A stretch of DNA of 64,000 nt from Nakamurella deserti (GTDB lineage Bacteria; Actinomycetota; Actinomycetes; Mycobacteriales; Nakamurellaceae), in NCBI RefSeq assembly GCF_003260015.1, contig NZ_QCXS01000003.1, positions 734,315-798,314 on the forward strand. The letters run 5' to 3'. This document shows, piece after piece, positions 1 to 64,000 of the stretch. The notes under the pieces were generated by a model. That model made no database searches. It was not told the origin of the DNA and saw only the letters and a program-made list of their open reading frames with translations. How positions within the stretch are numbered: the stretch's first letter is position 1; each line of letters begins with the position of its first letter. The translations under genes and the position numbers were made by a program.

Positions 1-1
1 G

Positions 2-418
2 CGGACCCGGTCGTGGGTTCCCGCCCTGATCGTCTTCATCGGGCCCGCGGTCGCCGGCCTCCTCGTCCGGCTCAGCAAGCTGCTGACCCCCCGTAGCCGC
101 CCGCCGCAGATCGATCAGGTCGTGCTCACCGTCGAGCCGTCGTTCCCGTCCGGGCACGTCGCCGGTGCCGTCAGCCTGTACGGCTGCGTCGTGGTGGTCG
201 TCCTCATCGGCTTCTTCGGTCCCGTCAGCCGGCTCGCGGCGGTGCTGCTGGTGGCGGTGGCGGTGTTGCTGTCACTGATCGTCATCTGGACGCGGCTGTA
301 CCTGGCCGTGCACTGGTTCACCGACGTCACCGCCTCAGTGCTGCTGGCCGGTGTGGTCGTCGCCGGCACCCTCGCCGGGTACCGGCAGTTCGTCCGGAGC
401 CGGCCGCCCGTCGGCTGA
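2..418 (+). CDS. PAP2-superfamily phosphatase, C-terminal part
   Basis: The gene enters from the left edge of the window, so only the last 138 codons are present. The reading frame is open from base 2. Two of the three PAP2 phosphatase motifs are visible: PSGH with a following Ala, and a late R-x-Y-L-x-V-H-W-x-x-D block. Their Ser, His, Arg and His residues form the phosphohydrolase centre in this family. Hydrophobic stretches lie before, between and after the motifs, as expected of a membrane enzyme acting on lipid or isoprenoid phosphates. The first motif is upstream of the window, so the substrate (phosphatidate, undecaprenyl pyrophosphate or other) cannot be judged. The reading ends with TGA at 416-418. 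Confidence 0.8.
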   Translation, partial: RTRSWVPALIVFIGPAVAGLLVRLSKLLTPRSRPPQIDQVVLTVEPSFPSGHVAGAVSLYGCVVVVVLIGFFGPVSRLAAVLLVAVAVLLSLIVIWTRLYLAVHWFTDVTASVLLAGVVVAGTLAGYRQFVRSRPPVG

Positions 419-495
419 CGTCCGGGCCACCCTCGTCGGCCGTCCGACGCGGGGCTAGCCTGGGCGCATCGGAGGAACCCGGACGAGGGGGCACG

Positions 496-687
496 ATGCC
501 GCGACCACGACGCTGCCGGATCGGGTGGCACGACTTCGTCGACTTCCCGGACCCCAATCCCGAGTCCGGTGGACTCGAGAAGCAGGGGTACCGCGCGTGC
601 ACCCGGTGCAGCAAGGAACGCGACCAGCCGGTGTACCTCTCCCGGTCGAGCAGCTGGCCGCTGCCCGGCAACCGCCGCTGGGGGTGA
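496..687 (+). CDS. small hypothetical protein with a CxxC pair
   Basis: This 63-residue protein is of no family I can name. It has an ATG start preceded by a GAGGGGG ribosome-binding site at good spacing. The product is basic at the N-terminus, has an aromatic H-D-F-V-D-F-P-D stretch, and carries one C-x2-C pair (CTRC) near the middle, which could be half of a zinc site. It sits in the gap between the PAP2 gene and the convergent ackA gene. A small actinobacterial zinc-ribbon-like protein is a reasonable guess. It is short, so a spurious reading is possible, but the strong Shine-Dalgarno supports it. Confidence 0.5.
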   Translation: MPRPRRCRIGWHDFVDFPDPNPESGGLEKQGYRACTRCSKERDQPVYLSRSSSWPLPGNRRWG

Positions 688-703
688 GCCCCGGGCGCGG
701 CGG

Positions 704-1890
<1,187 letters not shown>

Positions 1891-1894
<4 letters not shown>

Positions 1895-4005
1895 GCCGGC
1901 ACTCCTTCGGAAGAGGCGGACGCCGCGTCGACGGACCGGGCGCGGGCCTGCGCCTGGATGGCAGTGATGACCACGGTGTTGACGATGTCGACGACCAGCG
2001 CACCGCGGGAGAGGTCGTTGACCGGCTTGTTCAGGCCCTGCAGCACGGGGCCGATGGCGACCGCGTTCGCGCTGCGCTGCACCGCCTTGTAGGTGTTGTT
2101 GCCGGTGTTGAGGTCCGGGAAGATCAGCACGGTTGCGCGGCCCGCCACCTGCGAGTCGGGCAGTTTGGACGCCGCGACCGACGGGTCCACCGCGGCGTCG
2201 TACTGGATGGGGCCCTCGACCAGCAGTTCGGGCCGGCGTTCGTGGACCATGCCGGTGGCCTCGCGGACCTTGTCCACGTCGGCGCCGCTGCCCGAGGTGC
2301 CCGTCGAGTACGACAGCATCGCCACCCGCGGGTCGACGCCGAACTGTGCCGCGGTGGCCGCGGACGAGATGGCGATGTCGGCGAGCTGGTCGGCCGTCGG
2401 GTCGGGATTGACGGCGCAGTCGCCGTAGACCAGCACCCGGTCGGCCAGGCACATCAGGAACACGCTGGAGACGATCTTCGTCCCGGGCACCGTCTTGACG
2501 ATCTCGAACGACGGCTTGATGGTGTGGGCGGTGGTGTGCGCAGCACCGGAGACCATCCCGTCGGCCAGGCCCAGGTGCACCATCATCGTGCCGAAGTAGG
2601 ACACGTCGGTGACGACCTCCCGGGCCTTCTCGATCGTCATCCCCTTGTGTGCGCGCAGCCGCTGGTACTCCACCGCGAACCGCTCGACCAGCTCCGGGTC
2701 CTGCGGGGACAGCACGCGGGCCCCACCCAGGGTCAGGCCCAGCGTCGAGGCCCGGGTCCGGACGGCGTTCTCGTCACCGAGGACGGTGATGTCGGCGACG
2801 CCGAGACGCAGCAGCGAATCGGTCGCCTGCAGGATGCGGTCGTCGTCGCCCTCCGGCAGCACGATGTGCCGGCGGTTCTCCCGCGCCCGGTCGATGAGGC
2901 GGAACTGGAACATGAGCGGGGTGGTGGCCTCGCTGTGGCTGATCTCGATGCCGGCGATCAGGGCGTCGACGTCGACGCTCTCGGCGAACACCCGCAGCGC
3001 GGTGTCGACCTTGACCGTCGACCCCGCGCGGAGCTTGCCCTGCACCTGGCTGAGCGCCGTCGCCGTCTCGTAGGTGCCGAGGTCGGTGACGATGATCGGC
3101 AGGTCACCGACGAGGCCGTCGATCAGGCGTTGCACCGGCTCCGGCGGCAGGTAGCCGCCGGTCAGCACGATGCAGGCCAGCGGCGGGAAGGTGCCGGCAT
3201 AGTGCGCGAGCACCAGTCCGGGCAGCAGGTCGTAGCGGTCGCCGGGAGCGATCACCGTGTAGTTGTCGTGCAGCCGGACCAACACGTTGGGCATCGACAT
3301 CGCAGCCACCACGAAACCCATGGACTCCCGGGCCAGCGCCTCCGGGGAGTCGCCACGGACGATGCGGCCGTCGCAGGCGGCGATCAGCTGGCCGATCGAC
3401 GGCGCGATCAGCGTGGGCAGCTCCGGGATGGCGCCGACGCCGAGCGCCCCGTCGGCGGCGAGCAGCTCGCGCACCTGCGCCACGGCGTCCGGGTCGACCC
3501 GGTTGGCGATGACCGCGACCGGGTTCGCGTGCAGGCCGGCCAACTCGGCGCGGGCCAGCTCGGCCGACAGCCGGATCTCCTCGGGCGTGCGGCCCTGGCC
3601 GCTGACCACCAGCACCACCGGCGACCCCAGGTTGGCGGCGACCTCGGCGTTGAAGGCCAGCTCGCTGCCGGTGGCGATGTCGGTGTAGTCGCTGCCGAGG
3701 ACCACGATGACGTCGAACTGTTCGGCCATCTCGTAGTAGCGGCGCAGGATCTCCGACAGCGCGCCGTCCGGATCGCGGTGCAGCGCGTCGTAGCTGATGC
3801 CGATGGTGCTCCGGTAGTCCTGCTCGACCGCCGGATGCGACAGCAGCAGCTCCACCACCCGGTCGGTCTCGGTGTCGGACTTGGTCACCGGGCGGAAGAC
3901 CCCGACGCGTTCGACACTGCGGGTGAGCTGGTCGAGCAGCCCGAAGGCCACGGTGGACTTGCCCGAGTTCCCCTCGGGGGAGGCGACGTACACGCTGCGG
4001 GACAT
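1891..4005 (-). CDS. pta: phosphate acetyltransferase (long form)
   Basis: This gene encodes phosphate acetyltransferase of 704 residues, the long multidomain form. The N-terminus is a P-loop, dethiobiotin-synthetase-like domain (SPEGNSGKST at about residues 9-18). A DRTGG-type middle domain follows, then the C-terminal PTA_PTB catalytic domain from about residue 370 (VLPEGDDDRILQA onward, with the G-T-S-G-S-G-A-D-V segment). It converts acetyl-CoA and phosphate to acetyl phosphate. It is the first gene of the pta-ackA operon. The gap to the divergent hydrolase gene is about 85 bp and must hold both promoters. Confidence 0.97.
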
Positions 4006-4090
4006 GCCCTGCAGGGTAAGGGTGATCGGCCCGGGTCGGCAGCGCGGGCGGCGGCGGACGCCGGGTCGGGATCACGCCTACGATGACGCC

Positions 4091-5062
4091 GTGACCACCC
4101 CCGTCGAGGATGTCCTCGGAGCCCCGTTCAGCGCCCAGACGCTGAACCTGCGGCCCGACGACGAGGGCCCGGTGGTCGCGACCCTGGTCCGGCGGACCCC
4201 CATCGGCCGGCACCGCCGCGCGGTGCTCTACCTGCACGGATTCGTCGACTACTTCTTCCACGTGCACGTCGCGCAGGAGTGGGTCGACCACGGGTACGAC
4301 TTCTACGCCCTCGACCTGCGCAAGTACGGCCGCTCCATCCGGGCCCACCAGACCGTCAACGACGTCACCGATCTCGCCGACTACGACGAGGAGATCGACG
4401 AGGCGGTGCGGATCATCCGTGAGGAGGGTCACGACGTCGTCGTCCTGCTGGCGCACTCCACCGGCGGCCTGATCGCACCGCTCTGGGCGCACCGCCGGCG
4501 GGGCCTGCACCTGATCGACGCGATGGTGCTCAACAGCCCGTTCTTCGATCTCAACGGCACCGCCCTGGAGCGGGGCCTGCTCACCCGGGTCATCGACGTG
4601 GCGGGGCGCTTCCTGCCGCGGCTGGTGGTGTCGTCGTTGGCGTCGGCCTACGCGCAGGCACTGCACACCACCAACGGCGGTGAGTGGGACTTCGACACCT
4701 CCTGGAAGTCGATCGCCGAGTCGCCGGTGCGGGCCGGTTGGCTGCGGGCCGTCCGGCGCGGGCAGAAGCGACTCAACGCCGGCCTCGCCATCGACGTGCC
4801 GGTGCTGGTGATCACCTCGGCCCGCTCCGGGGATGGCCGGACGCCGGGTCCGCACCACCGGGACTCCGACTGCGTGCTCGACGTCGAGCACATGTGGCGC
4901 GGCGCCCGGGTGATCGGGCCCGAGGTCACCGTCGTGACCGTCGAGGGCGGCCTGCACGACCTCTCGCTCTCACCCACCGCTGTCCGGAACCGCTTCTTCC
5001 GTGAGGTCTTCGACTGGACCGCCACCCACGTGCCCGACGTCCAGCGGCTCCGACCGGTCTGA
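4091..5062 (+). CDS. alpha/beta hydrolase, S33-type lysophospholipase-like
   Basis: This 323-residue alpha/beta-hydrolase belongs to the serine aminopeptidase S33/monoacylglycerol-lipase type. The oxyanion-hole region is YLHGFVDYF. The nucleophile elbow reads A-H-S-T-G-G, with Ala replacing the usual first Gly of GxSxG. The acid is probably in the H-R-D-S-D-C-V-L-D stretch and the catalytic His is in GGLHDL near the C-terminus. There is no signal peptide, so it is likely cytoplasmic. I chose the GTG at 4091 because homology to the family begins a few residues later and an upstream reading would run into the pta promoter. The exact lipid or ester substrate is not evident. Confidence 0.85.
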   Translation: MTTPVEDVLGAPFSAQTLNLRPDDEGPVVATLVRRTPIGRHRRAVLYLHGFVDYFFHVHVAQEWVDHGYDFYALDLRKYGRSIRAHQTVNDVTDLADYDEEIDEAVRIIREEGHDVVVLLAHSTGGLIAPLWAHRRRGLHLIDAMVLNSPFFDLNGTALERGLLTRVIDVAGRFLPRLVVSSLASAYAQALHTTNGGEWDFDTSWKSIAESPVRAGWLRAVRRGQKRLNAGLAIDVPVLVITSARSGDGRTPGPHHRDSDCVLDVEHMWRGARVIGPEVTVVTVEGGLHDLSLSPTAVRNRFFREVFDWTATHVPDVQRLRPV

Positions 5063-5126
5063 AGCACCGCTCACAGTTGCCCCGTTCGCTGGTCCGACCG
5101 GGTGACGTGAACGTAGGATCCGGTCC

Positions 5127-5792
5127 GTGAAGGCCGACACCACGACCCGGTGGGGACACGGACGCCACCTGACGGGACGCGTCCACCAGGTCAGCGTGGT
5201 CGTCGGTGGCACCCGGATCCCGGTGACGGCCCCGCACCCGGTGACGCCCGGCGGGCTCGGGGACGACGACGCTCACGGCGGGGTCGAGCGGGCCGTCACG
5301 GTGCACCCGTGGGAGCACTACGCGGCCTGGTCGGCCGCCGGGTTGCCCCCGCTGGACGAGCCGGCGTTCGGCGAGCACCTGACCACCGTCGGACTGCTCG
5401 AGCACGAGGTCTTCGTCGGCGACACCTTCCGCTGGGGCACCGCCGAGCTGCAGGTCAGTGCGCCGGCGCAGCCCGATCCCGGGCTGGCGGGCCGCGACGT
5501 GGCCGTCCGGCTGCAGCGCGGCGGCCGGACGGGCTTCCACCTGCGGGTCGTGCGCGCCGGCCGAGCCGGCCCGGAGGACCCGCTGGAACTCGTCGACGTC
5601 GACCCGGCGGGCGTGAGCCTGGCCACGGTGGCCCTGGCGCTGGCGGACGGCCCGGCGGCGGCCGGCGTCTCGGCCGAGCGGCTGCTGCTGCTGCGCGCGG
5701 TGCTGCCGGCCGACCTCGTGGACGTCTGGGAGAAGCTGCTCGCCGTTCCCCACCTGGACACATCGACCGGATCGGGCTCGGCCGTTCGATGA
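5127..5792 (+). CDS. MOSC-domain protein, YiiM-like
   Basis: This 221-residue protein matches the MOSC fold of the YiiM group. Its G-D-D-D-A-H-G-G-x-x-x-A-V block is followed by H-P-W-E-H-Y-A-A-W and by G-L-L-E-H-E-V-F-V-G-D-T-F-R-W-G. MOSC proteins handle sulfur or molybdenum-linked sulfur, usually through a conserved Cys in a P-R-x-P-C segment. Here that segment reads Q-P-D-P-G-L, and I see no Cys in the protein. Its chemistry may therefore differ or be lost. A C-terminal helical region follows, as in YiiM. The start is GTG at 5127. It stands alone between the hydrolase and the flippase-like gene. Confidence 0.75.
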   Translation: MKADTTTRWGHGRHLTGRVHQVSVVVGGTRIPVTAPHPVTPGGLGDDDAHGGVERAVTVHPWEHYAAWSAAGLPPLDEPAFGEHLTTVGLLEHEVFVGDTFRWGTAELQVSAPAQPDPGLAGRDVAVRLQRGGRTGFHLRVVRAGRAGPEDPLELVDVDPAGVSLATVALALADGPAAAGVSAERLLLLRAVLPADLVDVWEKLLAVPHLDTSTGSGSAVR

Positions 5793-5914
5793 CCGGGACA
5801 CCGACGCGACAGGCCGCCGGGACGACCGACACGAATGACCACCAGGGGTCCCCACTGGGTACAACCCCCACCACTGCCCCTGATTCTTCCCTGATCCGGG
5901 CCTGAACGCGGGGT

Positions 5915-7243
5915 ATGTACGTGACAGCGCAGCAAGACACCAGGCACCATCAGAGGGTGGACGTCAGCGAGCTGGACGACAGCGAACCCGCCGACCGCGG
6001 ACTGTCGCGGGCGGGGCTGTCGTTGGACGTCGGGGCGCTGCCCGGCGGTGCCTCGTTGATACCCGTGCCGGAGGCCGACCGCAAGCGGCCGCGGCAGACC
6101 CGGTGGCACAAGACCTGGCCCAAGGACCCGGCCGCACCCGGCGCCGACGTCGATCCCGCTGACCCGCACGACGAGCACGACGAGCACGACGAGACCCCCA
6201 AGCCCCGGTCCAGGTGGCGCACGCCGCTGAAGATCGTCGGCATCCTGGTGATGCTGGTGGTGATCGGCTTCGCGCTGCAGGGCAAGCTGCCCAAGCCGTC
6301 CGAGGTGTGGGCGGCCCTGCTGACCGCGAACTGGCTGTGGGTGCTCGTCGGCGCGGTGGCCATGGTCGTGTCGATCTACGCGTTCGCCGAGCAGCAGCGT
6401 CAACTGCTCGCGGCCTTCGACACCCGCATCAGCCGCAAGCGGATCACGATCATCACCTACGGCGGCACCGCGCTCACCAACAGCCTGCCCGCCGGAGCCG
6501 CGGTCTCCGCCGGCTACTCGTTCACCCAGTACCGCGCCAGCGGCGCCAACCGCGCGACGGCAGCGACCGTGATGGTGCTGTCCGGACTGCTGTCCATCGG
6601 GTCGCTGGCGGTGATGTACTTCCTGGTCATCGGCGCCGCCACCGGCGGGGCGTTCCTGACGCTGCTGCGCAACAACCCCGTCGTCTTCGGCCTGGTCGCG
6701 CTGGCGGCCGTGGGACTGGTGGGGATCTACCTGAAGCGGCGCATCAAGGGCAAGCCCACCGACATCATGGACCGGCCGACGCCGAAGCTCGACCGCTTCG
6801 AGGGCCGCTACCCCAAGCTCGGCGCGCTGGCCCGGGACGGCCTCGAGACCGTCCGTCAGGCGCGCCTGGTGCGACTGCGCTACCTGACCATCGCCATCGG
6901 CTGGAGCCTGCTGAAGTGGGCGGCGGAGGCGATCTGCCTGCTCGCGTCGTGCTGGGCGTTCGACATCGAGACCGACCTGGTCAAGCTGTCCGTGGTGTAC
7001 CTGAGCGTGCAGCTCGTCCGGCAGGTGCCGTTCACCCCGGGTGGCATCGGGCTGGTCGAGGCGGCGCTCCTGGCGGGGCTGGTGTCCTCGGGCGCCGCAC
7101 ACGGCCCGGCCGCGGCCGCGGTCGTCGTGTACCGGCTGATGTCGGCCTGGCTGATCATCCCCATCGGTTTCGGCCTGGTCGCCAACCTCAAGCGGCACGA
7201 CGCGCGCAAGGCCGCCCGGTTGGAAGCCGAACACGCCGCCTGA
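5915..7243 (+). CDS. flippase-like membrane protein (LPG-synthase TM domain family)
   Basis: This protein of up to 442 residues has a long charged cytoplasmic N-terminus with an Asp-Glu-His run (DEHDEHDE, about residues 89-96). About eight hydrophobic helices follow from about residue 105. The pattern is that of the YbhN/UPF0104 or lysylphosphatidylglycerol-synthase transmembrane family, including the terminal F-T-P-G-G-I-G-L-V-E-A block. Members are thought to flip lipids or lipid-linked saccharides across the membrane. The catalytic synthetase domain of MprF is absent, so aminoacyl transfer is not expected. The ATG at 5915 gives the longest form. A GTG at 5957 behind a GAGG run would remove the first 14 residues and is equally possible. 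Confidence 0.8.
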   Translation: MYVTAQQDTRHHQRVDVSELDDSEPADRGLSRAGLSLDVGALPGGASLIPVPEADRKRPRQTRWHKTWPKDPAAPGADVDPADPHDEHDEHDETPKPRSRWRTPLKIVGILVMLVVIGFALQGKLPKPSEVWAALLTANWLWVLVGAVAMVVSIYAFAEQQRQLLAAFDTRISRKRITIITYGGTALTNSLPAGAAVSAGYSFTQYRASGANRATAATVMVLSGLLSIGSLAVMYFLVIGAATGGAFLTLLRNNPVVFGLVALAAVGLVGIYLKRRIKGKPTDIMDRPTPKLDRFEGRYPKLGALARDGLETVRQARLVRLRYLTIAIGWSLLKWAAEAICLLASCWAFDIETDLVKLSVVYLSVQLVRQVPFTPGGIGLVEAALLAGLVSSGAAHGPAAAAVVVYRLMSAWLIIPIGFGLVANLKRHDARKAARLEAEHAA

Positions 7244-7314
7244 CCCCGGGAACGTGCTCGTCGCCGGCGTCCCGCCCGAGCCGCCGCCCGCGGGGCCGCG
7301 CAAGCCCGACGGGC

Positions 7315-7334
7315 CCGCCCGGCAGGCCGGGCGG
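7315..7334. terminator. GC-rich hairpin between convergent genes
   Basis: CCGCCCGG is followed by a four-base loop and CCGGGCGG. The hairpin lies between the convergent flippase-like and metallopeptidase genes. There is no T-run, so its role as a terminator is only suggested by its position. Confidence 0.35.
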
Positions 7335-7408
7335 ACCGCCGTCCGACGGGCTGACCAGCGGTCCTGCGCCCGGTCCGCGGGATCCCCGGCGGACCGGAGC
7401 GCCGGGCC

Positions 7409-8803
7409 TCAGCCGGAGACGCCGCAGCTGGTCGCCCCGCCGTTGACCCCGGCGCGGAAGGCGTCCATCCGTTCGAAGGCCGTCACGTCGCCGGCGTCGA
7501 CGACCGTGTTCTGGTCGTCGGCGGACAGCAGCATCACGGTCGCCTCGTCGAAGTCACCGGGGCTCAGCGACACCTCGTACGGGTTGTCGCGGGTCAGCGC
7601 GCTGGCCACCGCGCCGGTCAGGCAGCTGGCGGCGGACATGGCCAGCGGATCGTCGGCGGAGAAGCCCAGCTCGACGATCGCCGCGGTCCCGTAAGCCAGG
7701 CCGAGCGCGGTCATCATCGCGAAGTCCCCGTACTCCTCGTGCACATCCTGCAGTTCCGACTCGTCGGAGATGACCACGGCGTTGGCACCCTGGCAGTACG
7801 ACACGGTCCGGTTGCTGCTGCACGACGGGTCACCGCTGCCGCCGAAGACCAGCTTGGGGGCCTCCCACGTGCCGCCGAGTTCCGGGAACTGGTCGGCGTA
7901 GAACTGCCCGAAGATGGCCTGCGCGAAATCCAGGGACGAGTCGTAGGAGGCGTCGCCCGGGTCGGGGTTGGCCAGCTCCTGCTGGCTGAACTCGGCCTGG
8001 GTGAAGACCCGGTCGTCGTCGAAGTTGTCGCGGCAGGCCTCCGGTCCCTGCTCGTAGCCCTCCTGCATGGCGCTGACCCGGTCGAAGGCGCTCCCGTGCT
8101 GACCCTGGGCGTCGGGATCGGAGCCGACCTCGCTGGGCAGCTCGAGCGCCCACGCCAGCATCGTCTCGTCGAGGTTGGCCGGGTCGAAGCGGAAGTGCGG
8201 GTTCTCGCCGTCGCGCACACCGGCCGCCCAGACGCCGGCGAAGCAGTCGGCCTGCGTCTCGGCGACGATCGAGCGGACGTCGAACATGCCCTCCCGCTCC
8301 TGGATGGTGTGTCCGAGCTCGTGCGCCAGCACGAGACCGACCTGCATGTCGCTGTACTCGCCGGCGAACCGGTCCAGCAGCGGACGCCAGTAGGCGACCT
8401 CGTCGTCCCGGGTGCAGTAGAAGGCGTTCTCCTCGATGATCGGGTCGTCGGGGCTCTCCATGCAGCCCGACTTGTTGCCCTCGCCGGGGCCGATCGAGAA
8501 GTAGCCGCCGGTCGGCGGCTCGAACTCGTGGCCGAAGACGTCGGGGTACCAGGACGAGTAGTGCGCGACGACGTCGTCGAGGGCGTCCCGGGCGATCTGG
8601 TCGGCCCCGCCCTCCTCGGCGAACTCGATCGGGAAGTCCGACGGGGTGTAGCCGGCGGGTTTGCCCGCGGGCGGGACCGCCTCCGGGTCGGGCGCCGCGG
8701 TACCGGCGATACCGGTGGCGCAGCCGGCGAGCAGCACGGCGGCCAGCCCGAAGCCGAGGGCGGCGCGGCGACGCCGGGCGGTGCGACCAGCATGAACGTG
8801 CAT
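7409..8803 (-). CDS. secreted neutral zinc metallopeptidase, lipoprotein
   Basis: This 464-residue protein has a lipoprotein signal peptide: a basic start, a hydrophobic core and an LLAGC lipobox at about residues 24-28. The mature part matches the neutral zinc metallopeptidase family (YpfJ-like). It has HELGH as the HExxH zinc and catalytic site, followed by E-T-Q-A-D-C-F-A-G with the third ligand Glu. It should be anchored on the outer face of the membrane. Several Cys residues downstream could form disulfides. GGAGG sits at good spacing before the ATG at 8803. The gene is monocistronic. Its natural substrate is unknown. Confidence 0.88.
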   Translation of the reverse strand: MHVHAGRTARRRRAALGFGLAAVLLAGCATGIAGTAAPDPEAVPPAGKPAGYTPSDFPIEFAEEGGADQIARDALDDVVAHYSSWYPDVFGHEFEPPTGGYFSIGPGEGNKSGCMESPDDPIIEENAFYCTRDDEVAYWRPLLDRFAGEYSDMQVGLVLAHELGHTIQEREGMFDVRSIVAETQADCFAGVWAAGVRDGENPHFRFDPANLDETMLAWALELPSEVGSDPDAQGQHGSAFDRVSAMQEGYEQGPEACRDNFDDDRVFTQAEFSQQELANPDPGDASYDSSLDFAQAIFGQFYADQFPELGGTWEAPKLVFGGSGDPSCSSNRTVSYCQGANAVVISDESELQDVHEEYGDFAMMTALGLAYGTAAIVELGFSADDPLAMSAASCLTGAVASALTRDNPYEVSLSPGDFDEATVMLLSADDQNTVVDAGDVTAFERMDAFRAGVNGGATSCGVSG

Positions 8804-9007
8804 CGGGGTCCTCCGTGTGCTGCGGGCGGCTGCGGGTGGCCGCGCCGGTGCCGTCGGTGCCGCGGTCCGGTGCTGTCGGTGTACCCGGACCGTGGGGGTG
8901 TCACAGCGTCAGATGCGCCGGAGGGCCCGAAGGTTCCGGTGCTCCTCCCGCATTGTGCGTGAACCCGCGACCGGCCGTCCGGGGATCCCCTCCCCCGCCG
9001 CGACGGG

Positions 9008-10342
9008 TCAGGCGCGCGCCGCCGGGGCCGGGGAAGCGGAGTCCCGCGGCGGACGCACCGGCCACAGCGCCGCGAGTCCGGCGAGCAGCACGACGAGGAT
9101 GCCGATGATGCCGGCGCGGTCGTTGTCGAACAGGAAGGTGAACAGACCGAACAGGGCGGGGGCCAGGAACGACACGGCGCGGCCGGTGGTGGCGTAGAGA
9201 CCGAACATCTGGCCCTCCCGGCCGGGCGGGGACAGCCGCGCCAGGTAGGTGCGCGACGACGACTGGGCCGGGCCGACGAACAGGCACAGGATCAGGCCGA
9301 AGATCCAGAACGACGTCGGACCGGAGACGAACAGCAGCACGATCGAGGTGATGATGAGGCCCACCAGGGACACCACGATGACCGACTTGGGGCCGGTGCG
9401 GTCGTCGAAGCGTCCGGCCACCAGCGCACCGACCGCCGAGATGACGTTCGCGGCGACCCCGAAGATGAGCACGTCGGCCTCGCTGATGCCGTAGACGGTG
9501 ACCGCGAGGACCGCGCCGAAGGTGAAGATCGCGGCCAGCCCGTCCCGGAACAGCGCGCTCGCCCCGAGGAAGAACACGGTGTGCCGGTCGGTGCGGTACA
9601 GGTCACGCAGGTCGGCGAACAGCAGCCGGTAGGACGCGACGAAGCCGACCTTCGGCGCCGTCGGCGGCGCCGCGACCTCCGGCACCCGGAACAGCACCGG
9701 CACGGCGAACACGGCGAACCAGGCGGCGGCGAACAGCGCGACCATCCGGTACCGCAGACCGCCGTCGTCGCCCGCACCGAACCAGCCCTCGTCCGGGGCG
9801 ATGAAGCCCACGTAGCAGATCAAGAGCAGCACGATGCCGCCGAAATAGCCCATCGACCAGCCGAAACCCGACACCCGGCCGATGTTGTCCGGGGTCGAGA
9901 CCTGCCGGATCATCGCGTTGTAGGAGACCTCGGCGAACTGGAAGGTGATGGAGCCCAGGCCCATCAGGACCAGACCCAGCCACAGGTAGGTGTGGTCGTC
10001 GCGCACCCAGAACAACCCGACCATCACCAGCGCGGTGAGCGCACTCCAGGTGGCCAGGGACCGTCGCCGCCGGCCGCTCGCGTCCGCGCGCTGACCGGCG
10101 ACGGGTGCCAGCACCGCGATGACGAAACCGGCGATGCCCAGCGACCAGCCGAGCCAGGTGTTGGCGCTGATCCGGCCGGGCAGGTCGGCACCGACGACCT
10201 TGGTCAGGTACGGCGAGAACACGAAGGTGACGATGACGGCGTTGAAGGCCGCCGACCCCCAGTCCCAGAGCCCCCACGCGAAGACCGTGCTCCGCGGTAC
10301 GGGAGCCGAGATCGACGCTGGCCCGACGGCCGCTGATGTCAT
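9008..10342 (-). CDS. MFS transporter, UMF1/Atg22-like
   Basis: This is a 444-residue multi-pass transporter. The N-terminal F-A-W-G-L-W-D-W-G-S-A-A-F-N-A-V block with F-S-P-Y-L matches the UMF1 family of the major facilitator superfamily, which is related to the yeast vacuolar effluxer Atg22. About twelve hydrophobic helices are visible, with a long loop in the middle. Its substrate in bacteria is not established. I placed the start at the ATG at 10342, where family similarity begins. Longer in-frame readings would run into the divergent udgX gene. The 70-bp gap to udgX holds both promoters. Confidence 0.85.
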   Translation of the reverse strand: MTSAAVGPASISAPVPRSTVFAWGLWDWGSAAFNAVIVTFVFSPYLTKVVGADLPGRISANTWLGWSLGIAGFVIAVLAPVAGQRADASGRRRRSLATWSALTALVMVGLFWVRDDHTYLWLGLVLMGLGSITFQFAEVSYNAMIRQVSTPDNIGRVSGFGWSMGYFGGIVLLLICYVGFIAPDEGWFGAGDDGGLRYRMVALFAAAWFAVFAVPVLFRVPEVAAPPTAPKVGFVASYRLLFADLRDLYRTDRHTVFFLGASALFRDGLAAIFTFGAVLAVTVYGISEADVLIFGVAANVISAVGALVAGRFDDRTGPKSVIVVSLVGLIITSIVLLFVSGPTSFWIFGLILCLFVGPAQSSSRTYLARLSPPGREGQMFGLYATTGRAVSFLAPALFGLFTFLFDNDRAGIIGILVVLLAGLAALWPVRPPRDSASPAPAARA

Positions 10343-10412
10343 GCCTGGGATCGTAGGGCCGGACGGTGTCCATCGGGGTTCACGGCACCGCGACGACGGG
10401 TAGCTGACCACC

Positions 10413-11096
10413 ATGGCCACCGCCCCCACCGCCGCACCGTTCGTTCCCGCGAGCCTGGACCTGTCGACGTTGGAGTCGGCGGCGTCGGGTTGCCAGGGAT
10501 GTGAGTTGTTCGCCGACGCCACCCGGACGGTCTTCGGCCGGGGCACCGCCGCGGCGCGGGTGATGCTGGTCGGCGAGCAGCCCGGCGACTCGGAGGACCG
10601 CGAGGGCGAGCCGTTCATCGGTCCCGCCGGGCGGCTGCTGGACGGGGTGCTCGAGGAGGCCGGTATCGACCGCAGCGCGGTGTACGTGACCAACGCGGTC
10701 AAGCATTTCCGGTTCACCACCACGATGGACAGCCCGCGCCGGCTGCACGCCACCCCGAGCACCCGGCACGTCAACGCCTGCCGCCCGTGGCTCGCCGCGG
10801 AACTGGCGGCGGTCGCCCCGCGCTACGTGGTGGCGCTGGGGGCGACGGCGGCGAAGTCACTGCTCGGGCCGTCGTTCCGGGTCACCCAGCAGCACGGCGA
10901 GCTGCTCTCCTGGCCGCCGGCCGCGGGTCCGTTCGCCGCGGCCACCCTGGAGACGGCCGACATCGCGTTCGCGCTGGCCACCATCCATCCGTCGGCGGTG
11001 CTGCGGGCCCGCACCCCGGAGGACCGGGACACGTCCCGGGCGATGATGGTCGCCGACCTCACCGTGCTCGCGCGAGCCGCCGCCGCGGACGGCTGA
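10413..11096 (+). CDS. udgX: UdgX-type uracil-DNA glycosylase
   Basis: This 227-residue protein is of the uracil-DNA glycosylase superfamily. The G-E-Q-P-G-D-x-E-D motif, the N-A-V-K-H-F-R-F motif and the early C-x2-C pair (CQGC) of the iron-sulfur cluster are present. The diagnostic UdgX loop reads R-R-L-H-A-T-P-S, with the His at residue 112. In characterised UdgX from Mycobacterium smegmatis the equivalent His becomes covalently attached to DNA at the uracil site, giving a tight crosslink instead of free release. The loop therefore points to UdgX and not to an ordinary family 4 enzyme. The ATG start is 70 bp from the divergent MFS gene. A strong hairpin follows the stop. Confidence 0.9.
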   Translation: MATAPTAAPFVPASLDLSTLESAASGCQGCELFADATRTVFGRGTAAARVMLVGEQPGDSEDREGEPFIGPAGRLLDGVLEEAGIDRSAVYVTNAVKHFRFTTTMDSPRRLHATPSTRHVNACRPWLAAELAAVAPRYVVALGATAAKSLLGPSFRVTQQHGELLSWPPAAGPFAAATLETADIAFALATIHPSAVLRARTPEDRDTSRAMMVADLTVLARAAAADG

Positions 11097-11119
11097 TCAC
11101 CGCCTTTCCGCACCGACGC

Positions 11120-11182
11120 AGAAGCCGGACGACGGCGAGGACGCCGACCCCCGGGGTGGCATCCCGCCGTCGTCCGGCTTCT
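11120..11182. terminator. bidirectional terminator with an 18-bp perfect stem
   Basis: AGAAGCCGGACGACGGCG (11120-11137) is exactly complementary to 11165-11182 across a 27-base loop. It lies between the convergent udgX and desaturase genes. The symmetry suits termination from both sides. Confidence 0.7.
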
Positions 11183-11204
11183 CACGGGACTCGGACGGAG
11201 GGGC

Positions 11205-12422
11205 TCAGGCGGCGGAGCCCACCAGCGCCCGGCGCTCAGCCGCGATTGGCGTCACCGCGCGGGGCCCTCCGGCCAACCGGCGGCCGAGCCGGCCCCCGAT
11301 CTTCTCCCCCACCCGGCCGCGCAGCTGCGTCGCGAAACCGTTGGGCAGCGACAGCCGGAACACCTTGCTCCACGCCGAGGCGACCTGCACCGGCAGCGGT
11401 CCGGTCACGTAGGCCAGCTGGTAGTCGGTGAACAGCTGCCGCACCTTCGGCGCGATCTGCTGGTAGCGGTTGCTGGGCAGGTCCGGGAACAGGTGGTGCT
11501 CGATCTGGTACGACAGATTGCCGGTCATGATGTGGGTCAGCCGGCTGCCGCTGATGTTGGCCGAGCCGAGCATCTGGCGCAGGTACCACTCGCCGCGGGT
11601 CTCGCCGTCGATGGAGCGGCGCTCGAAGGTCTGCACGCCCTCCGGGAAGTGGCCGCACATGATCACCGAGTGCGTCCACAGGTTGCGGACGAGGTTGGCC
11701 ACGGCGTTGGCCTTGATGGTGCTGGCGAACGAGGGCCCGGACAGGGCGGGGTGCGCGACGTAGTCCTTGACCGCCTGCGCCCGGATCTTGCGCAGGGTCT
11801 GGCGGGCCCGCGCCTTGAAGTCGGGGCTCGAGCGGCGGCGCTTGGACTTGAGGTTCTTGCCGAGCTCGAGGTCGTAGGCGGCGATGCCGAACTCGAAGAA
11901 GCAGGCGTTGAGGAAGTTCCACAGCGGCTGGGCCAGGTACATCGGCACCCAGCGCTGATCCTCGTCGACGCGCATGATGCCGTAGCCGAGGTCGTTGTCC
12001 TTGCCGATCACGTTGGTGTACGTGTGGTGCAGCTCGTTGTGCGAGTGCTTCCACTGGTCCGACGGCGAGGCGTTGTCCCACTCCCAGGTGGTCGAGTGGA
12101 TCTTGTCGTCACGCATCCAGTCCCACTGACCGTGCATGATGTTGTGCCCGATCTCCATGTTCTCCAGGATCTTGGCGATCGACAGCCCGGCGGTGCCGAT
12201 CCACCACGCCGGCTTGAACTTCGAGAACAGCAGCACCGCCCGGCTGGTCATCTCCAGGTAACGCTGCACGGCGATGACCCGGCGGATGTAGGCGGCGTCG
12301 GCCGCGCCGCGGCTGCCGACGACCTCGGCGCGGATCGCGTCGAGGCGGCGGCCGATGTCTTCGATGTCGTCGGGCGAGAGGTGCGCGACGGGGTTGTCTG
12401 TCTTCTTCTGCAGAACGGTCAC
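11205..12422 (-). CDS. membrane fatty acyl desaturase, DesA3-like
   Basis: This 405-residue membrane fatty-acid desaturase carries three histidine boxes: G-H-N-I-M-H, H-N-E-L-H-H and Q-I-E-H-H-L-F-P. These bind the di-iron centre. The family uses O2 and two electrons to place a double bond in acyl chains, as DesA3 does with stearoyl-CoA in mycobacteria. It starts at GTG 12422 with GAGGAAG upstream. Only 40 bp separate it from the ferredoxin-type reductase gene upstream in the same operon, which matches the desA3 plus reductase arrangement of mycobacteria. The acyl position and substrate are inferred, not shown. Confidence 0.92.
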   Translation of the reverse strand: MTVLQKKTDNPVAHLSPDDIEDIGRRLDAIRAEVVGSRGAADAAYIRRVIAVQRYLEMTSRAVLLFSKFKPAWWIGTAGLSIAKILENMEIGHNIMHGQWDWMRDDKIHSTTWEWDNASPSDQWKHSHNELHHTYTNVIGKDNDLGYGIMRVDEDQRWVPMYLAQPLWNFLNACFFEFGIAAYDLELGKNLKSKRRRSSPDFKARARQTLRKIRAQAVKDYVAHPALSGPSFASTIKANAVANLVRNLWTHSVIMCGHFPEGVQTFERRSIDGETRGEWYLRQMLGSANISGSRLTHIMTGNLSYQIEHHLFPDLPSNRYQQIAPKVRQLFTDYQLAYVTGPLPVQVASAWSKVFRLSLPNGFATQLRGRVGEKIGGRLGRRLAGGPRAVTPIAAERRALVGSAA

Positions 12423-12462
12423 GGGTGAGGACTTCCTCGGGGTGTGGGGGGAGATGGATCGG

Positions 12463-13575
12463 TCAGAGGTCGATGTGGCAGGCGCCAGCCGCGGCCGACA
12501 CGCAGGTCTGGACGAGCACGCCGTCGCCGGCGCTCGCGGTGGTGACGTCGCCGGTGCGCAGGTCGCGGACGGCGCCCTCGCGCAGCGGCAGCACGCACGA
12601 GAAGCAGATGCCGATGCGGCATCCGGACGGCATCAACAGGCCGGCCTGCTCGCCGGCGTCGAGGAGTGAGGTGCCCCCGTCGACGGTCAGCTCGGTGCCC
12701 GCGTCGCCGAAGCGGACGCTGCCGCCCTGTCCCGGCTCGACCCGGGCGGTCCGGAACCGCTCGACGTGCAGCCGGTCGGTGAGGCCACGCGCGGCCCAGT
12801 ACTCCTCGACGGCGTCCAGCAGGCCCGCGGGACCACAGGCCCAGGTGTGCCGCTCGGCGAGGTCCGGGACGAGGGCGTCCAGGGCCGCGGCATCCAGCCG
12901 GCCCTGCACGTCGGTGTGGTTCTCCACCAGCCGCAGCCGGCCCTCGGCCGCCAGATCGCGCAGCTCGTCGCCGAAGAGCACGTCGCCGGGGGTCCGGTCG
13001 GAGTGCACCAGGACGGCGTCGCGGAGCCGGTCGAGGCCGGCGCGGAGCATCCCGACGACCGGGGTGATGCCGCTGCCGGCGGTGATGAACAGCGTCTTGG
13101 CCGGTACCGGCTCCGGCAGCACGAAGGTGCCGCAGGCCTGGTCGAGCATGACCAGGTCGCCGACCTGCAGGCGCTGCGCGAGGTGGCCGCTGACCAGCCC
13201 GCCGGGGACGGCCTTGGCGGTGACCGAGATCGTCGGATCGCTCGAGGTCGGCGCGGACGTCACGGAGTAGGAACGCCAGCGGCGGACACCCTCGACGTCG
13301 ATGCCCACCCGGACGTACTGGCCGGGGCGGTGCCCGCGCCAGGCCGCACCCGGTTGCAGGACGACGGTGACGGCGTCCTGCACCTCGGCCCGGACCTCGA
13401 GCACCCGGGCCCGCAGATCGGCCCCGCGGCGGAGCGGGGAGAACATGTCGAGGTAGTCCGCGGGCGTGCGGGGGGACGCCAGGGACTCGGCCACGGCCCA
13501 CAGCCGGCGGCGCAGGGGTCCCCGGGAGGACGGGCGGGGCCCGGCGTCGGTGTTGCTGTCGCTGATACTGCTCAC
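12463..13575 (-). CDS. ferredoxin reductase fused to a 2Fe-2S domain, desaturase partner
   Basis: This 370-residue electron-transfer flavoprotein has, in order, an FAD-binding barrel with R-S-Y-S-V-T-S, an NAD(P)H domain with I-T-A-G-S-G-I-T-P and C-G-P-A-G-L, and a C-terminal plant-type 2Fe-2S domain. The cluster ligands are C-x4-C-x2-C (CRIGICFSC) and a distant Cys in Q-T-C. It should pass electrons from NAD(P)H through FAD and the cluster to the desaturase encoded just downstream. I chose the GTG at 13575 (peptide beginning SSISDS) because longer readings would cross the promoter of the divergent regulator. AGGA lies about 12 bases upstream. Confidence 0.92.
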   Translation of the reverse strand: MSSISDSNTDAGPRPSSRGPLRRRLWAVAESLASPRTPADYLDMFSPLRRGADLRARVLEVRAEVQDAVTVVLQPGAAWRGHRPGQYVRVGIDVEGVRRWRSYSVTSAPTSSDPTISVTAKAVPGGLVSGHLAQRLQVGDLVMLDQACGTFVLPEPVPAKTLFITAGSGITPVVGMLRAGLDRLRDAVLVHSDRTPGDVLFGDELRDLAAEGRLRLVENHTDVQGRLDAAALDALVPDLAERHTWACGPAGLLDAVEEYWAARGLTDRLHVERFRTARVEPGQGGSVRFGDAGTELTVDGGTSLLDAGEQAGLLMPSGCRIGICFSCVLPLREGAVRDLRTGDVTTASAGDGVLVQTCVSAAAGACHIDL

Positions 13576-13657
13576 TCTTCCAGTTTCCTGAGGTCTGCGG
13601 GTATTTTCATGACCGAGGGACGTGAATCTCCCGCACGGAACTGTTCTCGGAGGACAA

Positions 13658-14932
13658 ATGGACGTGCTGCCGGCGGGCGCTGCCCAGGTCGACGGTGGTG
13701 CAATCGCCGATGATCTCCGTCTGGACGAGACGACGGTCACACTCCTGCTCGCCCGGCTGCCGGATCTGGCCGCGCACACCGTGCGGGCGATCACCGAGGA
13801 GGTCCCCGCCTACCGCGCCGCCTTCGCCGGCCCGCTGGGTGCGACGATCACCTCGGCGGTGGAGGTCGCCCTGCGTGGCTTCCTCCGGCTGGCCTCGCAA
13901 CCGGCCGCCGACCCGGCCGCCGACGGGCGCACCCGCACCCCCGCGTTGGACGGCGCCTACGACCTCGGACGCGGCGAGGCCCGCGGCGGACGGACGATGG
14001 ACGCGCTGCTCGCCGCCTACCGCGCCGGCACCCGCGAGGCCTGGCGCGAGTTCTCCCGGACCGCACTGGAGACCGGCGTGAGCGCCCGCGGGATGGCCTG
14101 GTTCGCCGAGCTGGTCTTCGCCTACATCGACGGCCTCTCGGCGGCCAGCGCCGCCGGCCACGCCGACGAGCTGGCCATCTCGGGCCGCGTCCGGGAGCGC
14201 TACCTCAGCCAGCTGGGCCTCGGGGTGGTCACCGGCGAGCCCGCCGACCGGCTCGAGAAGCTGGCCGAACGGGCGGGGTGGCGGCCGCCGGCGACGTTCT
14301 CGGTGGTGGTGCTGCCCGGCGGGCAGGCGGCGCGGGCGATGGCGGCCCTGGACGGCCGCACCCTGCGCATCGACGACGACCTGCCCGACCTGACCGAGGA
14401 CGAGCAGTCCGACCTCAGCGTGCTGCTCGTCGCCGACGCCGCGGTGGGACGCCGGCCGGCTGTCCTGCGGTCACTGGACGGGCTGGACGCACACCTCGGC
14501 CCGGCCCGGCCGTGGACGCAGGCCCGGGTGTCCTACCTGCGTGCCCTACGGGCCCGGCGGTGGGGTCTGCGGGGGGCGGGCGTCGCCTGCGACACCGACG
14601 AGCACCTCCCCGCGCTCGTGGTCACCGCCGACCCCGAAGCACTGGCTGACCTGCAGGCCCGTGTGCTGGCCCCCCTGGCCGGGCTGCGCCCGACCACCGC
14701 GCACCGGCTCACCGAGACGTTGCGGGCGTGGTTGCTGCACCAGGGTCGACGCGAGGACGTCGCGGCCGCGCTGCACGTCCATCCGCAGACGGTGCGGTAC
14801 CGGCTGGGCCAGCTCCGGGAGCACTTCGGCAGCCGGTGGGACGATCCCGACGAGGTGGCGGCGCTGACCGTCGCGCTGGTGGTGCCCCCGGAGACGCCGG
14901 CCGGGGATGACGCCTCCGATGGCGGTGCCTGA
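13658..14932 (+). CDS. PucR-family regulator with RsbRD-like N-terminus
   Basis: This 424-residue regulator has a helical N-terminal region (about residues 20-170) that resembles the RsbRD N-terminal domain found in actinobacterial PucR proteins. A GGDEF-like CdaR middle region follows. The C-terminus has a PucR helix-turn-helix: L-L-H-Q-G-R-R-E-D-V-A-A-A-L-H-V-H-P-Q-T-V-R-Y-R-L. GGAGG precedes the ATG at 13658. It is divergent from the reductase-desaturase operon across an 82-bp gap, so control of membrane-lipid desaturation is the simplest inference. The inducing signal is not evident. Confidence 0.88.
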   Translation: MDVLPAGAAQVDGGAIADDLRLDETTVTLLLARLPDLAAHTVRAITEEVPAYRAAFAGPLGATITSAVEVALRGFLRLASQPAADPAADGRTRTPALDGAYDLGRGEARGGRTMDALLAAYRAGTREAWREFSRTALETGVSARGMAWFAELVFAYIDGLSAASAAGHADELAISGRVRERYLSQLGLGVVTGEPADRLEKLAERAGWRPPATFSVVVLPGGQAARAMAALDGRTLRIDDDLPDLTEDEQSDLSVLLVADAAVGRRPAVLRSLDGLDAHLGPARPWTQARVSYLRALRARRWGLRGAGVACDTDEHLPALVVTADPEALADLQARVLAPLAGLRPTTAHRLTETLRAWLLHQGRREDVAAALHVHPQTVRYRLGQLREHFGSRWDDPDEVAALTVALVVPPETPAGDDASDGGA

Positions 14933-15010
14933 GCGGCAGCGATCGCCGGACGGCCGGATCTCTGCCGCCCGCCGGAGACGACGGTTCGATCCCGCCGGCC
15001 GATGCGGAGG

Positions 15011-16084
15011 TCACGCCGTCGTGGACAACACCACCGCGACGCCCAGGGTGGCGCCCATCAGGGAGAGTTCGACCGCGCCCAACCTGATGAGCGGCCCCAG
15101 GCGACCGCTGCAGGCGGCGGCGAGGGTCCGCCTGCGGTGCAGGTGGCCGATCACGACGAGCAGCACCAGCGCCACGGTCTTGGCCAGGATCAGGTGACCA
15201 CGGGGGCTCGTCCACAGCGCTTCCCAGCCGTCCAGCATCAGGATCCCCGCGAGCAGACCCGAGGCACCGACCGCGGCGACACACACCAGTGCCGCCGCGC
15301 TGAACCGCGGGATGGCCCGGCGGAGCTGCTCCGGGAATTTCCGGAGGTGGACGACGAGCGCGAGCAGACCACCGATCCAGACACCCGCAGCCACGATGTG
15401 GACGCCGAGGGAGAGGGCGGAGACCACGATCGCATTGTCGTGATGGGCCGCATGACCGGTCAGGGCGCCGGGCAGCAGCGCACCCGCCGCGGCCACCGCC
15501 AGCAGCCAGGTGCCCAGGGCACCGGACACACGCTCGACGAACAGGACGAGCAGCAGCGCGACCCACAGCGTGACGGCACCGGCCATGAAGCGGTCCGTGC
15601 CGATGAGTGCACGCATCAGCTCCGGACGGGACAACACCTCGGCGGCCGGGACGCCGGCGAGCTCGGACAGGGTCAACAGCGACAGCGCGGTCGCGCCGGC
15701 CAACCACACCCACGCCCATCGCAACGCCACCCGCCGCAGGTGCGGGCCGGCCGGATCCGGGTGGCGGGTCGCGGTCAGACACCGCACGAACAACACCCCG
15801 ACGACCGCGATCCCCGCGAGCTCCTGGACGAACTGCGCCACCGGCAGGCCGGCCCGGGTGAAGGCGCCGGCGTCGGGCAACCCCACCAGGACGGGCGGCA
15901 CCGGCGGCGCGGTCAGCCAGCGCGACACCAGCGTCGCCGTCACCCCGGCGAGCACCATCGCGATGACGACGAAGCGGGCGCCGGGTCGTCGACCGACCTG
16001 CGGCGCGCCTCCGTGGGACGCGACGGCATCGGTGGGCGGCTGCACCTCGGCGCGGGGCCGGGCACTGTCGAGCAGCTGGACCAT
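15011..16084 (-). CDS. CopD-domain membrane protein (copper resistance D family)
   Basis: This 357-residue protein has about eight to nine hydrophobic helices. The CopD-type core carries G-H-A-A-H-H-D-N, a histidine-containing segment at a membrane edge, then H-I-V-A-A-G-V-W-I-G-G-L and a P-R-F-S-x-x-A-L block. CopD proteins are linked to copper uptake or tolerance at the cytoplasmic membrane. It starts at ATG 16084 with GGAG nearby. It is divergent from the histidine kinase gene over a 643-bp gap that holds a perfect inverted repeat. Copper supply to the multicopper oxidase 6 kb away is a plausible role, but this is inference. Confidence 0.85.
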   Translation of the reverse strand: MVQLLDSARPRAEVQPPTDAVASHGGAPQVGRRPGARFVVIAMVLAGVTATLVSRWLTAPPVPPVLVGLPDAGAFTRAGLPVAQFVQELAGIAVVGVLFVRCLTATRHPDPAGPHLRRVALRWAWVWLAGATALSLLTLSELAGVPAAEVLSRPELMRALIGTDRFMAGAVTLWVALLLVLFVERVSGALGTWLLAVAAAGALLPGALTGHAAHHDNAIVVSALSLGVHIVAAGVWIGGLLALVVHLRKFPEQLRRAIPRFSAAALVCVAAVGASGLLAGILMLDGWEALWTSPRGHLILAKTVALVLLVVIGHLHRRRTLAAACSGRLGPLIRLGAVELSLMGATLGVAVVLSTTA

Positions 16085-16372
16085 CGGACATCTCCTGGGT
16101 CTCGGGTCACGGCGGACTGCGCGGGCGGGCGGGACGTCATCCGGTGGTCGGCGAGCTGCGGTGCGGCGGGGTCCTCGGCGCGGCGCCCCGTCGGCACGAC
16201 ACGGTGGGTGCCGTCGTGCGCGACGGTGATCCACCGCCGTCGGACCACGGCCGCCCGGAGGTCCGGACGGGCACGACCGCGCGAAAGGATCGGACACCGA
16301 TGGCCAAAGCTCACCGGTACCTCTAGTCTGACGGCCACGGTCAGTCACCGGAGCCCTCGCGTGGGGGGGTCC

Positions 16373-16395
16373 TGACCCCCCAGAACTGGGGGTCA
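16373..16395. promoter_or_regulatory. perfect inverted repeat, operator-like, site 1 of a shared motif
   Basis: TGACCCCC, a seven-base spacer and GGGGGTCA form a perfect 8-bp-arm palindrome. The core reads six C, AGAACT, then five G. It lies in the 643-bp gap between copD (minus) and the histidine kinase (plus), 333 bp before the kinase start. The same C-rich/six-base/G-rich core recurs in the gaps before the receiver gene, the multicopper oxidase and the secreted protein. The rest of the gap (16085-16727) shows no convincing gene. Confidence 0.55.
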
Positions 16396-16727
16396 CGCGA
16401 CGATCGGGTGCAGAAAGAGCACACAGAGTCACCACGAAGCCGGGGGGTGTGCAGATGCCGGTTCGCCGCCTGAAATGCACGGGAGCCGACCGGTCGACGC
16501 TGGGGTGAGCCCACGGTCGGCCCCGCGAGGCCGGCCTGACCTCGCCGTCGTCGATGCCCGATCGACCGGTCGGCTGCGACGGCGTCACCGGCCGTCCTGA
16601 TCCGCCGATGCCGACCGCCGCCGTGGACGAACGACGCCGCGGACGCCGCACGCCCGGCCGTCCGCCCGCTGACTGCACCGTCGCGGTCCGCCGCGGAAGC
16701 CCTCTCCGAGCCACACCAGGAGCCCGA

Positions 16728-18104
16728 ATGAATGCACCGCCGAGCGCCCGGGCATCCGTCACCGAGCGGAGGCTCAGCGTGGGTGGCCGGTTGCGGATGT
16801 TCTGGGGCGTCGCGCTCCTCGTCCTGCTGCTCATCGCGGCCGGTGCCGTGCTCGCGAGTCGGGCGCTCGCCCGCGACCAGGCGCTGCAGGACGCGGAACG
16901 GATGACCGACCGGCTGGGCCGGTTGGTCATCGCCCCGCTGCTCGGCGATGCGCTCACCGGTGACGTCGCGCGCCGTGTCGAGCTCGACCGCACCGTCGCG
17001 AACCGGATCGCCGACGGTTACCTCGCCGAGGTGACCGTCTGGACCGTGGACGGCACGGTGGTCTACGCCAGCGACGCCGCGGACGTGGGGATGCAGGTCG
17101 ACACCCCGGTCGAAGTGGCGGCGGCGATCACACAGGACGTGCGGAGTGCCGACTTCGCCGAGGAACGCGAGGCGGCGACCCAGGATCACGGCCCGTCGGG
17201 ATCCGGCTACGTGGAGGTGTACGTCCCGCTCGCGGTGGCCGGACAACCGAAGCTCGCGTTCGAGGCGTACTACGACTACGGCCGGGTGAACGAGATGGCC
17301 AACTCGATCCTGCGGAGCCTGCTGCCCCTGGTGCTGATCCCGCTGGTGATGCTGCAGCTCATCCAGGTCCCGATCGCGGTGTCGCTGGCCCGTCGGGTGA
17401 AACGCCACGAATCCGAACGCGCCGCCCTCCTCGAGCGCAGCCTGACCGGGTCGGAGAAAGAGCGCATCCGGATCGCCGCCGATCTGCACGACGGGCCCAT
17501 CCAGGACCTCGCCGGCATCGGCTACGCGCTCGGTGCGGTCAGGGTGTCCGCCGCGGAAGCCCAGCAGCCGGTGCTGAGCACCGTGCAGGACTCCGTCCAC
17601 CGCGCCATCGATTCGCTGCGCCGGATGATGGTCGACCTGTACCCGCCCGACCTGAACGCGGCCCAGCTGCCGGCGACCATCGCAGACCTGACCGTCCCGC
17701 TGCGCGACAGCGGCATCGCGGTCGACGTGCAGTTCGACGACGAGCCGATGCCGGAACTGGACCCTTCCACCGTCACCGCGCTGTACCGGGTGGCCCGCGA
17801 GGCGCTCGCCAACGTCGCCGAACACAGCCGGGCCACCGCGGTGACCGTCAGGTTGGCGGTCGACACCGGGGGCGACGGCAGCGGAGACGGCGGCACCATC
17901 GTCCTCAGCGTCACCGACAACGGTGTCGGCATCGATGTCGGCGACCTCGACCGGCGGGGAGAGGGCCACCTCGGTCTGCGTCTGTTGCGTGACCGGGTCG
18001 AATCGCTGGGCGGCACCTTCGCCATCGGCCCCGCCGGTGATACGGGAACCCGCGTGAGTGCCGCACTTCCATGGGGTGGCGGGACGGCTGCGGCGACGTC
18101 GTGA
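16728..18104 (+). CDS. NarL-type sensor histidine kinase
   Basis: This 458-residue membrane histidine kinase has a first transmembrane helix at about residues 24-44 and an extracytoplasmic sensor domain of roughly 140 residues. A second helix with L-L-P-L-V-L-I-P-L-V-M-L-Q-L follows. The HisKA_3 box E-K-E-R-I-R-I-A-A-D-L-H-D-G-P-I-Q has phospho-acceptor His254. The HATPase domain shows R-E-A-L-A-N-V-x-E-H-S, D-N-G-V-G-I-D and G-L-R-L-L-R-D-R-V. I chose the ATG at 16728, which has AGGAG at good spacing. Its ligand is unknown. It heads a cluster of exported redox enzymes and is followed by a receiver-only regulator. Confidence 0.93.
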   Translation: MNAPPSARASVTERRLSVGGRLRMFWGVALLVLLLIAAGAVLASRALARDQALQDAERMTDRLGRLVIAPLLGDALTGDVARRVELDRTVANRIADGYLAEVTVWTVDGTVVYASDAADVGMQVDTPVEVAAAITQDVRSADFAEEREAATQDHGPSGSGYVEVYVPLAVAGQPKLAFEAYYDYGRVNEMANSILRSLLPLVLIPLVMLQLIQVPIAVSLARRVKRHESERAALLERSLTGSEKERIRIAADLHDGPIQDLAGIGYALGAVRVSAAEAQQPVLSTVQDSVHRAIDSLRRMMVDLYPPDLNAAQLPATIADLTVPLRDSGIAVDVQFDDEPMPELDPSTVTALYRVAREALANVAEHSRATAVTVRLAVDTGGDGSGDGGTIVLSVTDNGVGIDVGDLDRRGEGHLGLRLLRDRVESLGGTFAIGPAGDTGTRVSAALPWGGGTAAATS

Positions 18105-18179
18105 CCCACGCGACCGGTGGTGTTCCGGCGGCGGAGGCTCCACCCGGCCGCGACGCCACGGTGTGCCGCCCGCGCGGGG

Positions 18180-18199
18180 CACCCCCCTCATTAGGGGTG
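18180..18199. promoter_or_regulatory. operator-like motif, site 2
   Basis: CACCCC pairs with GGGGTG around a short spacer. The core is six C, TCATTA, four G (18182-18197). It lies in the 216-bp gap between the kinase and the receiver gene, ending 124 bases before the receiver start. It matches sites near 16376, 23098 and 25948. Confidence 0.5.
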
Positions 18200-18320
18200 G
18201 ACACCGGAGAACCCGCCCAGGATGCTCGAAGTCGGCGGGTGCGCGTGACGGCGCCGACCCGACTGCTCCGGCGAGACGTCGGCAGGACGACTCTCGCGGA
18301 TGACAGGAGGAGGTAGCCGG

Positions 18321-18734
18321 ATGGTCAAGGTCATGCTGGTGGACGACCACGCGTTGATCCGTGCGAGCCTGTCGTTCCTCCTCCGCGAGACAGCGGGATT
18401 CGAGGTGGTCGGCGAGTGCGCCGACGGCGCCGAGGCGCCGGAACAGGCGCGCCGGCTCCGTCCCGACGTCGTCCTCATGGACGTCAACCTGAACACGACC
18501 TCGGGCATCGTCGTCACGCGGGATCTGCTCCGCATCACGACCGGCGTGCGGGTGCTGATGCTGAGTGGTTCGGTCAACGCACGGATACTCCAGGAATCGG
18601 CCCTCGCCGGAGCCAGCGGCTTCGTGTTGAAGGGCGGCGATCCGCGGAATTTGCTCGCTGCCGTCCAGGATGTCGCCGACGGCGGCACGGCGTGGCCCGC
18701 CAGGCATGCGGTGCGCGGCGGCCGGCCCGCCTGA
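18321..18734 (+). CDS. receiver-only response regulator
   Basis: This 137-residue protein is a NarL-type receiver domain without the usual C-terminal LuxR helix-turn-helix. The acidic pair D8-D9, phospho-acceptor D54 (V-V-L-M-D-V-N-L), the L-M-L-S-G-S switch Ser and the V-L-K-G-G Lys are all present. The chain ends 15 residues after the receiver fold. The ATG at 18321 has AGGAGGAGGT just upstream, so the start is secure. It follows the kinase gene by 216 bp. It could be a phosphate relay or sink, or a remnant of a full NarL-type regulator. The region after the stop does not read as a helix-turn-helix in the other frames. Confidence 0.85.
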   Translation: MVKVMLVDDHALIRASLSFLLRETAGFEVVGECADGAEAPEQARRLRPDVVLMDVNLNTTSGIVVTRDLLRITTGVRVLMLSGSVNARILQESALAGASGFVLKGGDPRNLLAAVQDVADGGTAWPARHAVRGGRPA

Positions 18735-19228
18735 TCCCGCCCCGCCGAACCCGGTGACGCCGCCGCCCAGGATCCCGACCGATCGCGATTCCGCGTCGTT
18801 GAGTTCCACAGCCCGCCGGTGGAGGATCGGGTCGTCGGGCCTCCGGCGGCAACGGTTCCTGCTGCGCGGCCTCTGACGGTGGCGGTGGCGATCAGGTGCT
18901 CACGTCGCAGCGGTGGTCCGCTCGACCGACCGAGCACCCCCGCTCACCGCTTCGATTCTGGCGTCAGAAGTGTCTGCCCTCGTGCAGTCGCCCGCACCAG
19001 CCGGTACGGCAGTCTCTCGTTCACCCTCTGCTCCACCCCGTCCGCTCACGCGTCGATGCACACTCCTGGACCAATCCAGCCGCACATTTTCTCTACTCCA
19101 CCCCGATTGCCAGCCCGAACCGGCTGGTCGATAATCAGGTCGAGGGGTCGACAGACGGCGGTGGTCACTCTCCGTACGAATCGACACCCCGGTGGGCACG
19201 ACCCCTGCAGCGAAAGGTTGCCCCGACC
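18735..19228. other. 494-bp gap before the peroxidase gene
   Basis: I see no convincing gene here. The second half is less GC-rich than its surroundings, as in a regulated promoter region. I did not find the C-rich/G-rich motif seen in the other gaps of this cluster. Confidence 0.5.
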
Positions 19229-20848
19229 ATGTCCGAGGCCGCGACAGGTGGTTCCAGGTTCAGTCGACGATCGGTGATCACCGGCGCAGCCGGTGCAGCG
19301 GTCGCCACCTCGCTGGTCCTCGGCGGAGGCAGGGCGGAAGCCGGCGTTCCCACCGGCGCGTGGGGGCACGGCGGTGCGGCCACGCTCCGCGGCGCCGATG
19401 TGGTGGTCAAGCTCGGCCGTACGCGCCAGGGCAAGTTCGGACTCATGTTCCCGAATCTGAAGCCGTACACGCCGCCGGAATCGGCCCTGACGAGGCTGGC
19501 GGCCACGATGGTCGACCGCCGTCCACCCGCACCCGATCCGTCCGCCGCGCGGGATGGTTTCGACAATTTCGCCGTGCCGTCCGGGTACACCTTCCTCGGT
19601 CAGTTCATCGACCACGACATCACTCTCGACCACACACCGCTCGAACAGGCCACCGCCGATCCCCAGGGAATCCGGAATTTCGAATCGCCGGCACTGGATC
19701 TCGGTTCGGTCTACGGCCGCGGCCCTACCGCCGACCCGCACCTGTACGACACGGCCCGCAGACCCGCCGGGTTCCTCAAGGTGGACATCCGTGACGGCGT
19801 GGAGGATCTACCTCGGGACGCGAGCGGCAAGGCTGTCGTCGGGGACGCACGCAACGACGAAAACCTGATCATCGCGCAATTGCACGCTGCATTCCTCTGC
19901 CTGCACAACACGCTGATGGAAAGCGGGATGAGCTTCGCCGCGGCACGACAGCAGGTGACCTGGCGCTATCAGTGGTTGGTCGTGAACGACTACCTGCCTC
20001 GGATGTGCGGTGCGGACGTCGTCCAGTCCATGCTCGAACGGCCGAAGACGGGCCTGGGCCTGCGGTTCAAGAACAGCCTGTACAAGCCTCAGAACCTGAC
20101 CAAGCCGATGATGCCGCTCGAGTTCGCCGTCGCGGCCTACCGCTTCGGCCACACCATGATCCGGCCGGAGTACGAGCTGCACGACAACCACACGAAGCCG
20201 ATCTTCGGTGCCGAGGGCTACGACCTGCGGGGGCGCCGGTCGGTGCAGCGGGAGGACCGCATCGACTGGAGCTACTTCTTCGACATACCGGGGATGTCGG
20301 TTCCCGAGGGCCGCAACTTCGCGCGGCTCGTCGACGCCAAGCTGTCGCTCCCGCTGGCCACGCTCCCCGCCACCGTCGTCGGTGACTCACCTGTCGCCGC
20401 ACTGGCCGAGCGGAACCTGTTGCGGTCCGTGCGGCTGGGCCTGCCCGGCGGCAAGGCGGTCGCGACGGCCATGCGGCTCACGCCGCTGACCGACCAGCAG
20501 CTCGGAGTCAACGACCCCAAGCTCGGCGGGGATGTGCCGCTCTGGTACTACGTCCTCAGAGAAGCCGAAGTACTCAAGGGCAGCCGCGTCCTCGGCCCGG
20601 TCGGTGCCCGCATCGTGGCCGAGTGCATTCTCGGTTTCATCGCGCTCGACCCGACGTCGTACTTCAGCTCCGGATTCACCCGCGAGCCCGGGTACGGGAT
20701 GGGTGCGTTCCTGGTGGAGGCCGGGGTGGTCCAGCTCGACGAGCGCATGGCGCCGGATCCGGAAGTCCCGGACCTACCGGAGGAGCCGGAGCTGCCCGAG
20801 GATCCAGGACTGCCGGAGGCGCCGGACGCTCAGGAGCCGCCGACCTGA
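19229..20848 (+). CDS. Tat-exported animal-type haem peroxidase
   Basis: This 539-residue protein belongs to the peroxidase-cyclooxygenase (animal haem peroxidase) superfamily. The N-terminus is a twin-arginine signal (SRRSVITGAAGAAVAT) with a likely A-E-A cleavage site, so it acts outside the membrane. The distal site is G-Q-F-I-D-H-D-I-T with His129, and the proximal ligand is His308 in Y-R-F-G-H-T-M-I-R-P. The last 30 residues are a Pro/Glu/Asp-rich tail. Relatives oxidise halides, phenols or Mn(II) with peroxide; MopA of Mn-oxidising bacteria is one. The gene stops inside the end of the convergent signal peptidase gene, overlapping it by 19 bp. The exact substrate is unknown. Confidence 0.9.
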   Translation: MSEAATGGSRFSRRSVITGAAGAAVATSLVLGGGRAEAGVPTGAWGHGGAATLRGADVVVKLGRTRQGKFGLMFPNLKPYTPPESALTRLAATMVDRRPPAPDPSAARDGFDNFAVPSGYTFLGQFIDHDITLDHTPLEQATADPQGIRNFESPALDLGSVYGRGPTADPHLYDTARRPAGFLKVDIRDGVEDLPRDASGKAVVGDARNDENLIIAQLHAAFLCLHNTLMESGMSFAAARQQVTWRYQWLVVNDYLPRMCGADVVQSMLERPKTGLGLRFKNSLYKPQNLTKPMMPLEFAVAAYRFGHTMIRPEYELHDNHTKPIFGAEGYDLRGRRSVQREDRIDWSYFFDIPGMSVPEGRNFARLVDAKLSLPLATLPATVVGDSPVAALAERNLLRSVRLGLPGGKAVATAMRLTPLTDQQLGVNDPKLGGDVPLWYYVLREAEVLKGSRVLGPVGARIVAECILGFIALDPTSYFSSGFTREPGYGMGAFLVEAGVVQLDERMAPDPEVPDLPEEPELPEDPGLPEAPDAQEPPT

Positions 20849-21354
20849 TCCTCACAGGCGGACGACAGCCGCCAGAGCAGCCGACCGGTGACCTGTGACA
20901 CCGGTATCGGCCCGTAGACGCGGGAGTCGATGGACCGTTCCCGGTTGTCACCCATCACGAAGACGGTGTCAGCCGGGACGGTGACCGGTCCGAAGTACAC
21001 GCCGTCGATGCTCGCGTGGTCCACATAGGGCTCGTCCACCGCGATCCCGTCGACCTCCAGCTGGGCGTCCTTGATCGCAACCCGGTGTCCCGCTGTCGCC
21101 ACCACCCGCTTGATCGCGAGGTCACCGTCGGAGGGGCTGGAGAAGGTGACGATGTCGTCCCGCGAGATGCCCTGCGAACCCTGACCTCTCGCGAGGGCGA
21201 GGGTGTCGCCCCGGCACACCGTCGGCTCCATGCTGTCCGACGTCACCGTCACGGAATCGATGACCTGCGTCCTGACGACGACCACCGCGATCACCACGAT
21301 GGCTGCCGCCAGGAAGGCCTTCCGGTTCCGACGCCGGCCGATGGCCCGCTGCAT
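20830..21354 (-). CDS. lepB: type I signal peptidase, small
   Basis: This is a 174-residue signal peptidase I with one N-terminal membrane helix (about residues 13-27). The catalytic Ser41 is in T-S-D-S-M-E-P-T and the Lys82 is in A-I-K-R-V-V-A. The terminal box is V-F-V-M-G-D-N-R-E-R-S-I-D-S-R. Its ATG is one base after the TGA of the multicopper oxidase gene, so the two are almost certainly cotranscribed and coupled. Such a placement suggests a peptidase dedicated to exported proteins of this cluster. That is inference; it may also serve generally. Confidence 0.93.
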   Translation of the reverse strand: MQRAIGRRRNRKAFLAAAIVVIAVVVVRTQVIDSVTVTSDSMEPTVCRGDTLALARGQGSQGISRDDIVTFSSPSDGDLAIKRVVATAGHRVAIKDAQLEVDGIAVDEPYVDHASIDGVYFGPVTVPADTVFVMGDNRERSIDSRVYGPIPVSQVTGRLLWRLSSACEDQVGGS

Positions 21355-21355
21355 G

Positions 21356-22951
21356 TCAGATGGGGGTGGGCGGGTCCGCCCAGATCGGATCGTTGTCGTC
21401 GAGGTCGCTCTCCTTGAGCCCGACACTGAACTGGTGCATCATGTCGTGATCCTCGTGCGGCAGGTTGTGGCAGTGCACCATGTACTTGCCCTTGTGCGGC
21501 CCGAACTTCATGATGACCTTGACCGTCTCGCCCTCACCGACGTAGACGACGTCCTTGGGGCCGAGCTCGTAGTTGAAGGGTGCGCGACCGTTCCGGCTGA
21601 GGATCTTGAAGTCGATCAGGTGGATGTGCACCGGATGGAACCACCCGCCTGAGTTGTTCTGGATCTCCCAGACTTCGGTGTCACCCAGATTCGGATCGGC
21701 AAGCACCTTCTTGTATCCGGAATCCACGACGTCGTGCCAGCTCTCGCCGTTGAGGTTCCACTCGTTGGTCGTGTCGTCGCGCTGCACGCGGATGTTGCGG
21801 ACCTTGAACCTGCCCGTGTCGACGAGGTTCATCACCTCGTTGCCGGGGTTCAGCGTTCCCGGGATCGTCGACGACGTGGGGTCGTTCTTGTCGAACGGGT
21901 CGTCCACCACGTCGAATGCCATGATCTTGCCCGTGAAGTCGTAGTCGCGGTTGTTCGGATTGCTCAGGTTCCGCAACTCGATGCGCTGCCCGGCCTTGAA
22001 GTTCCGGAAATCGATCAACACCTCGTACCGCTCGGCGCTGCCGTGCCGCCACGATGTCACCTGCTGCGATTTCGGCATCAATCCACCATCGGTGGCCACC
22101 ATGTACATCGGCGCCGCGGGGGAGGTCGTCGGGCGGTAGGACCGCGAGATCGACGCGTTCAGGAAGCGGAAGCGGTAGACCCGCTTCTTGACCTTCATCA
22201 CCGGCCACGGCGTGCCGTTGGCCAGGATCACGTCGCCCCACAAGCCCGAGTGGCTGCGGTCGTCGTACATCTGGGATCCGTTGGCGGCGAACATCATGTC
22301 GGACAGGGTCACCGCGACGTCGAATTCGCCTTGGGGCAGCAGCGCCTGTTCCTGCGGGTCGTGCAGGTGGTACTGCGACGCCAGGCCGGAGTAGGCGTTC
22401 TGCGCCGTGTAGTGCACGCCGTGGTCGTGGTACCAGAGCGTGCGCGCGTTTTGGAAGTTCGGGTACTGGTACGTCTTCTTCTGGCCGGGGGCGGTGACGT
22501 CGCTGGCGTAACCGTCGTACTGCGGAAGCGATGCCGACCCGTGGAGGTGGGTCGAGATACCCATCGGGGTACCGAATGTCGGGTGCGCCGGCGGCAGGTT
22601 GTTGTACATGGTCATCTTGATTCGGCGACCCTGCTGCACGTCGATCCGCTTGGCGGGTACAAGTCCGTCGTAACCGAGGACCGGCGTCTGCAGACCGGGA
22701 ACGATGCCGGCCAGACCGGGAACGGCCTTGATGTGGTACTCGTCGAACGGGCCGTCGGCATCCGTGCCGACGGTGGGCGTGAGGACGCCGAGCCGGGTGA
22801 ACGGTGCGGCGAACACCTTGGGCATCTTGGACGTCGGGAGCAGGCTCGCCGAGGAGGCGCTGACGCCAGCACCCCAGGGCAGGGCCAATCCCGCAGCCCC
22901 GGCGGCCGCCAGACCGCCGAGCTTGAACACATCGCGCCGTGACACAGCCAT
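21356..22951 (-). CDS. Tat-exported multicopper oxidase
   Basis: This 531-residue three-domain multicopper oxidase has a twin-arginine signal (SRRDVFKLGG) at the N-terminus. The copper motifs are T-H-L-H-G-S, W-Y-H-D-H, H-P-V-H-I-H-L and H-C-H-N-L-P-H-E-D-H-D-M-M, the last with the type 1 Cys, His and axial Met. The architecture resembles CotA and phenoxazinone-synthase-like oxidases. These take electrons from phenols, bilirubin or metal ions such as Mn(II) and reduce O2 to water. AAGGA precedes the ATG at 22951. It is followed after one base by lepB. Two C-rich/G-rich operator-like sites lie upstream. Confidence 0.93.
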   Translation of the reverse strand: MAVSRRDVFKLGGLAAAGAAGLALPWGAGVSASSASLLPTSKMPKVFAAPFTRLGVLTPTVGTDADGPFDEYHIKAVPGLAGIVPGLQTPVLGYDGLVPAKRIDVQQGRRIKMTMYNNLPPAHPTFGTPMGISTHLHGSASLPQYDGYASDVTAPGQKKTYQYPNFQNARTLWYHDHGVHYTAQNAYSGLASQYHLHDPQEQALLPQGEFDVAVTLSDMMFAANGSQMYDDRSHSGLWGDVILANGTPWPVMKVKKRVYRFRFLNASISRSYRPTTSPAAPMYMVATDGGLMPKSQQVTSWRHGSAERYEVLIDFRNFKAGQRIELRNLSNPNNRDYDFTGKIMAFDVVDDPFDKNDPTSSTIPGTLNPGNEVMNLVDTGRFKVRNIRVQRDDTTNEWNLNGESWHDVVDSGYKKVLADPNLGDTEVWEIQNNSGGWFHPVHIHLIDFKILSRNGRAPFNYELGPKDVVYVGEGETVKVIMKFGPHKGKYMVHCHNLPHEDHDMMHQFSVGLKESDLDDNDPIWADPPTPI

Positions 22952-23074
22952 GAGAATTCCTTCGACCCGGAGACGTTGACGAGTGGGATGGCGATATGTC
23001 GATCCAGGACTCAGGTCTTCGTCGACCGTCCCCGCCACTGGGTCAAGAATCCCGGAGCGGCTCACGATCAGGAA

Positions 23075-23112
23075 CCCCGATCAGGGGGGGATGGAGTCCC
23101 CTAAAGTTGGGG
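23075..23112. promoter_or_regulatory. tandem operator-like motifs, site 3
   Basis: There are two elements in tandem: CCCC-GATCAG-GGGG at 23075-23088, and CCCC-TAAAGTT-GGGG at 23098-23112. The near edge is 124 bases from the oxidase start. The second matches the consensus of the other three sites (Y, four C, Y, W-N-A-N-Y-W, GGGG). Confidence 0.5.
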
Positions 23113-23739
23113 AGCACGTGACACCCAGTCACCGACTTGGTATACGTGCGTGCAGGAAACCGGACATCCGCGCATCGAGCCCTGCGAGCGGTCACTCACC
23201 GCGCACGGCGTGCGGCATCCTCGACGCGGAGCCGGAACGGGCCCTGCGCTCCTGGGGTGAGGCCGCTGTCGCGGACGTCGCCGACACCCTGAACCCGCTC
23301 ACGGAGTCGATGGCTTCGTCAACCGCACCGTCTGCCGGTGGAGCTCGCGACGGCCCGGGACGCAGAGAGGTGTCGCCCGGTCGGTCCGGAGACGGGACGT
23401 CCAACTCGTCGTGGGTGTGGATGGTGTGCTCGCCCCGGTGGGGCGCCGGCGTGCCTCGGGTCGCTGTCCGCACCCACCGGAACAGCGGTGGAACCGCAGG
23501 AGCCCACGTGGCCGGGTTACGGGCGGCTTTGTTCCGCCACGCCGGAAGCGGCTCGGCCGGTCGGGTGCCGCCGTCGCGCCGTGGTGTCCACGGACCGGCG
23601 CGACAGCGCTCACCGCGTGACGCCGAGAGCCGGTCTGCGCGTCGACGCCCACGACACACGTCGCCGAGGCCGTGCGGCCCAGCGCCCTGTTGGTCGTGCC
23701 GATGCGCCTCGAGGACACCGACGGCCGGGAACGCAGAAG

Positions 23740-23773
23740 AGCGTGCGGCGGGCCTGCCGGCCCGCCGCACGCT
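23740..23773 (-). terminator. terminator of the secreted-protein gene
   Basis: AGCGTGCGGCGGGCC pairs perfectly with 23759-23773 over a four-base loop. On the minus strand the stem is followed by a T-rich run (TCTTCTGCGTT). It begins 16 bases after the stop codon of the secreted-protein gene. Confidence 0.8.
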
Positions 23774-23788
23774 TGGGTGCGGGGTGGA

Positions 23789-25825
23789 TCAGCCAGTCAG
23801 AGCGAACGGAGCGCTGACTCCCAGTTCCTTGCCGCTGCCGTCGAACAGCTTGGCGACGATCTGGCCGGGGTTGGTGGTCCCGGTCAGCGCGGTGGTACGG
23901 AACCGGCCGTCGAAGGTGGAGCCGGTGGCCGGGGCCACCGCCGCGACCAGTGCGGTCGGACCGGCGTACTGGGTGCTGAAGGTGCCGTCGGCCGACTTGC
24001 GGTAGAACCGGACGACGCTGGAGGTCAGGGCCGGCTGGTCGGTCGTGCCCTGGATGCGGGTGTCGGCGTTCTTCCACCGGCCCGAGCTGATGGTGACCTT
24101 GGCGGAGGCCACCGGCGTCGTCGCTGTCGCCGCACCGGATGGAGCGCTGGACGACGCGCCGTACAGCGCCTTCACCGTGAACGAGTACTTCGTGTCCGAG
24201 GCCAGCCCGGTGACGATCTGGTTGGTGTCGGTGGTGACGACCGGCTGGGTGGCAAGCGGGGTGATCGTGCCGTCGGCGGCCACGGTCGAGGCCTCGACCT
24301 GGTATCCGGTGACCGGGGTGCTGCTACCGGACGGCGCGACCCACTTCAGCGCCACCTGGCCGATGCCGGCCGTGGCGGCCAGACCGGTGGGGGCGTTGAG
24401 CACCTGGGCGCCGGCCGGCTTGTAGAAGCCGATGGCCTGCTTGGAGATGTTGCCGGCCCGGTCGATGGCGACGGCGTGGATCTCGGTCAGCGCGGTGATG
24501 GCGATCGGGGACCTGTACAGCTGTGCGGTGTCGCCGGGCAGGTCGCCGAGGACGGCCTCACTGCCGTCGGTGGTGAAGTACACGTCGGCCGCACTCTCCG
24601 AGCCGAGGGTGACGCTGGTTGCCTCGACCGCGGTCTCGGCCGTGTTGCCCGAAGCCGCCGGGTTGATGGTCAGGTTGGGCGCGGTCTGGTCGGCCGGCAG
24701 CTCGCCGGTGCCTGCGGTGGGAGCCGGCTCGAACGGGTCGCCCATCTTGGCGCCGGCCACCGAGCGGACCTCGACCGTGTAGTCAGCCACCGCCGGGTCG
24801 ACGGCCAGGGTCGCGCCGGTGGCGCTTGCACCCACGCGGCTGCCGACGAATGTGCCGTCGGCCTTGAGCGCCGCGACATTGTAATTGGTGATGGCAGGCG
24901 TACCCGCAGGGGTATCGGCCGGCGTCCACTTCACGGCGAGCTTCGTCTTGTCCGCGGAGCGGGTCACGGTGTAGCTGGCCTTCGGGGGGGCAGAGTCAGC
25001 GGGACCGGCGGGGCAGCCGCCCATGCCGGGGCCGCCGAACTCGCCGAACTCGGAGATGGTGAGGCCCTGGCGGTTCGCGTCCGCGTCCTCGACCTGCCAG
25101 GACATGAAGCGTTCGACCTGCGTCGCGGCGGCGGTCTGGGCCGCCTTCAGGGTGTCGAAGTCGAAGGTGGCGGTGAACCTCCCGTCGGCCATCTCCAGGT
25201 TCGAGGAGTAGCCACCCTTGGGGGCCGGCGCGAGGCCACCGGTGACGGCGCGGACATCGCGCTTGCCGACGAGGGCGGTGAGGTCCGGGTTCACGATCCG
25301 CACCTCCGCCTGGCCGGCGATGACGTCGGGGCCGTAGGTGCCCGTGACGGTCACGGTGTTCCCGCTGAGGGCAGCGTGCGCGGCCGCACTGCCGGTGCTC
25401 GTGATGGTGTCACCGCTCGCACCGTCGGAGAACGTGATCGAGACCTTGTCGCCCTTCTGGATGTCCGGGGTCACGTTGAGGCCGGTGCCCGCGCCCCAGC
25501 ACACCCCGCCGGGGTGGTTGATCTCGAAGGCGACGTCGCCCTCGGCCACGGTGCCGACCGCAGACCCAATTACCTGGCTGCCGCGGGTCACGGTGACGGT
25601 GGCCGTCTCGCCGATGTGGTCCTGGTAGCCCTCGATGGTGACGAAGTCACGGTCCGGGAACACGACGACGTTGTCCGGGTACGTCGGTACCGCCGCCTGT
25701 GCGACGCCCATGCCGACTGCACCGGCACTGAGGATGCCCATCGCTCCGGCGACAATCATCGGGAGCCGGCGATGCCCGGTTCCTCTCGACGGGGTGGTGG
25801 CCACCCCTCGTTCGATTCTGCTCAT
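23789..25825 (-). CDS. secreted protein with fibronectin-III and chitobiase-type domains
   Basis: This 678-residue exported protein has a Sec-type signal with a likely A-Q-A cleavage after residue 44. Next comes an unfamiliar beta-rich region (about residues 45-260) with an internal G-G-V-C-W-G segment and a G-G-C segment near its end. A fibronectin-III-like domain follows, then a chitobiase C-terminal-like domain (V-Y-F-T-T-D-G-S ... A-V-A-I-D-R-A-G-N), then a clear fibronectin-III domain (A-P-T-G-L-A-A-T-A ... Y-S-F-T-V-K-A-L). A final beta region closes it. No enzyme motif and no LPXTG anchor are seen, so it looks like a matrix or binding protein. AGGAGA precedes the ATG. It may be a substrate or scaffold for the nearby oxidases; that is inference. 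Confidence 0.85.
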   Translation of the reverse strand: MSRIERGVATTPSRGTGHRRLPMIVAGAMGILSAGAVGMGVAQAAVPTYPDNVVVFPDRDFVTIEGYQDHIGETATVTVTRGSQVIGSAVGTVAEGDVAFEINHPGGVCWGAGTGLNVTPDIQKGDKVSITFSDGASGDTITSTGSAAAHAALSGNTVTVTGTYGPDVIAGQAEVRIVNPDLTALVGKRDVRAVTGGLAPAPKGGYSSNLEMADGRFTATFDFDTLKAAQTAAATQVERFMSWQVEDADANRQGLTISEFGEFGGPGMGGCPAGPADSAPPKASYTVTRSADKTKLAVKWTPADTPAGTPAITNYNVAALKADGTFVGSRVGASATGATLAVDPAVADYTVEVRSVAGAKMGDPFEPAPTAGTGELPADQTAPNLTINPAASGNTAETAVEATSVTLGSESAADVYFTTDGSEAVLGDLPGDTAQLYRSPIAITALTEIHAVAIDRAGNISKQAIGFYKPAGAQVLNAPTGLAATAGIGQVALKWVAPSGSSTPVTGYQVEASTVAADGTITPLATQPVVTTDTNQIVTGLASDTKYSFTVKALYGASSSAPSGAATATTPVASAKVTISSGRWKNADTRIQGTTDQPALTSSVVRFYRKSADGTFSTQYAGPTALVAAVAPATGSTFDGRFRTTALTGTTNPGQIVAKLFDGSGKELGVSAPFALTG

Positions 25826-25947
25826 TGCGCGTCTCCTGCGACGTAGGCGGGACTCGGTCCCGAGGGGAACGTGACCTCTGCGGTCCATGCCCTCCACAGT
25901 CGACGTCGCCGGCCCCCCGTCGGCAGCCCGATAGAGGGGGTCCGCGG

Positions 25948-25963
25948 CCCCCCATATTTGGGG
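25948..25963. promoter_or_regulatory. operator-like motif, site 4
   Basis: Six C, ATATTT, four G. It lies in the 351-bp divergent gap between the secreted-protein gene (start 123 bases away) and the LuxR-type response regulator (start about 214 bases away). It matches the sites before the other genes of this cluster. The rest of the gap (25826-26176) holds no gene. Confidence 0.5.
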
Positions 25964-26176
25964 AAACCGATTGATTGCGGGCGAGCCTCACCGGCCGGAT
26001 CCGGGGGCGTCTGCACGGGAGCACCGGCGCGGGATCCACGATCATCACGGGCACCGACGGCCGGTTGGCCCTCCCAGCGGCCGACACGAACGGATGATAC
26101 ATTCGTCGTCAATCGCCCCCATGGGGACGAATCGGAAGGCGACTGTTACTGTCCGTGCACAGAACTCGGGACTGCC

Positions 26177-26872
26177 ATGACCTTAGATGCCCCAATGGGA
26201 TCAGATGAGGCACGTCGAACCGGGTTCCGGGACCTGACGATCCTGGTCGTCGACGATCACCGTTCGTTCGCCGATCTGCTGTCCGTCGCCTTGAACAGCG
26301 TGTCCGGGATGCGGTGCGTCGGTACCGCCAGCTCGGCGGCCGAAGGGATCACGCTGGCTGCCCGCCTCAAGCCCGACATCGCGGTGATGGACATCCAGAT
26401 GCCCCGGCAGGACGGGCTGGCCGGGAGTCGACGCATCCGCGAGGCGTCCCCGGACACCATCGTCGCGGTCGTCACCGCCCACCGGGACCCGGAGTGGGTG
26501 TCCAAGGCCGCCCAGGCCGGCGCCTCGGCGTTCATCCCCAAGGACGGCTCGCTCGACGAGATGATCGGCGTCCTGCGCCGCGTGCGCCAGGGGCACATGC
26601 TGGTGGCTCCGTCGGTCTTCGGCCCGTCGACGTCGACCCACCGTCACGAGCCGGAGACGCAGGCGAACCTGACCCAGCGGGAGTTGCAGGTCCTCCAACT
26701 GCTCGGACGCGGGACGACGGCGACCCAGGCCAGTCAGATCCTCGGCATCACGCTGAACACCTGCCGTGGGTACATCAAGTCCCTGCACCTCAAACTGGGG
26801 GTCAGCAGCCAGCTGGAAGCCGTCGTGAAGGCGCAGCAATTAGGGCTCATCGGACCCGGCGACGAACGGTGA
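26177..26872 (+). CDS. NarL/LuxR-type response regulator
   Basis: This 231-residue response regulator has a receiver domain with D26-D27, phospho-acceptor D72 (I-A-V-M-D-I-Q-M-P) and a F-I-P-K-D Lys. A LuxR-type helix-turn-helix follows: L-T-Q-R-E-L-Q-V-L-Q-L-L-G-R-G-T-T-A-T-Q-A-S-Q-I-L-G-I. It is a complete DNA-binding regulator, unlike the truncated receiver 8 kb away. The two ATGs at 26177 and 26195 are both possible starts, with no strong ribosome-binding site. It is divergent from the secreted-protein gene and is the best candidate to bind the recurring C-rich/G-rich motif. It is the last host gene before the integrated element. Confidence 0.92.
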   Translation: MTLDAPMGSDEARRTGFRDLTILVVDDHRSFADLLSVALNSVSGMRCVGTASSAAEGITLAARLKPDIAVMDIQMPRQDGLAGSRRIREASPDTIVAVVTAHRDPEWVSKAAQAGASAFIPKDGSLDEMIGVLRRVRQGHMLVAPSVFGPSTSTHRHEPETQANLTQRELQVLQLLGRGTTATQASQILGITLNTCRGYIKSLHLKLGVSSQLEAVVKAQQLGLIGPGDER

Positions 26873-27018
26873 ATGCATCGGGGTCCGCGTGCCCCCGGGG
26901 GATCGGCCGGCTGCCCGTTCGACGCCGCGGCTGCCCCCGGGTCCGCCGCGTACGGGGAGCCGGAGAATGCACGACGGACCCCCAGCCGGATCGATCTCCG
27001 GCCGAGGGCCCGTTCATG

Positions 27019-27075
27019 GCGGTGGCGGTGGGATTTGAACCCACGGAACGCTTTCACGCTCACACGCTTTCGAGG
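27019..27075. repeat. attL, 57-bp direct repeat
   Basis: It is identical over 57 bases to 39606-39662, the 3' portion of tRNA-Ser from the anticodon-stem side to the discriminator base. The sequences diverge on both sides. It marks the left junction of the element. Confidence 0.93.
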
Positions 27076-27731
27076 TCCGCACGGCAGCATTCGCCGAGGA
27101 CCGCATGGTCGAGGACCTGTGGCGGTGGCCAATCTAAGAGCATGGCTGAACTGCGCCGGACGCCAGCGAAGGAGACTGAAACTGAGACTATGGGCCTAAG
27201 CAACTAGGGCGAAAAACGACCGTCGGACGCACACCGGAACTTGCGGCGTCGCCGCGGCGCGGAACCTTTCTGCCTAGGCACGGCTCGTAAATCATGCCAT
27301 CGGCGCTGTTGTCCCGGGCTCTCTGGTCTGCGGATCCCGGCAGCAATGGGCCCTTGACCCCCAGGTAACGGGCAGAACAACATCCGTTGCGCTGCAACCG
27401 AGTTGGCGTCATGCACTGTGCCTGAGGTGCGCATGTGGCGCAGGGTGCTGAGCCTGTGGACACTGCAATGACACGCCTCCGACGTCTGCGCGACGAGGTC
27501 GCTGCTGAATCGCTTGGCCTCCGACCGAGAGCAGCAGCCTGGCCGAGAGGGCGGTGGAACCGCGCCGGACACCAACGAACGAGATTGAATTGATACAGAT
27601 AGGGCTCATCGCAATCTACGGTCTCGTGCTGGTTTAAACCCGCCGGCTCGATCAGCGGGCGACCGGCGGCTAGCCCTAACCAGGGGTCAAAATCCGACCA
27701 CCCCGAATCGTGTACTAGTGCTTTTTATGCC
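27076..27731. other. gene-poor left end of the element
   Basis: No gene is supported in these 656 bases. The region holds an 18-base element shared with the right end, and an imperfect repeat of about 38 bases at 27148 and 27557 (both with C-G-C-C-G-G-A-C and a following G-A-G-A). It may contain integrase and excisionase binding sites. Confidence 0.5.
27172..27189. repeat. candidate integrase arm site, left
   Basis: GAGACTGAAACTGAGACT lies about 97 bases inside attL. It differs by one base from 39530-39547 near attR. Its place near both ends suggests an integrase arm-binding site. Confidence 0.4.
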
Positions 27732-28316
27732 CTACCGTCCGCAAACTTTACAGGTCACCGAGTAGTAGATGTCGTCTTGCTTTTCGTCGACGTCTTGCTG
27801 CACAACCAGCTCAGAGATTGGCGCTCCGCAGTTATCACAGCACACGTAAATTTCGCCGCCTGGCAGTGTCAGGACTTGGATGTCCGACTCGACCAGCGCC
27901 TCCTGGATAGCCATCAGGCGCTCAGCATTGTTCCGGAAGCCCATGATGAGGTTGACTGCCGCGTCTACATCGTCGGTCCGGAGATCCACCCACAGGAGGT
28001 GACTGATGATTGTCGGCAGTGGCGTGTCGTCCAGGATCACCGGGATCACCCGCACTGTTGAGGCAGGAGCCAGGCTCCTGTTCAGCCCAGTCGCGAACTC
28101 GGTCTCCACCCACCGTGCACCGTTGGCGTTGGTAGACCAGCAGGCCAAGATCTGGTCCATTGTCTCCAGGCCCTCGTTGACCTTCAGCGGGATCGAGTCG
28201 CCCGGTCGCATCGCCCACTCATCGAGCCATACATCTGCGCCGGCCAACTGGAGCTGACGGCTCAACGCTCGCACTCGTGGCTTGTCGCGGTGGTTATGGG
28301 ACATGAACAGCTTCAC
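27732..28316 (-). CDS. TIR-domain protein with C-terminal zinc ribbon
   Basis: This 194-residue protein starts with a TIR fold (K-L-F-M-S-H-N-H-R-D, then V-W-L-D-E-W-A-M-R-P-G-D-S-I, then A-R-W-V-E-T-E-F holding the likely catalytic Glu). Its C-terminus has two Cys pairs, C-D-N-C and C-K-V-C, about 25 residues apart, that look like a zinc ribbon. Bacterial TIR proteins are often NAD+-consuming effectors of antiphage defence. I chose the GTG at 28316 because it overlaps the upstream stop in a GTGA junction and sits right at the start of the TIR fold. It is translationally coupled to the gene of unknown family before it. Confidence 0.82.
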   Translation of the reverse strand: MKLFMSHNHRDKPRVRALSRQLQLAGADVWLDEWAMRPGDSIPLKVNEGLETMDQILACWSTNANGARWVETEFATGLNRSLAPASTVRVIPVILDDTPLPTIISHLLWVDLRTDDVDAAVNLIMGFRNNAERLMAIQEALVESDIQVLTLPGGEIYVCCDNCGAPISELVVQQDVDEKQDDIYYSVTCKVCGR

Positions 28317-29023
28317 CGCTGCAACCACCACTCGTCGCCTGCGCTCTGGAGAATCTTGGCCTGCTTCATCTCGTCTAGCAGCACCTTGTTCTTGCTGTCG
28401 GACTCGCCGGGCAGCGAGGCCAGCAGCTCGGCGAGCTTGAGTCGATCGCTGTACGGGTTCTGGTCCTTCTCGTCCGACAGGCGCACGAACGTGCGGTAGA
28501 CCTCCATCTGCGGCTCGGTCATGCGCTTCACGCTGCGCAACGCGTTCACTGCCACGCTCACGGGCACAGCAATTGGCACGGCGAGGTGCAGCCCGAACAG
28601 CAGCACGACGTTCGTCCAGACGACGCCCGTGATCTTGTCTTTAAAGCTGTTCATCGAGAACCACAGCTCCATGCCGGGAACCTTCGTGCCCTCCCGCTTC
28701 ATCTTGCTGGCCCGGATCTCGTCCCAGTCATCGACCTTCAGGTTCTCCAGAATCTCCGGACGGGCCTGATTGTTATCGGCCTCTTCCTCTAGATCGGCGT
28801 AGACCTGCTCCTGGTAGTTGCGCCTTGCCTCACCTGGCTCTGCCGCCTCCAGCGCGTTGATCAAGCTCTCGTCGGTCTCTTCAAACTCGAAGTCTCGCGG
28901 CACGAACTGGAGCCGAGCAGCTAGCGCTTCGTTGTAGGCGCCTTGGTCCTCGGGATCGACCTCGTACGGGTTGCCCCCCTTGGCCAAGATGTCCCGCATC
29001 TTTTCAATACTTCCTAGCTCCAC
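28313..29023 (-). CDS. protein of unknown family coupled to the TIR gene
   Basis: I do not recognise this protein of about 236 residues. It is acidic in the first half (N-Y-Q-E-Q-V-Y-A-D-L-E-E-E-A-D). A hydrophobic stretch of about 30 residues follows (V-V-W-T-N-V-V-L-L-F-G-L-H-L-A-V-P-I-A-V-P) that could cross a membrane. The C-terminus is helical and ends in D-E-W-W-L-Q-R. The GTG at 29023 has AAGGGG upstream; an ATG a few codons later is the alternative. It overlaps the TIR gene by four bases, so the two probably act together, as sensor or anchor plus effector. The function is not known. Confidence 0.65.
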   Translation of the reverse strand: MELGSIEKMRDILAKGGNPYEVDPEDQGAYNEALAARLQFVPRDFEFEETDESLINALEAAEPGEARRNYQEQVYADLEEEADNNQARPEILENLKVDDWDEIRASKMKREGTKVPGMELWFSMNSFKDKITGVVWTNVVLLFGLHLAVPIAVPVSVAVNALRSVKRMTEPQMEVYRTFVRLSDEKDQNPYSDRLKLAELLASLPGESDSKNKVLLDEMKQAKILQSAGDEWWLQR

Positions 29024-29421
29024 GATCGCCCCTTCTACGCCTCCGAAACATCCTCTGACGTGCTCAAATAGCTCCAGATGTTCGACGCACACGTTAACCT
29101 AATTGTCGGCACCACTGCGACGCCGCCAAGCCCTGTGACATGTGCAACGACGTCGTGATCGTTCTGGGTGATGGCCATCGGCTCGACACCAGCAACGGAC
29201 CCGCGGGAGCGATGTACGGCCGACTCGAGCACCTTCGAGGCCCCGCCCTCGGGTTCCGCAACCCAACCAGTTACAACGCCTGATCGCTGCTCGGGAACGG
29301 CGGGTTCAGACCAGCACTACACCGTCGATGCGATGACACACTGATAGTCAGCTCCAACGTCACCGAGGGCACTTTCTGTCATCTGCGGAACAACCTGCCG
29401 TCGACCCCACGATAGCGAGGA
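29024..29421. other. 398-bp gap between cargo genes
   Basis: It lies between the stop of the nuclease-NTPase gene and the start of the TIR-partner gene, both on the minus strand, and probably holds the promoter of the TIR pair. I see no gene and no clear repeat. Confidence 0.45.
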
Positions 29422-31767
29422 CTACGACAGCTGAGTGAACATCTGGCCGATTTCCCTGTCTGTTCGTTGAGCTTCCGTCATGGAGTTGATCGCGTTGATC
29501 AAGCGAGTCTTGGAGGAAGGCTCTGACCGGCCGCGTTCGACGGCTTGCGACGAACGCATTGCACGATAGTCGGTGTCGTCTGGTTCGTAATTGTCATTCC
29601 ATTTTTCATTGATGCGGACCCGAACCTGTTGGAAAGCGGACTCAAACTGTGTCCAGCTAAAGTACCGCTGTGACACAACCTCTAAGTGGTTAACCCACCC
29701 GTTCGCGGGGTCGCGCCCGTCGACGCTATCGAGTATCGCATCGAATTCGCTGTCCAGCCACTGTTCGAAGCTATCGCGGAACGCTTCCTCGTCCGCAGAA
29801 TCCGGACGGTAGCCGACACATTCTTCGACCCAAGTTTTGAAGGCGAGTACGTGGTCCCATTCCGACTCCTCGGTCACGCATTGGCACCAATCCTGGAATA
29901 GCTGTCTGCAACTGTCGAACTCCTCGACCGTAGTAGGCACCTTGTGTGACGTTTTAAGAAGGTCCGTTAGGGCACGTATCGAGTCCGCATCGGGATAATG
30001 GTAACGGCTGAGAACCGGCGGAAGTCGGAGAACTTGATCTGCAATCCAGCCATCAATATGGAGATCGAAAACCGAGCTGGACTCCAGGAGGGATTGAAGG
30101 ATCTCTGTCGCGACGAATTGCTGCTGGTCGGAGCCGCGTTCCCAGGCTGCACGGACTAAGCCAGCTATCTTAATTGGGTCGTGTCTGATGGCCGAATCGA
30201 GCCCCGGATATTTCAGTTCCACGTTAGTTCTCGAAGGTCTGGCGTAGGCCAAGATTTGAGCCAGTTGCACGCCGTCCGTGGCGTGGTTGAGGACGTCCGC
30301 CACGTACTCTGGCTCGGAGTCTAGGAAGGCGAGCACGAAGTCGCGACAGCTCGGATCATGGAATGTCACCACCAGGCCGAGTAACGCGGGGATGCCCTGC
30401 GCAATTCGTATCCAACTGCCCTCCAGCTGGGCGATCGCGCGTCGATATTCGATTGGAGACGCTTCTCTCTTGGAAGCTGTGCGCAATTCCGCCATCGGCG
30501 CGCCAGACGTGGGGAATGACGCTAGGTGCATCAAGATCGTACGAGCCGGCTCACTAAGCGCTTCACGGAAGCTCGGACCCCAAAGGAGGACTGGGTGATT
30601 TAGCGCGTTGAGCATCCGGGTGGCTAGCGGCCCCGGCGAGATGCCACTCTCCTCCTGTCGAATCGTCTGCTCAATCAGGCGCGGCGTGAAATTCGCATGC
30701 TCGACGATTCTTAGGTGAACTTTTTTTGATACGAAATCTTGAATCAGTCCCCTATCGAGGTCGCTGAAGTAGAGGTGATTATATAATATATGAGCGCGGT
30801 GTATTTTCTTGTAATCTTGGACCTGAACCACGCATTCCCGGGCTCGCAAGCCTGCGCGTTCGATTGGCTCGTCCCGCAACTCGGCTTCGCGAAGTATATG
30901 GGTTCTTGTAGTGATTACAAGTCGCTTTTCATCTGAGGCGCCTACGCGCCGGATCAGGCGTGCGAGAGTCGCACCACTGTCGTTGCTGAGCCGCTCCTGG
31001 ATATCGGTCTGGCCGAATACATCGTCGAAATAAAATAACTGCTTCGCTTCTCCCGTCCATGCATCCCAGCACTTGGAGATTTCGTGCGACGCAAGGGGAA
31101 CAATCTGCCAGCCTTCCTCCCAGTAGGTCAGAGCGAGCATGTCGCCTAACATGCTTTTGCCGACGCCTGGTGCCCCCGTAATTACGCAGACTCGCTTGTC
31201 GCTCAACACTTGTTGAGCGACAGCAAAACTTGTCGTATGCACGTACAGGCGGACACGATCCTGGACCTCCTCCATCAAGGCGCTGCTGCGCTCCCAGATG
31301 CCGCTCTGCACGATTCTCTTGATAACTCCAACGGAGGCCATCCATAGCTTGAAGTGGTTGATTTCCACCTCTGGGAAATCGGTCAAAAGTTGATTAAGAT
31401 CGCGTTGTCCAAGCACTTGGCTGGAGTCTGATATATGGGGCTCTAGGGCGTCGACTAGGGTGTCCTTTTGCGTGATCGACAAATCCTGGGAGGTGACGAA
31501 GTAGTATTCGTCAGGTGCTTCTCGGTCCATCTTCGGCTTTTCTTGCCGAGCGGCCCGCTTGAGCTCGCTGAAGGTGGACCCGCGGTAATGTTTGCATTGC
31601 ACTACAATTTTTGTCTGGCCCATCGTTGATCGTAGGTCCACCCCACCGTCAGGTCCGTGCGCGAAAGCCTCGAAAGCGACATTCAACTTCTCGCGCAAGA
31701 GGTCGCAAACCAAAAGCTCGAAATCTCGCGGTGACAGAGTCCGGAAATCGTACTCAGGCAATTGCAC
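29422..31767 (-). CDS. Mrr-type nuclease fused to a STAND-like NTPase
   Basis: This 781-residue protein has an N-terminal Mrr-like PD-(D/E)xK nuclease domain (about residues 1-120), with F-E-L-L-V-C-D-L-L, G-P-D-G-G-V-D-L and V-V-Q-C-K-H-Y carrying the D and QxK catalytic residues. A P-loop NTPase follows: Walker A G-A-P-G-V-G-K-S at about residue 200, Walker B L-F-Y-F-D-D. The long helical C-terminus may sense a ligand. The architecture is close to nSTAND3-type and Avs-like antiphage proteins but is shorter than typical Avs. It uses a GTG start with a weak ribosome-binding site. Base composition is markedly less GC-rich than the host, which supports acquisition from elsewhere. Confidence 0.82.
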   Translation of the reverse strand: MQLPEYDFRTLSPRDFELLVCDLLREKLNVAFEAFAHGPDGGVDLRSTMGQTKIVVQCKHYRGSTFSELKRAARQEKPKMDREAPDEYYFVTSQDLSITQKDTLVDALEPHISDSSQVLGQRDLNQLLTDFPEVEINHFKLWMASVGVIKRIVQSGIWERSSALMEEVQDRVRLYVHTTSFAVAQQVLSDKRVCVITGAPGVGKSMLGDMLALTYWEEGWQIVPLASHEISKCWDAWTGEAKQLFYFDDVFGQTDIQERLSNDSGATLARLIRRVGASDEKRLVITTRTHILREAELRDEPIERAGLRARECVVQVQDYKKIHRAHILYNHLYFSDLDRGLIQDFVSKKVHLRIVEHANFTPRLIEQTIRQEESGISPGPLATRMLNALNHPVLLWGPSFREALSEPARTILMHLASFPTSGAPMAELRTASKREASPIEYRRAIAQLEGSWIRIAQGIPALLGLVVTFHDPSCRDFVLAFLDSEPEYVADVLNHATDGVQLAQILAYARPSRTNVELKYPGLDSAIRHDPIKIAGLVRAAWERGSDQQQFVATEILQSLLESSSVFDLHIDGWIADQVLRLPPVLSRYHYPDADSIRALTDLLKTSHKVPTTVEEFDSCRQLFQDWCQCVTEESEWDHVLAFKTWVEECVGYRPDSADEEAFRDSFEQWLDSEFDAILDSVDGRDPANGWVNHLEVVSQRYFSWTQFESAFQQVRVRINEKWNDNYEPDDTDYRAMRSSQAVERGRSEPSSKTRLINAINSMTEAQRTDREIGQMFTQLS

Positions 31768-31914
31768 CCCCGCTGGATATTTCCTTCTCCATGTTCTGCC
31801 GTTCTGGTCGAGCGACTATCTTGTCCACGAGGCCATCGCTATGCGCATGATTCGGCAGGTTTGGCGGACTCAACTTCCGCGCACCCGAGCCGCTTGAATG
31901 AGTAGAGAAAGTCC

Positions 31915-32259
31915 TCACGAGTCGACCACGCCGGCGGCGTCCGCGTCAGTCTCGTCGAGAACCCAGCGGAGGTAGGCCGGGTTGCCGCCAACGATGGGGG
32001 TAGCGATGACGCACGGCACCTTATAGCTGTGCCGCTGGTTGGCTTCATCGACGATGCGGTCCACCAGAGTCAGCCGCGTGTGGAGCGCGACGCGCACCTC
32101 CTGCTCGTCCTCGACCTTGCCGCTCCACCTGTAGATGGCGCGGATTGGCGTCAGAATGTGACCGCACGCGGCCAGGCGGCGGTCCACGAGCGACCTGGTG
32201 AACTCGGCCATCCATGCTTCGTCCGGCGCCGTAACGACCAGCTCGCACACCTCATCCAT
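31915..32259 (-). CDS. cutA: CutA1-family protein
   Basis: This is a 114-residue CutA1-like protein. The fold markers are visible: C-E-L-V-V-T-A-P-D-E at the start, L-A-A-C-G-H-I, I-Y-R-W-S-G-K-V-E-D-E-Q-E-V near the middle and Y-K-V-P-C-V-I-A-T-P-I later. CutA1 trimers have been linked to divalent metal tolerance, though the biochemical role is unsettled. I chose the ATG at 32259; an upstream GTG at 32280 would add seven residues outside the usual fold. It is an unexpected cargo gene in an AICE and lies divergent from the NUDIX gene. Confidence 0.8.
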   Translation of the reverse strand: MDEVCELVVTAPDEAWMAEFTRSLVDRRLAACGHILTPIRAIYRWSGKVEDEQEVRVALHTRLTLVDRIVDEANQRHSYKVPCVIATPIVGGNPAYLRWVLDETDADAAGVVDS

Positions 32260-32422
32260 CTGAATTAGTCGACTCGGCACGCAGCTGGACGATAAGGCTC
32301 CGCGCGGCCGGTTCCGCGTGTGCCATTCCCCCCACCCCCCGTCATCATCTTGCTGTCGTAGCTAAGCCCCACCCACGGGCCGGTCATCTGCTGTCCGTCC
32401 GGTCACCAGTAGTGTCCGTCCG

Positions 32423-32992
32423 GTGAGCGCTACCCCACCAGGCCACGAGCCGCCCCGCTGGCGGGTCTTCGGGGAACGGACGTTATACGACAACCCGTGG
32501 GTGCGCCTTGTGATGGTCGACGTCGAGCCGCCCGATGGCAGCCGGTTCGAGCACCATGTTGTGCGGTTGCAGCGGGTGATTCTCGCGGTCGCGCTGCGAG
32601 CTGGGGGCAGTGAGGTGCTGATGCTTCGCCGCCACCGGTTCGTCACCGATCAGGTCGGATGGGAGTTGCCGGGCGGCATCGTCGACGGAAACGAGGACTC
32701 GGTCACGACGGCGGCACGCGAGACGGAGGAGGAGACCGGGTATCGGCCGGTCGGGGCGGGGCGCAAGCTGGTGGAGTTCCAGCCGATGATCGGCATGGTG
32801 GACACCCCGCACGAGGTGTGGGTGTTCGACCAGGTGGTAAACGTCGGTGAGCCTACCGACGCCGTTGAAGCTGGCACCGTGGGCTGGATCCCGTTGAGCG
32901 ATGTCGTCCGAATGATCGACAGCGGCGAAGTGCTCGGGGGCGGGTCTGTGACCGGCCTCCTGCGCTACTTGGTAGACCACCCCCAGGATTAA
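32423..32992 (+). CDS. NUDIX hydrolase of the element
   Basis: This 189-residue NUDIX hydrolase has a canonical box: G-I-V-D-G-N-E, seven residues, then R-E-T-E-E-E-T-G-Y. The box binds Mg2+ and cleaves nucleoside diphosphate-X compounds. NUDIX genes are a regular companion of the regulator and Pra genes in actinomycete AICEs, which fits its place here. The GTG start is at 32423. The TAA stop overlaps the stop of the convergent XRE regulator. The specific substrate is unknown; ADP-ribose-type compounds are possible. Confidence 0.88.
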   Translation: MSATPPGHEPPRWRVFGERTLYDNPWVRLVMVDVEPPDGSRFEHHVVRLQRVILAVALRAGGSEVLMLRRHRFVTDQVGWELPGGIVDGNEDSVTTAARETEEETGYRPVGAGRKLVEFQPMIGMVDTPHEVWVFDQVVNVGEPTDAVEAGTVGWIPLSDVVRMIDSGEVLGGGSVTGLLRYLVDHPQD

Positions 32993-34083
32993 GCAGCCCG
33001 TTGCAGGGCCGCGATCCGACGCTGCTGGCGTACGGACCCAGTGCGGATGCTCACTCGCTTCGCCTGGCTGATGTGCAGGCGCCCGGTCTCCTGGTCGGCC
33101 TCCCGGAAGGCAACCGCCGCCAGGTCGACGAGCACACCGGCCTCGGCCCGACCGAACCTCCCCTGGACTGATGCCAACGACGCACGCAACTCGGGCCCCG
33201 CTGCAGGATCGAGAAGTTGAGCGAGTGTGTGACCACGCCAGCGGGCGAGGTTGGCATCGTCCAGCCGCAGGTAGGGCGTCAGCTGCTCGTCGCCCGCGCT
33301 GGGCAACCCCTGTTCGGCGTCCCGTAGGCGTTGGCGGGCCTCCGTGGCTTCACCCAGCCCGGACAGCGCTTCCGCTTCTGCGGCCGCCAGCCAAGCGACC
33401 AGCCGCTTCGGCAACTCCGACTCGTGGTTCGCCGCCCTAATCAAAGCGACAGCGTCACCGCAGCGCCCGGCGTCAATCAGGGCGAACGACTGCTCTCCCA
33501 TCGCATGAGCCAGCAGAGCAGAATCGCCGGCTTCCCGGGCCGCCGCCTTGGCCTGCTCGAACGAGACCCAAGCCGTTCTGACGTCACCAGCATCGAGTAA
33601 CTGCCAACCCACCAGAGAAGCCAAATCGGCGATGACCATAGCCATCCTGCGGCGATCCTCGGGGTTAAGACTGAACATCAACCGGTTGTTCGCATCATCG
33701 AGCAACGTTCGCGCCTGGTTCAGAGCAGCGGGCGCACCCAAGGATCCGTCCAGCTCCCTAACCACCTGCACCTGGCGCCGCAGGTGATCCGTCGCTTGCT
33801 CCACGCCAAATTGCGACTGTTCCAACATCGAGGTCAACACGAAGGCTGGCTGGCCTGACGAACGAGACGCATCGAAAATGTCCTCGCCGAAAACGTGTTC
33901 CAGCCAGCGTCGATAGGTGGCGTCGGGTTCAGCCTTGCCGTTCTCCCAGCGCGAGATTGTCGAATTGAGCAGTTCGGGGCGCGGGATCGATTGGCCCTCT
34001 CTGGCTGCAACAGCCGCGAGACGGGCCGCCAACTGAATCTGCGTCCAGCTCCGTTCGAGGCGTGCAGCTCTGAGCTGGGACAC
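32989..34083 (-). CDS. XRE-type regulator with TPR-like C-terminus
   Basis: This 364-residue protein has an N-terminal Cro/CI-type helix-turn-helix (S-W-T-Q-I-Q-L-A-A-R-L-A ... N-S-T-I-S-R-W-E-N-G-K) at about residues 10-65. A long alpha-helical region with TPR-like repeats follows, rich in Ala and Leu. I chose the GTG at 34083 because GAGGAG lies at good spacing before it and the helix-turn-helix begins right after. It is divergent from the pra-traSA-repSA operon across 240 bp, so repression of transfer and replication is likely. A perfect palindrome lies in that gap. Confidence 0.85.
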   Translation of the reverse strand: MSQLRAARLERSWTQIQLAARLAAVAAREGQSIPRPELLNSTISRWENGKAEPDATYRRWLEHVFGEDIFDASRSSGQPAFVLTSMLEQSQFGVEQATDHLRRQVQVVRELDGSLGAPAALNQARTLLDDANNRLMFSLNPEDRRRMAMVIADLASLVGWQLLDAGDVRTAWVSFEQAKAAAREAGDSALLAHAMGEQSFALIDAGRCGDAVALIRAANHESELPKRLVAWLAAAEAEALSGLGEATEARQRLRDAEQGLPSAGDEQLTPYLRLDDANLARWRGHTLAQLLDPAAGPELRASLASVQGRFGRAEAGVLVDLAAVAFREADQETGRLHISQAKRVSIRTGSVRQQRRIAALQRAA

Positions 34084-34155
34084 CTGGGACTCCTCACGTA
34101 CCGCGGCGAACCCCCACGGGTCCGGTCGGACGTTGTGCATGCCGAATGGCACCGA

Positions 34156-34171
34156 CAGCGCACAAGCGCTG
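34156..34171. promoter_or_regulatory. palindrome in the element's control region
   Basis: CAGCGC-ACAA-GCGCTG, with perfect 6-bp arms, lies between the divergent XRE regulator and the Pra-like gene. It is a candidate operator for the XRE protein. Confidence 0.4.
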
Positions 34172-34323
34172 CAAAGCAAAAGCCAACCGGAGCCGACTCC
34201 AGCCAACTAGCCGTGGCATCGGCCGCGGGATGAGCTGTTCGTGCAAGCAGCGGAACGGGTGAGGAGGACCAGGGCGTCCCCCGCCGGACATGAGCGGAAC
34301 ACAGCGACAGCAAGGAGAACGAG

Positions 34324-34665
34324 ATGCAGTTTCGGGTGGACACACAGGGGACGACTTTCATTGTCGGCGGCGTTCGGGGGGTGGTGGGTTTCGAGTCGAA
34401 CGCACCGGTGCTGGACAAGGCGACGGGTCTGCAGATGTTCGACGTGGATGTGATGGCGGTGGCGGCTGGCGAGCGCCCGGAGCAGCTGACGGTGCGTGTC
34501 GCTGGTCAGCCGGCTGGTGTGGACATCGGGTTGCGGGTGCGGATTCACGATCTGGTTGCCCGGTCGTGGGAGATGGGTGATCGGCACGGGATGTCGTTCC
34601 GGGCGTCGAGGGTCGAGCCGTTCGCAGCTGGGGGCCGGGCTACCGGTGATGGGAAGGCCGCGTGA
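34324..34665 (+). CDS. Pra-like replication/excision activator
   Basis: This 113-residue protein resembles the Pra proteins of AICEs. It has a short beta-rich fold with D-K-A-T-G-L-Q-M-F-D-V-D-V followed by T-V-R-V-A and a late S-F-R-A-S segment. Pra of pSAM2 activates replication, integration and excision genes. AAGGAG sits at good spacing before the ATG. It is the first gene of the transfer-replication operon and its stop overlaps the traSA-like start. The family call rests on context and a weak motif match. Confidence 0.6.
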   Translation: MQFRVDTQGTTFIVGGVRGVVGFESNAPVLDKATGLQMFDVDVMAVAAGERPEQLTVRVAGQPAGVDIGLRVRIHDLVARSWEMGDRHGMSFRASRVEPFAAGGRATGDGKAA

Positions 34666-36083
34666 TGGTGCGGCAGAACGAGGACCACGACGACTTCGTC
34701 GGGGATCTGATCGTGGCCCTCCTCCGGGGGCTGTGGGTCGTGGTGCGGTGGCTGGCGCTGCGTCCTGCGTTGCTGGCGGTGCTGCTCGTGTTGGGCGGCA
34801 TGTTCGGGCTGTGGGGTTGGAGCGGGGTTGCGGTGGGGGCGTTGTTGCTGGTCGTCTCTGTGCTGGGCCTCGGCTTGCTGTGGCGGTCGATGTTCTACCG
34901 GCTTCTGGTCGACCCGTGGCGGCGTGCGCGGGCGCGGCGGCGGTATCGGCGGCGGTGGGCGAGTGCGCTTGATCTGTGTGGGCTGGCGATGTCCCGCGGT
35001 GGCCAGTTGTTGGTGCCGCGGCTGCGGGCCGTACAGGTGGGGACGCTTCGGGACCGGCTATTGGTGCACTTGGTGATGGGGCAGTCCGTTCGCGACTACG
35101 AGCGTGCATGCCCGGAGTTGGCGGCGGCGTTCGGCGCGCAGTCGGCGCGGGTGTTCGCAGACCGTCCGGGCCGGGTGTGGCTTGAACTGGCGCGGGCCGA
35201 TGCGTTGGCATCGGTGGTGCCGGCTTTGCCGATTCCCGCCGAACCCGATCTGTCGGGGGTGGTGGTCGGTTTGCGGGAGGACGGGGAGCCGTGGGTGCTG
35301 TCGTTGTTGGGCACGCACGTGTTCGTCGCGGGTGAGACCGGGTCGGGCAAGGGATCGGTGATCTGGTCCGTGCTGCGGGCGCTGGCGGTGCCGGTGCGGT
35401 CGGGGCTGGTCGCGGTTTGGGCGGTCGACCCGAAGGGTGGGATGGAGCTGGGCTTCGGGCGGCCGATGTTCGCCCGGTTCGCTCACGAGTCGACCGAGAC
35501 GATGGTGGCGCTGCTGGAGGAAGCGGTCCGCATCATGGATACGCGCTGTCGGAAGCTGCTGGGCCACAGCCGGTTGCAGGTTCCAACGGACAAGGAGCCG
35601 TTGATCCTGCTGGTGATCGATGAGTTGGCCTCGCTGACCGCCTACGAGACGGACACCAAATTGAGGGCCCGGGCGACAGCGGCGATCTCGGCGCTGCTTT
35701 CTCGGGGCCGGGCGGCGGCGGTGGTGGTGCTGGCGGCTGCCCAGGACCCCCGCAAGGAGGTGGTGTCGTTCCGCTCGCTGTTCCCCACGAAGGTGGCGCT
35801 GCGGCTGGATACCCCGTCACAGGTCGACATGGTGCTCGGGGATGGGATGCACGCGATGGGCGCTGCAGCCGACCAGATCCCTGGCTCCTCGCCGGGTGTC
35901 GGCTTCGTAACGGTGCAGGACGTACGAGAGCCGATGCGTGTTCGCGCCGGGTGGGTGTCGGACGCTGACATCCAGGAAGTGGCCGCACTTTTCCCGGCGC
36001 CGGCCCACGCTACTTGTGACGTCGAGTTGACGGACCACTCCCCCGTCGCCGGGGCTGAATCGGGTCTTAAGGGTGCGGCATGA
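34665..36083 (+). CDS. TraSA-like FtsK/SpoIIIE DNA translocase
   Basis: This 472-residue FtsK/SpoIIIE-type ATPase has two N-terminal membrane helices (about residues 30-75). The motor domain carries Walker A G-E-T-G-S-G-K-G and Walker B L-I-L-L-V-I-D-E-L-A. In AICEs the single Tra protein moves double-stranded DNA between mycelial cells. The ATG at 34665 overlaps the Pra stop by one base (TGATG); a GTG three bases earlier is the alternative. The stop overlaps the rep start as ATGA, which marks one tight operon. Confidence 0.92.
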   Translation: MVRQNEDHDDFVGDLIVALLRGLWVVVRWLALRPALLAVLLVLGGMFGLWGWSGVAVGALLLVVSVLGLGLLWRSMFYRLLVDPWRRARARRRYRRRWASALDLCGLAMSRGGQLLVPRLRAVQVGTLRDRLLVHLVMGQSVRDYERACPELAAAFGAQSARVFADRPGRVWLELARADALASVVPALPIPAEPDLSGVVVGLREDGEPWVLSLLGTHVFVAGETGSGKGSVIWSVLRALAVPVRSGLVAVWAVDPKGGMELGFGRPMFARFAHESTETMVALLEEAVRIMDTRCRKLLGHSRLQVPTDKEPLILLVIDELASLTAYETDTKLRARATAAISALLSRGRAAAVVVLAAAQDPRKEVVSFRSLFPTKVALRLDTPSQVDMVLGDGMHAMGAAADQIPGSSPGVGFVTVQDVREPMRVRAGWVSDADIQEVAALFPAPAHATCDVELTDHSPVAGAESGLKGAA

Positions 36084-37671
36084 CCGGCGTGGGTGCGGCT
36101 GATGGCGGCGTCGGTCCGGCGGCTGCGGTGGTCGCGGCGACAGCGCGGGCGATAGCGGACTGCAATGGCTTGGACGTGCAGACGGCTCGGGAAGCGGCTC
36201 GGCGGGTGCTGTCTGTGGATTACTGGCGGTGGCAGGCGCAGGCCCGGGGTGCTGGGTTCTGTGCGCGCCCGGTGCGTGTGTCGGGTGGTCGATCGGTGCT
36301 GGGTGCCAGTGGTCTTCGCCAGGTGTATCGCACAGACGGTGAGCCGGATCGGGTGCTGTTGATTCGGTGCGGGAACCGTCGGGCGTCGGTGTGTCCGCCG
36401 TGCAGCCGGGAGTACAAGGGCGATGTGTGGCACCTGCTGCATGCTGGAACGGCCGGCGGCTCGAAGGGGATGCCGGAGTCGGTTGCCGCGCACCCGATGT
36501 GGTTCGTGACGTTGACTGGCCCTGGCTTCGGTGCGGTGCATGGTGCGGGGTGCGGGCGCGGAGGGTCCGGGCGGAGCGCCAGCGGAGGCCGGGCGTGCAG
36601 CGCCCAGGTGACGTGCGTGCATGGCCGGCCCCGTGTGTGCGGGTCGGTCCACTGCGAGAACGATCCGATGCTGGGTGAGGCGGTGTGCCCGGATTGCTAC
36701 GACTACCCGGGTTCGGTGGCTTTCAATTGGGCGGCGCCGGAGTTGTGGCGGCGGTTCACGATCGCGCTGCGGCGGCGGTTGGCTGGTCGGTTGGGTATCT
36801 CGGAGGCTGAGCTCGGTCGACGGGTTCGGGTCTCGTACGCGAAGGTCGCGGAGTTCCAGCGGCGTGGGGTGGTGCACTTCCACGCGATCATCCGCCTGGA
36901 CGGCGCCGGGGACGGGCATGTTCCGGTCAGGATCGGGCTGGGTGAGCCGGAGATCGCCGCCGCTATCCGGGCGGCGGCCGGGGACGTTGCGGTGACCGCC
37001 CCGACAGGCATGGCACTTCTACGGTGTTGCGGTTCGGCCGCCAGGTCGACGTACGGGCCATCGTTCAGGCTGACGTTCTCGACGGGGCCGGTGGGGTGTC
37101 GTCGGCGATGGTCGCGGCGTACATCGCGAAGTACGCGACGAAGGCCGCGGAGGACTTCGGGCTCCATTCGACGGTGCGGACCTCGTCGATGGCCCATACG
37201 GCGGGACTCCGGCCGCACACCGTGGCGTTGATGTCGGCCGCTGAGGAATTGGGCGGCTTGGAGCACTACTCCGGCATGATCCGCTGGCTGCACATGTTGG
37301 GCTTTCGCGGTCATTTTACGACGAAGTCGCGGAGCTTCTCGGTGACGCTGGGGGCGCTGCGGCAGGCGCGGCGGGACTATCAGGCAAGCCGTCGGCAGCA
37401 GCCGGCCGAATCGTTCGATCCCCCCGTCACACCGGTTACGCCCGGTGCTGGCCAGCTCGACACCCCGGATTGCGGCGGGACTCTGCTCGATCCGGCGACC
37501 GAGTCGGAGCTGTCGACCGGCGGAGACCCGGAAGAGGTGATCGAGGTGGTGGGTGACTGGAAGTTCTTAGGGCTCGGGTACACGACGCCCGGGGATGCCT
37601 TGCTGGCTGCGCATGCGTACGCCGACCACCTGGTGGACCGGTCGTTGGCCCGGGAAGCGGCGCGGCGGTGA
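36080..37671 (+). pseudogene. RepSA-like rolling-circle initiator, frameshifted
   Basis: This is a rolling-circle replication initiator of the RepSA type, split over two frames. The first part (36080 to about 37002) has C-P-P-C-S-R-E-Y-K-G-D, W-F-V-T-L-T-G-P-G-F-G, and the metal-binding V-H-F-H-A-I-I. The second part (about 37003-37671) has L-R-F-G-R-Q-V-D-V and the Y-I-A-K-Y-A-T-K-A block with the likely nicking Tyr. The frames join if one C is added to the C4 run at 36999-37002, giving an uninterrupted T-A-P-D-R-H-G-T-S-T-V-L-R-F-G. So either a one-base deletion has disabled the gene or the sequence lacks a base. The ATGA junction with traSA is intact. Confidence 0.85.
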
Positions 37672-37937
37672 GTCGGCGCCAGATGGAGCGGGCGCAGTTG
37701 CCGCTTTTCGACCTTGCGCCGATGCCGGGCGGAGCCGTGCAGCCAGCCCCGGGGCGGGTGCCTTCTCGGCTGGGGGGTCACGGAGTCAAAGGGCCCGCCG
37801 GGGCATCGCGCAGCGACGCGGCGGTGCCGTTGATGGGCGGCGAGCTGACTGGATCCCGTGGACCCACCGGCTCCGGCTCAGATGAGAAGACCAGCGCCCG
37901 CACGGGACGCAGGACCAGGAGGAACGGCGATGACTGA
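37668..37937 (+). CDS. small hypothetical protein between rep and xis
   Basis: This is an 89-residue reading of no family I know. It is rich in Gly, Ser, Arg and Pro and is probably disordered. Its GTG overlaps the rep stop as GTGA and its end overlaps the xis start by eight bases, which fits an operon gene. A short motif Q-L-P-L-F-D-L near the N-terminus is the only distinctive segment. Its place matches small spacer genes in other AICEs. It may be non-functional. Confidence 0.5.
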   Translation: MSRRQMERAQLPLFDLAPMPGGAVQPAPGRVPSRLGGHGVKGPAGASRSDAAVPLMGGELTGSRGPTGSGSDEKTSARTGRRTRRNGDD

Positions 37938-38139
37938 GGTAGCGACGGCGCGGATCGTGCTGACGATCGAGGAGGCCGCGGAACGGCTGGGGATCGGGCG
38001 GACGTTGATGTACTCGTTGGTGGCGTCCGGCGAAGTGGAGTCGGTGCAGATCGGCCGGCTGCGCCGGGTGCCGACAGACGCGTTGACTGACTTCGTTGCT
38101 CGGCTGCGCGGCGTCGGCCTGGTCAGGGACCCGGGGTGA
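37930..38139 (+). CDS. xis: excisionase, MerR/AlpA-type HTH
   Basis: This 69-residue protein is an excisionase-family helix-turn-helix: L-T-I-E-E-A-A-E-R-L-G-I-G-R-T-L-M-Y-S-L-V, followed by V-Q-I-G-R-L-R-R-V-P. It bends att DNA and steers the integrase towards excision. AGGAGG lies before the ATG at 37930. It is directly followed by, and overlaps, the integrase gene, the standard xis-int pair of AICEs. Confidence 0.88.
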   Translation: MTEVATARIVLTIEEAAERLGIGRTLMYSLVASGEVESVQIGRLRRVPTDALTDFVARLRGVGLVRDPG

Positions 38140-39362
38140 TGGCGGTGGCACGGAAGCCGAACGGCGCCTCGAGCATCTACCAGGGCGCGGACGGTTATTG
38201 GCACGGTCGGGTCACGGTGGGTGTCACCGATGATGGGCGGTCGGATCGTCGGCATGTGATGAGCAAGTCGCAGGCGGTGGTGACGAAGAAGGTCCGGGAG
38301 TTGGAGCGGCAGCGGGGCGACGGGTCGGTCCGTAAGTCGGGCAGCTCGTGGACGGTTGCGGCGTGGTTGACGCACTGGCTGGAGAACATTGCGGCCCCGT
38401 TCGTGCGGGAAAACACCATCGCCGGGTATCGGGTGGCGGTGAATGTGCACCTGATCCCGGGTGTGGGGCGGCACCGGTTGGAGCGGTTGCAGCCCGAGCA
38501 CCTGGAGACGCTGTACGTGCGGATGATGCGAGACGGAAAGTCGGCGGCTACGGCGCATCAGGCGCACCGCACGCTGCGGACGGCGTTGAACGAGGCGGTT
38601 CGGCGGGGGCATTTGAGCCGCAACCCGGCGGTGCTTGCGAAGGCTCCGCGGCTCGTCGAGCACGAGATGGAACCGTTCACGGTCGAGGAGGTGCAGCTGC
38701 TGTTGAAGACGGCGCTGACCGTGCGGAACGGGGCGCGGTGGGCGGTGGCCTTGGCGTTGGGGCTGCGGCAGGGCGAGGCGCTGGGGTTGCAGTGGTCGGA
38801 TGTCGACCTGGACTCCGGGTCGTTGATGGTCCGGCGAGCACGCCTGCGCCCGCGGTGGGGTCACGGCTGCGGCGGGACATGCGGCCGGAAGACCGGTGGT
38901 CAGTGCCCGTCGCGCGTTGCTGAGCGGTCCGAGACCTCGGAGACCAAGTCGCGGGCGGGGCGGCGTGCGGTGGGTCTGCCGGGCCAGCTGGTGCATCTGT
39001 TGCGGGAGCATCGGGTGGCGCAGGAGCGTGAGCGCCTGGTGGCGGCGCAGTTGTGGGTGGACGGGGATTGGGTGTTCGCGACGCCGACGGGTGCGCCGAT
39101 CAACCCGCGCACGGATTACACGGACTGGAAGCGCCTTCTCCTGGCCGCCGGCGTCCGGGATGCTCGGCTGCACGATGCCCGGCACACCGCGGCCACGGTT
39201 CTGCTGATTTTGGGGGTCCCGGAGCGGGCGGTCATGGGGATCATGGGCTGGTCGCACAGCGCGATGGCGGCTCGGTACCAGCATGTGACCACGGCTATTC
39301 AGCGGGACATCGCGGACCGCGTCGGCGGCCTGATCTGGTCTGGTCCTGGCGACGGTCGGTAG
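38139..39362 (+). CDS. int: tyrosine integrase of the AICE
   Basis: This 407-residue site-specific tyrosine recombinase has an N-terminal arm-binding region, a SAM-like core-binding domain (about residues 65-150) and a catalytic domain. The catalytic domain carries L-G-L-R-Q-G-E-A-L (first Arg), H-D-A-R-H-T-A (His-x-x-Arg), G-W-S-H and the terminal Y-Q-H-V nucleophile Tyr. An insert with several Cys (H-G-C-G-G-T-C-G) lies between, as in many AICE integrases. The ATG at 38139 overlaps the xis stop by one base; GTG 38136 is the alternative. It lies next to attR and should recombine the 57-bp tRNA-Ser core. Confidence 0.94.
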   Translation: MAVARKPNGASSIYQGADGYWHGRVTVGVTDDGRSDRRHVMSKSQAVVTKKVRELERQRGDGSVRKSGSSWTVAAWLTHWLENIAAPFVRENTIAGYRVAVNVHLIPGVGRHRLERLQPEHLETLYVRMMRDGKSAATAHQAHRTLRTALNEAVRRGHLSRNPAVLAKAPRLVEHEMEPFTVEEVQLLLKTALTVRNGARWAVALALGLRQGEALGLQWSDVDLDSGSLMVRRARLRPRWGHGCGGTCGRKTGGQCPSRVAERSETSETKSRAGRRAVGLPGQLVHLLREHRVAQERERLVAAQLWVDGDWVFATPTGAPINPRTDYTDWKRLLLAAGVRDARLHDARHTAATVLLILGVPERAVMGIMGWSHSAMAARYQHVTTAIQRDIADRVGGLIWSGPGDGR

Positions 39363-39424
39363 GCGGTGGCCGCGGCACAAGGCGGGTGGTGCTCAAGCCC
39401 CCCGGAGTGCATGCGAGGAGTACG

Positions 39425-39453
39425 AGAGGCGCCCGCCGACGGTGGGCGCCTCT
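39425..39453 (+). terminator. terminator after the integrase
   Basis: AGAGGCGCCC pairs perfectly with GGGCGCCTCT across a nine-base loop, followed by TTCGTTT. It closes the pra-to-int operon about 60 bases after the int stop. Confidence 0.75.
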
Positions 39454-39529
39454 TTCGTTTGCGCAGTTGACGGCCTGGGCTTCTCCGTCACGGCCGATGC
39501 GCTCGCGTGCGGCTGGCGAAGGCCCTATC

Positions 39530-39547
39530 GAGACTGGAACTGAGACT
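39530..39547. repeat. candidate integrase arm site, right
   Basis: GAGACTGGAACTGAGACT lies 58 bases inside attR. It matches 27172-27189 except at one base. It is an arm-site candidate. Confidence 0.4.
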
Positions 39548-39605
39548 GGACGCACAACGCCGGGCTACCCGTGGAGGGGATGCCCGGCGTTTGTGCTGCT
39601 CAACT

Positions 39606-39662
39606 GCGGTGGCGGTGGGATTTGAACCCACGGAACGCTTTCACGCTCACACGCTTTCGAGG
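39606..39662. repeat. attR, 57-bp direct repeat
   Basis: This is the second copy of the 57-bp core. It forms the 3' portion of the intact tRNA-Ser gene, so insertion preserved the tRNA. Confidence 0.93.
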
Positions 39663-39693
39663 CGTGCTCCTTAGGCCGCTCGGACACGCCACC
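39607..39693 (-). tRNA. tRNA-Ser(CGA)
   Basis: On the minus strand the acceptor GGTGGCG pairs with CGCCACC, discriminator G. The anticodon loop CTCGAAA gives anticodon CGA (reads UCG). A long class II variable arm typical of tRNA-Ser is present, and the T-stem GTGGG/CCCAC encloses TTCAAAT. CCA is not encoded. The 3' part is the integration site of the AICE. Confidence 0.96.
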
Positions 39694-39735
39694 GCGGAGC
39701 ACTTTACCGGAGCCGCGGGGTGCTCCGGACCATCG

Positions 39736-40206
39736 TCAGGCCGGATCGCCGTCGCGGTGGGTGCGGAAGAAGTCGCGCAGCAGCGCGGCGCACTCGTCCT
39801 CGAGCACCCCGCCGACGACCTCGACCCGGTGGGTCAGCCGACGGTCGCGCAGGACGTCCCACAACGACCCGGCCGCGCCGGTCTTGGGTTCCCAGCAGCC
39901 GAACACCACGCGCTCGACCCTGGCCAGCCCGATCGCCCCGGCGCACATCGTGCACGGCTCGACGGTCACCGCCAGGGTGCATCCGGTCAGCCGCCACGCA
40001 CCGAGCCGGGCGGCCGCGTCGCGCAGCGCCTCGATCTCGGCGTGCGCGGTGGGGTCACCGGCGGCCTCCCGCCGGTTGTGACCGCGTCCGACCACCGCAC
40101 CGGTGGCGTCGAGGACGACGGCGCCGATCGGCACGTCACCGGACGGCAACGAGTGGCGGGCCTCGGTCAGCGCGCGGCGGACCAGCGGCTCCAGCTGCTG
40201 CCGCAA
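39736..40206 (-). CDS. tadA: tRNA adenosine(34) deaminase
   Basis: This is a 156-residue zinc deaminase. H-A-E holds the zinc His and the proton-shuttling Glu, and P-C-T-M-C holds the two zinc Cys. TadA converts the wobble adenosine of tRNA-Arg to inosine. The only fitting start is TTG at 40206, four bases after the stop of the upstream partner gene, so the two are coupled. The tRNA-Ser gene follows 42 bases downstream on the same strand. I recall a similar tRNA-Ser/tadA/tyrA neighbourhood in mycobacteria. Confidence 0.93.
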   Translation of the reverse strand: MRQQLEPLVRRALTEARHSLPSGDVPIGAVVLDATGAVVGRGHNRREAAGDPTAHAEIEALRDAAARLGAWRLTGCTLAVTVEPCTMCAGAIGLARVERVVFGCWEPKTGAAGSLWDVLRDRRLTHRVEVVGGVLEDECAALLRDFFRTHRDGDPA

Positions 40207-40210
40207 GGGG

Positions 40211-40687
40211 TCAGAGCTTGTCGATGACGCGCTGCAGCTCGTCCTCGAAACCGGCGCGCCGGGCGATCACCACGAGCTGCTCGTCGGGGTACATCTCGTC
40301 GTCGTCGACGATGAGCTGCATCTCCTGCTCGGGCACCCCGAGGTCGGCCAGCAGCGCCATGTCGCCCTCCGGCCAGGCGTCGTCGTCGACCTCGTCCTCG
40401 TCCGGGGTCTCGACGTGCAGCAGGTCCAGCACGTCGGCGGCGAGGTCGAAGTCCAGCGCGGCGGTGGCGTCGGAGAGCAACAGGGCCACCCCGCCGGGCA
40501 CGGGCCGGATGACGACGAAGAACTCGTCCTCGATGCAGACCAACCCGAACACCGCGCCCTCGGTGGCGACCCGGCGCAGGCCGGTGATGATGCCGTCCAG
40601 ATCGTCCAGCAGCTCGGGAGCGAGCAGCGAGCAGCGCCACTTACCTTCGGCGCGGACTACCGCCACAGCGAAACCGTCGGTGCTCAC
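40211..40687 (-). CDS. tRNA adenosine deaminase-associated protein
   Basis: This 158-residue protein is from an actinobacterial family regularly found beside tadA. It is acidic, with a D-E-D-E-V-D-D-D-A-W run, and ends in an amphipathic R-R-A-G-F-E-D-E-L-Q-R-V-I segment. There is no catalytic motif. It starts at GTG 40687 and is followed after four bases by tadA, so a partner role is likely but unproven. It is divergent from tyrA. Confidence 0.85.
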   Translation of the reverse strand: MSTDGFAVAVVRAEGKWRCSLLAPELLDDLDGIITGLRRVATEGAVFGLVCIEDEFFVVIRPVPGGVALLLSDATAALDFDLAADVLDLLHVETPDEDEVDDDAWPEGDMALLADLGVPEQEMQLIVDDDEMYPDEQLVVIARRAGFEDELQRVIDKL

Positions 40688-40872
40688 GCGGGGAACGGTA
40701 CGCGGGCGGGTGCGGGACGGCCAACACGGCCGGGCGACCCGTGCCGACGCGCACGTTCCGGGGTGTGTCCACACCGGATGCTGGCGGCCGGACCATCGTT
40801 GCGACAGGATCGTGGCTCGTGACTTCCTCGTCGATGCCCCACCAGGGTGACGGGCCAACCTCTGGAGGCATC

Positions 40873-41886
40873 TTGTCGACTCCCCCGCCGGGCGGCACGC
40901 TGCCGCCGGTGTGCGTCCTCGGGCTCGGGCTGATCGGCGGATCGCTGCTGCGGGCCGCCGCGCCGGCCACCACCGTCTACGGCTGGTCGCGCAGCGCGGA
41001 CACCCGGGCCGCCGCCGCCGGGGACGGCTTCACCGTGCTGGACGACCTCGACGCCACCCTCGACCGCGCCCGCGCCGACGACGCCCTGGTGGTGCTGGCC
41101 TCGCCGGTCACCGCCTTCCGCACGCTGTTGAAGTCGGTCCACGAGCGCGCCCCGCAGGTCCGGCTGACCGACGTCGCCAGTGTCAAGGGCAGCGTCGCGC
41201 AGTGGGTCGCCGAACTGGCCCCCCGGACCCGGTTCGTCGGCTCGCACCCGATGGCCGGCACCCAGCACTCCGGCTGGGAGGCCGGATCCGCCGACCTCTT
41301 CGCCGGCGCCGCCTGGGTGACCTGCCTCGACGAGGACGCCGACGTCGCCGACTGGGTGCCGGTCGCGCGCCTCGGTCTGGCCGTCGGGAGCCGCATCGTC
41401 CCCTGCGAGGCGGTCGCCCACGACCGCGCGGCGGCGCGGATCTCCCACCTCCCGCACCTGATGGCGTGCGCGATGGCGCAGGTCGGCGAGATGGGCGGGG
41501 AGCTCGCGATGGCCCTCGCGGCCGGCTCGTTCGCCGACGGCACCCGCGTCGCGGCCACCCGGCCGGAGCTGATGCGGGCGATGTGCGAGAACAACGCCGC
41601 CGCGCTCGTGGACGCGCTCGACGACGTGCTGGGCATCCTCGGGGTGGCCCGGGCGTCGCTGGCGTCGACCGGTTCGCTGCAGAAGATCACCTCCGGTGGC
41701 CACGACGCCCGGATGCTGTTCGAGGGGCGCGGCGCTGACCTCATCTCCGTCCAGCTCGACGGCGACGACCTCGTCGACCAGCTGCTGTCCGTCGGCGTCG
41801 CGGGCGGCCACGTCAGCGGGATCACCGGCCCCGACGACGCCCCGCTCGTCGACGCCCACTACCCCGACCCGGCCGGCCTGGACTGA
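40873..41886 (+). CDS. tyrA: prephenate dehydrogenase
   Basis: This is a prephenate dehydrogenase of about 337 residues, which makes 4-hydroxyphenylpyruvate for tyrosine synthesis with NAD+. The Rossmann motif G-L-G-L-I-G-G-S lies at the N-terminus. V-G-S-H-P-M-A-G-T with the catalytic His, and the R-I-S-H-L-P-H block, follow. I favour the TTG at 40873, which has GGAGG at ideal spacing; in-frame GTG and ATG codons 40-55 bases upstream are the alternatives. The C-terminus lacks an obvious ACT domain. It is divergent from the tadA pair. Confidence 0.92.
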   Translation: MSTPPPGGTLPPVCVLGLGLIGGSLLRAAAPATTVYGWSRSADTRAAAAGDGFTVLDDLDATLDRARADDALVVLASPVTAFRTLLKSVHERAPQVRLTDVASVKGSVAQWVAELAPRTRFVGSHPMAGTQHSGWEAGSADLFAGAAWVTCLDEDADVADWVPVARLGLAVGSRIVPCEAVAHDRAAARISHLPHLMACAMAQVGEMGGELAMALAAGSFADGTRVAATRPELMRAMCENNAAALVDALDDVLGILGVARASLASTGSLQKITSGGHDARMLFEGRGADLISVQLDGDDLVDQLLSVGVAGGHVSGITGPDDAPLVDAHYPDPAGLD

Positions 41887-41940
41887 CGGCCGGCGGGGGG
41901 CGCTGAACTGCACGGATGCACGCCGACCCCGCGTGGATGA

Positions 41941-41962
41941 CCCGGACGGGCGCCCGTCCGGG
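41941..41962. promoter_or_regulatory. 22-bp perfect palindrome before a membrane-protein gene
   Basis: CCCGGACGGGC is directly followed by its reverse complement, without a loop. It ends 16 bases before the chosen start of the next gene. It may be a tyrA terminator or an operator. There is no T-run. Confidence 0.35.
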
Positions 41963-41978
41963 CCGTATCCTCGACCTC

Positions 41979-43304
41979 ATGCAGCGACTCGGCGCCTTCC
42001 TCAAGACCTACTGGACCCGCGGGGAGCCGGGCCGCCCGACGCCGCGTTCGGTCCAGGTGCTGATGCTGCGCTGGTGGGTGGCCGCCCTGGCGTTCAAGCT
42101 GATCGGCTCCAGCTGGGACGTGTCATGGCACTTCAAGTGGCTGCGCGACGACCTGGCGCCGCCGCACCTGATCAACACCGTCGGCACGGGCATCGCCGTC
42201 GCGCTCGTCCTGGTGCACTCGTTCACCGGCTACGGGGTGGACCGGCTGTCGCTGCGCATCATGCAGTGGGGCACCGGCGTCTTCCTCATCGCCGCCCCCA
42301 TCGACGTCATCAACCACCGGGTGAACGGTCTGGACCTCACCGCCTGGTCGCCGTCGCACGCGATGCTCTACGTCGGTACCGCGATCATGATCGCCGGCAT
42401 CATCCGCGCGTGGTACCTGCTGTACCCGCACGACGGCCGCTTCGGCTGGCAGTGGACCGGCGGCCTGGTCGCGCTGTTCGCCTTCTTCTTCGAGAACGCG
42501 CACTTCGCGCAGCTGCAGCAGGAGTACGGCATCCTCGAGATGGCGTCCTGGTTCCGCGGGACGCCGTACGCGGAGAGCGAGCTGCTCACCTTCGCCGCCG
42601 ACCAGTTGGGCCGCGGCGTCGACGACATCGCCCTCGAGGGCTTCGCGCTCCCCATCCCGCCGTGGGTCTACCCGATCTGGGCGATGGTCGTCTGCGTCCC
42701 GATCCTGATGGTGGCGCGGGTGATGGTCGGCAAGGTCTGGACTGCGACCGTCATCACCGGCGCCTACGTGCTGTACCGCTCGGTCATCTGGCCGCTGCTG
42801 GTGGTCGGCGACTTCCCGCCCTCGGTGGTGCCGTTCTGGATGGTCGTGGTGGGCCTGGCCGTGGACGCGGTGTTCCTGGTGCGGGTGAACCCGTACCTGC
42901 GGGCCGCGATCGGCGGGCTGGCCGTCACCGCCGTGGGCTACGGCGCGCTGTGGGTGCAGAACCTGCTGTCGTCCACCCCCACCGACCTCGGTGCGATGGA
43001 CGTCGCCCGGATGCGCGAGGCCTACGAGAGCGGCCGCAACCTGGCCGCCGTGCCGGTCGACTTCGGCTCGATCGTCTGGGCGCTGCCGGGTGCGCTGGTC
43101 ACCTGGCTGGTGATGACCTATCTCCTGCAGCGCTGGACCGGTGTCGACACCCCACGGCCGCCGGCGCTCGCCGTGACCTTCGCCCCCGAGCCGGAGCGCG
43201 GCCTGAACGGCCACCTGACCGGTGCGCCGCTCAACCCGCCGACGCCGCGGGCCGGCCACACCGGGCACCGTCCGCGCGCCCGCTCGGGCGCCCGGAGCCG
43301 CTGA
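41979..43304 (+). CDS. multi-pass membrane protein of unknown function
   Basis: This 441-residue protein has about ten hydrophobic helices. An early S-S-W-D-V-S-W-H-F-K-W-L segment is followed by W-S-P-S-H-A-M-L-Y and F-F-F-E-N-A-H-F-A-Q, with several His and Trp near the membrane face. The C-terminal 60 residues are Pro/Arg-rich and polar. I do not recognise a characterised family. The ATG at 41979 starts just before the first polar/hydrophobic region; upstream ATGs exist at 41916 and 41937 without better ribosome-binding sites. It lies next to a CopD-like gene on the opposite strand, which may hint at metal handling. Confidence 0.75.
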   Translation: MQRLGAFLKTYWTRGEPGRPTPRSVQVLMLRWWVAALAFKLIGSSWDVSWHFKWLRDDLAPPHLINTVGTGIAVALVLVHSFTGYGVDRLSLRIMQWGTGVFLIAAPIDVINHRVNGLDLTAWSPSHAMLYVGTAIMIAGIIRAWYLLYPHDGRFGWQWTGGLVALFAFFFENAHFAQLQQEYGILEMASWFRGTPYAESELLTFAADQLGRGVDDIALEGFALPIPPWVYPIWAMVVCVPILMVARVMVGKVWTATVITGAYVLYRSVIWPLLVVGDFPPSVVPFWMVVVGLAVDAVFLVRVNPYLRAAIGGLAVTAVGYGALWVQNLLSSTPTDLGAMDVARMREAYESGRNLAAVPVDFGSIVWALPGALVTWLVMTYLLQRWTGVDTPRPPALAVTFAPEPERGLNGHLTGAPLNPPTPRAGHTGHRPRARSGARSR

Positions 43305-43314
43305 CGCAGGCTCG

Positions 43315-43349
43315 CGTGCCGCCGCCGGGCACCGTGTCCCGGCGGCACG
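43315..43349. terminator. hairpin between convergent genes
   Basis: CGTGCCGCCG pairs perfectly with CGGCGGCACG over 15 bases. It lies between the membrane protein (plus) and the second CopD-like gene (minus). Confidence 0.55.
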
Positions 43350-43391
43350 TGCACCGCCGCACCCGAAGGGCGGCCCGACCCGGGCCACAGG

Positions 43392-44519
43392 TCAGTAGGG
43401 CGCCGAGCGGGTGAGCACCACGGCGACGCCGTAGGCGATCGCCATCACGACCAGCTCGAAGCCGCACCACACCGCCACCGCGGTCGGCCTGCGGTCGCTG
43501 ATACGGACCAGCATCCCGCGCCGGACGCCGACCGCCAGGGCGGCGATGACGGCGACGCACACCAGCTTGACGATCATCAGCTGCCCGTAGTGGGTGGTCC
43601 AGAGGGAGTCCGGCAGCGGCACCGTGATGTCGGCGGTGGCCAGCATCGACAGCCCGCTGAAGACGCCGCTGGCCGCGACGATGAACACGCAGTAGGTGGC
43701 CAGTTTGGAGAACCGCGGGAGTGCCACCGCCAGCAGGTGCGGCCGGCGGGCGAGGAAGACGATGGTCGCGCCCAGCCCGCCGACCCACGCGGCGGCCCCG
43801 ATCAGGTGCAGCTCCATCGACATCATCATCAGGTCGTGGTAGATCCAGTCGGTCGCGTGCCCGGTGAGCGGGATCGGGAGCAGACCGAACGCGGCGACAC
43901 CGGCGCGCAGCTCCGCGGGCACCGACTCGCCCCGGCGGACCGCGACCCGGCACAGCCACACCGACAGCAGGCCGATGCCCGCGACCGTCAGCAGGCCCTT
44001 GCCGGCCGGCACCCCGACGACGTAGTTCAAGACCAGATCCGGTGAGCCCACCAGGTACTGCAGGAACGACAGCGGGGCGGTCAGCAGGTCCAGCGCCGGG
44101 GAGGTCCGGGTCGGGAACTCGGTCGGATAGACCTCGACCGACAGCAGCACCAGGCTGACCAGTGCCGATCCCACCCACGTCCACGACGACCACAGGGCCG
44201 CGCGCCGCGCGGTGCGCATCACCGGCTCCGTCCGGTCGGGGTCGTCGAAGCCCAGGAACTTGGCCAGCAGGGCGAGGCCCATGGTGGTCACCACGCTGAC
44301 GTCCAGCAGCACCCGGACGACGGGCACGCCGTACTTGACGGCCACCGACGGTGCCGGCAGACCGGGCAGCGCCGCGGCTCCGGTGACCGTCTCGGCGATC
44401 AGGGCGGTGGCCACCGCGACCCCGGCGAGCAGCACGACGAACCAGCCCGCCGAGGACACCATCCCGGCGAACCGCGGCCGGGGACCCGGCGTCGCGGGCA
44501 GGGAACGGCGGGTCGTCAC
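43392..44519 (-). CDS. second CopD-like membrane protein
   Basis: This 375-residue protein has about nine membrane helices. The CopD-like region includes P-L-T-G-H-A-T-D-W-I-Y-H-D, M-E-L-H-L-I-G-A-A-A-W-V-G-G-L and L-P-R-F-S-K-L-A-T-Y, parallel to the protein at 15-16 kb. It probably takes part in copper traffic. The GTG at 44519 was chosen; a GTG at 44543 would add eight residues. It is followed by a hairpin and lies convergent with the multi-pass membrane protein. No CopC partner is seen nearby. Confidence 0.82.
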   Translation of the reverse strand: MTTRRSLPATPGPRPRFAGMVSSAGWFVVLLAGVAVATALIAETVTGAAALPGLPAPSVAVKYGVPVVRVLLDVSVVTTMGLALLAKFLGFDDPDRTEPVMRTARRAALWSSWTWVGSALVSLVLLSVEVYPTEFPTRTSPALDLLTAPLSFLQYLVGSPDLVLNYVVGVPAGKGLLTVAGIGLLSVWLCRVAVRRGESVPAELRAGVAAFGLLPIPLTGHATDWIYHDLMMMSMELHLIGAAAWVGGLGATIVFLARRPHLLAVALPRFSKLATYCVFIVAASGVFSGLSMLATADITVPLPDSLWTTHYGQLMIVKLVCVAVIAALAVGVRRGMLVRISDRRPTAVAVWCGFELVVMAIAYGVAVVLTRSAPY

Positions 44520-44558
44520 CCGTCCATGGTGACAGAGCGGCACCGCCGCACGCCGGTG

Positions 44559-45236
44559 TCAGGTGCCGGGTGTGGGCGCCGCCACCGGTCCGGACACCGT
44601 GCCGTGGGTGGCGGTCCAGCGCTGCGCGGCGGCGGCGAAGCGTTTCTCCGGCGGCCGGGTCAGGGCCACGGCCACGAGCGGCACCATCCACACCACGATC
44701 AGGAACGCGACCGGTCCCCGGTAGGTGAAGGTCAATGAGGCCAGCGCCAGCGGTATCGTCGCCCAGCTCGACGACGGCAACGGCAGCGTGATGAACCGCA
44801 GGGCGCGATCGAAGGCCACCGGGGCCCAGGACGGCGGCGCCGCGGTGCCGGTACCGATCCGGCGGTCGAGCTCGCGTCGCTGCCGCCAGGTGAGGACGTT
44901 CCGCGGGTCGCGCGTCGGCAGCGCGTGGCCGGCGTCGGACAACCGGTTGGCCCCGCGGAGCCAGATCACCGCCACCCCACCGACGATCATCCCGACCACG
45001 CCCAGCGGCAACTGCCAGCCGAACGGCTCCCGGGACGAGGCCCGGGGTGGGAACACCACGTCGAACACCGACGTCCGGGTCAGGACGAGCGCCAGGGTCA
45101 CCCCGACCGCCACCAGCACCAGGCCGGACCGCACGTGCCGCCCGACCAGGATCGCCGCGGCGGTCGGCGTCTCCCGTCCCCGGGTCAGCTCCCGCGCGGC
45201 CGCCCAGCGCTCGTCGTCGGTGAACCGCCAGCGCAT
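44559..45236 (-). CDS. membrane protein, paralogue B of a tandem pair
   Basis: This 225-residue protein starts M-R-W-R-F-T-D-D-E-R-W-A-A-A, with two hydrophobic pairs of helices and a middle segment W-R-Q-R-R-E-L-D-R-R-I-T/G. The same layout is seen in the gene just upstream (M-R-W-T-F-D-D-D-T-R-W-T-A-A ... S-Q-R-Q-Q-L-D-R-Q-I), so the two are tandem duplicates. The ATG at 45236 overlaps the stop of its paralogue. The family is not characterised. The pair is divergent from a small HTH regulator. Confidence 0.78.
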   Translation of the reverse strand: MRWRFTDDERWAAARELTRGRETPTAAAILVGRHVRSGLVLVAVGVTLALVLTRTSVFDVVFPPRASSREPFGWQLPLGVVGMIVGGVAVIWLRGANRLSDAGHALPTRDPRNVLTWRQRRELDRRIGTGTAAPPSWAPVAFDRALRFITLPLPSSSWATIPLALASLTFTYRGPVAFLIVVWMVPLVAVALTRPPEKRFAAAAQRWTATHGTVSGPVAAPTPGT

Positions 45237-45877
45237 CACCGCACGTCCGGTCCGTGCCGGTCGACGAAGGCCAGCGCCGCGGACCGGGCGGCGAGCTGCT
45301 GCGGGACCACGAACGCGAGCGCCACGAGGGTGAGCACCCAGAGGGCGAGGACGGCCCCCGCGGTGCCGCGGAGCGCCACCGAGCCGAGCAGGACGCCACC
45401 GACCGACGCCCGCAGCACCGGCAACGGTTCGTTGATCCGCCGGGCCGCCCGGTCGAAGGCCAGCGGCAGCAGGTCGGGGTCCAGCGGATCGGCGCCGGTG
45501 ATCTGCCGGTCCAGCTGCTGGCGTTGTGACCGGCTCAGGACCTCGGCGGGAGCGCGACCGGGCAGGCCGGCCACCCGGTCGAGCCCGTAGCGGCGCGGGA
45601 TGGACAGCACGAGTCCGGCTACCGCGAGGCCGTAGCCGGCGATCGAGAGCGCCGTGCGCCAGCCGCCCTGCAGGTCCTCACCCCGCGCACCGAGGACGAG
45701 TCCGTGCAGTCCGGTGGCGCCCAGCGCGACCACGACGGCGACGCCGGCCGCGATCGAGATGCCGGCGGTGCGCCACTGCTCAGCGGTGCGGATCCGCCGC
45801 GCCTCCTCGGTCGGCGACCGGCGCAGGACGGCCCAGGCCGCGGTCCAGCGGGTGTCGTCGTCGAACGTCCAGCGCAT
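45236..45877 (-). CDS. membrane protein, paralogue A of a tandem pair
   Basis: This 213-residue protein has an N-terminal F-D-D-D-T-R-W cap, two helices near residues 50-95 and two more near the C-terminus. GGGAGGG is at good spacing before the ATG at 45877. It is paralogous to the gene downstream, with conserved spacing of the R-W, R-Q-Q-L-D-R and A-F-D-R-A segments. The two are translationally coupled. A divergent HTH gene lies across two perfect palindromes, so the pair is probably its regulon. The function is not known. Confidence 0.78.
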   Translation of the reverse strand: MRWTFDDDTRWTAAWAVLRRSPTEEARRIRTAEQWRTAGISIAAGVAVVVALGATGLHGLVLGARGEDLQGGWRTALSIAGYGLAVAGLVLSIPRRYGLDRVAGLPGRAPAEVLSRSQRQQLDRQITGADPLDPDLLPLAFDRAARRINEPLPVLRASVGGVLLGSVALRGTAGAVLALWVLTLVALAFVVPQQLAARSAALAFVDRHGPDVR

Positions 45878-45931
45878 GGTGCCCTCCCTGCGGTGAGTGT
45901 CCCGCACCGGCGGTGGCGGCCGCCATCCACA

Positions 45932-45966
45932 GACAATGAAGATTGTCGTTGACAACTTGTGTTGTC
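45932..45966. promoter_or_regulatory. twin operator palindromes in a divergent promoter
   Basis: GACAAT-GAAG-ATTGTC (45932-45947) and GACAAC-TTGT-GTTGTC (45951-45966) have the same 6-4-6 architecture, with centres 19 bp apart. A TTGACA -35-like hexamer (45949-45954) lies across the second. They sit between the membrane-protein pair and the HTH gene. Confidence 0.7.
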
Positions 45967-45984
45967 GCGGGGCAGACTCTGTCC

Positions 45985-46362
45985 ATGGAGCTCGCGGAGA
46001 TGTTCGACTACATCGCCGAACTGGTCGCCGAGGCCGCGGAACGGCCCGGCGACGAGGACGAGGAGGCCTTCGAACTGAGGAAGCTCCAGCTCGTCTCGCG
46101 TGCCCGGCTGGTCCTGGACATCATCGAGGGCCAGACCGTGCACAACCTCCGCAGCACGATCCCGCAGACCAGCTACACCGACATCGGCGATGCCCAGGGC
46201 ATCAGCAAGCAGGCCAGCCGCCTGCGCCACACGAAGCTCGAGCAGGTGCTGAAGGTGCACCAGCTCGACGGTCGACGGCACGCCATGGCCAAGGCGGTCG
46301 TCTCGGCGAAACACCGGCGGGCCGCGCGCCCCCTGCGCCGCGCCCGGCGCACCCTCGGCTGA
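45985..46362 (+). CDS. small HTH regulator
   Basis: This 125-residue protein has a helix-turn-helix in its second half: S-Y-T-D-I-G-D-A-Q-G-I-S-K-Q-A-S-R-L-R. An acidic helical N-terminal part precedes it. It starts at ATG 45985, 18 bases after the second palindrome, so autoregulation is likely. The C-terminus is very basic (R-R-A-A-R-P-L-R-R-A-R-R). It probably also controls the divergent membrane-protein pair. No effector domain is seen. Confidence 0.78.
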   Translation: MELAEMFDYIAELVAEAAERPGDEDEEAFELRKLQLVSRARLVLDIIEGQTVHNLRSTIPQTSYTDIGDAQGISKQASRLRHTKLEQVLKVHQLDGRRHAMAKAVVSAKHRRAARPLRRARRTLG

Positions 46363-46455
46363 CTCCGTACCTCTGCCTCCGCACCTCCGCACGACCGCCC
46401 CCGACGGCACCCCGCCGCCCGGGTGTCCCCGCACGTCCACGAGAAGGGCTGTCCC

Positions 46456-46749
46456 GTGTCCGAACCCAAGGTCACCAGCAAGCACACCAACGCGTTCTTC
46501 GGCGCCTCCGTCGTGTTCATGGCGGTGACGGTGGTGTGGAACCTGGCGAACCTCACGATGCTCGACGTCGCCGTCCAGGACCGCTACACGATCGGCATGG
46601 GCATCCTGTGCTCGATGTTCGCCACGGTCGTCGTGTCCAAGGTCGTCCGGGACCGTGAGGAGGCCAACGACTTCGTGGCCGGGCTGCGCCAGGCCCGCTA
46701 CGAGGAGGTGCTGGCGCAGGCCCCGGCCCCGGGCCTCGGCAAGCTCTGA
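46456..46749 (+). CDS. YiaA/YiaB-family two-helix membrane protein
   Basis: This 97-residue protein has a pair of helices separated by a short polar turn (F-F-G-A-S-V-V-F-M-A-V-T-V-V-W then I-G-M-G-I-L-C-S-M-F-A-T-V-V-V-S-K-V-V-R-D-R). This is the YiaAB two-helix pattern. The start GTG at 46456 has GAAGGG upstream. Its role is not known. It follows the HTH gene by about 90 bp and ends before a hairpin. Confidence 0.8.
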   Translation: MSEPKVTSKHTNAFFGASVVFMAVTVVWNLANLTMLDVAVQDRYTIGMGILCSMFATVVVSKVVRDREEANDFVAGLRQARYEEVLAQAPAPGLGKL

Positions 46750-46757
46750 CCCACCCC

Positions 46758-46792
46758 GTCGGCCCCCGTCGCGTCGCGCGCCGGGGGCTGAC
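46758..46792. terminator. hairpin between convergent genes
   Basis: GTCGGCCCCCG pairs with CGGGGGCTGAC with one mismatch across 13 bases. It lies between the YiaA-like gene (plus) and the ABC-F gene (minus). Confidence 0.55.
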
Positions 46793-46885
46793 GTGCGTCC
46801 GAGCCCGGTCGTGCCGGACGCGGACCCCGCCCCTGCGCCTGCCGGTCCCCCGGCGTCCGCGGCGACGAAGCCCCCCGGTCGCGGC

Positions 46886-48568
46886 TCAGCGCACGCGCTG
46901 CACCCGGGCCACGTCCCACACCGGGCCGTCGGTCTCCACCACCCGGCCGTCGGCGCCGAAGACGAGGAACCGGTCGAAGGTCCGCGCGAACGCCCGGTCG
47001 TGGGTGACCGCGACGACGCTGCCCTCGAAGCGCTGCAGCGCGTTCTCCAGCTCCTCGGCCGAGTGCAGGTCGAGGTTGTCGGTCGGCTCGTCCAGCAACA
47101 GCAGCGTCACCCCCGACAGCTCCAGCAACAGGATCTGGAAGCGCGCCTGCTGCCCGCCCGACAGCGTCTGGAACATCTGCTCGGCGCTGAGCGCGAGACC
47201 GTAGCGGTCCAGCGCCTTGGATGCCGGCTCCCGGCTGAGCCCGTCACGCCGCTCGTCGCCGCGGTGCAGGATCTCCAGCAGCGTCCTGCCGTGCATCTCC
47301 GGATGGGCGTGGGTCTGCCGGAAGTACCCCGGCCGCACCCGCGACCCCAGCTTGGCCAGCCCGGTGTGCCGCACCGGCTCGAGCGTCTCGTCGCTCACCG
47401 GCTGGTGCTCGATGTCGGGGTCCGAGCCGCCACCGGCCAGCAGCCGCAGGAAGTGCGACTTCCCGGAGCCGTTGGCGCCGAGCACCGCGACGCGCTCGCC
47501 GAAGAACACCTCGAGGTCGAACGGCTTCATCAGCCCGGTCAACTCCACGCCCGTGCAGGTCACCGCCCGCTTGGCGGTGCGCCCGCCGGAAAGCCGCATG
47601 ACGACCTTCTGCTCCAGCGGCACCGCCTGCGGCGGCCCGGCCTTCTCGAACTTGGCCAGCCGGGTCTGGGCGGCGGCGTACCGGGAGGCGAGCCCGTCGT
47701 TGAAGGCGGACTTGGTCTTCAGGGTCAGCACCAGCGTCCTGAGCTTGGCGTGCTCCTCGTCCCAGCGGAGCTTGAGCTCCTCCAGCCGGGAGTTCCGGTC
47801 GGCGCGGGCCGCGTGATAGGTCGCGAACGAACCGCCGTGGATCCACGAGACCGCGCCGGCGACCCCCGGTTCGAGGGTGACGATCCGATCCGCGGCTCGG
47901 GCCAGCAGCTCGCGGTCGTGCGAGATCAGCAGCACCGACTTGTTCGTCTCGGCCAGCCTGTTCTCCAGCCACACCTTGCCGGGGACGTCGAGGTAGTTGT
48001 CCGGCTCGTCCAGCAGCAGCACATCGACCGGGCTGGCCAGCAGCAGCTCCAGCACCAGGCGCTTCTGCTCGCCGCCCGACAGCGTCGCCGCGTCCCGGTA
48101 CTGCGCCCGGTCGTAGGGGACGCCGAGCGCGGCGACCGTGCAGGTGTCGAACAGCGTCTCCTGCTCGTAGCCGTGCACGTCGGCCCAGTCCGAGAGCGCC
48201 TCGGCGTAGCGGATGGCGGTGGCGTCGTCGTCGTTCTCCATTATCGCCAGCTCGCTGGCGTCGAGGGCGGCCGCGGCGGCCCGGATCGGCTCGGGCGACA
48301 CCGACAGCAGCAGGTCCCGCACCGTCGAGGTGTCGCGCACCGAGCCGATGAACTGCGGCATCACCGCCATCGCACCGGAGCGGCTCACCGCGCCGTCGTC
48401 GGGCGTCAGCTCACCGGTGATGATGCGGAACAGGGTCGTCTTGCCGGTGCCGTTCGGCCCGATCAGCGCGGTCACCGAGCCGTCGCCGACCCGGAAGTTG
48501 ACGTCCGCGAGCAGCGCCCGCCCGTCCGACAACGCGTAGCTGATGCCGCTGACCTCCAGATGACCCAT
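46886..48568 (-). CDS. ABC-F family ATPase
   Basis: This 560-residue protein has two ABC ATPase domains and no membrane segment, the ABC-F plan. Walker A motifs are G-P-N-G-T-G-K-T-T and G-A-N-G-S-G-K-S. Signatures are L-S-G-G-E-Q-K-R and L-S-G-G-Q-Q-A-R. Walker B blocks are V-D-V-L-L-L-D-E-P-D-N-Y-L-D and L-L-L-L-D-E-P-T-D-N-L-D. A charged linker (about residues 235-300) separates the domains. ABC-F proteins act on ribosomes, in translation or antibiotic protection; which one is not evident. ATG 48568 is the likely start. Confidence 0.92.
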   Translation of the reverse strand: MGHLEVSGISYALSDGRALLADVNFRVGDGSVTALIGPNGTGKTTLFRIITGELTPDDGAVSRSGAMAVMPQFIGSVRDTSTVRDLLLSVSPEPIRAAAAALDASELAIMENDDDATAIRYAEALSDWADVHGYEQETLFDTCTVAALGVPYDRAQYRDAATLSGGEQKRLVLELLLASPVDVLLLDEPDNYLDVPGKVWLENRLAETNKSVLLISHDRELLARAADRIVTLEPGVAGAVSWIHGGSFATYHAARADRNSRLEELKLRWDEEHAKLRTLVLTLKTKSAFNDGLASRYAAAQTRLAKFEKAGPPQAVPLEQKVVMRLSGGRTAKRAVTCTGVELTGLMKPFDLEVFFGERVAVLGANGSGKSHFLRLLAGGGSDPDIEHQPVSDETLEPVRHTGLAKLGSRVRPGYFRQTHAHPEMHGRTLLEILHRGDERRDGLSREPASKALDRYGLALSAEQMFQTLSGGQQARFQILLLELSGVTLLLLDEPTDNLDLHSAEELENALQRFEGSVVAVTHDRAFARTFDRFLVFGADGRVVETDGPVWDVARVQRVR

Positions 48569-48711
48569 GGGGCGACCCTGCGGTGACGACGGGGACCGCG
48601 TCAAGTCGGTTCCTGCCCGGGCGTCGCCCCCGGCGCCCGGCAACGGTTCGGTGACCGTTACGTCACGCAACGCTGCCGGCACGGACGGGGTCGCCTACCG
48701 TGAGGACCGTG

Positions 48712-49296
48712 ATGGATGCGCAGCCGGGCGCGACGATCCTGTCGTGGAGCTCGCAGGGCCGGCAGCGGCTGGAGACGGTCCGCGCGGTCGTCACCGAGCG
48801 GGGACTGCGCGCCAACGGCTACATCGTCGACGCCGGCGACCAGCCCTACGGCGGCTCCTACTCGCTGCTGGTGGACGCGAAGGGACGCACCCGGCGGCTG
48901 TCCGCCCAGTCCGATTCGCTGGAGGGCGAACGGCACCTGTCCCTGACCCGCAGCCCGGGCGGACCCTGGGTCGTCGAGTCGACCAGCGGCTCGAACCCGC
49001 TGTACGCGTTGGACGCCGCCGTGGACATCGGACTGGACGCCTCGACGTTCTCCCATTCGCTGCCCCTGCGGCGGCTGGCCGTGCTGGGCCACGACGACGA
49101 CCCCGGGACCGAGTTCACCGTCGTCGTCGCGTGCATCTCGTTCCCGACGCTCGCCGTGCGCCCGGTGGCCCACCACTACACCTTCCGCGGCGACGGCCTC
49201 GTCTCCCACCGGGGACCCGACGGGGACGGCCCGCTCACCGTCGATCCGCAGTTCTTCGTCGTGGACGTGCCCGGCGCCTCCCACCGGGTCGGCTGA
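48712..49296 (+). CDS. putative glycolipid-binding family protein
   Basis: This 194-residue protein matches the putative glycolipid-binding family (PF06475). It has G-S-Y-S-L-L-V-D-A-x-G-R-T-R-R-L, then N-P-L-Y-A-L-D-A-A-V-D-I-G-L-D-A-S-T-F-S-H-S-L-P-L-R-R-L, then V-V-A-C-I-S-F-P-T-L. The fold is predicted beta-rich. There is no signal peptide. GAGGA precedes the ATG at 48712. The function is unproven, as for the family. Confidence 0.78.
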   Translation: MDAQPGATILSWSSQGRQRLETVRAVVTERGLRANGYIVDAGDQPYGGSYSLLVDAKGRTRRLSAQSDSLEGERHLSLTRSPGGPWVVESTSGSNPLYALDAAVDIGLDASTFSHSLPLRRLAVLGHDDDPGTEFTVVVACISFPTLAVRPVAHHYTFRGDGLVSHRGPDGDGPLTVDPQFFVVDVPGASHRVG

Positions 49297-49550
49297 ACCG
49301 GCGGCAACCCCGCGGAGGGCAACCTCACGGGCCTTACCGGTCACCTGGCCGTCCGGGTTCGTCGATCTGCCGCCGGAACGGACGCAGCGGGCGGGAGACG
49401 CCGGCCCGGATCCCCGAGAGCGGACCACCGGCCGCCGCTAGGCTGGCCCGCGGCGGTGCACCCGCACCGTGGAAAAAGGACGGACGACGGTCGGCCCGGG
49501 TGGCGTCCCGCGACCGTCCTCGCCGGCCGCCCGTGTGGAAAGGGACTCGC

Positions 49551-49811
49551 ATGGTGGACTTCTCCGGACTCGCCGACAAGGCCAAGAACCTGGTCGCCGA
49601 ACATTCCGAGCAGGTGAAGGGCGGCGTCGACAAGGTCGGCGAGTTCGTCGGCAACAAGATCGGCCACGACAAGGTCGACCCGATCGAGGACAAGATCGGC
49701 GGCCTGGTCGACACGATCGCCGGCGACCGCACTCCCGACGGGCCGGCCACCCCGGCCACTCCCCCGGTGGTGCCGCCGCCCGCCGCACCGCCGGTGACCC
49801 CGCCGGTCTGA
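49551..49811 (+). CDS. MT0933-like antitoxin family protein
   Basis: This 86-residue protein has an amphipathic Lys-rich helix pattern: L-A-D-K-A-K-N-L-V-A-E-H-S-E-Q-V-K-G-G-V-D-K-V-G. A second, similar helix and a Pro-rich tail (P-P-V-V-P-P-P-A-A-P-P-V) follow. This is the actinobacterial MT0933-like antitoxin type. No toxin gene is beside it, so it may be solitary or have another role. AAAGGGA precedes the ATG. A perfect hairpin follows the stop. Confidence 0.72.
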   Translation: MVDFSGLADKAKNLVAEHSEQVKGGVDKVGEFVGNKIGHDKVDPIEDKIGGLVDTIAGDRTPDGPATPATPPVVPPPAAPPVTPPV

Positions 49812-49839
49812 CCCGCGACCGGCCCGGACCCATCCCGGT

Positions 49840-49875
49840 CCTGGCGGTTCCTCCGTGTGCGGGAACCGCCAGGAT
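49840..49875. terminator. bidirectional terminator
   Basis: TCCTGGCGGTTCC pairs perfectly with GGAACCGCCAGGA over a ten-base loop. It lies between the convergent antitoxin-like gene and hrpA. Confidence 0.7.
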
Positions 49876-49893
49876 CTCCGAGCCAGCCGGGGC

Positions 49894-52800
49894 TCAGCCG
49901 AGGGCGGCGATGGCCTTCTCGACCCGCGGCGCGGACACCGGCACGGCGGTCCGCATGGGCTGGGCGAAGAGCGACACCCGCCATTCGGCGAGCAGCCGCC
50001 GGACCTCCCGGACGTCCGGGTCGTCGCGGCGCTCCGCGGGCAGCGCCGCCACCGCCGCCCGGAACCGTTCCTCCCACGGCAGCACCTCGGCCATCCGGGC
50101 CCTGTCCCGCTCGGGATCGGTGGGCAGTCGGACCAGTCGGCGGTCCAGCGCCTCGAGGTGGCGCTTGAGGTCGGTGAGGTGCGCGGACCCCGTGGCGCTG
50201 ATGAACCGTGGCGGCAGCAGCGCCGCGAGCTGCGTCTTCGCGTCGATGATCGAGGCCGCGAGCACGCCACCGCGGAGGTCGGCCAACGTCGACTCGACCC
50301 GTTGTGCGGCGGTCAGCACGTCCGACGCGGCCACCACGACGTCCATCGTCGACGCGTCCAGGTGGGGTGACATCCGGGTCCGGACGGCGGCGAACGCCGC
50401 CTGGTCCCACACCGGACCACCGGCCCAGTCGAGCAGCGCGTCGATCGCGGCGAAGGTGGCGTCGGCGACCAGCTCGGAGAAACCGGCGTGCCGGCCGCTG
50501 ACCGCGAGCCGCAGCAGCACCGGCTTGGGCAGCGTGTGCCGCAGGTACCCCTCGGGTGACCGCAGGGTCAGCTGCAGCAGCCGCCGGGTGCCGGACCGGG
50601 CGGCGCGCAGCTGGTCGGCCTCGGTGGCGAACACCCGCACCCCGACCGTCGTGCCCTCGTCGACCAGCGCCGGGTAGCCGCGCACCGCGAAGCCGTCGAC
50701 GGTGGAATCGACGGTCCGCGGGACCGGCTCCGGCGGGAACGTCGTCAGCCCGGTGCGCTCCACCGACCCGGACGCCTTCGCCACCGCCCGCCGGGTGTCG
50801 CCGCGCAGCTGCTCCTGCATCGCCGACAGGTCCTTGCCGGCCGCCACCGGCGCACCGCCGGCGTCGACGATCTCGAAGGTCATCCGCAGGTGCGCCGGGA
50901 TCTTCGTCGGATCGAAGTCCCCCGGATGCACGACGACCCCGGTGAGCTGGGTCAGCGCCTCGGCCAGCTGGTCGGGCAGCGCCCCGGACGTGCCGTCGGC
51001 GGTGATCCGCTGCAGCGCCGCGGCCGCGAAGTCCGGGACGGGGACGAACGCCCGCCGCAGCTGTTTGGGCAACGAGCGGATCAACGCGACCGCGAGGTCG
51101 GTGCGCAGTCCCGGGACCTGCGCGGCGAAGTGCTCCGGGGCGACCCGTTGCAGCACGGTCAACGGGATGGTGACGGTGACGCCGTCGTCGGCCCGGGTCG
51201 GGTCGAACACGTACTTCAGGTCCAGGTCGACCCCGGCGCTGGAGATGCGGTCGGGGAAGGCGTCCGCGTCGACGTCGGCGGCACCGGCGGCGACGAGGTC
51301 GGCCTCGGTGAAGGTGAGCCGCGCCTTGTCCGCGGGCGACGCCCGGCGGAACCAGGCGTCGAAGTGCGTGGCCGACAACGCCTGCGCCGGGACACGCGCG
51401 TCGTACAGCGCGAACAGCGTCTCGTCGTCGACGGCAATGTCCCGGCGGCGGGCGCGGTCCTCGCGCTCGGCGATCCGTTCCAGCAGCTCCTGGTTGTGCC
51501 GGAAGAAGGGGTGCCGGGTCCGCCAGTCACCCTCGACCAGCGCGTGCCGGATGAACAGCTCGCGGGACAGCTCCGGGTCGATCGAGGCGTAGCCGACCGA
51601 GCGGGCCGCGACGAGCGTGACGCCGAGCAGCGTCACCTTCTCCGTCGCCGCGGCCGAACCGCGCTTGGACTCCCAGCGCGGTTCCGAGTAGGACCGTTTG
51701 ATCAGGTGCGCACCGACCTGCTCGGCCCAGCCGGGCTCGATGGACGCGACCATCCGTGCCCACAGCCGTGAGGTCTCCACCAGCTCGGCGGCCATCACCA
51801 GCTTGGGTTGCCGCTTGGCCAGCACCGATCCCGGCCAGATCGAGAAGCGGGCGCCGCGGGTGCCCTGGAAGTCGCGTTTGACCTCGTCCCAGCTGCCGAT
51901 GTGGGCGAGCAGCCCGGACAGCAGCGCCTGGTGGATCCGGGTCGCGTCCGGTTCCCGCGGGGTCCCGGTGACCGTCTCCTTCTCCACCGTCAACCCGGTG
52001 GAGCGGGCGATCTGCCGGAGCTGACCGACGAGGTCCTGCCATTCGCGTACCCGCAGGTAGTGCAGGTACTCGGTGCGGCACATCCGGCGGAAGGCGTTGC
52101 CCGAGCGGTTGCGCCCCTCCTCCTGCAGGTAGTCCCACAGCTTCAGCAGCGACAGGAAGTCCGAGCGCGGGTCGTTGAAGCGGGCGTGGCTGGCGGTGGC
52201 CTTCTCGCGCTCCTCGACCGGCCGCTCGCGGACGTCCTGGATGGCCAGCCCCGCGGTGATGACGAGGACGTCGTGGATGCAGCCCAGCTCGTTCGCCGCC
52301 ACGATCATCCGGGCGAACTGCGGGTCGATGGGCAGTGCCGACATGGTCCGGCCGACCGGGGTCAGCGCGACCTGCTCGGCGGTCGAGCCCGCCCGCAGGG
52401 CCCCGAGCTCGGCGAGCAGGGTCAGGCCGTCGCCGATCTGGCGCTGGTCGGGCGGGTCCAGGAACGGGAAGGTGCCGATGTCCCCGAGGTCCAGCGACGC
52501 CATCTGCAGGATGACCGAGGCCAGCGACGTCCGCTGGATCTCCGGGTCGGTGAACGCGGGCCGTGCGGCGAAGTCGTCCTCGCTGTACAGCCGGATGGCG
52601 ATGCCGTTGGCGACACGGCCGCAGCGGCCGGCCCGCTGCCCGGCCGACGCCTGCGAGATCGGCTCGATCGGCAGCCGCTGCACCTTCGTCCGCAGGGAGT
52701 ACCGGGAGATCCGGGCCGTCCCCGGGTCGATGACGTACCGGATCCCCGGCACGGTGAGCGAGGTCTCGGCGACGTTGGTGGCCAGCACGATCCGGCGGCC

Positions 52801-54090
52801 GGTGTGCGATTCGAACACGCGGTGCTGCTCGGCGCTGGACAGCCGACCGAAGAGCGGGATCACCTCGTAGCCGCGGCGGCGACCGGCCAGGTGGCCCTTG
52901 AGCACCTCCGCGGTGTCGCGGATCTCCCGCTCGCCGGACAGGAACACCAGGATGTCGCCGTCGCCGGGCGCGGCGCTCAGCTCGTCCACGGCGGCGCAGA
53001 TGGCCTGCCCCTGGTCGATCTCGCCGGAGCGGGTGGCGCTGTCGTCACTGCCGTCGTCGTCGGGGTCGTCCGAGCCGACGACCGCAGCGCCCCACGGCCG
53101 GTAGCGCACCTCGACCGGGTACGTCCGCCCGCTGACCTCCACGATCGGCGCGCCGCCGAAGTGCTCGCTGAACCGCTGCGGGTCGATGGTCGCCGAGGTG
53201 ATGATGATCTTCAGGTCGGGCCGCCGCGGCAGCAGCCGGGCCAGGTAGCCGAGCAGGAAGTCGATGTTCAGGCTCCGCTCGTGGGCCTCGTCGATGATGA
53301 TCGTGTCGTAGCGGGAGAGCAGCCGGTCGCGGCTGATCTCGGCCAGCAGGATGCCGTCGGTCATCAGCTTGACCAGCGTCTTCGGGCCGGTGTGGTCGCC
53401 GAAACGGATGGTGTAGCCGACGGCGTCGCCGAGCTCGGTACCGGTCTCGTCGGCGATCCGCTCGGCGAGCGCCCGCGCCGCGATCCGCCGCGGCTGGGTG
53501 TGCCCGATCAGGCCGCGCACCCCGCGGCCGAGGTCCAGGCAGATCTTGGGAAGCTGGGTGGACTTCCCGGAGCCGGTCTCCCCGGCGACGATGACGACCT
53601 GGTGCGCGGCGATGGCCGCCTTGAGGTCGTCGACCCGGGCGCTGACCGGCAGCTCGTCCGGATAGTGGATGGCCGGCACGGCCGCACGGCGCAGCGCCAA
53701 CCGCTCCTCCGCGCCGGTCACGGCCCGTTCGATCTCGGCCAGGGCCTCCCGCCGCTTTGCCTTGTCACGGACGCCGCCGGTCTTGCGGATGCGGCGGCCC
53801 AGGGTCTCGGCGTCGCGCGCCCCGAGCTCGTCGATGCGGGCGCGGAGCTGCGCCGCGTAGCCGGTGCCGCTGGTGCCGCTGGTGCCGCTGCCACTGTGAC
53901 CGGTGCCGGTGCCGGTGCCGGTGCCGGTGCCGGTGCCGGTGCCGGTGCCGGTGCCGGTGCCACTGTTGCCGGTGCCGGTGCCGCTGTCACCGGTGTTCTC
54001 GGGACCGGTGTTCTCGGGACCGCTGTTCTCGCGACCGCTGTCGTGGTGGCTGTGTTCCGTGACCGACCGGGTACCGCTGTTCTCCGTCAT
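49894..54090 (-). CDS. hrpA: ATP-dependent RNA helicase HrpA
   Basis: This is a 1398-residue DEAH-box helicase. The motor has A-G-E-T-G-S-G-K-S-T (Walker A), I-I-D-E-A-H-E-R-S (DEAH) and I-T-S-A-T-I-D. The helicase-associated and OB-fold regions and a DUF3418 C-terminal region follow, the HrpA plan. The N-terminal 50 residues are an unusual low-complexity stretch of Gly-Thr pairs and E-N-T-G-P repeats encoded by tandem repeats. ATG 54090 is the likely start. It is convergent with the antitoxin-like gene and divergent from osmC. Confidence 0.93.
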   Translation of the reverse strand: MTENSGTRSVTEHSHHDSGRENSGPENTGPENTGDSGTGTGNSGTGTGTGTGTGTGTGTGTGTGHSGSGTSGTSGTGYAAQLRARIDELGARDAETLGRRIRKTGGVRDKAKRREALAEIERAVTGAEERLALRRAAVPAIHYPDELPVSARVDDLKAAIAAHQVVIVAGETGSGKSTQLPKICLDLGRGVRGLIGHTQPRRIAARALAERIADETGTELGDAVGYTIRFGDHTGPKTLVKLMTDGILLAEISRDRLLSRYDTIIIDEAHERSLNIDFLLGYLARLLPRRPDLKIIITSATIDPQRFSEHFGGAPIVEVSGRTYPVEVRYRPWGAAVVGSDDPDDDGSDDSATRSGEIDQGQAICAAVDELSAAPGDGDILVFLSGEREIRDTAEVLKGHLAGRRRGYEVIPLFGRLSSAEQHRVFESHTGRRIVLATNVAETSLTVPGIRYVIDPGTARISRYSLRTKVQRLPIEPISQASAGQRAGRCGRVANGIAIRLYSEDDFAARPAFTDPEIQRTSLASVILQMASLDLGDIGTFPFLDPPDQRQIGDGLTLLAELGALRAGSTAEQVALTPVGRTMSALPIDPQFARMIVAANELGCIHDVLVITAGLAIQDVRERPVEEREKATASHARFNDPRSDFLSLLKLWDYLQEEGRNRSGNAFRRMCRTEYLHYLRVREWQDLVGQLRQIARSTGLTVEKETVTGTPREPDATRIHQALLSGLLAHIGSWDEVKRDFQGTRGARFSIWPGSVLAKRQPKLVMAAELVETSRLWARMVASIEPGWAEQVGAHLIKRSYSEPRWESKRGSAAATEKVTLLGVTLVAARSVGYASIDPELSRELFIRHALVEGDWRTRHPFFRHNQELLERIAEREDRARRRDIAVDDETLFALYDARVPAQALSATHFDAWFRRASPADKARLTFTEADLVAAGAADVDADAFPDRISSAGVDLDLKYVFDPTRADDGVTVTIPLTVLQRVAPEHFAAQVPGLRTDLAVALIRSLPKQLRRAFVPVPDFAAAALQRITADGTSGALPDQLAEALTQLTGVVVHPGDFDPTKIPAHLRMTFEIVDAGGAPVAAGKDLSAMQEQLRGDTRRAVAKASGSVERTGLTTFPPEPVPRTVDSTVDGFAVRGYPALVDEGTTVGVRVFATEADQLRAARSGTRRLLQLTLRSPEGYLRHTLPKPVLLRLAVSGRHAGFSELVADATFAAIDALLDWAGGPVWDQAAFAAVRTRMSPHLDASTMDVVVAASDVLTAAQRVESTLADLRGGVLAASIIDAKTQLAALLPPRFISATGSAHLTDLKRHLEALDRRLVRLPTDPERDRARMAEVLPWEERFRAAVAALPAERRDDPDVREVRRLLAEWRVSLFAQPMRTAVPVSAPRVEKAIAALG
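53901..53960. repeat. ten-copy hexanucleotide tandem repeat in hrpA
   Basis: CGGTGC is repeated ten times without a break, coding a Gly-Thr run in the N-terminal tail of HrpA. Unit changes keep frame, so length may vary between strains. Just downstream are three 15-base units coding E-N-T/S-G-P. Confidence 0.95.
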
Positions 54091-54217
54091 GACCTGCTGC
54101 AGTTTAGGCGCGCGACCGGGGTCGGCGTCGTCGTCGGGCGCGACCGGGAAGATCGGCGGCCGCCCGCTGGTTACCGTGGTGCGGCAACCGCTGCCGCACC
54201 GGGAGGGACGATCCACC

Positions 54218-54685
54218 ATGACCAGTACCGAGAACGCGGTCACCACGGACGCCGCCGCTGCGGCGCAGTCGGCCGACCTGTGGGTCCAGCGCACCGGCAC
54301 CCGCACCTACACGGGCCGCAACAGCCGGGGCGCCGTGGTCAGCATCGGCCCGATCGAGAACGACGGCTCGTTCACCCCGGGCGAGCTGCTCAAGATCGCC
54401 CTGGCCGCCTGCACCGGATTGACCACCGACGCCGTCCTCGCCCGCCGGCTCGGGGACGACTTCGACGCGACCATCACGGTCGAGGGCGCCAAGGACGTCG
54501 ACGCCGACCGGTACCCGGCCATCACCGAGAACCTGCTGGTCGATGTGGCGGGGCTGTCGCCCGCCGAGTTGAAGCGGCTGCTGACCATCGTCCACCGGTC
54601 GGTCGAGGAGCACTGCACGGTGGGCCGCACGGTCAGCACGGGCACCGAGGTCACGCTCCAGGTGAACGGCGATGTCGCTCACTGA
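54218..54685 (+). CDS. OsmC-family peroxiredoxin-like protein
   Basis: This 155-residue OsmC/Ohr-family protein has the two redox Cys in A-A-C-T-G-L-T and E-H-C-T-V-G-R-T. These reduce organic hydroperoxides in the family. GGGAGGG precedes the ATG at 54218. It is divergent from hrpA and monocistronic. Whether it acts on peroxides or another thiol substrate cannot be decided from the sequence. Confidence 0.88.
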   Translation: MTSTENAVTTDAAAAAQSADLWVQRTGTRTYTGRNSRGAVVSIGPIENDGSFTPGELLKIALAACTGLTTDAVLARRLGDDFDATITVEGAKDVDADRYPAITENLLVDVAGLSPAELKRLLTIVHRSVEEHCTVGRTVSTGTEVTLQVNGDVAH

Positions 54686-55014
54686 GAGCAACCGGCCGCC
54701 CGCTTCCACGGTCGGGCGCGCATCGACGCCGGTGCCGCACGCTGTGCGTCCGGTCGGACCCGTTCGACGTCACGCTGGGCTGTCACTTCATCCTTTCGTG
54801 TGGTCAGGGCCAGGACGGATCTGCTGATCCTGCCGCCGAACAGGGGCCGACTCGCTAGACTGGGCTGCGTCGTCGCGGTGCTCGAACGATGCGGTGAGTA
54901 ACGGAGCTGCTGTCGACGTCGCCGATCGCGCCGCATCCGTGCGCCGCTGACAACCCCGGCGGACGGACGTCCGTCGACGACCCGCGGACGACGAGCAGCG
55001 AAGGATCAGCACCG
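54686..55014. other. 329-bp gap before the diguanylate cyclase
   Basis: No gene is supported. It should hold the promoter of the diguanylate cyclase gene. I see no strong repeat. Confidence 0.4.
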
Positions 55015-56274
<1,260 letters not shown>

Positions 56275-56371
56275 CCGGCGACGAGGTGTTTCTCTGCGTA
56301 ACCGCGTGATCACATCAGGTGCCATGAGTCCCCCTCATGACCTGTTGATCTCCGGAGGGGCGTCCCAGACC

Positions 56372-57280
56372 ATGACCACCATCGAACCGCACCACCGGCC
56401 ACCGGCCACGGAATTCCCGACGGCCCTCCCCGCCGCGTCGGCGCGGCCGAAGGCGAACCTGCTGGACGTCATCGTGAACTCGGTGTTCGCGGGCATGGTG
56501 CCGTGGATCGTGCACGGCTTCCTCAGCGGTCCCGGTCGGTTCGAGTTGGCCGCCTGGACCTGCTTCGGTCTGAGCCTGACGCTGTTCCTGCTGACCAACC
56601 GGCACGCCGGGAAGCGGCGGATCCTGCCGCTGGAAGTGTTCGACATCGCCTGGTTCGTGCTGCTGATCGGCGTCGGGTACGTCGCCTCGGACGCGCAGAT
56701 CGACTGGTTCGAGGACTGGAGCGGTGAGCTGAGCTTCGGCGCCCTGGCCGCCTTCGTGTTCATCGGCATCCTGCGCCGCAGGCCCTTCACCCTCGCCTAC
56801 GCCAAGCGCGAGACGCCGCCGGAGATGTGGACGTCGCCGCTGTTCATCTCCATCAGCACCCGGATCAGCCTGGTGTGGGGCCTGTCCTTCGTCTTCGGCG
56901 CCCTGAGCAGCCTCGCCGGATACCTCTTCAACCACGGCGGCAACACGTTCTGGACCGGCTGGGTGCTGCAGATCGCCGCCAACCTGTTCGCCCTGGCCTT
57001 CACCGAGTGGTACCCGCAGTGGAAGAGGGCCACGGTCCTGCAGCGCGTCGGCAAGCCGACCGAGCCGCCGGCCTCGGCCTTCGCACTGGTCATCTGGGTC
57101 CCGGGCTTCCTGGCCGTCGTCGGGATCGCCGGCATCCTCACCGACGCGGTGTCGACGTCGACGGGCGCCTGGATCTCCGGCATCAGCGCCCTGGTGTGGG
57201 TGCGGATGAACTCCGAACTGCGCCGCCGTGCCGCGGCCGCCGCTGCCGCCGGGACCCCGTCGGCGACCCGAGCCGGCTGA
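56372..57280 (+). CDS. multi-pass membrane protein of unknown function
   Basis: This 302-residue protein has six to eight hydrophobic helices. Recognisable segments include W-F-V-L-L-I-G-V-G-Y, I-G-I-L-R-R-R-P-F-T-L-A-Y-A-K-R-E and W-G-L-S-F-V-F-G-A. I do not know the family. A cytoplasmic N-terminal 30 residues is polar. ATG 56372 is chosen; an ATG at 56324 is the longer alternative. It ends before a very strong terminator. Confidence 0.72.
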   Translation: MTTIEPHHRPPATEFPTALPAASARPKANLLDVIVNSVFAGMVPWIVHGFLSGPGRFELAAWTCFGLSLTLFLLTNRHAGKRRILPLEVFDIAWFVLLIGVGYVASDAQIDWFEDWSGELSFGALAAFVFIGILRRRPFTLAYAKRETPPEMWTSPLFISISTRISLVWGLSFVFGALSSLAGYLFNHGGNTFWTGWVLQIAANLFALAFTEWYPQWKRATVLQRVGKPTEPPASAFALVIWVPGFLAVVGIAGILTDAVSTSTGAWISGISALVWVRMNSELRRRAAAAAAAGTPSATRAG

Positions 57281-57293
57281 CCCACCGCGGACG

Positions 57294-57331
57294 ACACCGC
57301 CCCCGACCGCGGCTGCGGTCGGGGGCGGTGT
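57294..57331. terminator. bidirectional terminator with a 17-bp perfect stem
   Basis: ACACCGCCCCCGACCGC pairs perfectly with GCGGTCGGGGGCGGTGT around a GGCT loop. It lies between a plus-strand membrane-protein gene and the minus-strand glpK. Confidence 0.85.
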
Positions 57332-57347
57332 GGCATCCCGGGGCGGA

Positions 57348-58865
57348 TCAGGAGTCGCTGTCGACCCAGTCGAAGGTCTTGGTGACGGCCTTCTTCCACT
57401 GGCCGTAGGCCTTCTCGCGGTCGGCCGCGTCCATCTGCGGCTCCCAGCGCTTGTCCTCGGCCCAGTTGGTGCGGATGTCGTCCTCGTTGGCCCAGAACCC
57501 GACGGCCAGACCGGCCGCGTAGGCCGCACCGAGGGCGGTGGTCTCGGCGACGACCGGCCGGATGACCGGAACCCCCAGGATGTCGGCCTGGAACTGCATC
57601 AGGGTCTCGTTGACGACCATGCCGCCGTCGACCTTGAGCTCGGTGAGGTCCACCCCGGAGTCGGCGTTCATCGCGTCCAGCACCTCGCGGGTCTGGAACG
57701 CCACCGACTCCAGGACGGCGCGGGCCAGGTGGCCCTTGTTGACGTAGCGGGTCAGGCCCACGATGGCGCCGCGGGCGTCCGCCCGCCAGTACGGCGCGAA
57801 CAGCCCGGAGAACGCCGGCACGAAGTAGGCGCCGCCGTTGTCCTCGACGCCCTTGGCCAGGTCCTCGATCTCGGAGGCGTCCTTGATCATCCCGAGGTTG
57901 TCCCGGATCCACTGCACCAGCGAGCCGGTGACGGCGATCGAGCCCTCCAGGGCGTAGACCGGCGCGTTGTCACCGATCTTGTAGCAGACGGTCGTCAGCA
58001 GGCCGTTCTTGGACGGCACCTTCTCGGTGCCGGTGTTGAGCAGCATGAAGTTGCCGGTGCCGTAGGTGTTCTTCGCCTCGCCCTTGGACAGGCACGCCTG
58101 CCCGAAGGTGGCCGCCTGCTGGTCGCCGAGGATGCCGGCGACCGGCACGCCGGCCAGCACGCCGCGCTCGCGGACCTTGGCGTACACCTCCGACGACGAG
58201 CGGATCTCCGGGAGCATGGACATCGGGATGCCCATCTCCTCGGCGATCTCCGGATCCCAGGACAGCGTGTCCAGGTCCATCAACAGGGTGCGGGAGGCGT
58301 TGGTCGGTTCGGTGATGTGCAGGCCGCCCTGGACGCCGCCGGTCATGTTCCACACGACCCAGGTGTCCATGTTGCCGAACACCAGGTCACCGGCCTCGGC
58401 CTTCTCCCGGGCGCCCTCGACGTTGTCCAGGATCCAGCGGACCTTCGGCCCGGAGAAGTAGGTGGCCAGCGGCAGGCCGACCTTGGCCTTGTAGCGGTCC
58501 TGGCCGCCGCCGAGCGCACCGAGCTGCTGGCAGATGGCGTCGGTGCGGGTGTCCTGCCAGACGATGGCGTTGTAGACGGGCTTACCGGTGGTGCGGTCCC
58601 AGACCAGTGCGGTCTCGCGCTGGTTGGTGATGCCGACGGAGGCGATGTCGGCGGGCTTGAGGTCGGCCCGGGCCAGCGCCTCGGCGACGACCTCACGGGT
58701 GTTGTCCCAGATCTCCAGGGCGTCGTGCTCGACCCAGCCGGCCTTCGGGAAGATCTGCTCGTGTTCCTTCTGGGCGACCGAGACGACCCGGCCCTCACGG
58801 TTGAAGATCATGCAGCGGGTCGAGGTGGTGCCCTGGTCGATCGCGGCGACGAACTGTTCGCTCAT
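57348..58865 (-). CDS. glpK: glycerol kinase, copy 1
   Basis: This 505-residue FGGY kinase phosphorylates glycerol to sn-glycerol-3-phosphate. The N-terminal [10 protein letters not shown] block, I-T-N-Q-R-E-T, W-Q-D-T-R-T, G-D-Q-Q-A-A and K-V-D-G-G are present, typical of GlpK. ATG 58865. It is the third gene of the glpD-glpF-glpK minus-strand operon, 76 bp after glpF. A second glycerol kinase gene lies 3.6 kb away. Confidence 0.97.
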
Positions 58866-58941
58866 GCGGGGACTTCCTTGTCCTGTTCAGGTGACGCGGT
58901 GGGAAGAGGAGGGACGGCAGCGGGGGGTGGCGTGCGCCGGG

Positions 58942-59679
58942 TCAGGAGACGACCGGCAGGTCGAGGGTGCCCTTGGTGGCCAGGTACAGCAGGCCGGCCA
59001 GCACGGCACCGATGATCGGGCCGACGATCGGGACCCACGAGTAGCCCCAGTCCGGCGTGCCCTTGCCCCTGATCGGCAGGATCGCGTAGGCGATGCGGGG
59101 GCCGAGGTCACGGGCCGGGTTGATGGCGTACCCGGTCGGGCCGCCGAGGCTGTTGCCGATGCTGAGGACGACGAACGCGACACCGGCGTAGCCGAGGCCC
59201 GAGTTGCTCTCCGGGGTCATGAGGATCCAGAAGATCAGCACGAACGTGCCGATCACCTCGGTGACGACGTTCCAGCCGTAGCTGCGGATGGCCGGGCCGG
59301 TGGAGAAGATGCCCAGGGTGCCCTCGGGGTTGGGCTCCTCGTCGAAGTTCTTCTTGAAGGCGGCCCAGGCCAGCACGGCACCGATGAACGCCCCGAGCAG
59401 CTGCGCCAGGATGTAGATCGGGACGTCACTCCACGGGGTGCCGCCGGAGACGGCCAGACCGATGGTGACGGCGGGGTTGAGGTGGGCGCCGGAGCGCCAC
59501 GAGACGGTGGCGCCGACGAACACCGCCATCGCCCAGCCGAAGTTGATGAGCAGCCATCCGCCGTTCGTGCCCTTGGACTTCTGCAGGACGACGGTGGCGA
59601 CGACGCCGGTACCGAGCAGAATCAGCATTCCTGTGCCGATCGTCTCCCAGAGGAAGATCGTGCCGAGTGAGGGGGACAA
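58942..59679 (-). CDS. glpF: glycerol facilitator (aquaglyceroporin)
   Basis: This 245-residue MIP-family channel has six helices. The NPA motifs are H-L-N-P-A-V-T and [11 protein letters not shown]. The Asp after the second NPAR fits a glycerol facilitator more than a water channel. There is no ATG near the start of the fold; TTG at 59679 with AAAGGA five bases upstream is the best start. It sits between glpD (91 bp) and glpK (76 bp) and brings glycerol into the cell for the kinase. Confidence 0.93.
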
Positions 59680-59770
59680 CGGTGTCCTTTCGACGGGCGC
59701 CGGCGTCGATGCCGGCGCGCTCGGTGAGGGGCCCGGCCGGGGTGGCCGGGCGCCCGGTGGTGCGCCGGGG

Positions 59771-61516
59771 TCAGGCGCCCGTGGTGCCTCCGACCGCGGC
59801 GCTCGCCCCGACGCGGACGTCGGGCGCGCCCAGCCGCGCGGCGTCGGCGGTGCGGTCGTCGGGCTGGACCTGCGAGTCGCGCTCGGCATCGACCCGCGCC
59901 CGGTAGTGCTCGACCTCGTCGATGACGGCGGCGTCGTCCCAGTCGAGCAGCGGCGCCACGAGTTGGGCGACCTCCTCGGCCGAGTCGACCCCGCGGTGCC
60001 AGGTGTCGATCGAGATGCGGGTGCGGCGGGCCAGGATGTCGTCCAGGTGCAGCGCGGCCTCGTGCGAGACGGCGTAGACGATCTCGGCCTTGAGGTACTT
60101 CGGCGCGGACGGCAGTTCCTCGCCCAGCTCCGGGCGGTCCTGGATCATCTCCAGGATCTCGGTGATCGCGCTGCCGTACCGGCCGAGCAGGTGCTCGACG
60201 CGGTCGACGGACAGTCCGCTGTCGGCGGCGATCTTGTCCTTGTTGTTGAGCAGCGCGCGGTAGCCGTCGGCACCGATCAACGGGGTCCGGTCGGTGACCG
60301 ACTTCGGCGCGCCACCGGGGAGCATCTTCACGGCCTCGTCGACGGCGTCCTCGGCCATCACCCGGTAGGTCGTGTACTTGCCGCCGGCCACGATGACCAG
60401 GCCGGGCACCGGCGCGACGACGGCGTGCTCACGCGAGAGCTTGGAGGTGTCGTCGCTCTCGCCCGCCAGCAGCGGCCGCAGACCCGCGTACACACCGACC
60501 ACGTCGGCGCGGGTCAGCGGCGTCTCGAGGAGGCCGTTGGCGTGGTCGAGGATGTAGTCGATGTCCATCTCGCTGGCCGCGGGGTGCGCCAGGTCCAGGC
60601 TCCACGGGGTGTCGGTGGTGCCGATGACCCACAGGTCGTCGCTCCACGGGCACGGGATGATGAACAGCAGGCTCTTCTCGGTCTCGGTGATGAGGCCGAA
60701 CTGGCAGTCGATCTTGTCCCGCGGGATGAGCACGTGCACGCCCTTGGACGCGGTGACCCGGAACGAGCCCTTGCCGCCGATCATCCGCTGGATCTCGTCG
60801 GTCCAGACGCCGGCCGCGTTGACCACGCACTTGGCGCGCACCTCGAAGTCGTTGCCGCTCTCGAGGTCCTTCACGGTCGCGCCGGTCACCCGGTTGCCCT
60901 GGCGCAGGAAGCCGGTGACCCGGGCACTGGTGGCCGCGACGGCGCCGTAGGCGACGGCGGTGCGGGTGATCATCATCGTGTGCCGGGCGTCGTCGATCTG
61001 GCCCTCGTAGAACTTGATCGCCCCGTGGATCTGGCCCTTCTTGGCCCCCGGGAAGATCTTCATCGCGGTCTTCTTCGACAGGTGCTTGTGGTGCGCGGGC
61101 ACCCCCTTGCCGGCGCCGAGCACGTCGTAGACGCCGATGCCGAGTCCGACGTAGGCCCGGTCGTAGACCGGCTTCTCGAGCGGGTAGAGGAACGGCACCG
61201 GCTTGGCCAGGTGCGGGCACAGGTCGTCCAGGATCAGCGACCGCTCGCGCAGCGCCTCGAACACGAGGTGGAAGTTGAGCTGCTTGAGGTAGCGCAGACC
61301 GCCGTGGACGAGCTTGGACGAGCGGCTGGAGGTGCCCGACGCGAGGTCACGGGCCTCGACGATGGCGACCTTGAGCCCGCGGCTGGCGGCGTCCAGGGCG
61401 GCACCGGCACCGACGACGCCGGCCCCGATGACCAGCACGTCGAACTCGGTGGTGGACAGATCCTGCAGGGCCTGACGACGAGCCGACGGGCTCATCGCGG
61501 CGGAGACGAAACTCAT
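59771..61516 (-). CDS. glpD: aerobic glycerol-3-phosphate dehydrogenase
   Basis: This 581-residue FAD enzyme oxidises glycerol-3-phosphate to dihydroxyacetone phosphate at the membrane. The FAD motif is G-A-G-V-V-G-A-G at the N-terminus, and the [12 protein letters not shown] block follows. The C-terminal domain is of the usual DAO_C type. GGAGGA precedes the ATG at 61516. It is the first gene of the glpD-glpF-glpK operon. It is divergent from the IclR regulator across two operator palindromes. Confidence 0.96.
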
Positions 61517-61605
61517 TGCGTATTTCCTCCATGGTGGCCGCGCCGTTGCTGGCGAGAGGGATGACACGAACCTAGGAGCGTCCTGTGACCCCGACAACAC
61601 ACGGG

Positions 61606-61647
61606 GTTCGACAATGCCGAACGCGCGCCGGTTCGACATTGCCGAAC
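61606..61647. promoter_or_regulatory. twin IclR-type operators in the glycerol control region
   Basis: GTTCG-ACAATGC-CGAAC (61606-61622) and GTTCG-ACATTGC-CGAAC (61631-61647) differ by one base in the spacer; starts are 25 bp apart. They lie 31-72 bases before the IclR start and 90-131 bases before glpD. Confidence 0.75.
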
Positions 61648-61677
61648 GCAATCCCCGGATCGGGGTACTGTGACGGC

Positions 61678-62457
61678 GTGCCGGGGTCCATCCAGTCGAT
61701 CGAACGCGCCGCGGCGATCCTGCGCCTGCTGGCCGAGAGCGACGACCCGATGGGCCTGCTGCAGATCTCCGGCGCGCTGGACCTGGCCAAGGGCACGGCC
61801 CACGGCCTGCTGAGCACCCTCACCGACGTCGGGTTCGTCGAGCAGCCGCACCCGGCCGGGCCGTACCGCCTGTCCGACGACATGGCCGGCCTCGGACGAA
61901 ACCGCCTGGACGCCAACGAGTTGCGGTCCCGGGCCCTGAACTGGACCGACGCACTCGCCGCGCGCAGCGGCGAGGCCGCGAAGGTGGCGGTGTTCCGCGA
62001 CGGCCGGGCCGTCGTCGCCCACCACGTGTTCCGGGTGGCCGGCGAGCACCGCAGCGGGCAGCGGCTGCTCACCGGCACCGAGGTGCCACTGCACGCCACC
62101 GCCCTGGGCAAGGTGCTGCTGGCCTTCGAGCCTGCGGCCGCCCGCAGCATCGTCGGGCGCGAGCTGTCCAGCCTGACCTACCGCACGGTCACCGACCGGG
62201 TGGCGCTCTACCGCGACCTGGCCGGCGTCCGGGATCTCGGCTGGGCGGCCGCGGTGGACGAGGCCGGTCCCGACGTCGCCGACATCGCCGCACCCGTACG
62301 GGACCGTGGCGGCTACGTTGTGGCGGTGGTCGGCATCGAGGGCGCCAAGGACCGGATCTGCGACGAGCGCGGCCGGCCCCGTCCCACGCTGGTCTCCCAC
62401 GTCGTGCGCGCCGGTCGCGACATCTCCCGCGAGCTGGGCCACGGACGCGGCCTGTGA
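61678..62457 (+). CDS. IclR-family regulator of glycerol genes
   Basis: This 259-residue regulator has an N-terminal winged helix-turn-helix (R-A-A-A-I-L-R-L-L-A ... I-S-G-A-L-D-L-A-K-G-T-A-H-G-L-L) and a C-terminal IclR ligand domain (G-T-E-V-P-L-H-A-T-A-L-G-K-V-L-L). The GTG at 61678 was chosen because the HTH starts at once. GylR-type IclR regulators control glycerol genes in Streptomyces, which fits the context. It overlaps the second glycerol kinase as GTGA. Confidence 0.92.
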   Translation: MPGSIQSIERAAAILRLLAESDDPMGLLQISGALDLAKGTAHGLLSTLTDVGFVEQPHPAGPYRLSDDMAGLGRNRLDANELRSRALNWTDALAARSGEAAKVAVFRDGRAVVAHHVFRVAGEHRSGQRLLTGTEVPLHATALGKVLLAFEPAAARSIVGRELSSLTYRTVTDRVALYRDLAGVRDLGWAAAVDEAGPDVADIAAPVRDRGGYVVAVVGIEGAKDRICDERGRPRPTLVSHVVRAGRDISRELGHGRGL

Positions 62458-63968
62458 AGCGACGCTACGTCGCCGCGCTCGACCAGGGCACGACGTCCAG
62501 CCGCTGCATCGTGTTCGACCACGACGGCCGGATGATCGCCATCGCCCAGCGGGAACACCGCCAGTACTACCCGCGCCCGGGCTGGGTGGAGCACGACGCG
62601 GTCGAGATCTGGACGACCGTGCAGCGGGTGATCCGGCAGGCCGTCGCCGACGCCGGCATCGCCGCGTCCGACATCGCCGCCCTGGGGGTGACCAACCAGC
62701 GCGAGACCATGGTGGTCTGGGACCGGGCCACCGGCGTCCCCGTGCACCGGGCGATCGTCTGGCAGGACACCCGGACGGCCGGGCTGCTGGCCGAGCTCGA
62801 CCACACCGACGCCGCCGAGCAGATCCGCGCCCGGGCGGGACTGCCGTTGGTCACCTACTTCAGTGGGGCGAAGCTGCGGTGGCTGCTGGACTCCGACGCG
62901 GACCTGGCCGACCGCGCCGCCCGCGGCGAACTGCTGTTCGGCACCATGGACACCTGGATCACCTGGAACCTCACCGGCGGCACGGCCGGTGGCCGGCACG
63001 TCACCGACGTCACCAACGCCAGCCGCACGATGCTGATGAACCTCGAGACGCTGGACTGGGACGACGCGCTGCTGGAGATCTTCCGGGTGCCCCGGTCGAT
63101 GCTGCCCGAGATCCGGTCCACCGTCGGCGTGGTCGGCACCACCGTCGACCCGGTGGCCGACATCCCGATCGGTGCCCTGATCGGCGACCAGCAGGCGTCG
63201 CTGTTCGGTCAGGGGGCGTTCGACGCAGGTGAGGCCAAGTGCACCTTCGGCACCGGCGGCTTCCTGCTGCTCAACACCGGCACCGAGATCACCCACTCCC
63301 GCCACGGTCTCATCACCACGGTGGCGCACCGCATCGACGGCGAGCCCGCGGTGTACGCGCTCGAGGGCTCGATGGCCATGACCGGCGGGTTGGTGCAGTG
63401 GTGCCGTGACAGCCTGCGCCTGATCAAGACGCCGTCGGAGATCGAGACGCTGGCCGCACAGGTCCCCGACAACGGCGGATGCTATGTGGTGCCGGCCTTC
63501 TCGGGCCTGTTCGCGCCGCACTGGGACGCCGGGGCGCAGGGCCTCATCATCGGGCTGACCTCGTTCGTGACCCGCTCGCACATCGCCCGGGCGGTGCTCG
63601 AGGCGACCGCCTGGCAGACCTACGACGTGGTCGACGCGATGAACGGGGACGCCGGCCTGCGTGCCTCCCGGTTGGTCGTCGACGGCGGCATGACCGCCGA
63701 CAACCTGCTGATGCAGATGGTCGCCGACGTCCTGGACATCCCGGTGGTGCGGCCGATGATGGCCGAGACGGTGGCCCTGGGCGCGGCCTACGCGGCGGGG
63801 CTGGCCGTCGGGTACTGGCCCGACCGGGCGGCGCTGCGGCGGCACTGGCACGTGGCCGCCGAATGGCTGCCCGGGATGGACGCGCAACGCCGTGACCGCG
63901 AACTGGCCTCGTGGCGGCGGGCGGTGGAGTTGGCCATCGCCTGGGGCCGCCCCGCGGCGGGCCGCTGA
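62454..63968 (+). CDS. glpK2: glycerol kinase, copy 2
   Basis: This 504-residue FGGY kinase is a paralogue of copy 1. The A-L-D-Q-G-T-T-S-S-R, T-N-Q-R-E-T, W-Q-D-T-R-T, G-D-Q-Q-A-S and V-D-G-G motifs are all intact. Its GTG overlaps the IclR stop by four bases, so it is coupled to the regulator. Why the locus keeps two kinases is not clear; different regulation or substrate is possible. Confidence 0.95.
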   Translation: MKRRYVAALDQGTTSSRCIVFDHDGRMIAIAQREHRQYYPRPGWVEHDAVEIWTTVQRVIRQAVADAGIAASDIAALGVTNQRETMVVWDRATGVPVHRAIVWQDTRTAGLLAELDHTDAAEQIRARAGLPLVTYFSGAKLRWLLDSDADLADRAARGELLFGTMDTWITWNLTGGTAGGRHVTDVTNASRTMLMNLETLDWDDALLEIFRVPRSMLPEIRSTVGVVGTTVDPVADIPIGALIGDQQASLFGQGAFDAGEAKCTFGTGGFLLLNTGTEITHSRHGLITTVAHRIDGEPAVYALEGSMAMTGGLVQWCRDSLRLIKTPSEIETLAAQVPDNGGCYVVPAFSGLFAPHWDAGAQGLIIGLTSFVTRSHIARAVLEATAWQTYDVVDAMNGDAGLRASRLVVDGGMTADNLLMQMVADVLDIPVVRPMMAETVALGAAYAAGLAVGYWPDRAALRRHWHVAAEWLPGMDAQRRDRELASWRRAVELAIAWGRPAAGR

Positions 63969-64000
63969 GCGGCGCTCACCGGGTGTGTCCGCCGGCGTGG

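Follow-up and report, generated by a model that had tools for sequence, protein, structure and literature searches.

The eight genes at 15011..26872 of the window, the whole 64,000-nucleotide stretch of Nakamurella deserti DNA that was analysed, very probably make up one co-regulated module, as judged from the sequences. A conserved gene set and an upstream motif common to its genes were demonstrated by comparison with other genomes, and because the set is conserved and a palindrome stands upstream of cassette genes, also on other contigs, we suggest that they form one regulon in this lineage. The explanation as a whole, one regulon encoding an exported oxidation system with Mn(II) as its most likely substrate, has in our judgement somewhat less than an even chance of being right. 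Mn(II) as the main substrate is in itself a tentative best guess by analogy, to which the exchange of the peroxidase with MopA-like giants led us. The genes are as follows, their starts (CopD 16084, HK 16728, receiver 18321, POX 19229, SPase 21354, MCO 22951, FN3 25825, RR 26177) having been read off the translations:

15011..16084, minus strand: CopD-family membrane protein (copper transport/delivery); Pfam CopD, 3.3e-16
16728..18104, plus strand: HisKA_3 sensor histidine kinase (HK); Pfam HisKA_3, 4e-10, and HATPase_c
18321..18734, plus strand: single-domain (receiver-only) response regulator; Pfam Response_reg, 4e-22, no DNA-binding domain
19229..20848, plus strand: short animal-type haem peroxidase (POX) with a twin-arginine signal; Pfam An_peroxidase, 9.4e-16
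20830..21354, minus strand: type I signal peptidase (SPase), directly downstream of MCO; Pfam Peptidase_S26, 3e-34; TIGR02227
21356..22951, minus strand: multicopper oxidase (MCO), bilirubin-oxidase-like, with a twin-arginine signal; Pfam Cu-oxidase_3/_2
23789..25825, minus strand: FN3, a secreted protein with a conserved two-Cys N-terminal domain, CHB_HEX/fn3 and a C-terminal beta domain; Pfam fn3, CHB_HEX_C_1
26177..26872, plus strand: LuxR/NarL-type response regulator (RR); Pfam Response_reg and GerE

All eight were found as open reading frames by an ORF and Pfam check of the window, with domains that agree with the gene list of the preliminary description. Its reading of the cluster as exported redox enzymes under two-component control is supported, and the set is also conserved outside the N. 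deserti genome.

In a sample of 297 other genomes of the order (298 with N. deserti), a cassette-type MCO (E ≤ 1e-90) was found in 20, and 18 of these also had a peroxidase, eight a close POX and ten a giant, with thresholds for close MCO, POX, FN3 and giant picked after viewing the score lists (E ≤ 1e-30 for the giant was set at the search). The stricter MCO tier used first (E ≤ 1e-130) gave a peroxidase in 16 of 18 genomes; G064 and G146, with MCOs of 42-43% identity, were added after the giant search. At E ≤ 0.001, some match to POX, MCO and FN3 was present in 48, 176 and 19 of the 298 genomes, respectively. Thus, the conserved co-occurrence on which the preliminary description had staked its reading was found. 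Within the genus, only 2 of 16 other genomes had a cassette MCO together with a peroxidase. G074 has seven of the eight genes in one uninterrupted block, ordered Rec-RR-HK-MCO-SPase-FN3-POX, and the order Rec-RR-HK-MCO(-SPase) was observed in G197, G092, G283 and G212, RR-MCO-SPase-giant in G087 and Rec-giant-MCO-SPase-CopD in G013. Since blocks of these genes recur in other genera and families, the grouping is more than chance on this sequence comparison. That the genes are unrelated neighbours with no common role is extremely hard to credit: the window genes are divided between both strands, and several genomes have POX and FN3 away from the MCO, but the co-occurrence and a common operator at unlinked genes argue against it.

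The regulatory genes are shared as well. HK relatives in the cassettes of seven related loci showed 41-52% identity (33% for the HK of G036), and, of the RR, the cassettes of G005, G074, G197, G092, G283 and G212 have versions with 53-65% identity and that of G036 one with 40%. The frame of the receiver ends 125-145 residues past the receiver start in all 12 loci inspected, which are receiver-only, and the phospho-acceptor set D8, D9, D54 and K104 is invariant in the 10 aligned sequences. For these reasons the short receiver appears to be a genuine single-domain regulator, and the idea that its 144-aa ORF is a broken gene was rejected.

The candidate operator is a CCCC-N6-GGGG palindrome with an A/T-rich core, which was first spotted by eye in the window and tested afterwards. 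The predicted sites in the window, given without strand, are the following:

16378..16391: predicted operator CCCCAGAACTGGGG between the CopD and HK genes; pattern scan, matrix score 22.2, from a matrix built on the same sites
18184..18197: predicted operator CCCCTCATTAGGGG, which precedes the receiver gene; pattern scan and matrix
23075..23088: predicted operator upstream of MCO; pattern scan and matrix
23098..23112: second predicted operator upstream of MCO, reading CCCCAACTTTAGGGG on the MCO strand, with a spacer of 7 bases
25950..25963: predicted operator CCCCATATTTGGGG between the divergent FN3 and RR genes

The strict form (6-base spacer, at least three A/T, no mismatch) was chosen among eight spacer/AT/mismatch settings counted. 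The motif set, put together with a different aim in mind and prior to the discovery of the motif, consisted of 29 sequences, the window and 28 of 34 fetched regions. In these 564,705 bases the strict palindrome occurred 27 times, and all 27 were located upstream of a cassette gene at a distance of no more than 400 bases, two of them counting as near with starts set by hand (the L044 giant and the L049 FN3); such upstream zones make up 5.8% of the bases. Fifteen other G/C tetramer palindromes occurred 0-4 times near cassette genes and 4-82 times elsewhere in the same set. Counted by upstream region, a strict site was present in 24 of 42 cassette regions and absent from 18, and it was found in 3 of 329 other regions, namely that of the G013 giant and, in G036, those of the RR and the c19-like gene, which are divergent. 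Fourteen extra loci outside the motif set (L050, L051, L052, L055, L108 and L111, and L217-L224, which were scanned separately later) gave three new sites, near the start of the G036 giant, inside the G064 MCO and, in L050, away from any cassette; the site in L108 is a copy of one already counted, as this locus overlaps L109.

The sites also precede POX and FN3 genes on other contigs. A strict site stands before POX in six of seven other close-POX genomes with upstream sequence, and in five of those six the POX and the cassette MCO are on different contigs. The window POX has no operator directly upstream, the nearest being about 1 kb away, before the receiver gene. Genome-wide, CCCCANNNNTGGGG was found at two places in G197 and four in G216 (the POX site accounting for one in each genome), at five in N. 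deserti (two in the cassette) and at seven in G005 (one in the cassette). Of the three places outside the window in N. deserti, one is inside an ORF, and no clear regulon member was seen near them. The pattern CCCCNNNNWTNGGGG gave 15 rows in the N. deserti genome, of which five (four places) were in the cassette, and the reversed control pattern gave seven. In 80 more distant named loci (the best 80 of at least 554), the palindrome was not enriched, with six sites near cassette genes and ten elsewhere; three of those six precede the SPase, inside or just after the MCO gene. Two Pseudonocardia loci with a 62-64% identical RR had no palindrome site.

The MCO is a three-domain multicopper oxidase carrying all four copper motifs (HxH, HxH, HxxHxH and HCHxxxHxxxxM), and the copper residues H136/H138, H176/H178, H440/H443/H445 and H494-C495-H496/H500/M505 are invariant in 12 aligned sequences. 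Its best PDB match is fungal bilirubin oxidase (2xll, 3e-92), and it shares the three-domain type and the copper motifs with this enzyme, CotA and CueO, but differs from them in being linked to a peroxidase and a signal peptidase. The latter, one of three Peptidase_S26 matches in the N. deserti genome, passes the curated TIGR02227 cut-off for signal peptidase I (117.5 bits vs 47), and the MCO-SPase pair is kept in 54 of 71 more distant named loci (from the best 80 of at least 554). The bilirubin-oxidase/CotA group oxidises phenolics, and so do animal haem peroxidases; a laccase/peroxidase pair for the oxidation of dye, lignin or humic phenolics, or for dark pigment synthesis, would fit the type of the MCO. 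However, the neighbour clusters with at least four genus labels, of which those unmatched by the cassette queries were scanned with Pfam, include no evident aromatic catabolism or pigment gene, and we regard this function as quite improbable. The CopD gene adjoins the cassette in the window and in G005 and G013, is next to MCO/SPase also in L043, L044 and L119, and occurs no farther than 10 kb away in 5 of the 80 named loci (the best 80 of at least 554). This position would suit a copper defence in which the MCO detoxifies Cu(I) like CueO, CopD handles copper and the kinase senses it. We give this view very little credence: most cassettes are without a visible CopD, the CueO model reaches 194 bits on the window MCO against a cut-off of 525, and we know of no role in copper defence for a haem peroxidase or FN3.

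The window POX (539 aa) has an An_peroxidase domain alone, without RTX repeats. It belongs to the animal haem peroxidase (peroxidase-cyclooxygenase) superfamily, with the domain above the Pfam cut-off and the distal and proximal motifs QFIDHD, GDARNDEN and RFGH present, and QFIDHD, GDxRNDEN and RFGH are conserved across the rows of the short-type alignment; the roles of these motifs (distal Q..DH, Arg/Glu and proximal His) are assigned by analogy with myeloperoxidase. The second class is represented by the giant of the congener G013 (2147 aa, L044:1184-7627), which combines An_peroxidase, RTX and FnIII within a cassette, and the ten giants counted above are its relatives. By domain plan the G013 giant agrees with the definition of long peroxicins in the introduction of PMC6247904, large proteins with a peroxidase domain and hemolysin-type Ca-binding repeats. 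The Pilimelia giant likewise has a peroxidase domain and RTX repeats, and Arthrobacter giants carry other, surface-anchor-like ends, as judged by eye. No giant was found in the N. deserti genome at E ≤ 1e-30. Comparison of the genomes shows that the two peroxidase classes alternate among genomes with the cassette MCO, as a close POX and a giant occurred together in none of the 20 cassette-MCO genomes; the mutual exclusion is limited to close POX, since G235, which has a giant, also holds two POX-family matches that are distant (42-44%). Within 10 kb of the MCO, a peroxidase was present in ten of the 80 named loci (the best 80 of at least 554), nine times a giant and once a POX (Kocuria rosea).

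The preliminary description had likened the cluster to the set of Pseudomonas putida GB-1 (MnxG, McoA, MopA; MnxS1/S2/R), which similarly unites an MCO and an animal haem peroxidase in one organism with a two-component system. The manganese-type analogy is reasonable because the G013 cassette carries a protein of MopA architecture, but in the window itself it holds in part, and a kinship of the window genes with the GB-1 set is not supported: unlike MopA, the POX is a short protein free of RTX, and bilirubin oxidase is the closest PDB match of the MCO. MnxR is a sigma-54-class regulator, whereas the window has an RR of Response_reg and GerE (NarL/LuxR type) and a HisKA_3 kinase, and in the window a signal peptidase and an FnIII protein seem to belong to the same regulon as the other genes. 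A passage in PMC11930936 reports sigma-54 sites in the mnxG and mcoA promoters of GB-1, and one in PMC6247904 counts Mn(II) oxidases in both the MCO and the peroxidase class. The giants of G013 and Pilimelia resemble, by domain plan, MopA and the long peroxicins of Erythrobacter SD-21, Aurantimonas and Roseobacter AzwK-3b in their peroxidase domain and RTX, and that of G013 is similar in length to the SD-21 protein (2147 vs 2138 aa, the latter as given in PMC6247904), but the giants carry FnIII repeats, and the window has a short peroxidase instead.

To our knowledge, the genes of Mn(II) oxidation in actinobacteria are poorly defined. BoxA of Arthrobacter sp. QXT-31 (ANG58850.1), which we take to be a bilirubin-oxidase-like MCO, comes from the most frequent genus of named cassette MCOs among the matches listed. 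It is tabulated among experimentally characterised Mn-oxidising proteins in a section of PMC12896264, and this listing makes uncertain the earlier statement that no such actinobacterial system had been described; as for the gene set itself, no description was found in the open-licence PMC literature searched. Arthrobacter strains were isolated as Mn oxidisers, according to an excerpt of PMC8533519. Nothing in the window sequence is specific for Mn(II). A linkage of the cassette to Nramp/DtxR was not supported, with no Nramp and two DtxR matches in 109 cassette loci, beyond one case of Nramp seen on the Arthrobacter plasmid L198.

The secreted proteins near the cassette are more variable. FN3 relatives are 43-48% identical, with the N-terminal half most conserved, and the FN3 and c19 families have a common C-terminal domain; AlphaFold models (pLDDT 62 for FN3 and 70 for c19) gave Foldseek matches to generic FnIII/Ig-type proteins with low TM-scores. 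A common C-terminal sorting signal on all of the big secreted proteins was rejected, as the giants end differently from FN3 and c19. It may be supposed that MCO and POX cross-link their own secreted protein (FN3, c19 or the FnIII repeats of the giant) into a wall or matrix layer, for example via tyrosine radicals. Such large beta-repeat proteins are common neighbours, at least one being present within 10 kb in 32 of the 49 named loci that extend 8 kb to either side (from the best 80 of at least 554), and the shared C-terminal domain and the linkage of the signal peptidase to the MCO are consistent with this role. On the other hand, in 17 of these 49 loci no FN3, c19 or giant is that close, FN3, c19 and the giants differ from one another in their N-terminal parts, and the giant has a peroxidase domain of its own. 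We consider cross-linking unlikely, while leaving it some weight.

In the explanation that we prefer, oxidation of Mn(II) by a single regulon, the membrane kinase would signal to the LuxR-type regulator. The receiver-only protein is probably a buffer of the phosphate flow, and the regulator, which we infer to bind the palindrome, would act at the CCCC-N6-GGGG operators. There the regulator would turn on the haem peroxidase, the secreted beta-repeat protein and the MCO along with the SPase that belongs to it. CopD probably supplies copper to the MCO, and the MCO, using O2, and the peroxidase, using peroxide or, as described for MopA, O2, would share an extracellular substrate, which they would oxidise at the cell surface, with the FnIII protein perhaps as a surface or matrix partner; the most likely substrate would be Mn(II), converted to Mn(III)/(IV). 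It is a possibility, albeit a doubtful one, that this is an unrecognised Mn(II)-biomineralisation regulon of Actinomycetota, in which a bilirubin-oxidase-like MCO with its own SPase works with a peroxidase of two interchangeable forms: a MopA-like giant with RTX and FnIII, or a short Tat-exported enzyme accompanied by a distinct FnIII protein. Control would be exerted by the kinase, the LuxR-type regulator and the receiver-only protein. The proposed compact regulon, the predicted operator and the two exchangeable peroxidases lend themselves to direct knock-out, reporter and binding tests. Our findings suggest that the MCO and peroxidase routes, which are usually studied apart, can form one system.

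The gene set occupies 15.0–26.9 kb of the window in the 4.6-Mb genome of N. deserti, with Pfam support for every member:

CopD-like protein, minus strand
HisKA_3 histidine kinase (HK), plus strand
receiver-only protein (Rec), plus strand
short animal haem peroxidase (POX), plus strand
signal peptidase I (SPase), minus strand
multicopper oxidase (MCO), minus strand
secreted FnIII/CHB protein (FN3), minus strand
LuxR-type response regulator (RR), plus strand

Twin-arginine signals were read from the sequence at the N-termini of POX (SRRSVITG) and MCO (SRRDVFKL), and FN3 carries a Sec-like signal. POX retained the haem-peroxidase motifs and MCO the copper motifs, the closest PDB match of the latter being the Myrothecium bilirubin oxidase (3e-92). 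The genome holds one animal haem peroxidase match and three Peptidase_S26 matches. The RR is of the NarL/LuxR type and is 53–65% identical in six related cassettes. In the receiver-only protein the phosphorylation site is intact and no DNA-binding domain follows; this protein may act as a phosphate sink.

Just outside the cassette, genes that by eye resemble a fatty-acid desaturase and a ferredoxin reductase lie at 11205–14932 beside a PucR-type regulator (HTH_30); tblastn gave no cassette-adjacent match to them in the fetched loci, save a weak reductase match in one (L055). On the other side, GC content falls at 27732–31767 (59% in the 28–30 kb bin and 56% in the 30–32 kb bin, vs about 70% around). 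This stretch, which may be an acquired defence island, encodes a TIR-domain protein (27732–28331; TIR_2, 2e-24) and a large ORF (29422–31767) whose N-terminus by eye resembles a restriction endonuclease and which also has a region resembling an NTPase.

We searched 298 genomes of the order (N. deserti included, evenly drawn from a larger group) for POX, MCO, FN3 and the peroxidase domain of a giant protein of the congener G013 (E ≤ 1e-30 for this domain). The MCO scores showed a gap, with 20 other genomes at E ≤ 1e-90 and the next at 2e-76. A close POX (E ≤ 1e-139; next score 2e-86) was found in eight of the 20, the giant in ten and both in none; neither was found in G152 (79% complete) and G162. 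A stricter first MCO tier comprised 18 genomes, 16 of them with a peroxidase. In the reverse direction, MCO was present in 8/8 close-POX genomes, 8/8 FN3 genomes (E ≤ 1e-15) and 10/12 giant genomes, G073 and G133 having the giant without a close MCO. The association of MCO with either peroxidase gave a hypergeometric p of 1e-24, which ignores phylogeny and uses thresholds chosen after the score lists were seen. The 20 genomes are spread over eight families, with seven in f16, presumably the Geodermatophilaceae, and five in f2. The family of N. deserti is represented in the sampled set by one genus (17 genomes). Close MCO is absent from 14 of the 16 other genomes, and the distribution of the cassette is patchy because only G005 (MCO 74% and POX 51% identical) and G013 (MCO 68% identical, plus the giant) have it.

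According to Pfam, the 2147-aa giant of G013 contains An_peroxidase, RTX and six FnIII matches, and it fits the way PMC6247904 describes MopA-type long peroxicins. Among the 25 matches listed, its N-terminal region together with the peroxidase domain is about 42–46% identical to plasmid-borne proteins, mostly alphaproteobacterial and not known to include tested Mn oxidases. The other nine of the ten giants have peroxidase domains 68–82% identical to it; the FnIII/RTX part was assigned by Pfam in G013 and Pilimelia only, whereas for the giant loci of G087, G064, G065, G235, G105 and G036 the assignment is by similarity. POX and the giant belong to peroxidase subclasses that are far apart (25% identity when aligned). 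G235 additionally has two distant POX-family matches (42–44%).

Gene order was compared by tblastn of the window proteins against the fetched regions. G074 has Rec-RR-HK-MCO-SPase-FN3-POX on the same strand, G005 has HK, RR, Rec, SPase, CopD and MCO in a single 6-kb block, and G197, G092, G283 and G212 have Rec-RR-HK-MCO, then SPase where the contig extends far enough. The order is Rec, giant, a 278-aa protein, MCO, SPase and CopD in G013, and RR, MCO, SPase and giant in G087. The 278-aa protein (L044, 7755–8591) has no Pfam match.

We also scanned 80 loci with organism names, the best of at least 554 (MCO 51–75% identical), mostly from Arthrobacter and relatives but also from Microlunatus, Pseudonocardia, Cryobacterium, Cellulomonas, Kocuria and others. 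SPase followed MCO on the same strand within 1 kb in 54 of the 71 with 1.5 kb downstream. Within 10 kb of MCO in these loci, many of them incomplete, were HK (22), RR (22), receiver-only-like proteins (7), the secreted family c19 (26), FN3 (13), CopD (5), the giant (9) and POX (1); the HK and RR matches listed were mostly 31–55% identical and some may be paralogues. In two loci (L136, L140), RR, HK, FN3, MCO and SPase share a single stretch with a giant that is truncated at the end of the locus.

Other neighbours recur around MCO. The c19 proteins (L118, L129, L134, L144, L158 and others) are secreted, of 650–810 aa, with little Pfam coverage and a conserved N-terminal motif of about PSWYxDSxGxRVExCLD. 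On a plasmid of Arthrobacter sp. FW305-BF8 (L198; NZ_CP084562.1, 11902–22764), MCO, a c19-type protein and two more MCO-domain genes adjoin a metal-dependent regulator and an Nramp divalent-metal transporter. A protein of 170–260 aa with one apparent membrane segment and no Pfam match usually lies upstream of MCO (21 ORFs, eight genus labels; e.g., L179 9189–9749, L128 9364–9876). Under 11 genus labels a SARP/BTAD regulator lies close to the cassette (L142 6753–7808, L123, L133, L159 and others), where it may be an alternative regulator of these enzymes.

CCCC...GGGG palindromes, a predicted operator, were first noticed upstream of MCO and FN3 in the window. The motif was tested in the window and 28 loci from eleven other genomes (G005, G013, G074, G092, G197, G212, G216, G244, G283 and the more distant G036 and G235; 564,705 bases), and these loci were selected for cassette genes in related genomes, so the sites are non-independent. 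Strict sites (CCCC-N6-GGGG with three or more A/T core positions) occurred at 27 places, four in the window, and each lay no more than 400 bases upstream of a cassette gene (POX 7, giant 2, MCO 3, Rec/RR 6, FN3 7, c19-like 1, CopD 1), a zone covering 5.8% of the sequence. As controls, 15 other G/C tetramer palindromes, including the reversed GGGG-N6-CCCC (four and four), gave 0–4 near and 4–82 elsewhere. Per gene, 24/42 cassette upstream regions had a strict site vs 3/329 others, those three also being cassette genes. The informative point is that POX (G005, G197, G283, G216, G092) and FN3 (G197, G092, G283, G212, G244) have sites even on a different contig from MCO. POX of G244 has a 7-base spacer, that of G212 has its upstream region cut off by the contig end, and several f16 MCOs have only a looser form. 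No site directly precedes POX in the window (best matrix score in the gap, −0.2), and this gene would depend on the site preceding the receiver gene. Among the 80 named loci the motif showed no enrichment, with six sites near cassette genes and ten elsewhere, compared with one and 14 for the reversed control. RR similarity is not a full explanation of this: of the four named loci whose RR reaches 50% identity or more, Microlunatus carries two sites, neither of them counted as near, a Propionibacteriaceae MAG carries one before MCO, and two Pseudonocardia carry none.

Since the two peroxidase subclasses alternate, and FnIII repeats accompany the peroxidase when it is the giant of G013, the comparison argues that POX and FN3 would do the same job as the giant. 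The MopA match of this giant, together with the known Mn oxidases that both enzyme classes include (PMC6247904), makes Mn(II) the leading candidate substrate, to which we give somewhat less than even weight; the main rivals are that the enzymes cross-link the secreted protein or oxidise phenols. Another publication (PMC12896264) includes BoxA from Arthrobacter QXT-31 in its list of experimentally characterised Mn-oxidising proteins, and the possible orthology of BoxA to the cassette MCO is a lead only. Our data support the view that the cassette would be an exported oxidation system under common regulation, with the MCO and the animal haem peroxidase belonging together.
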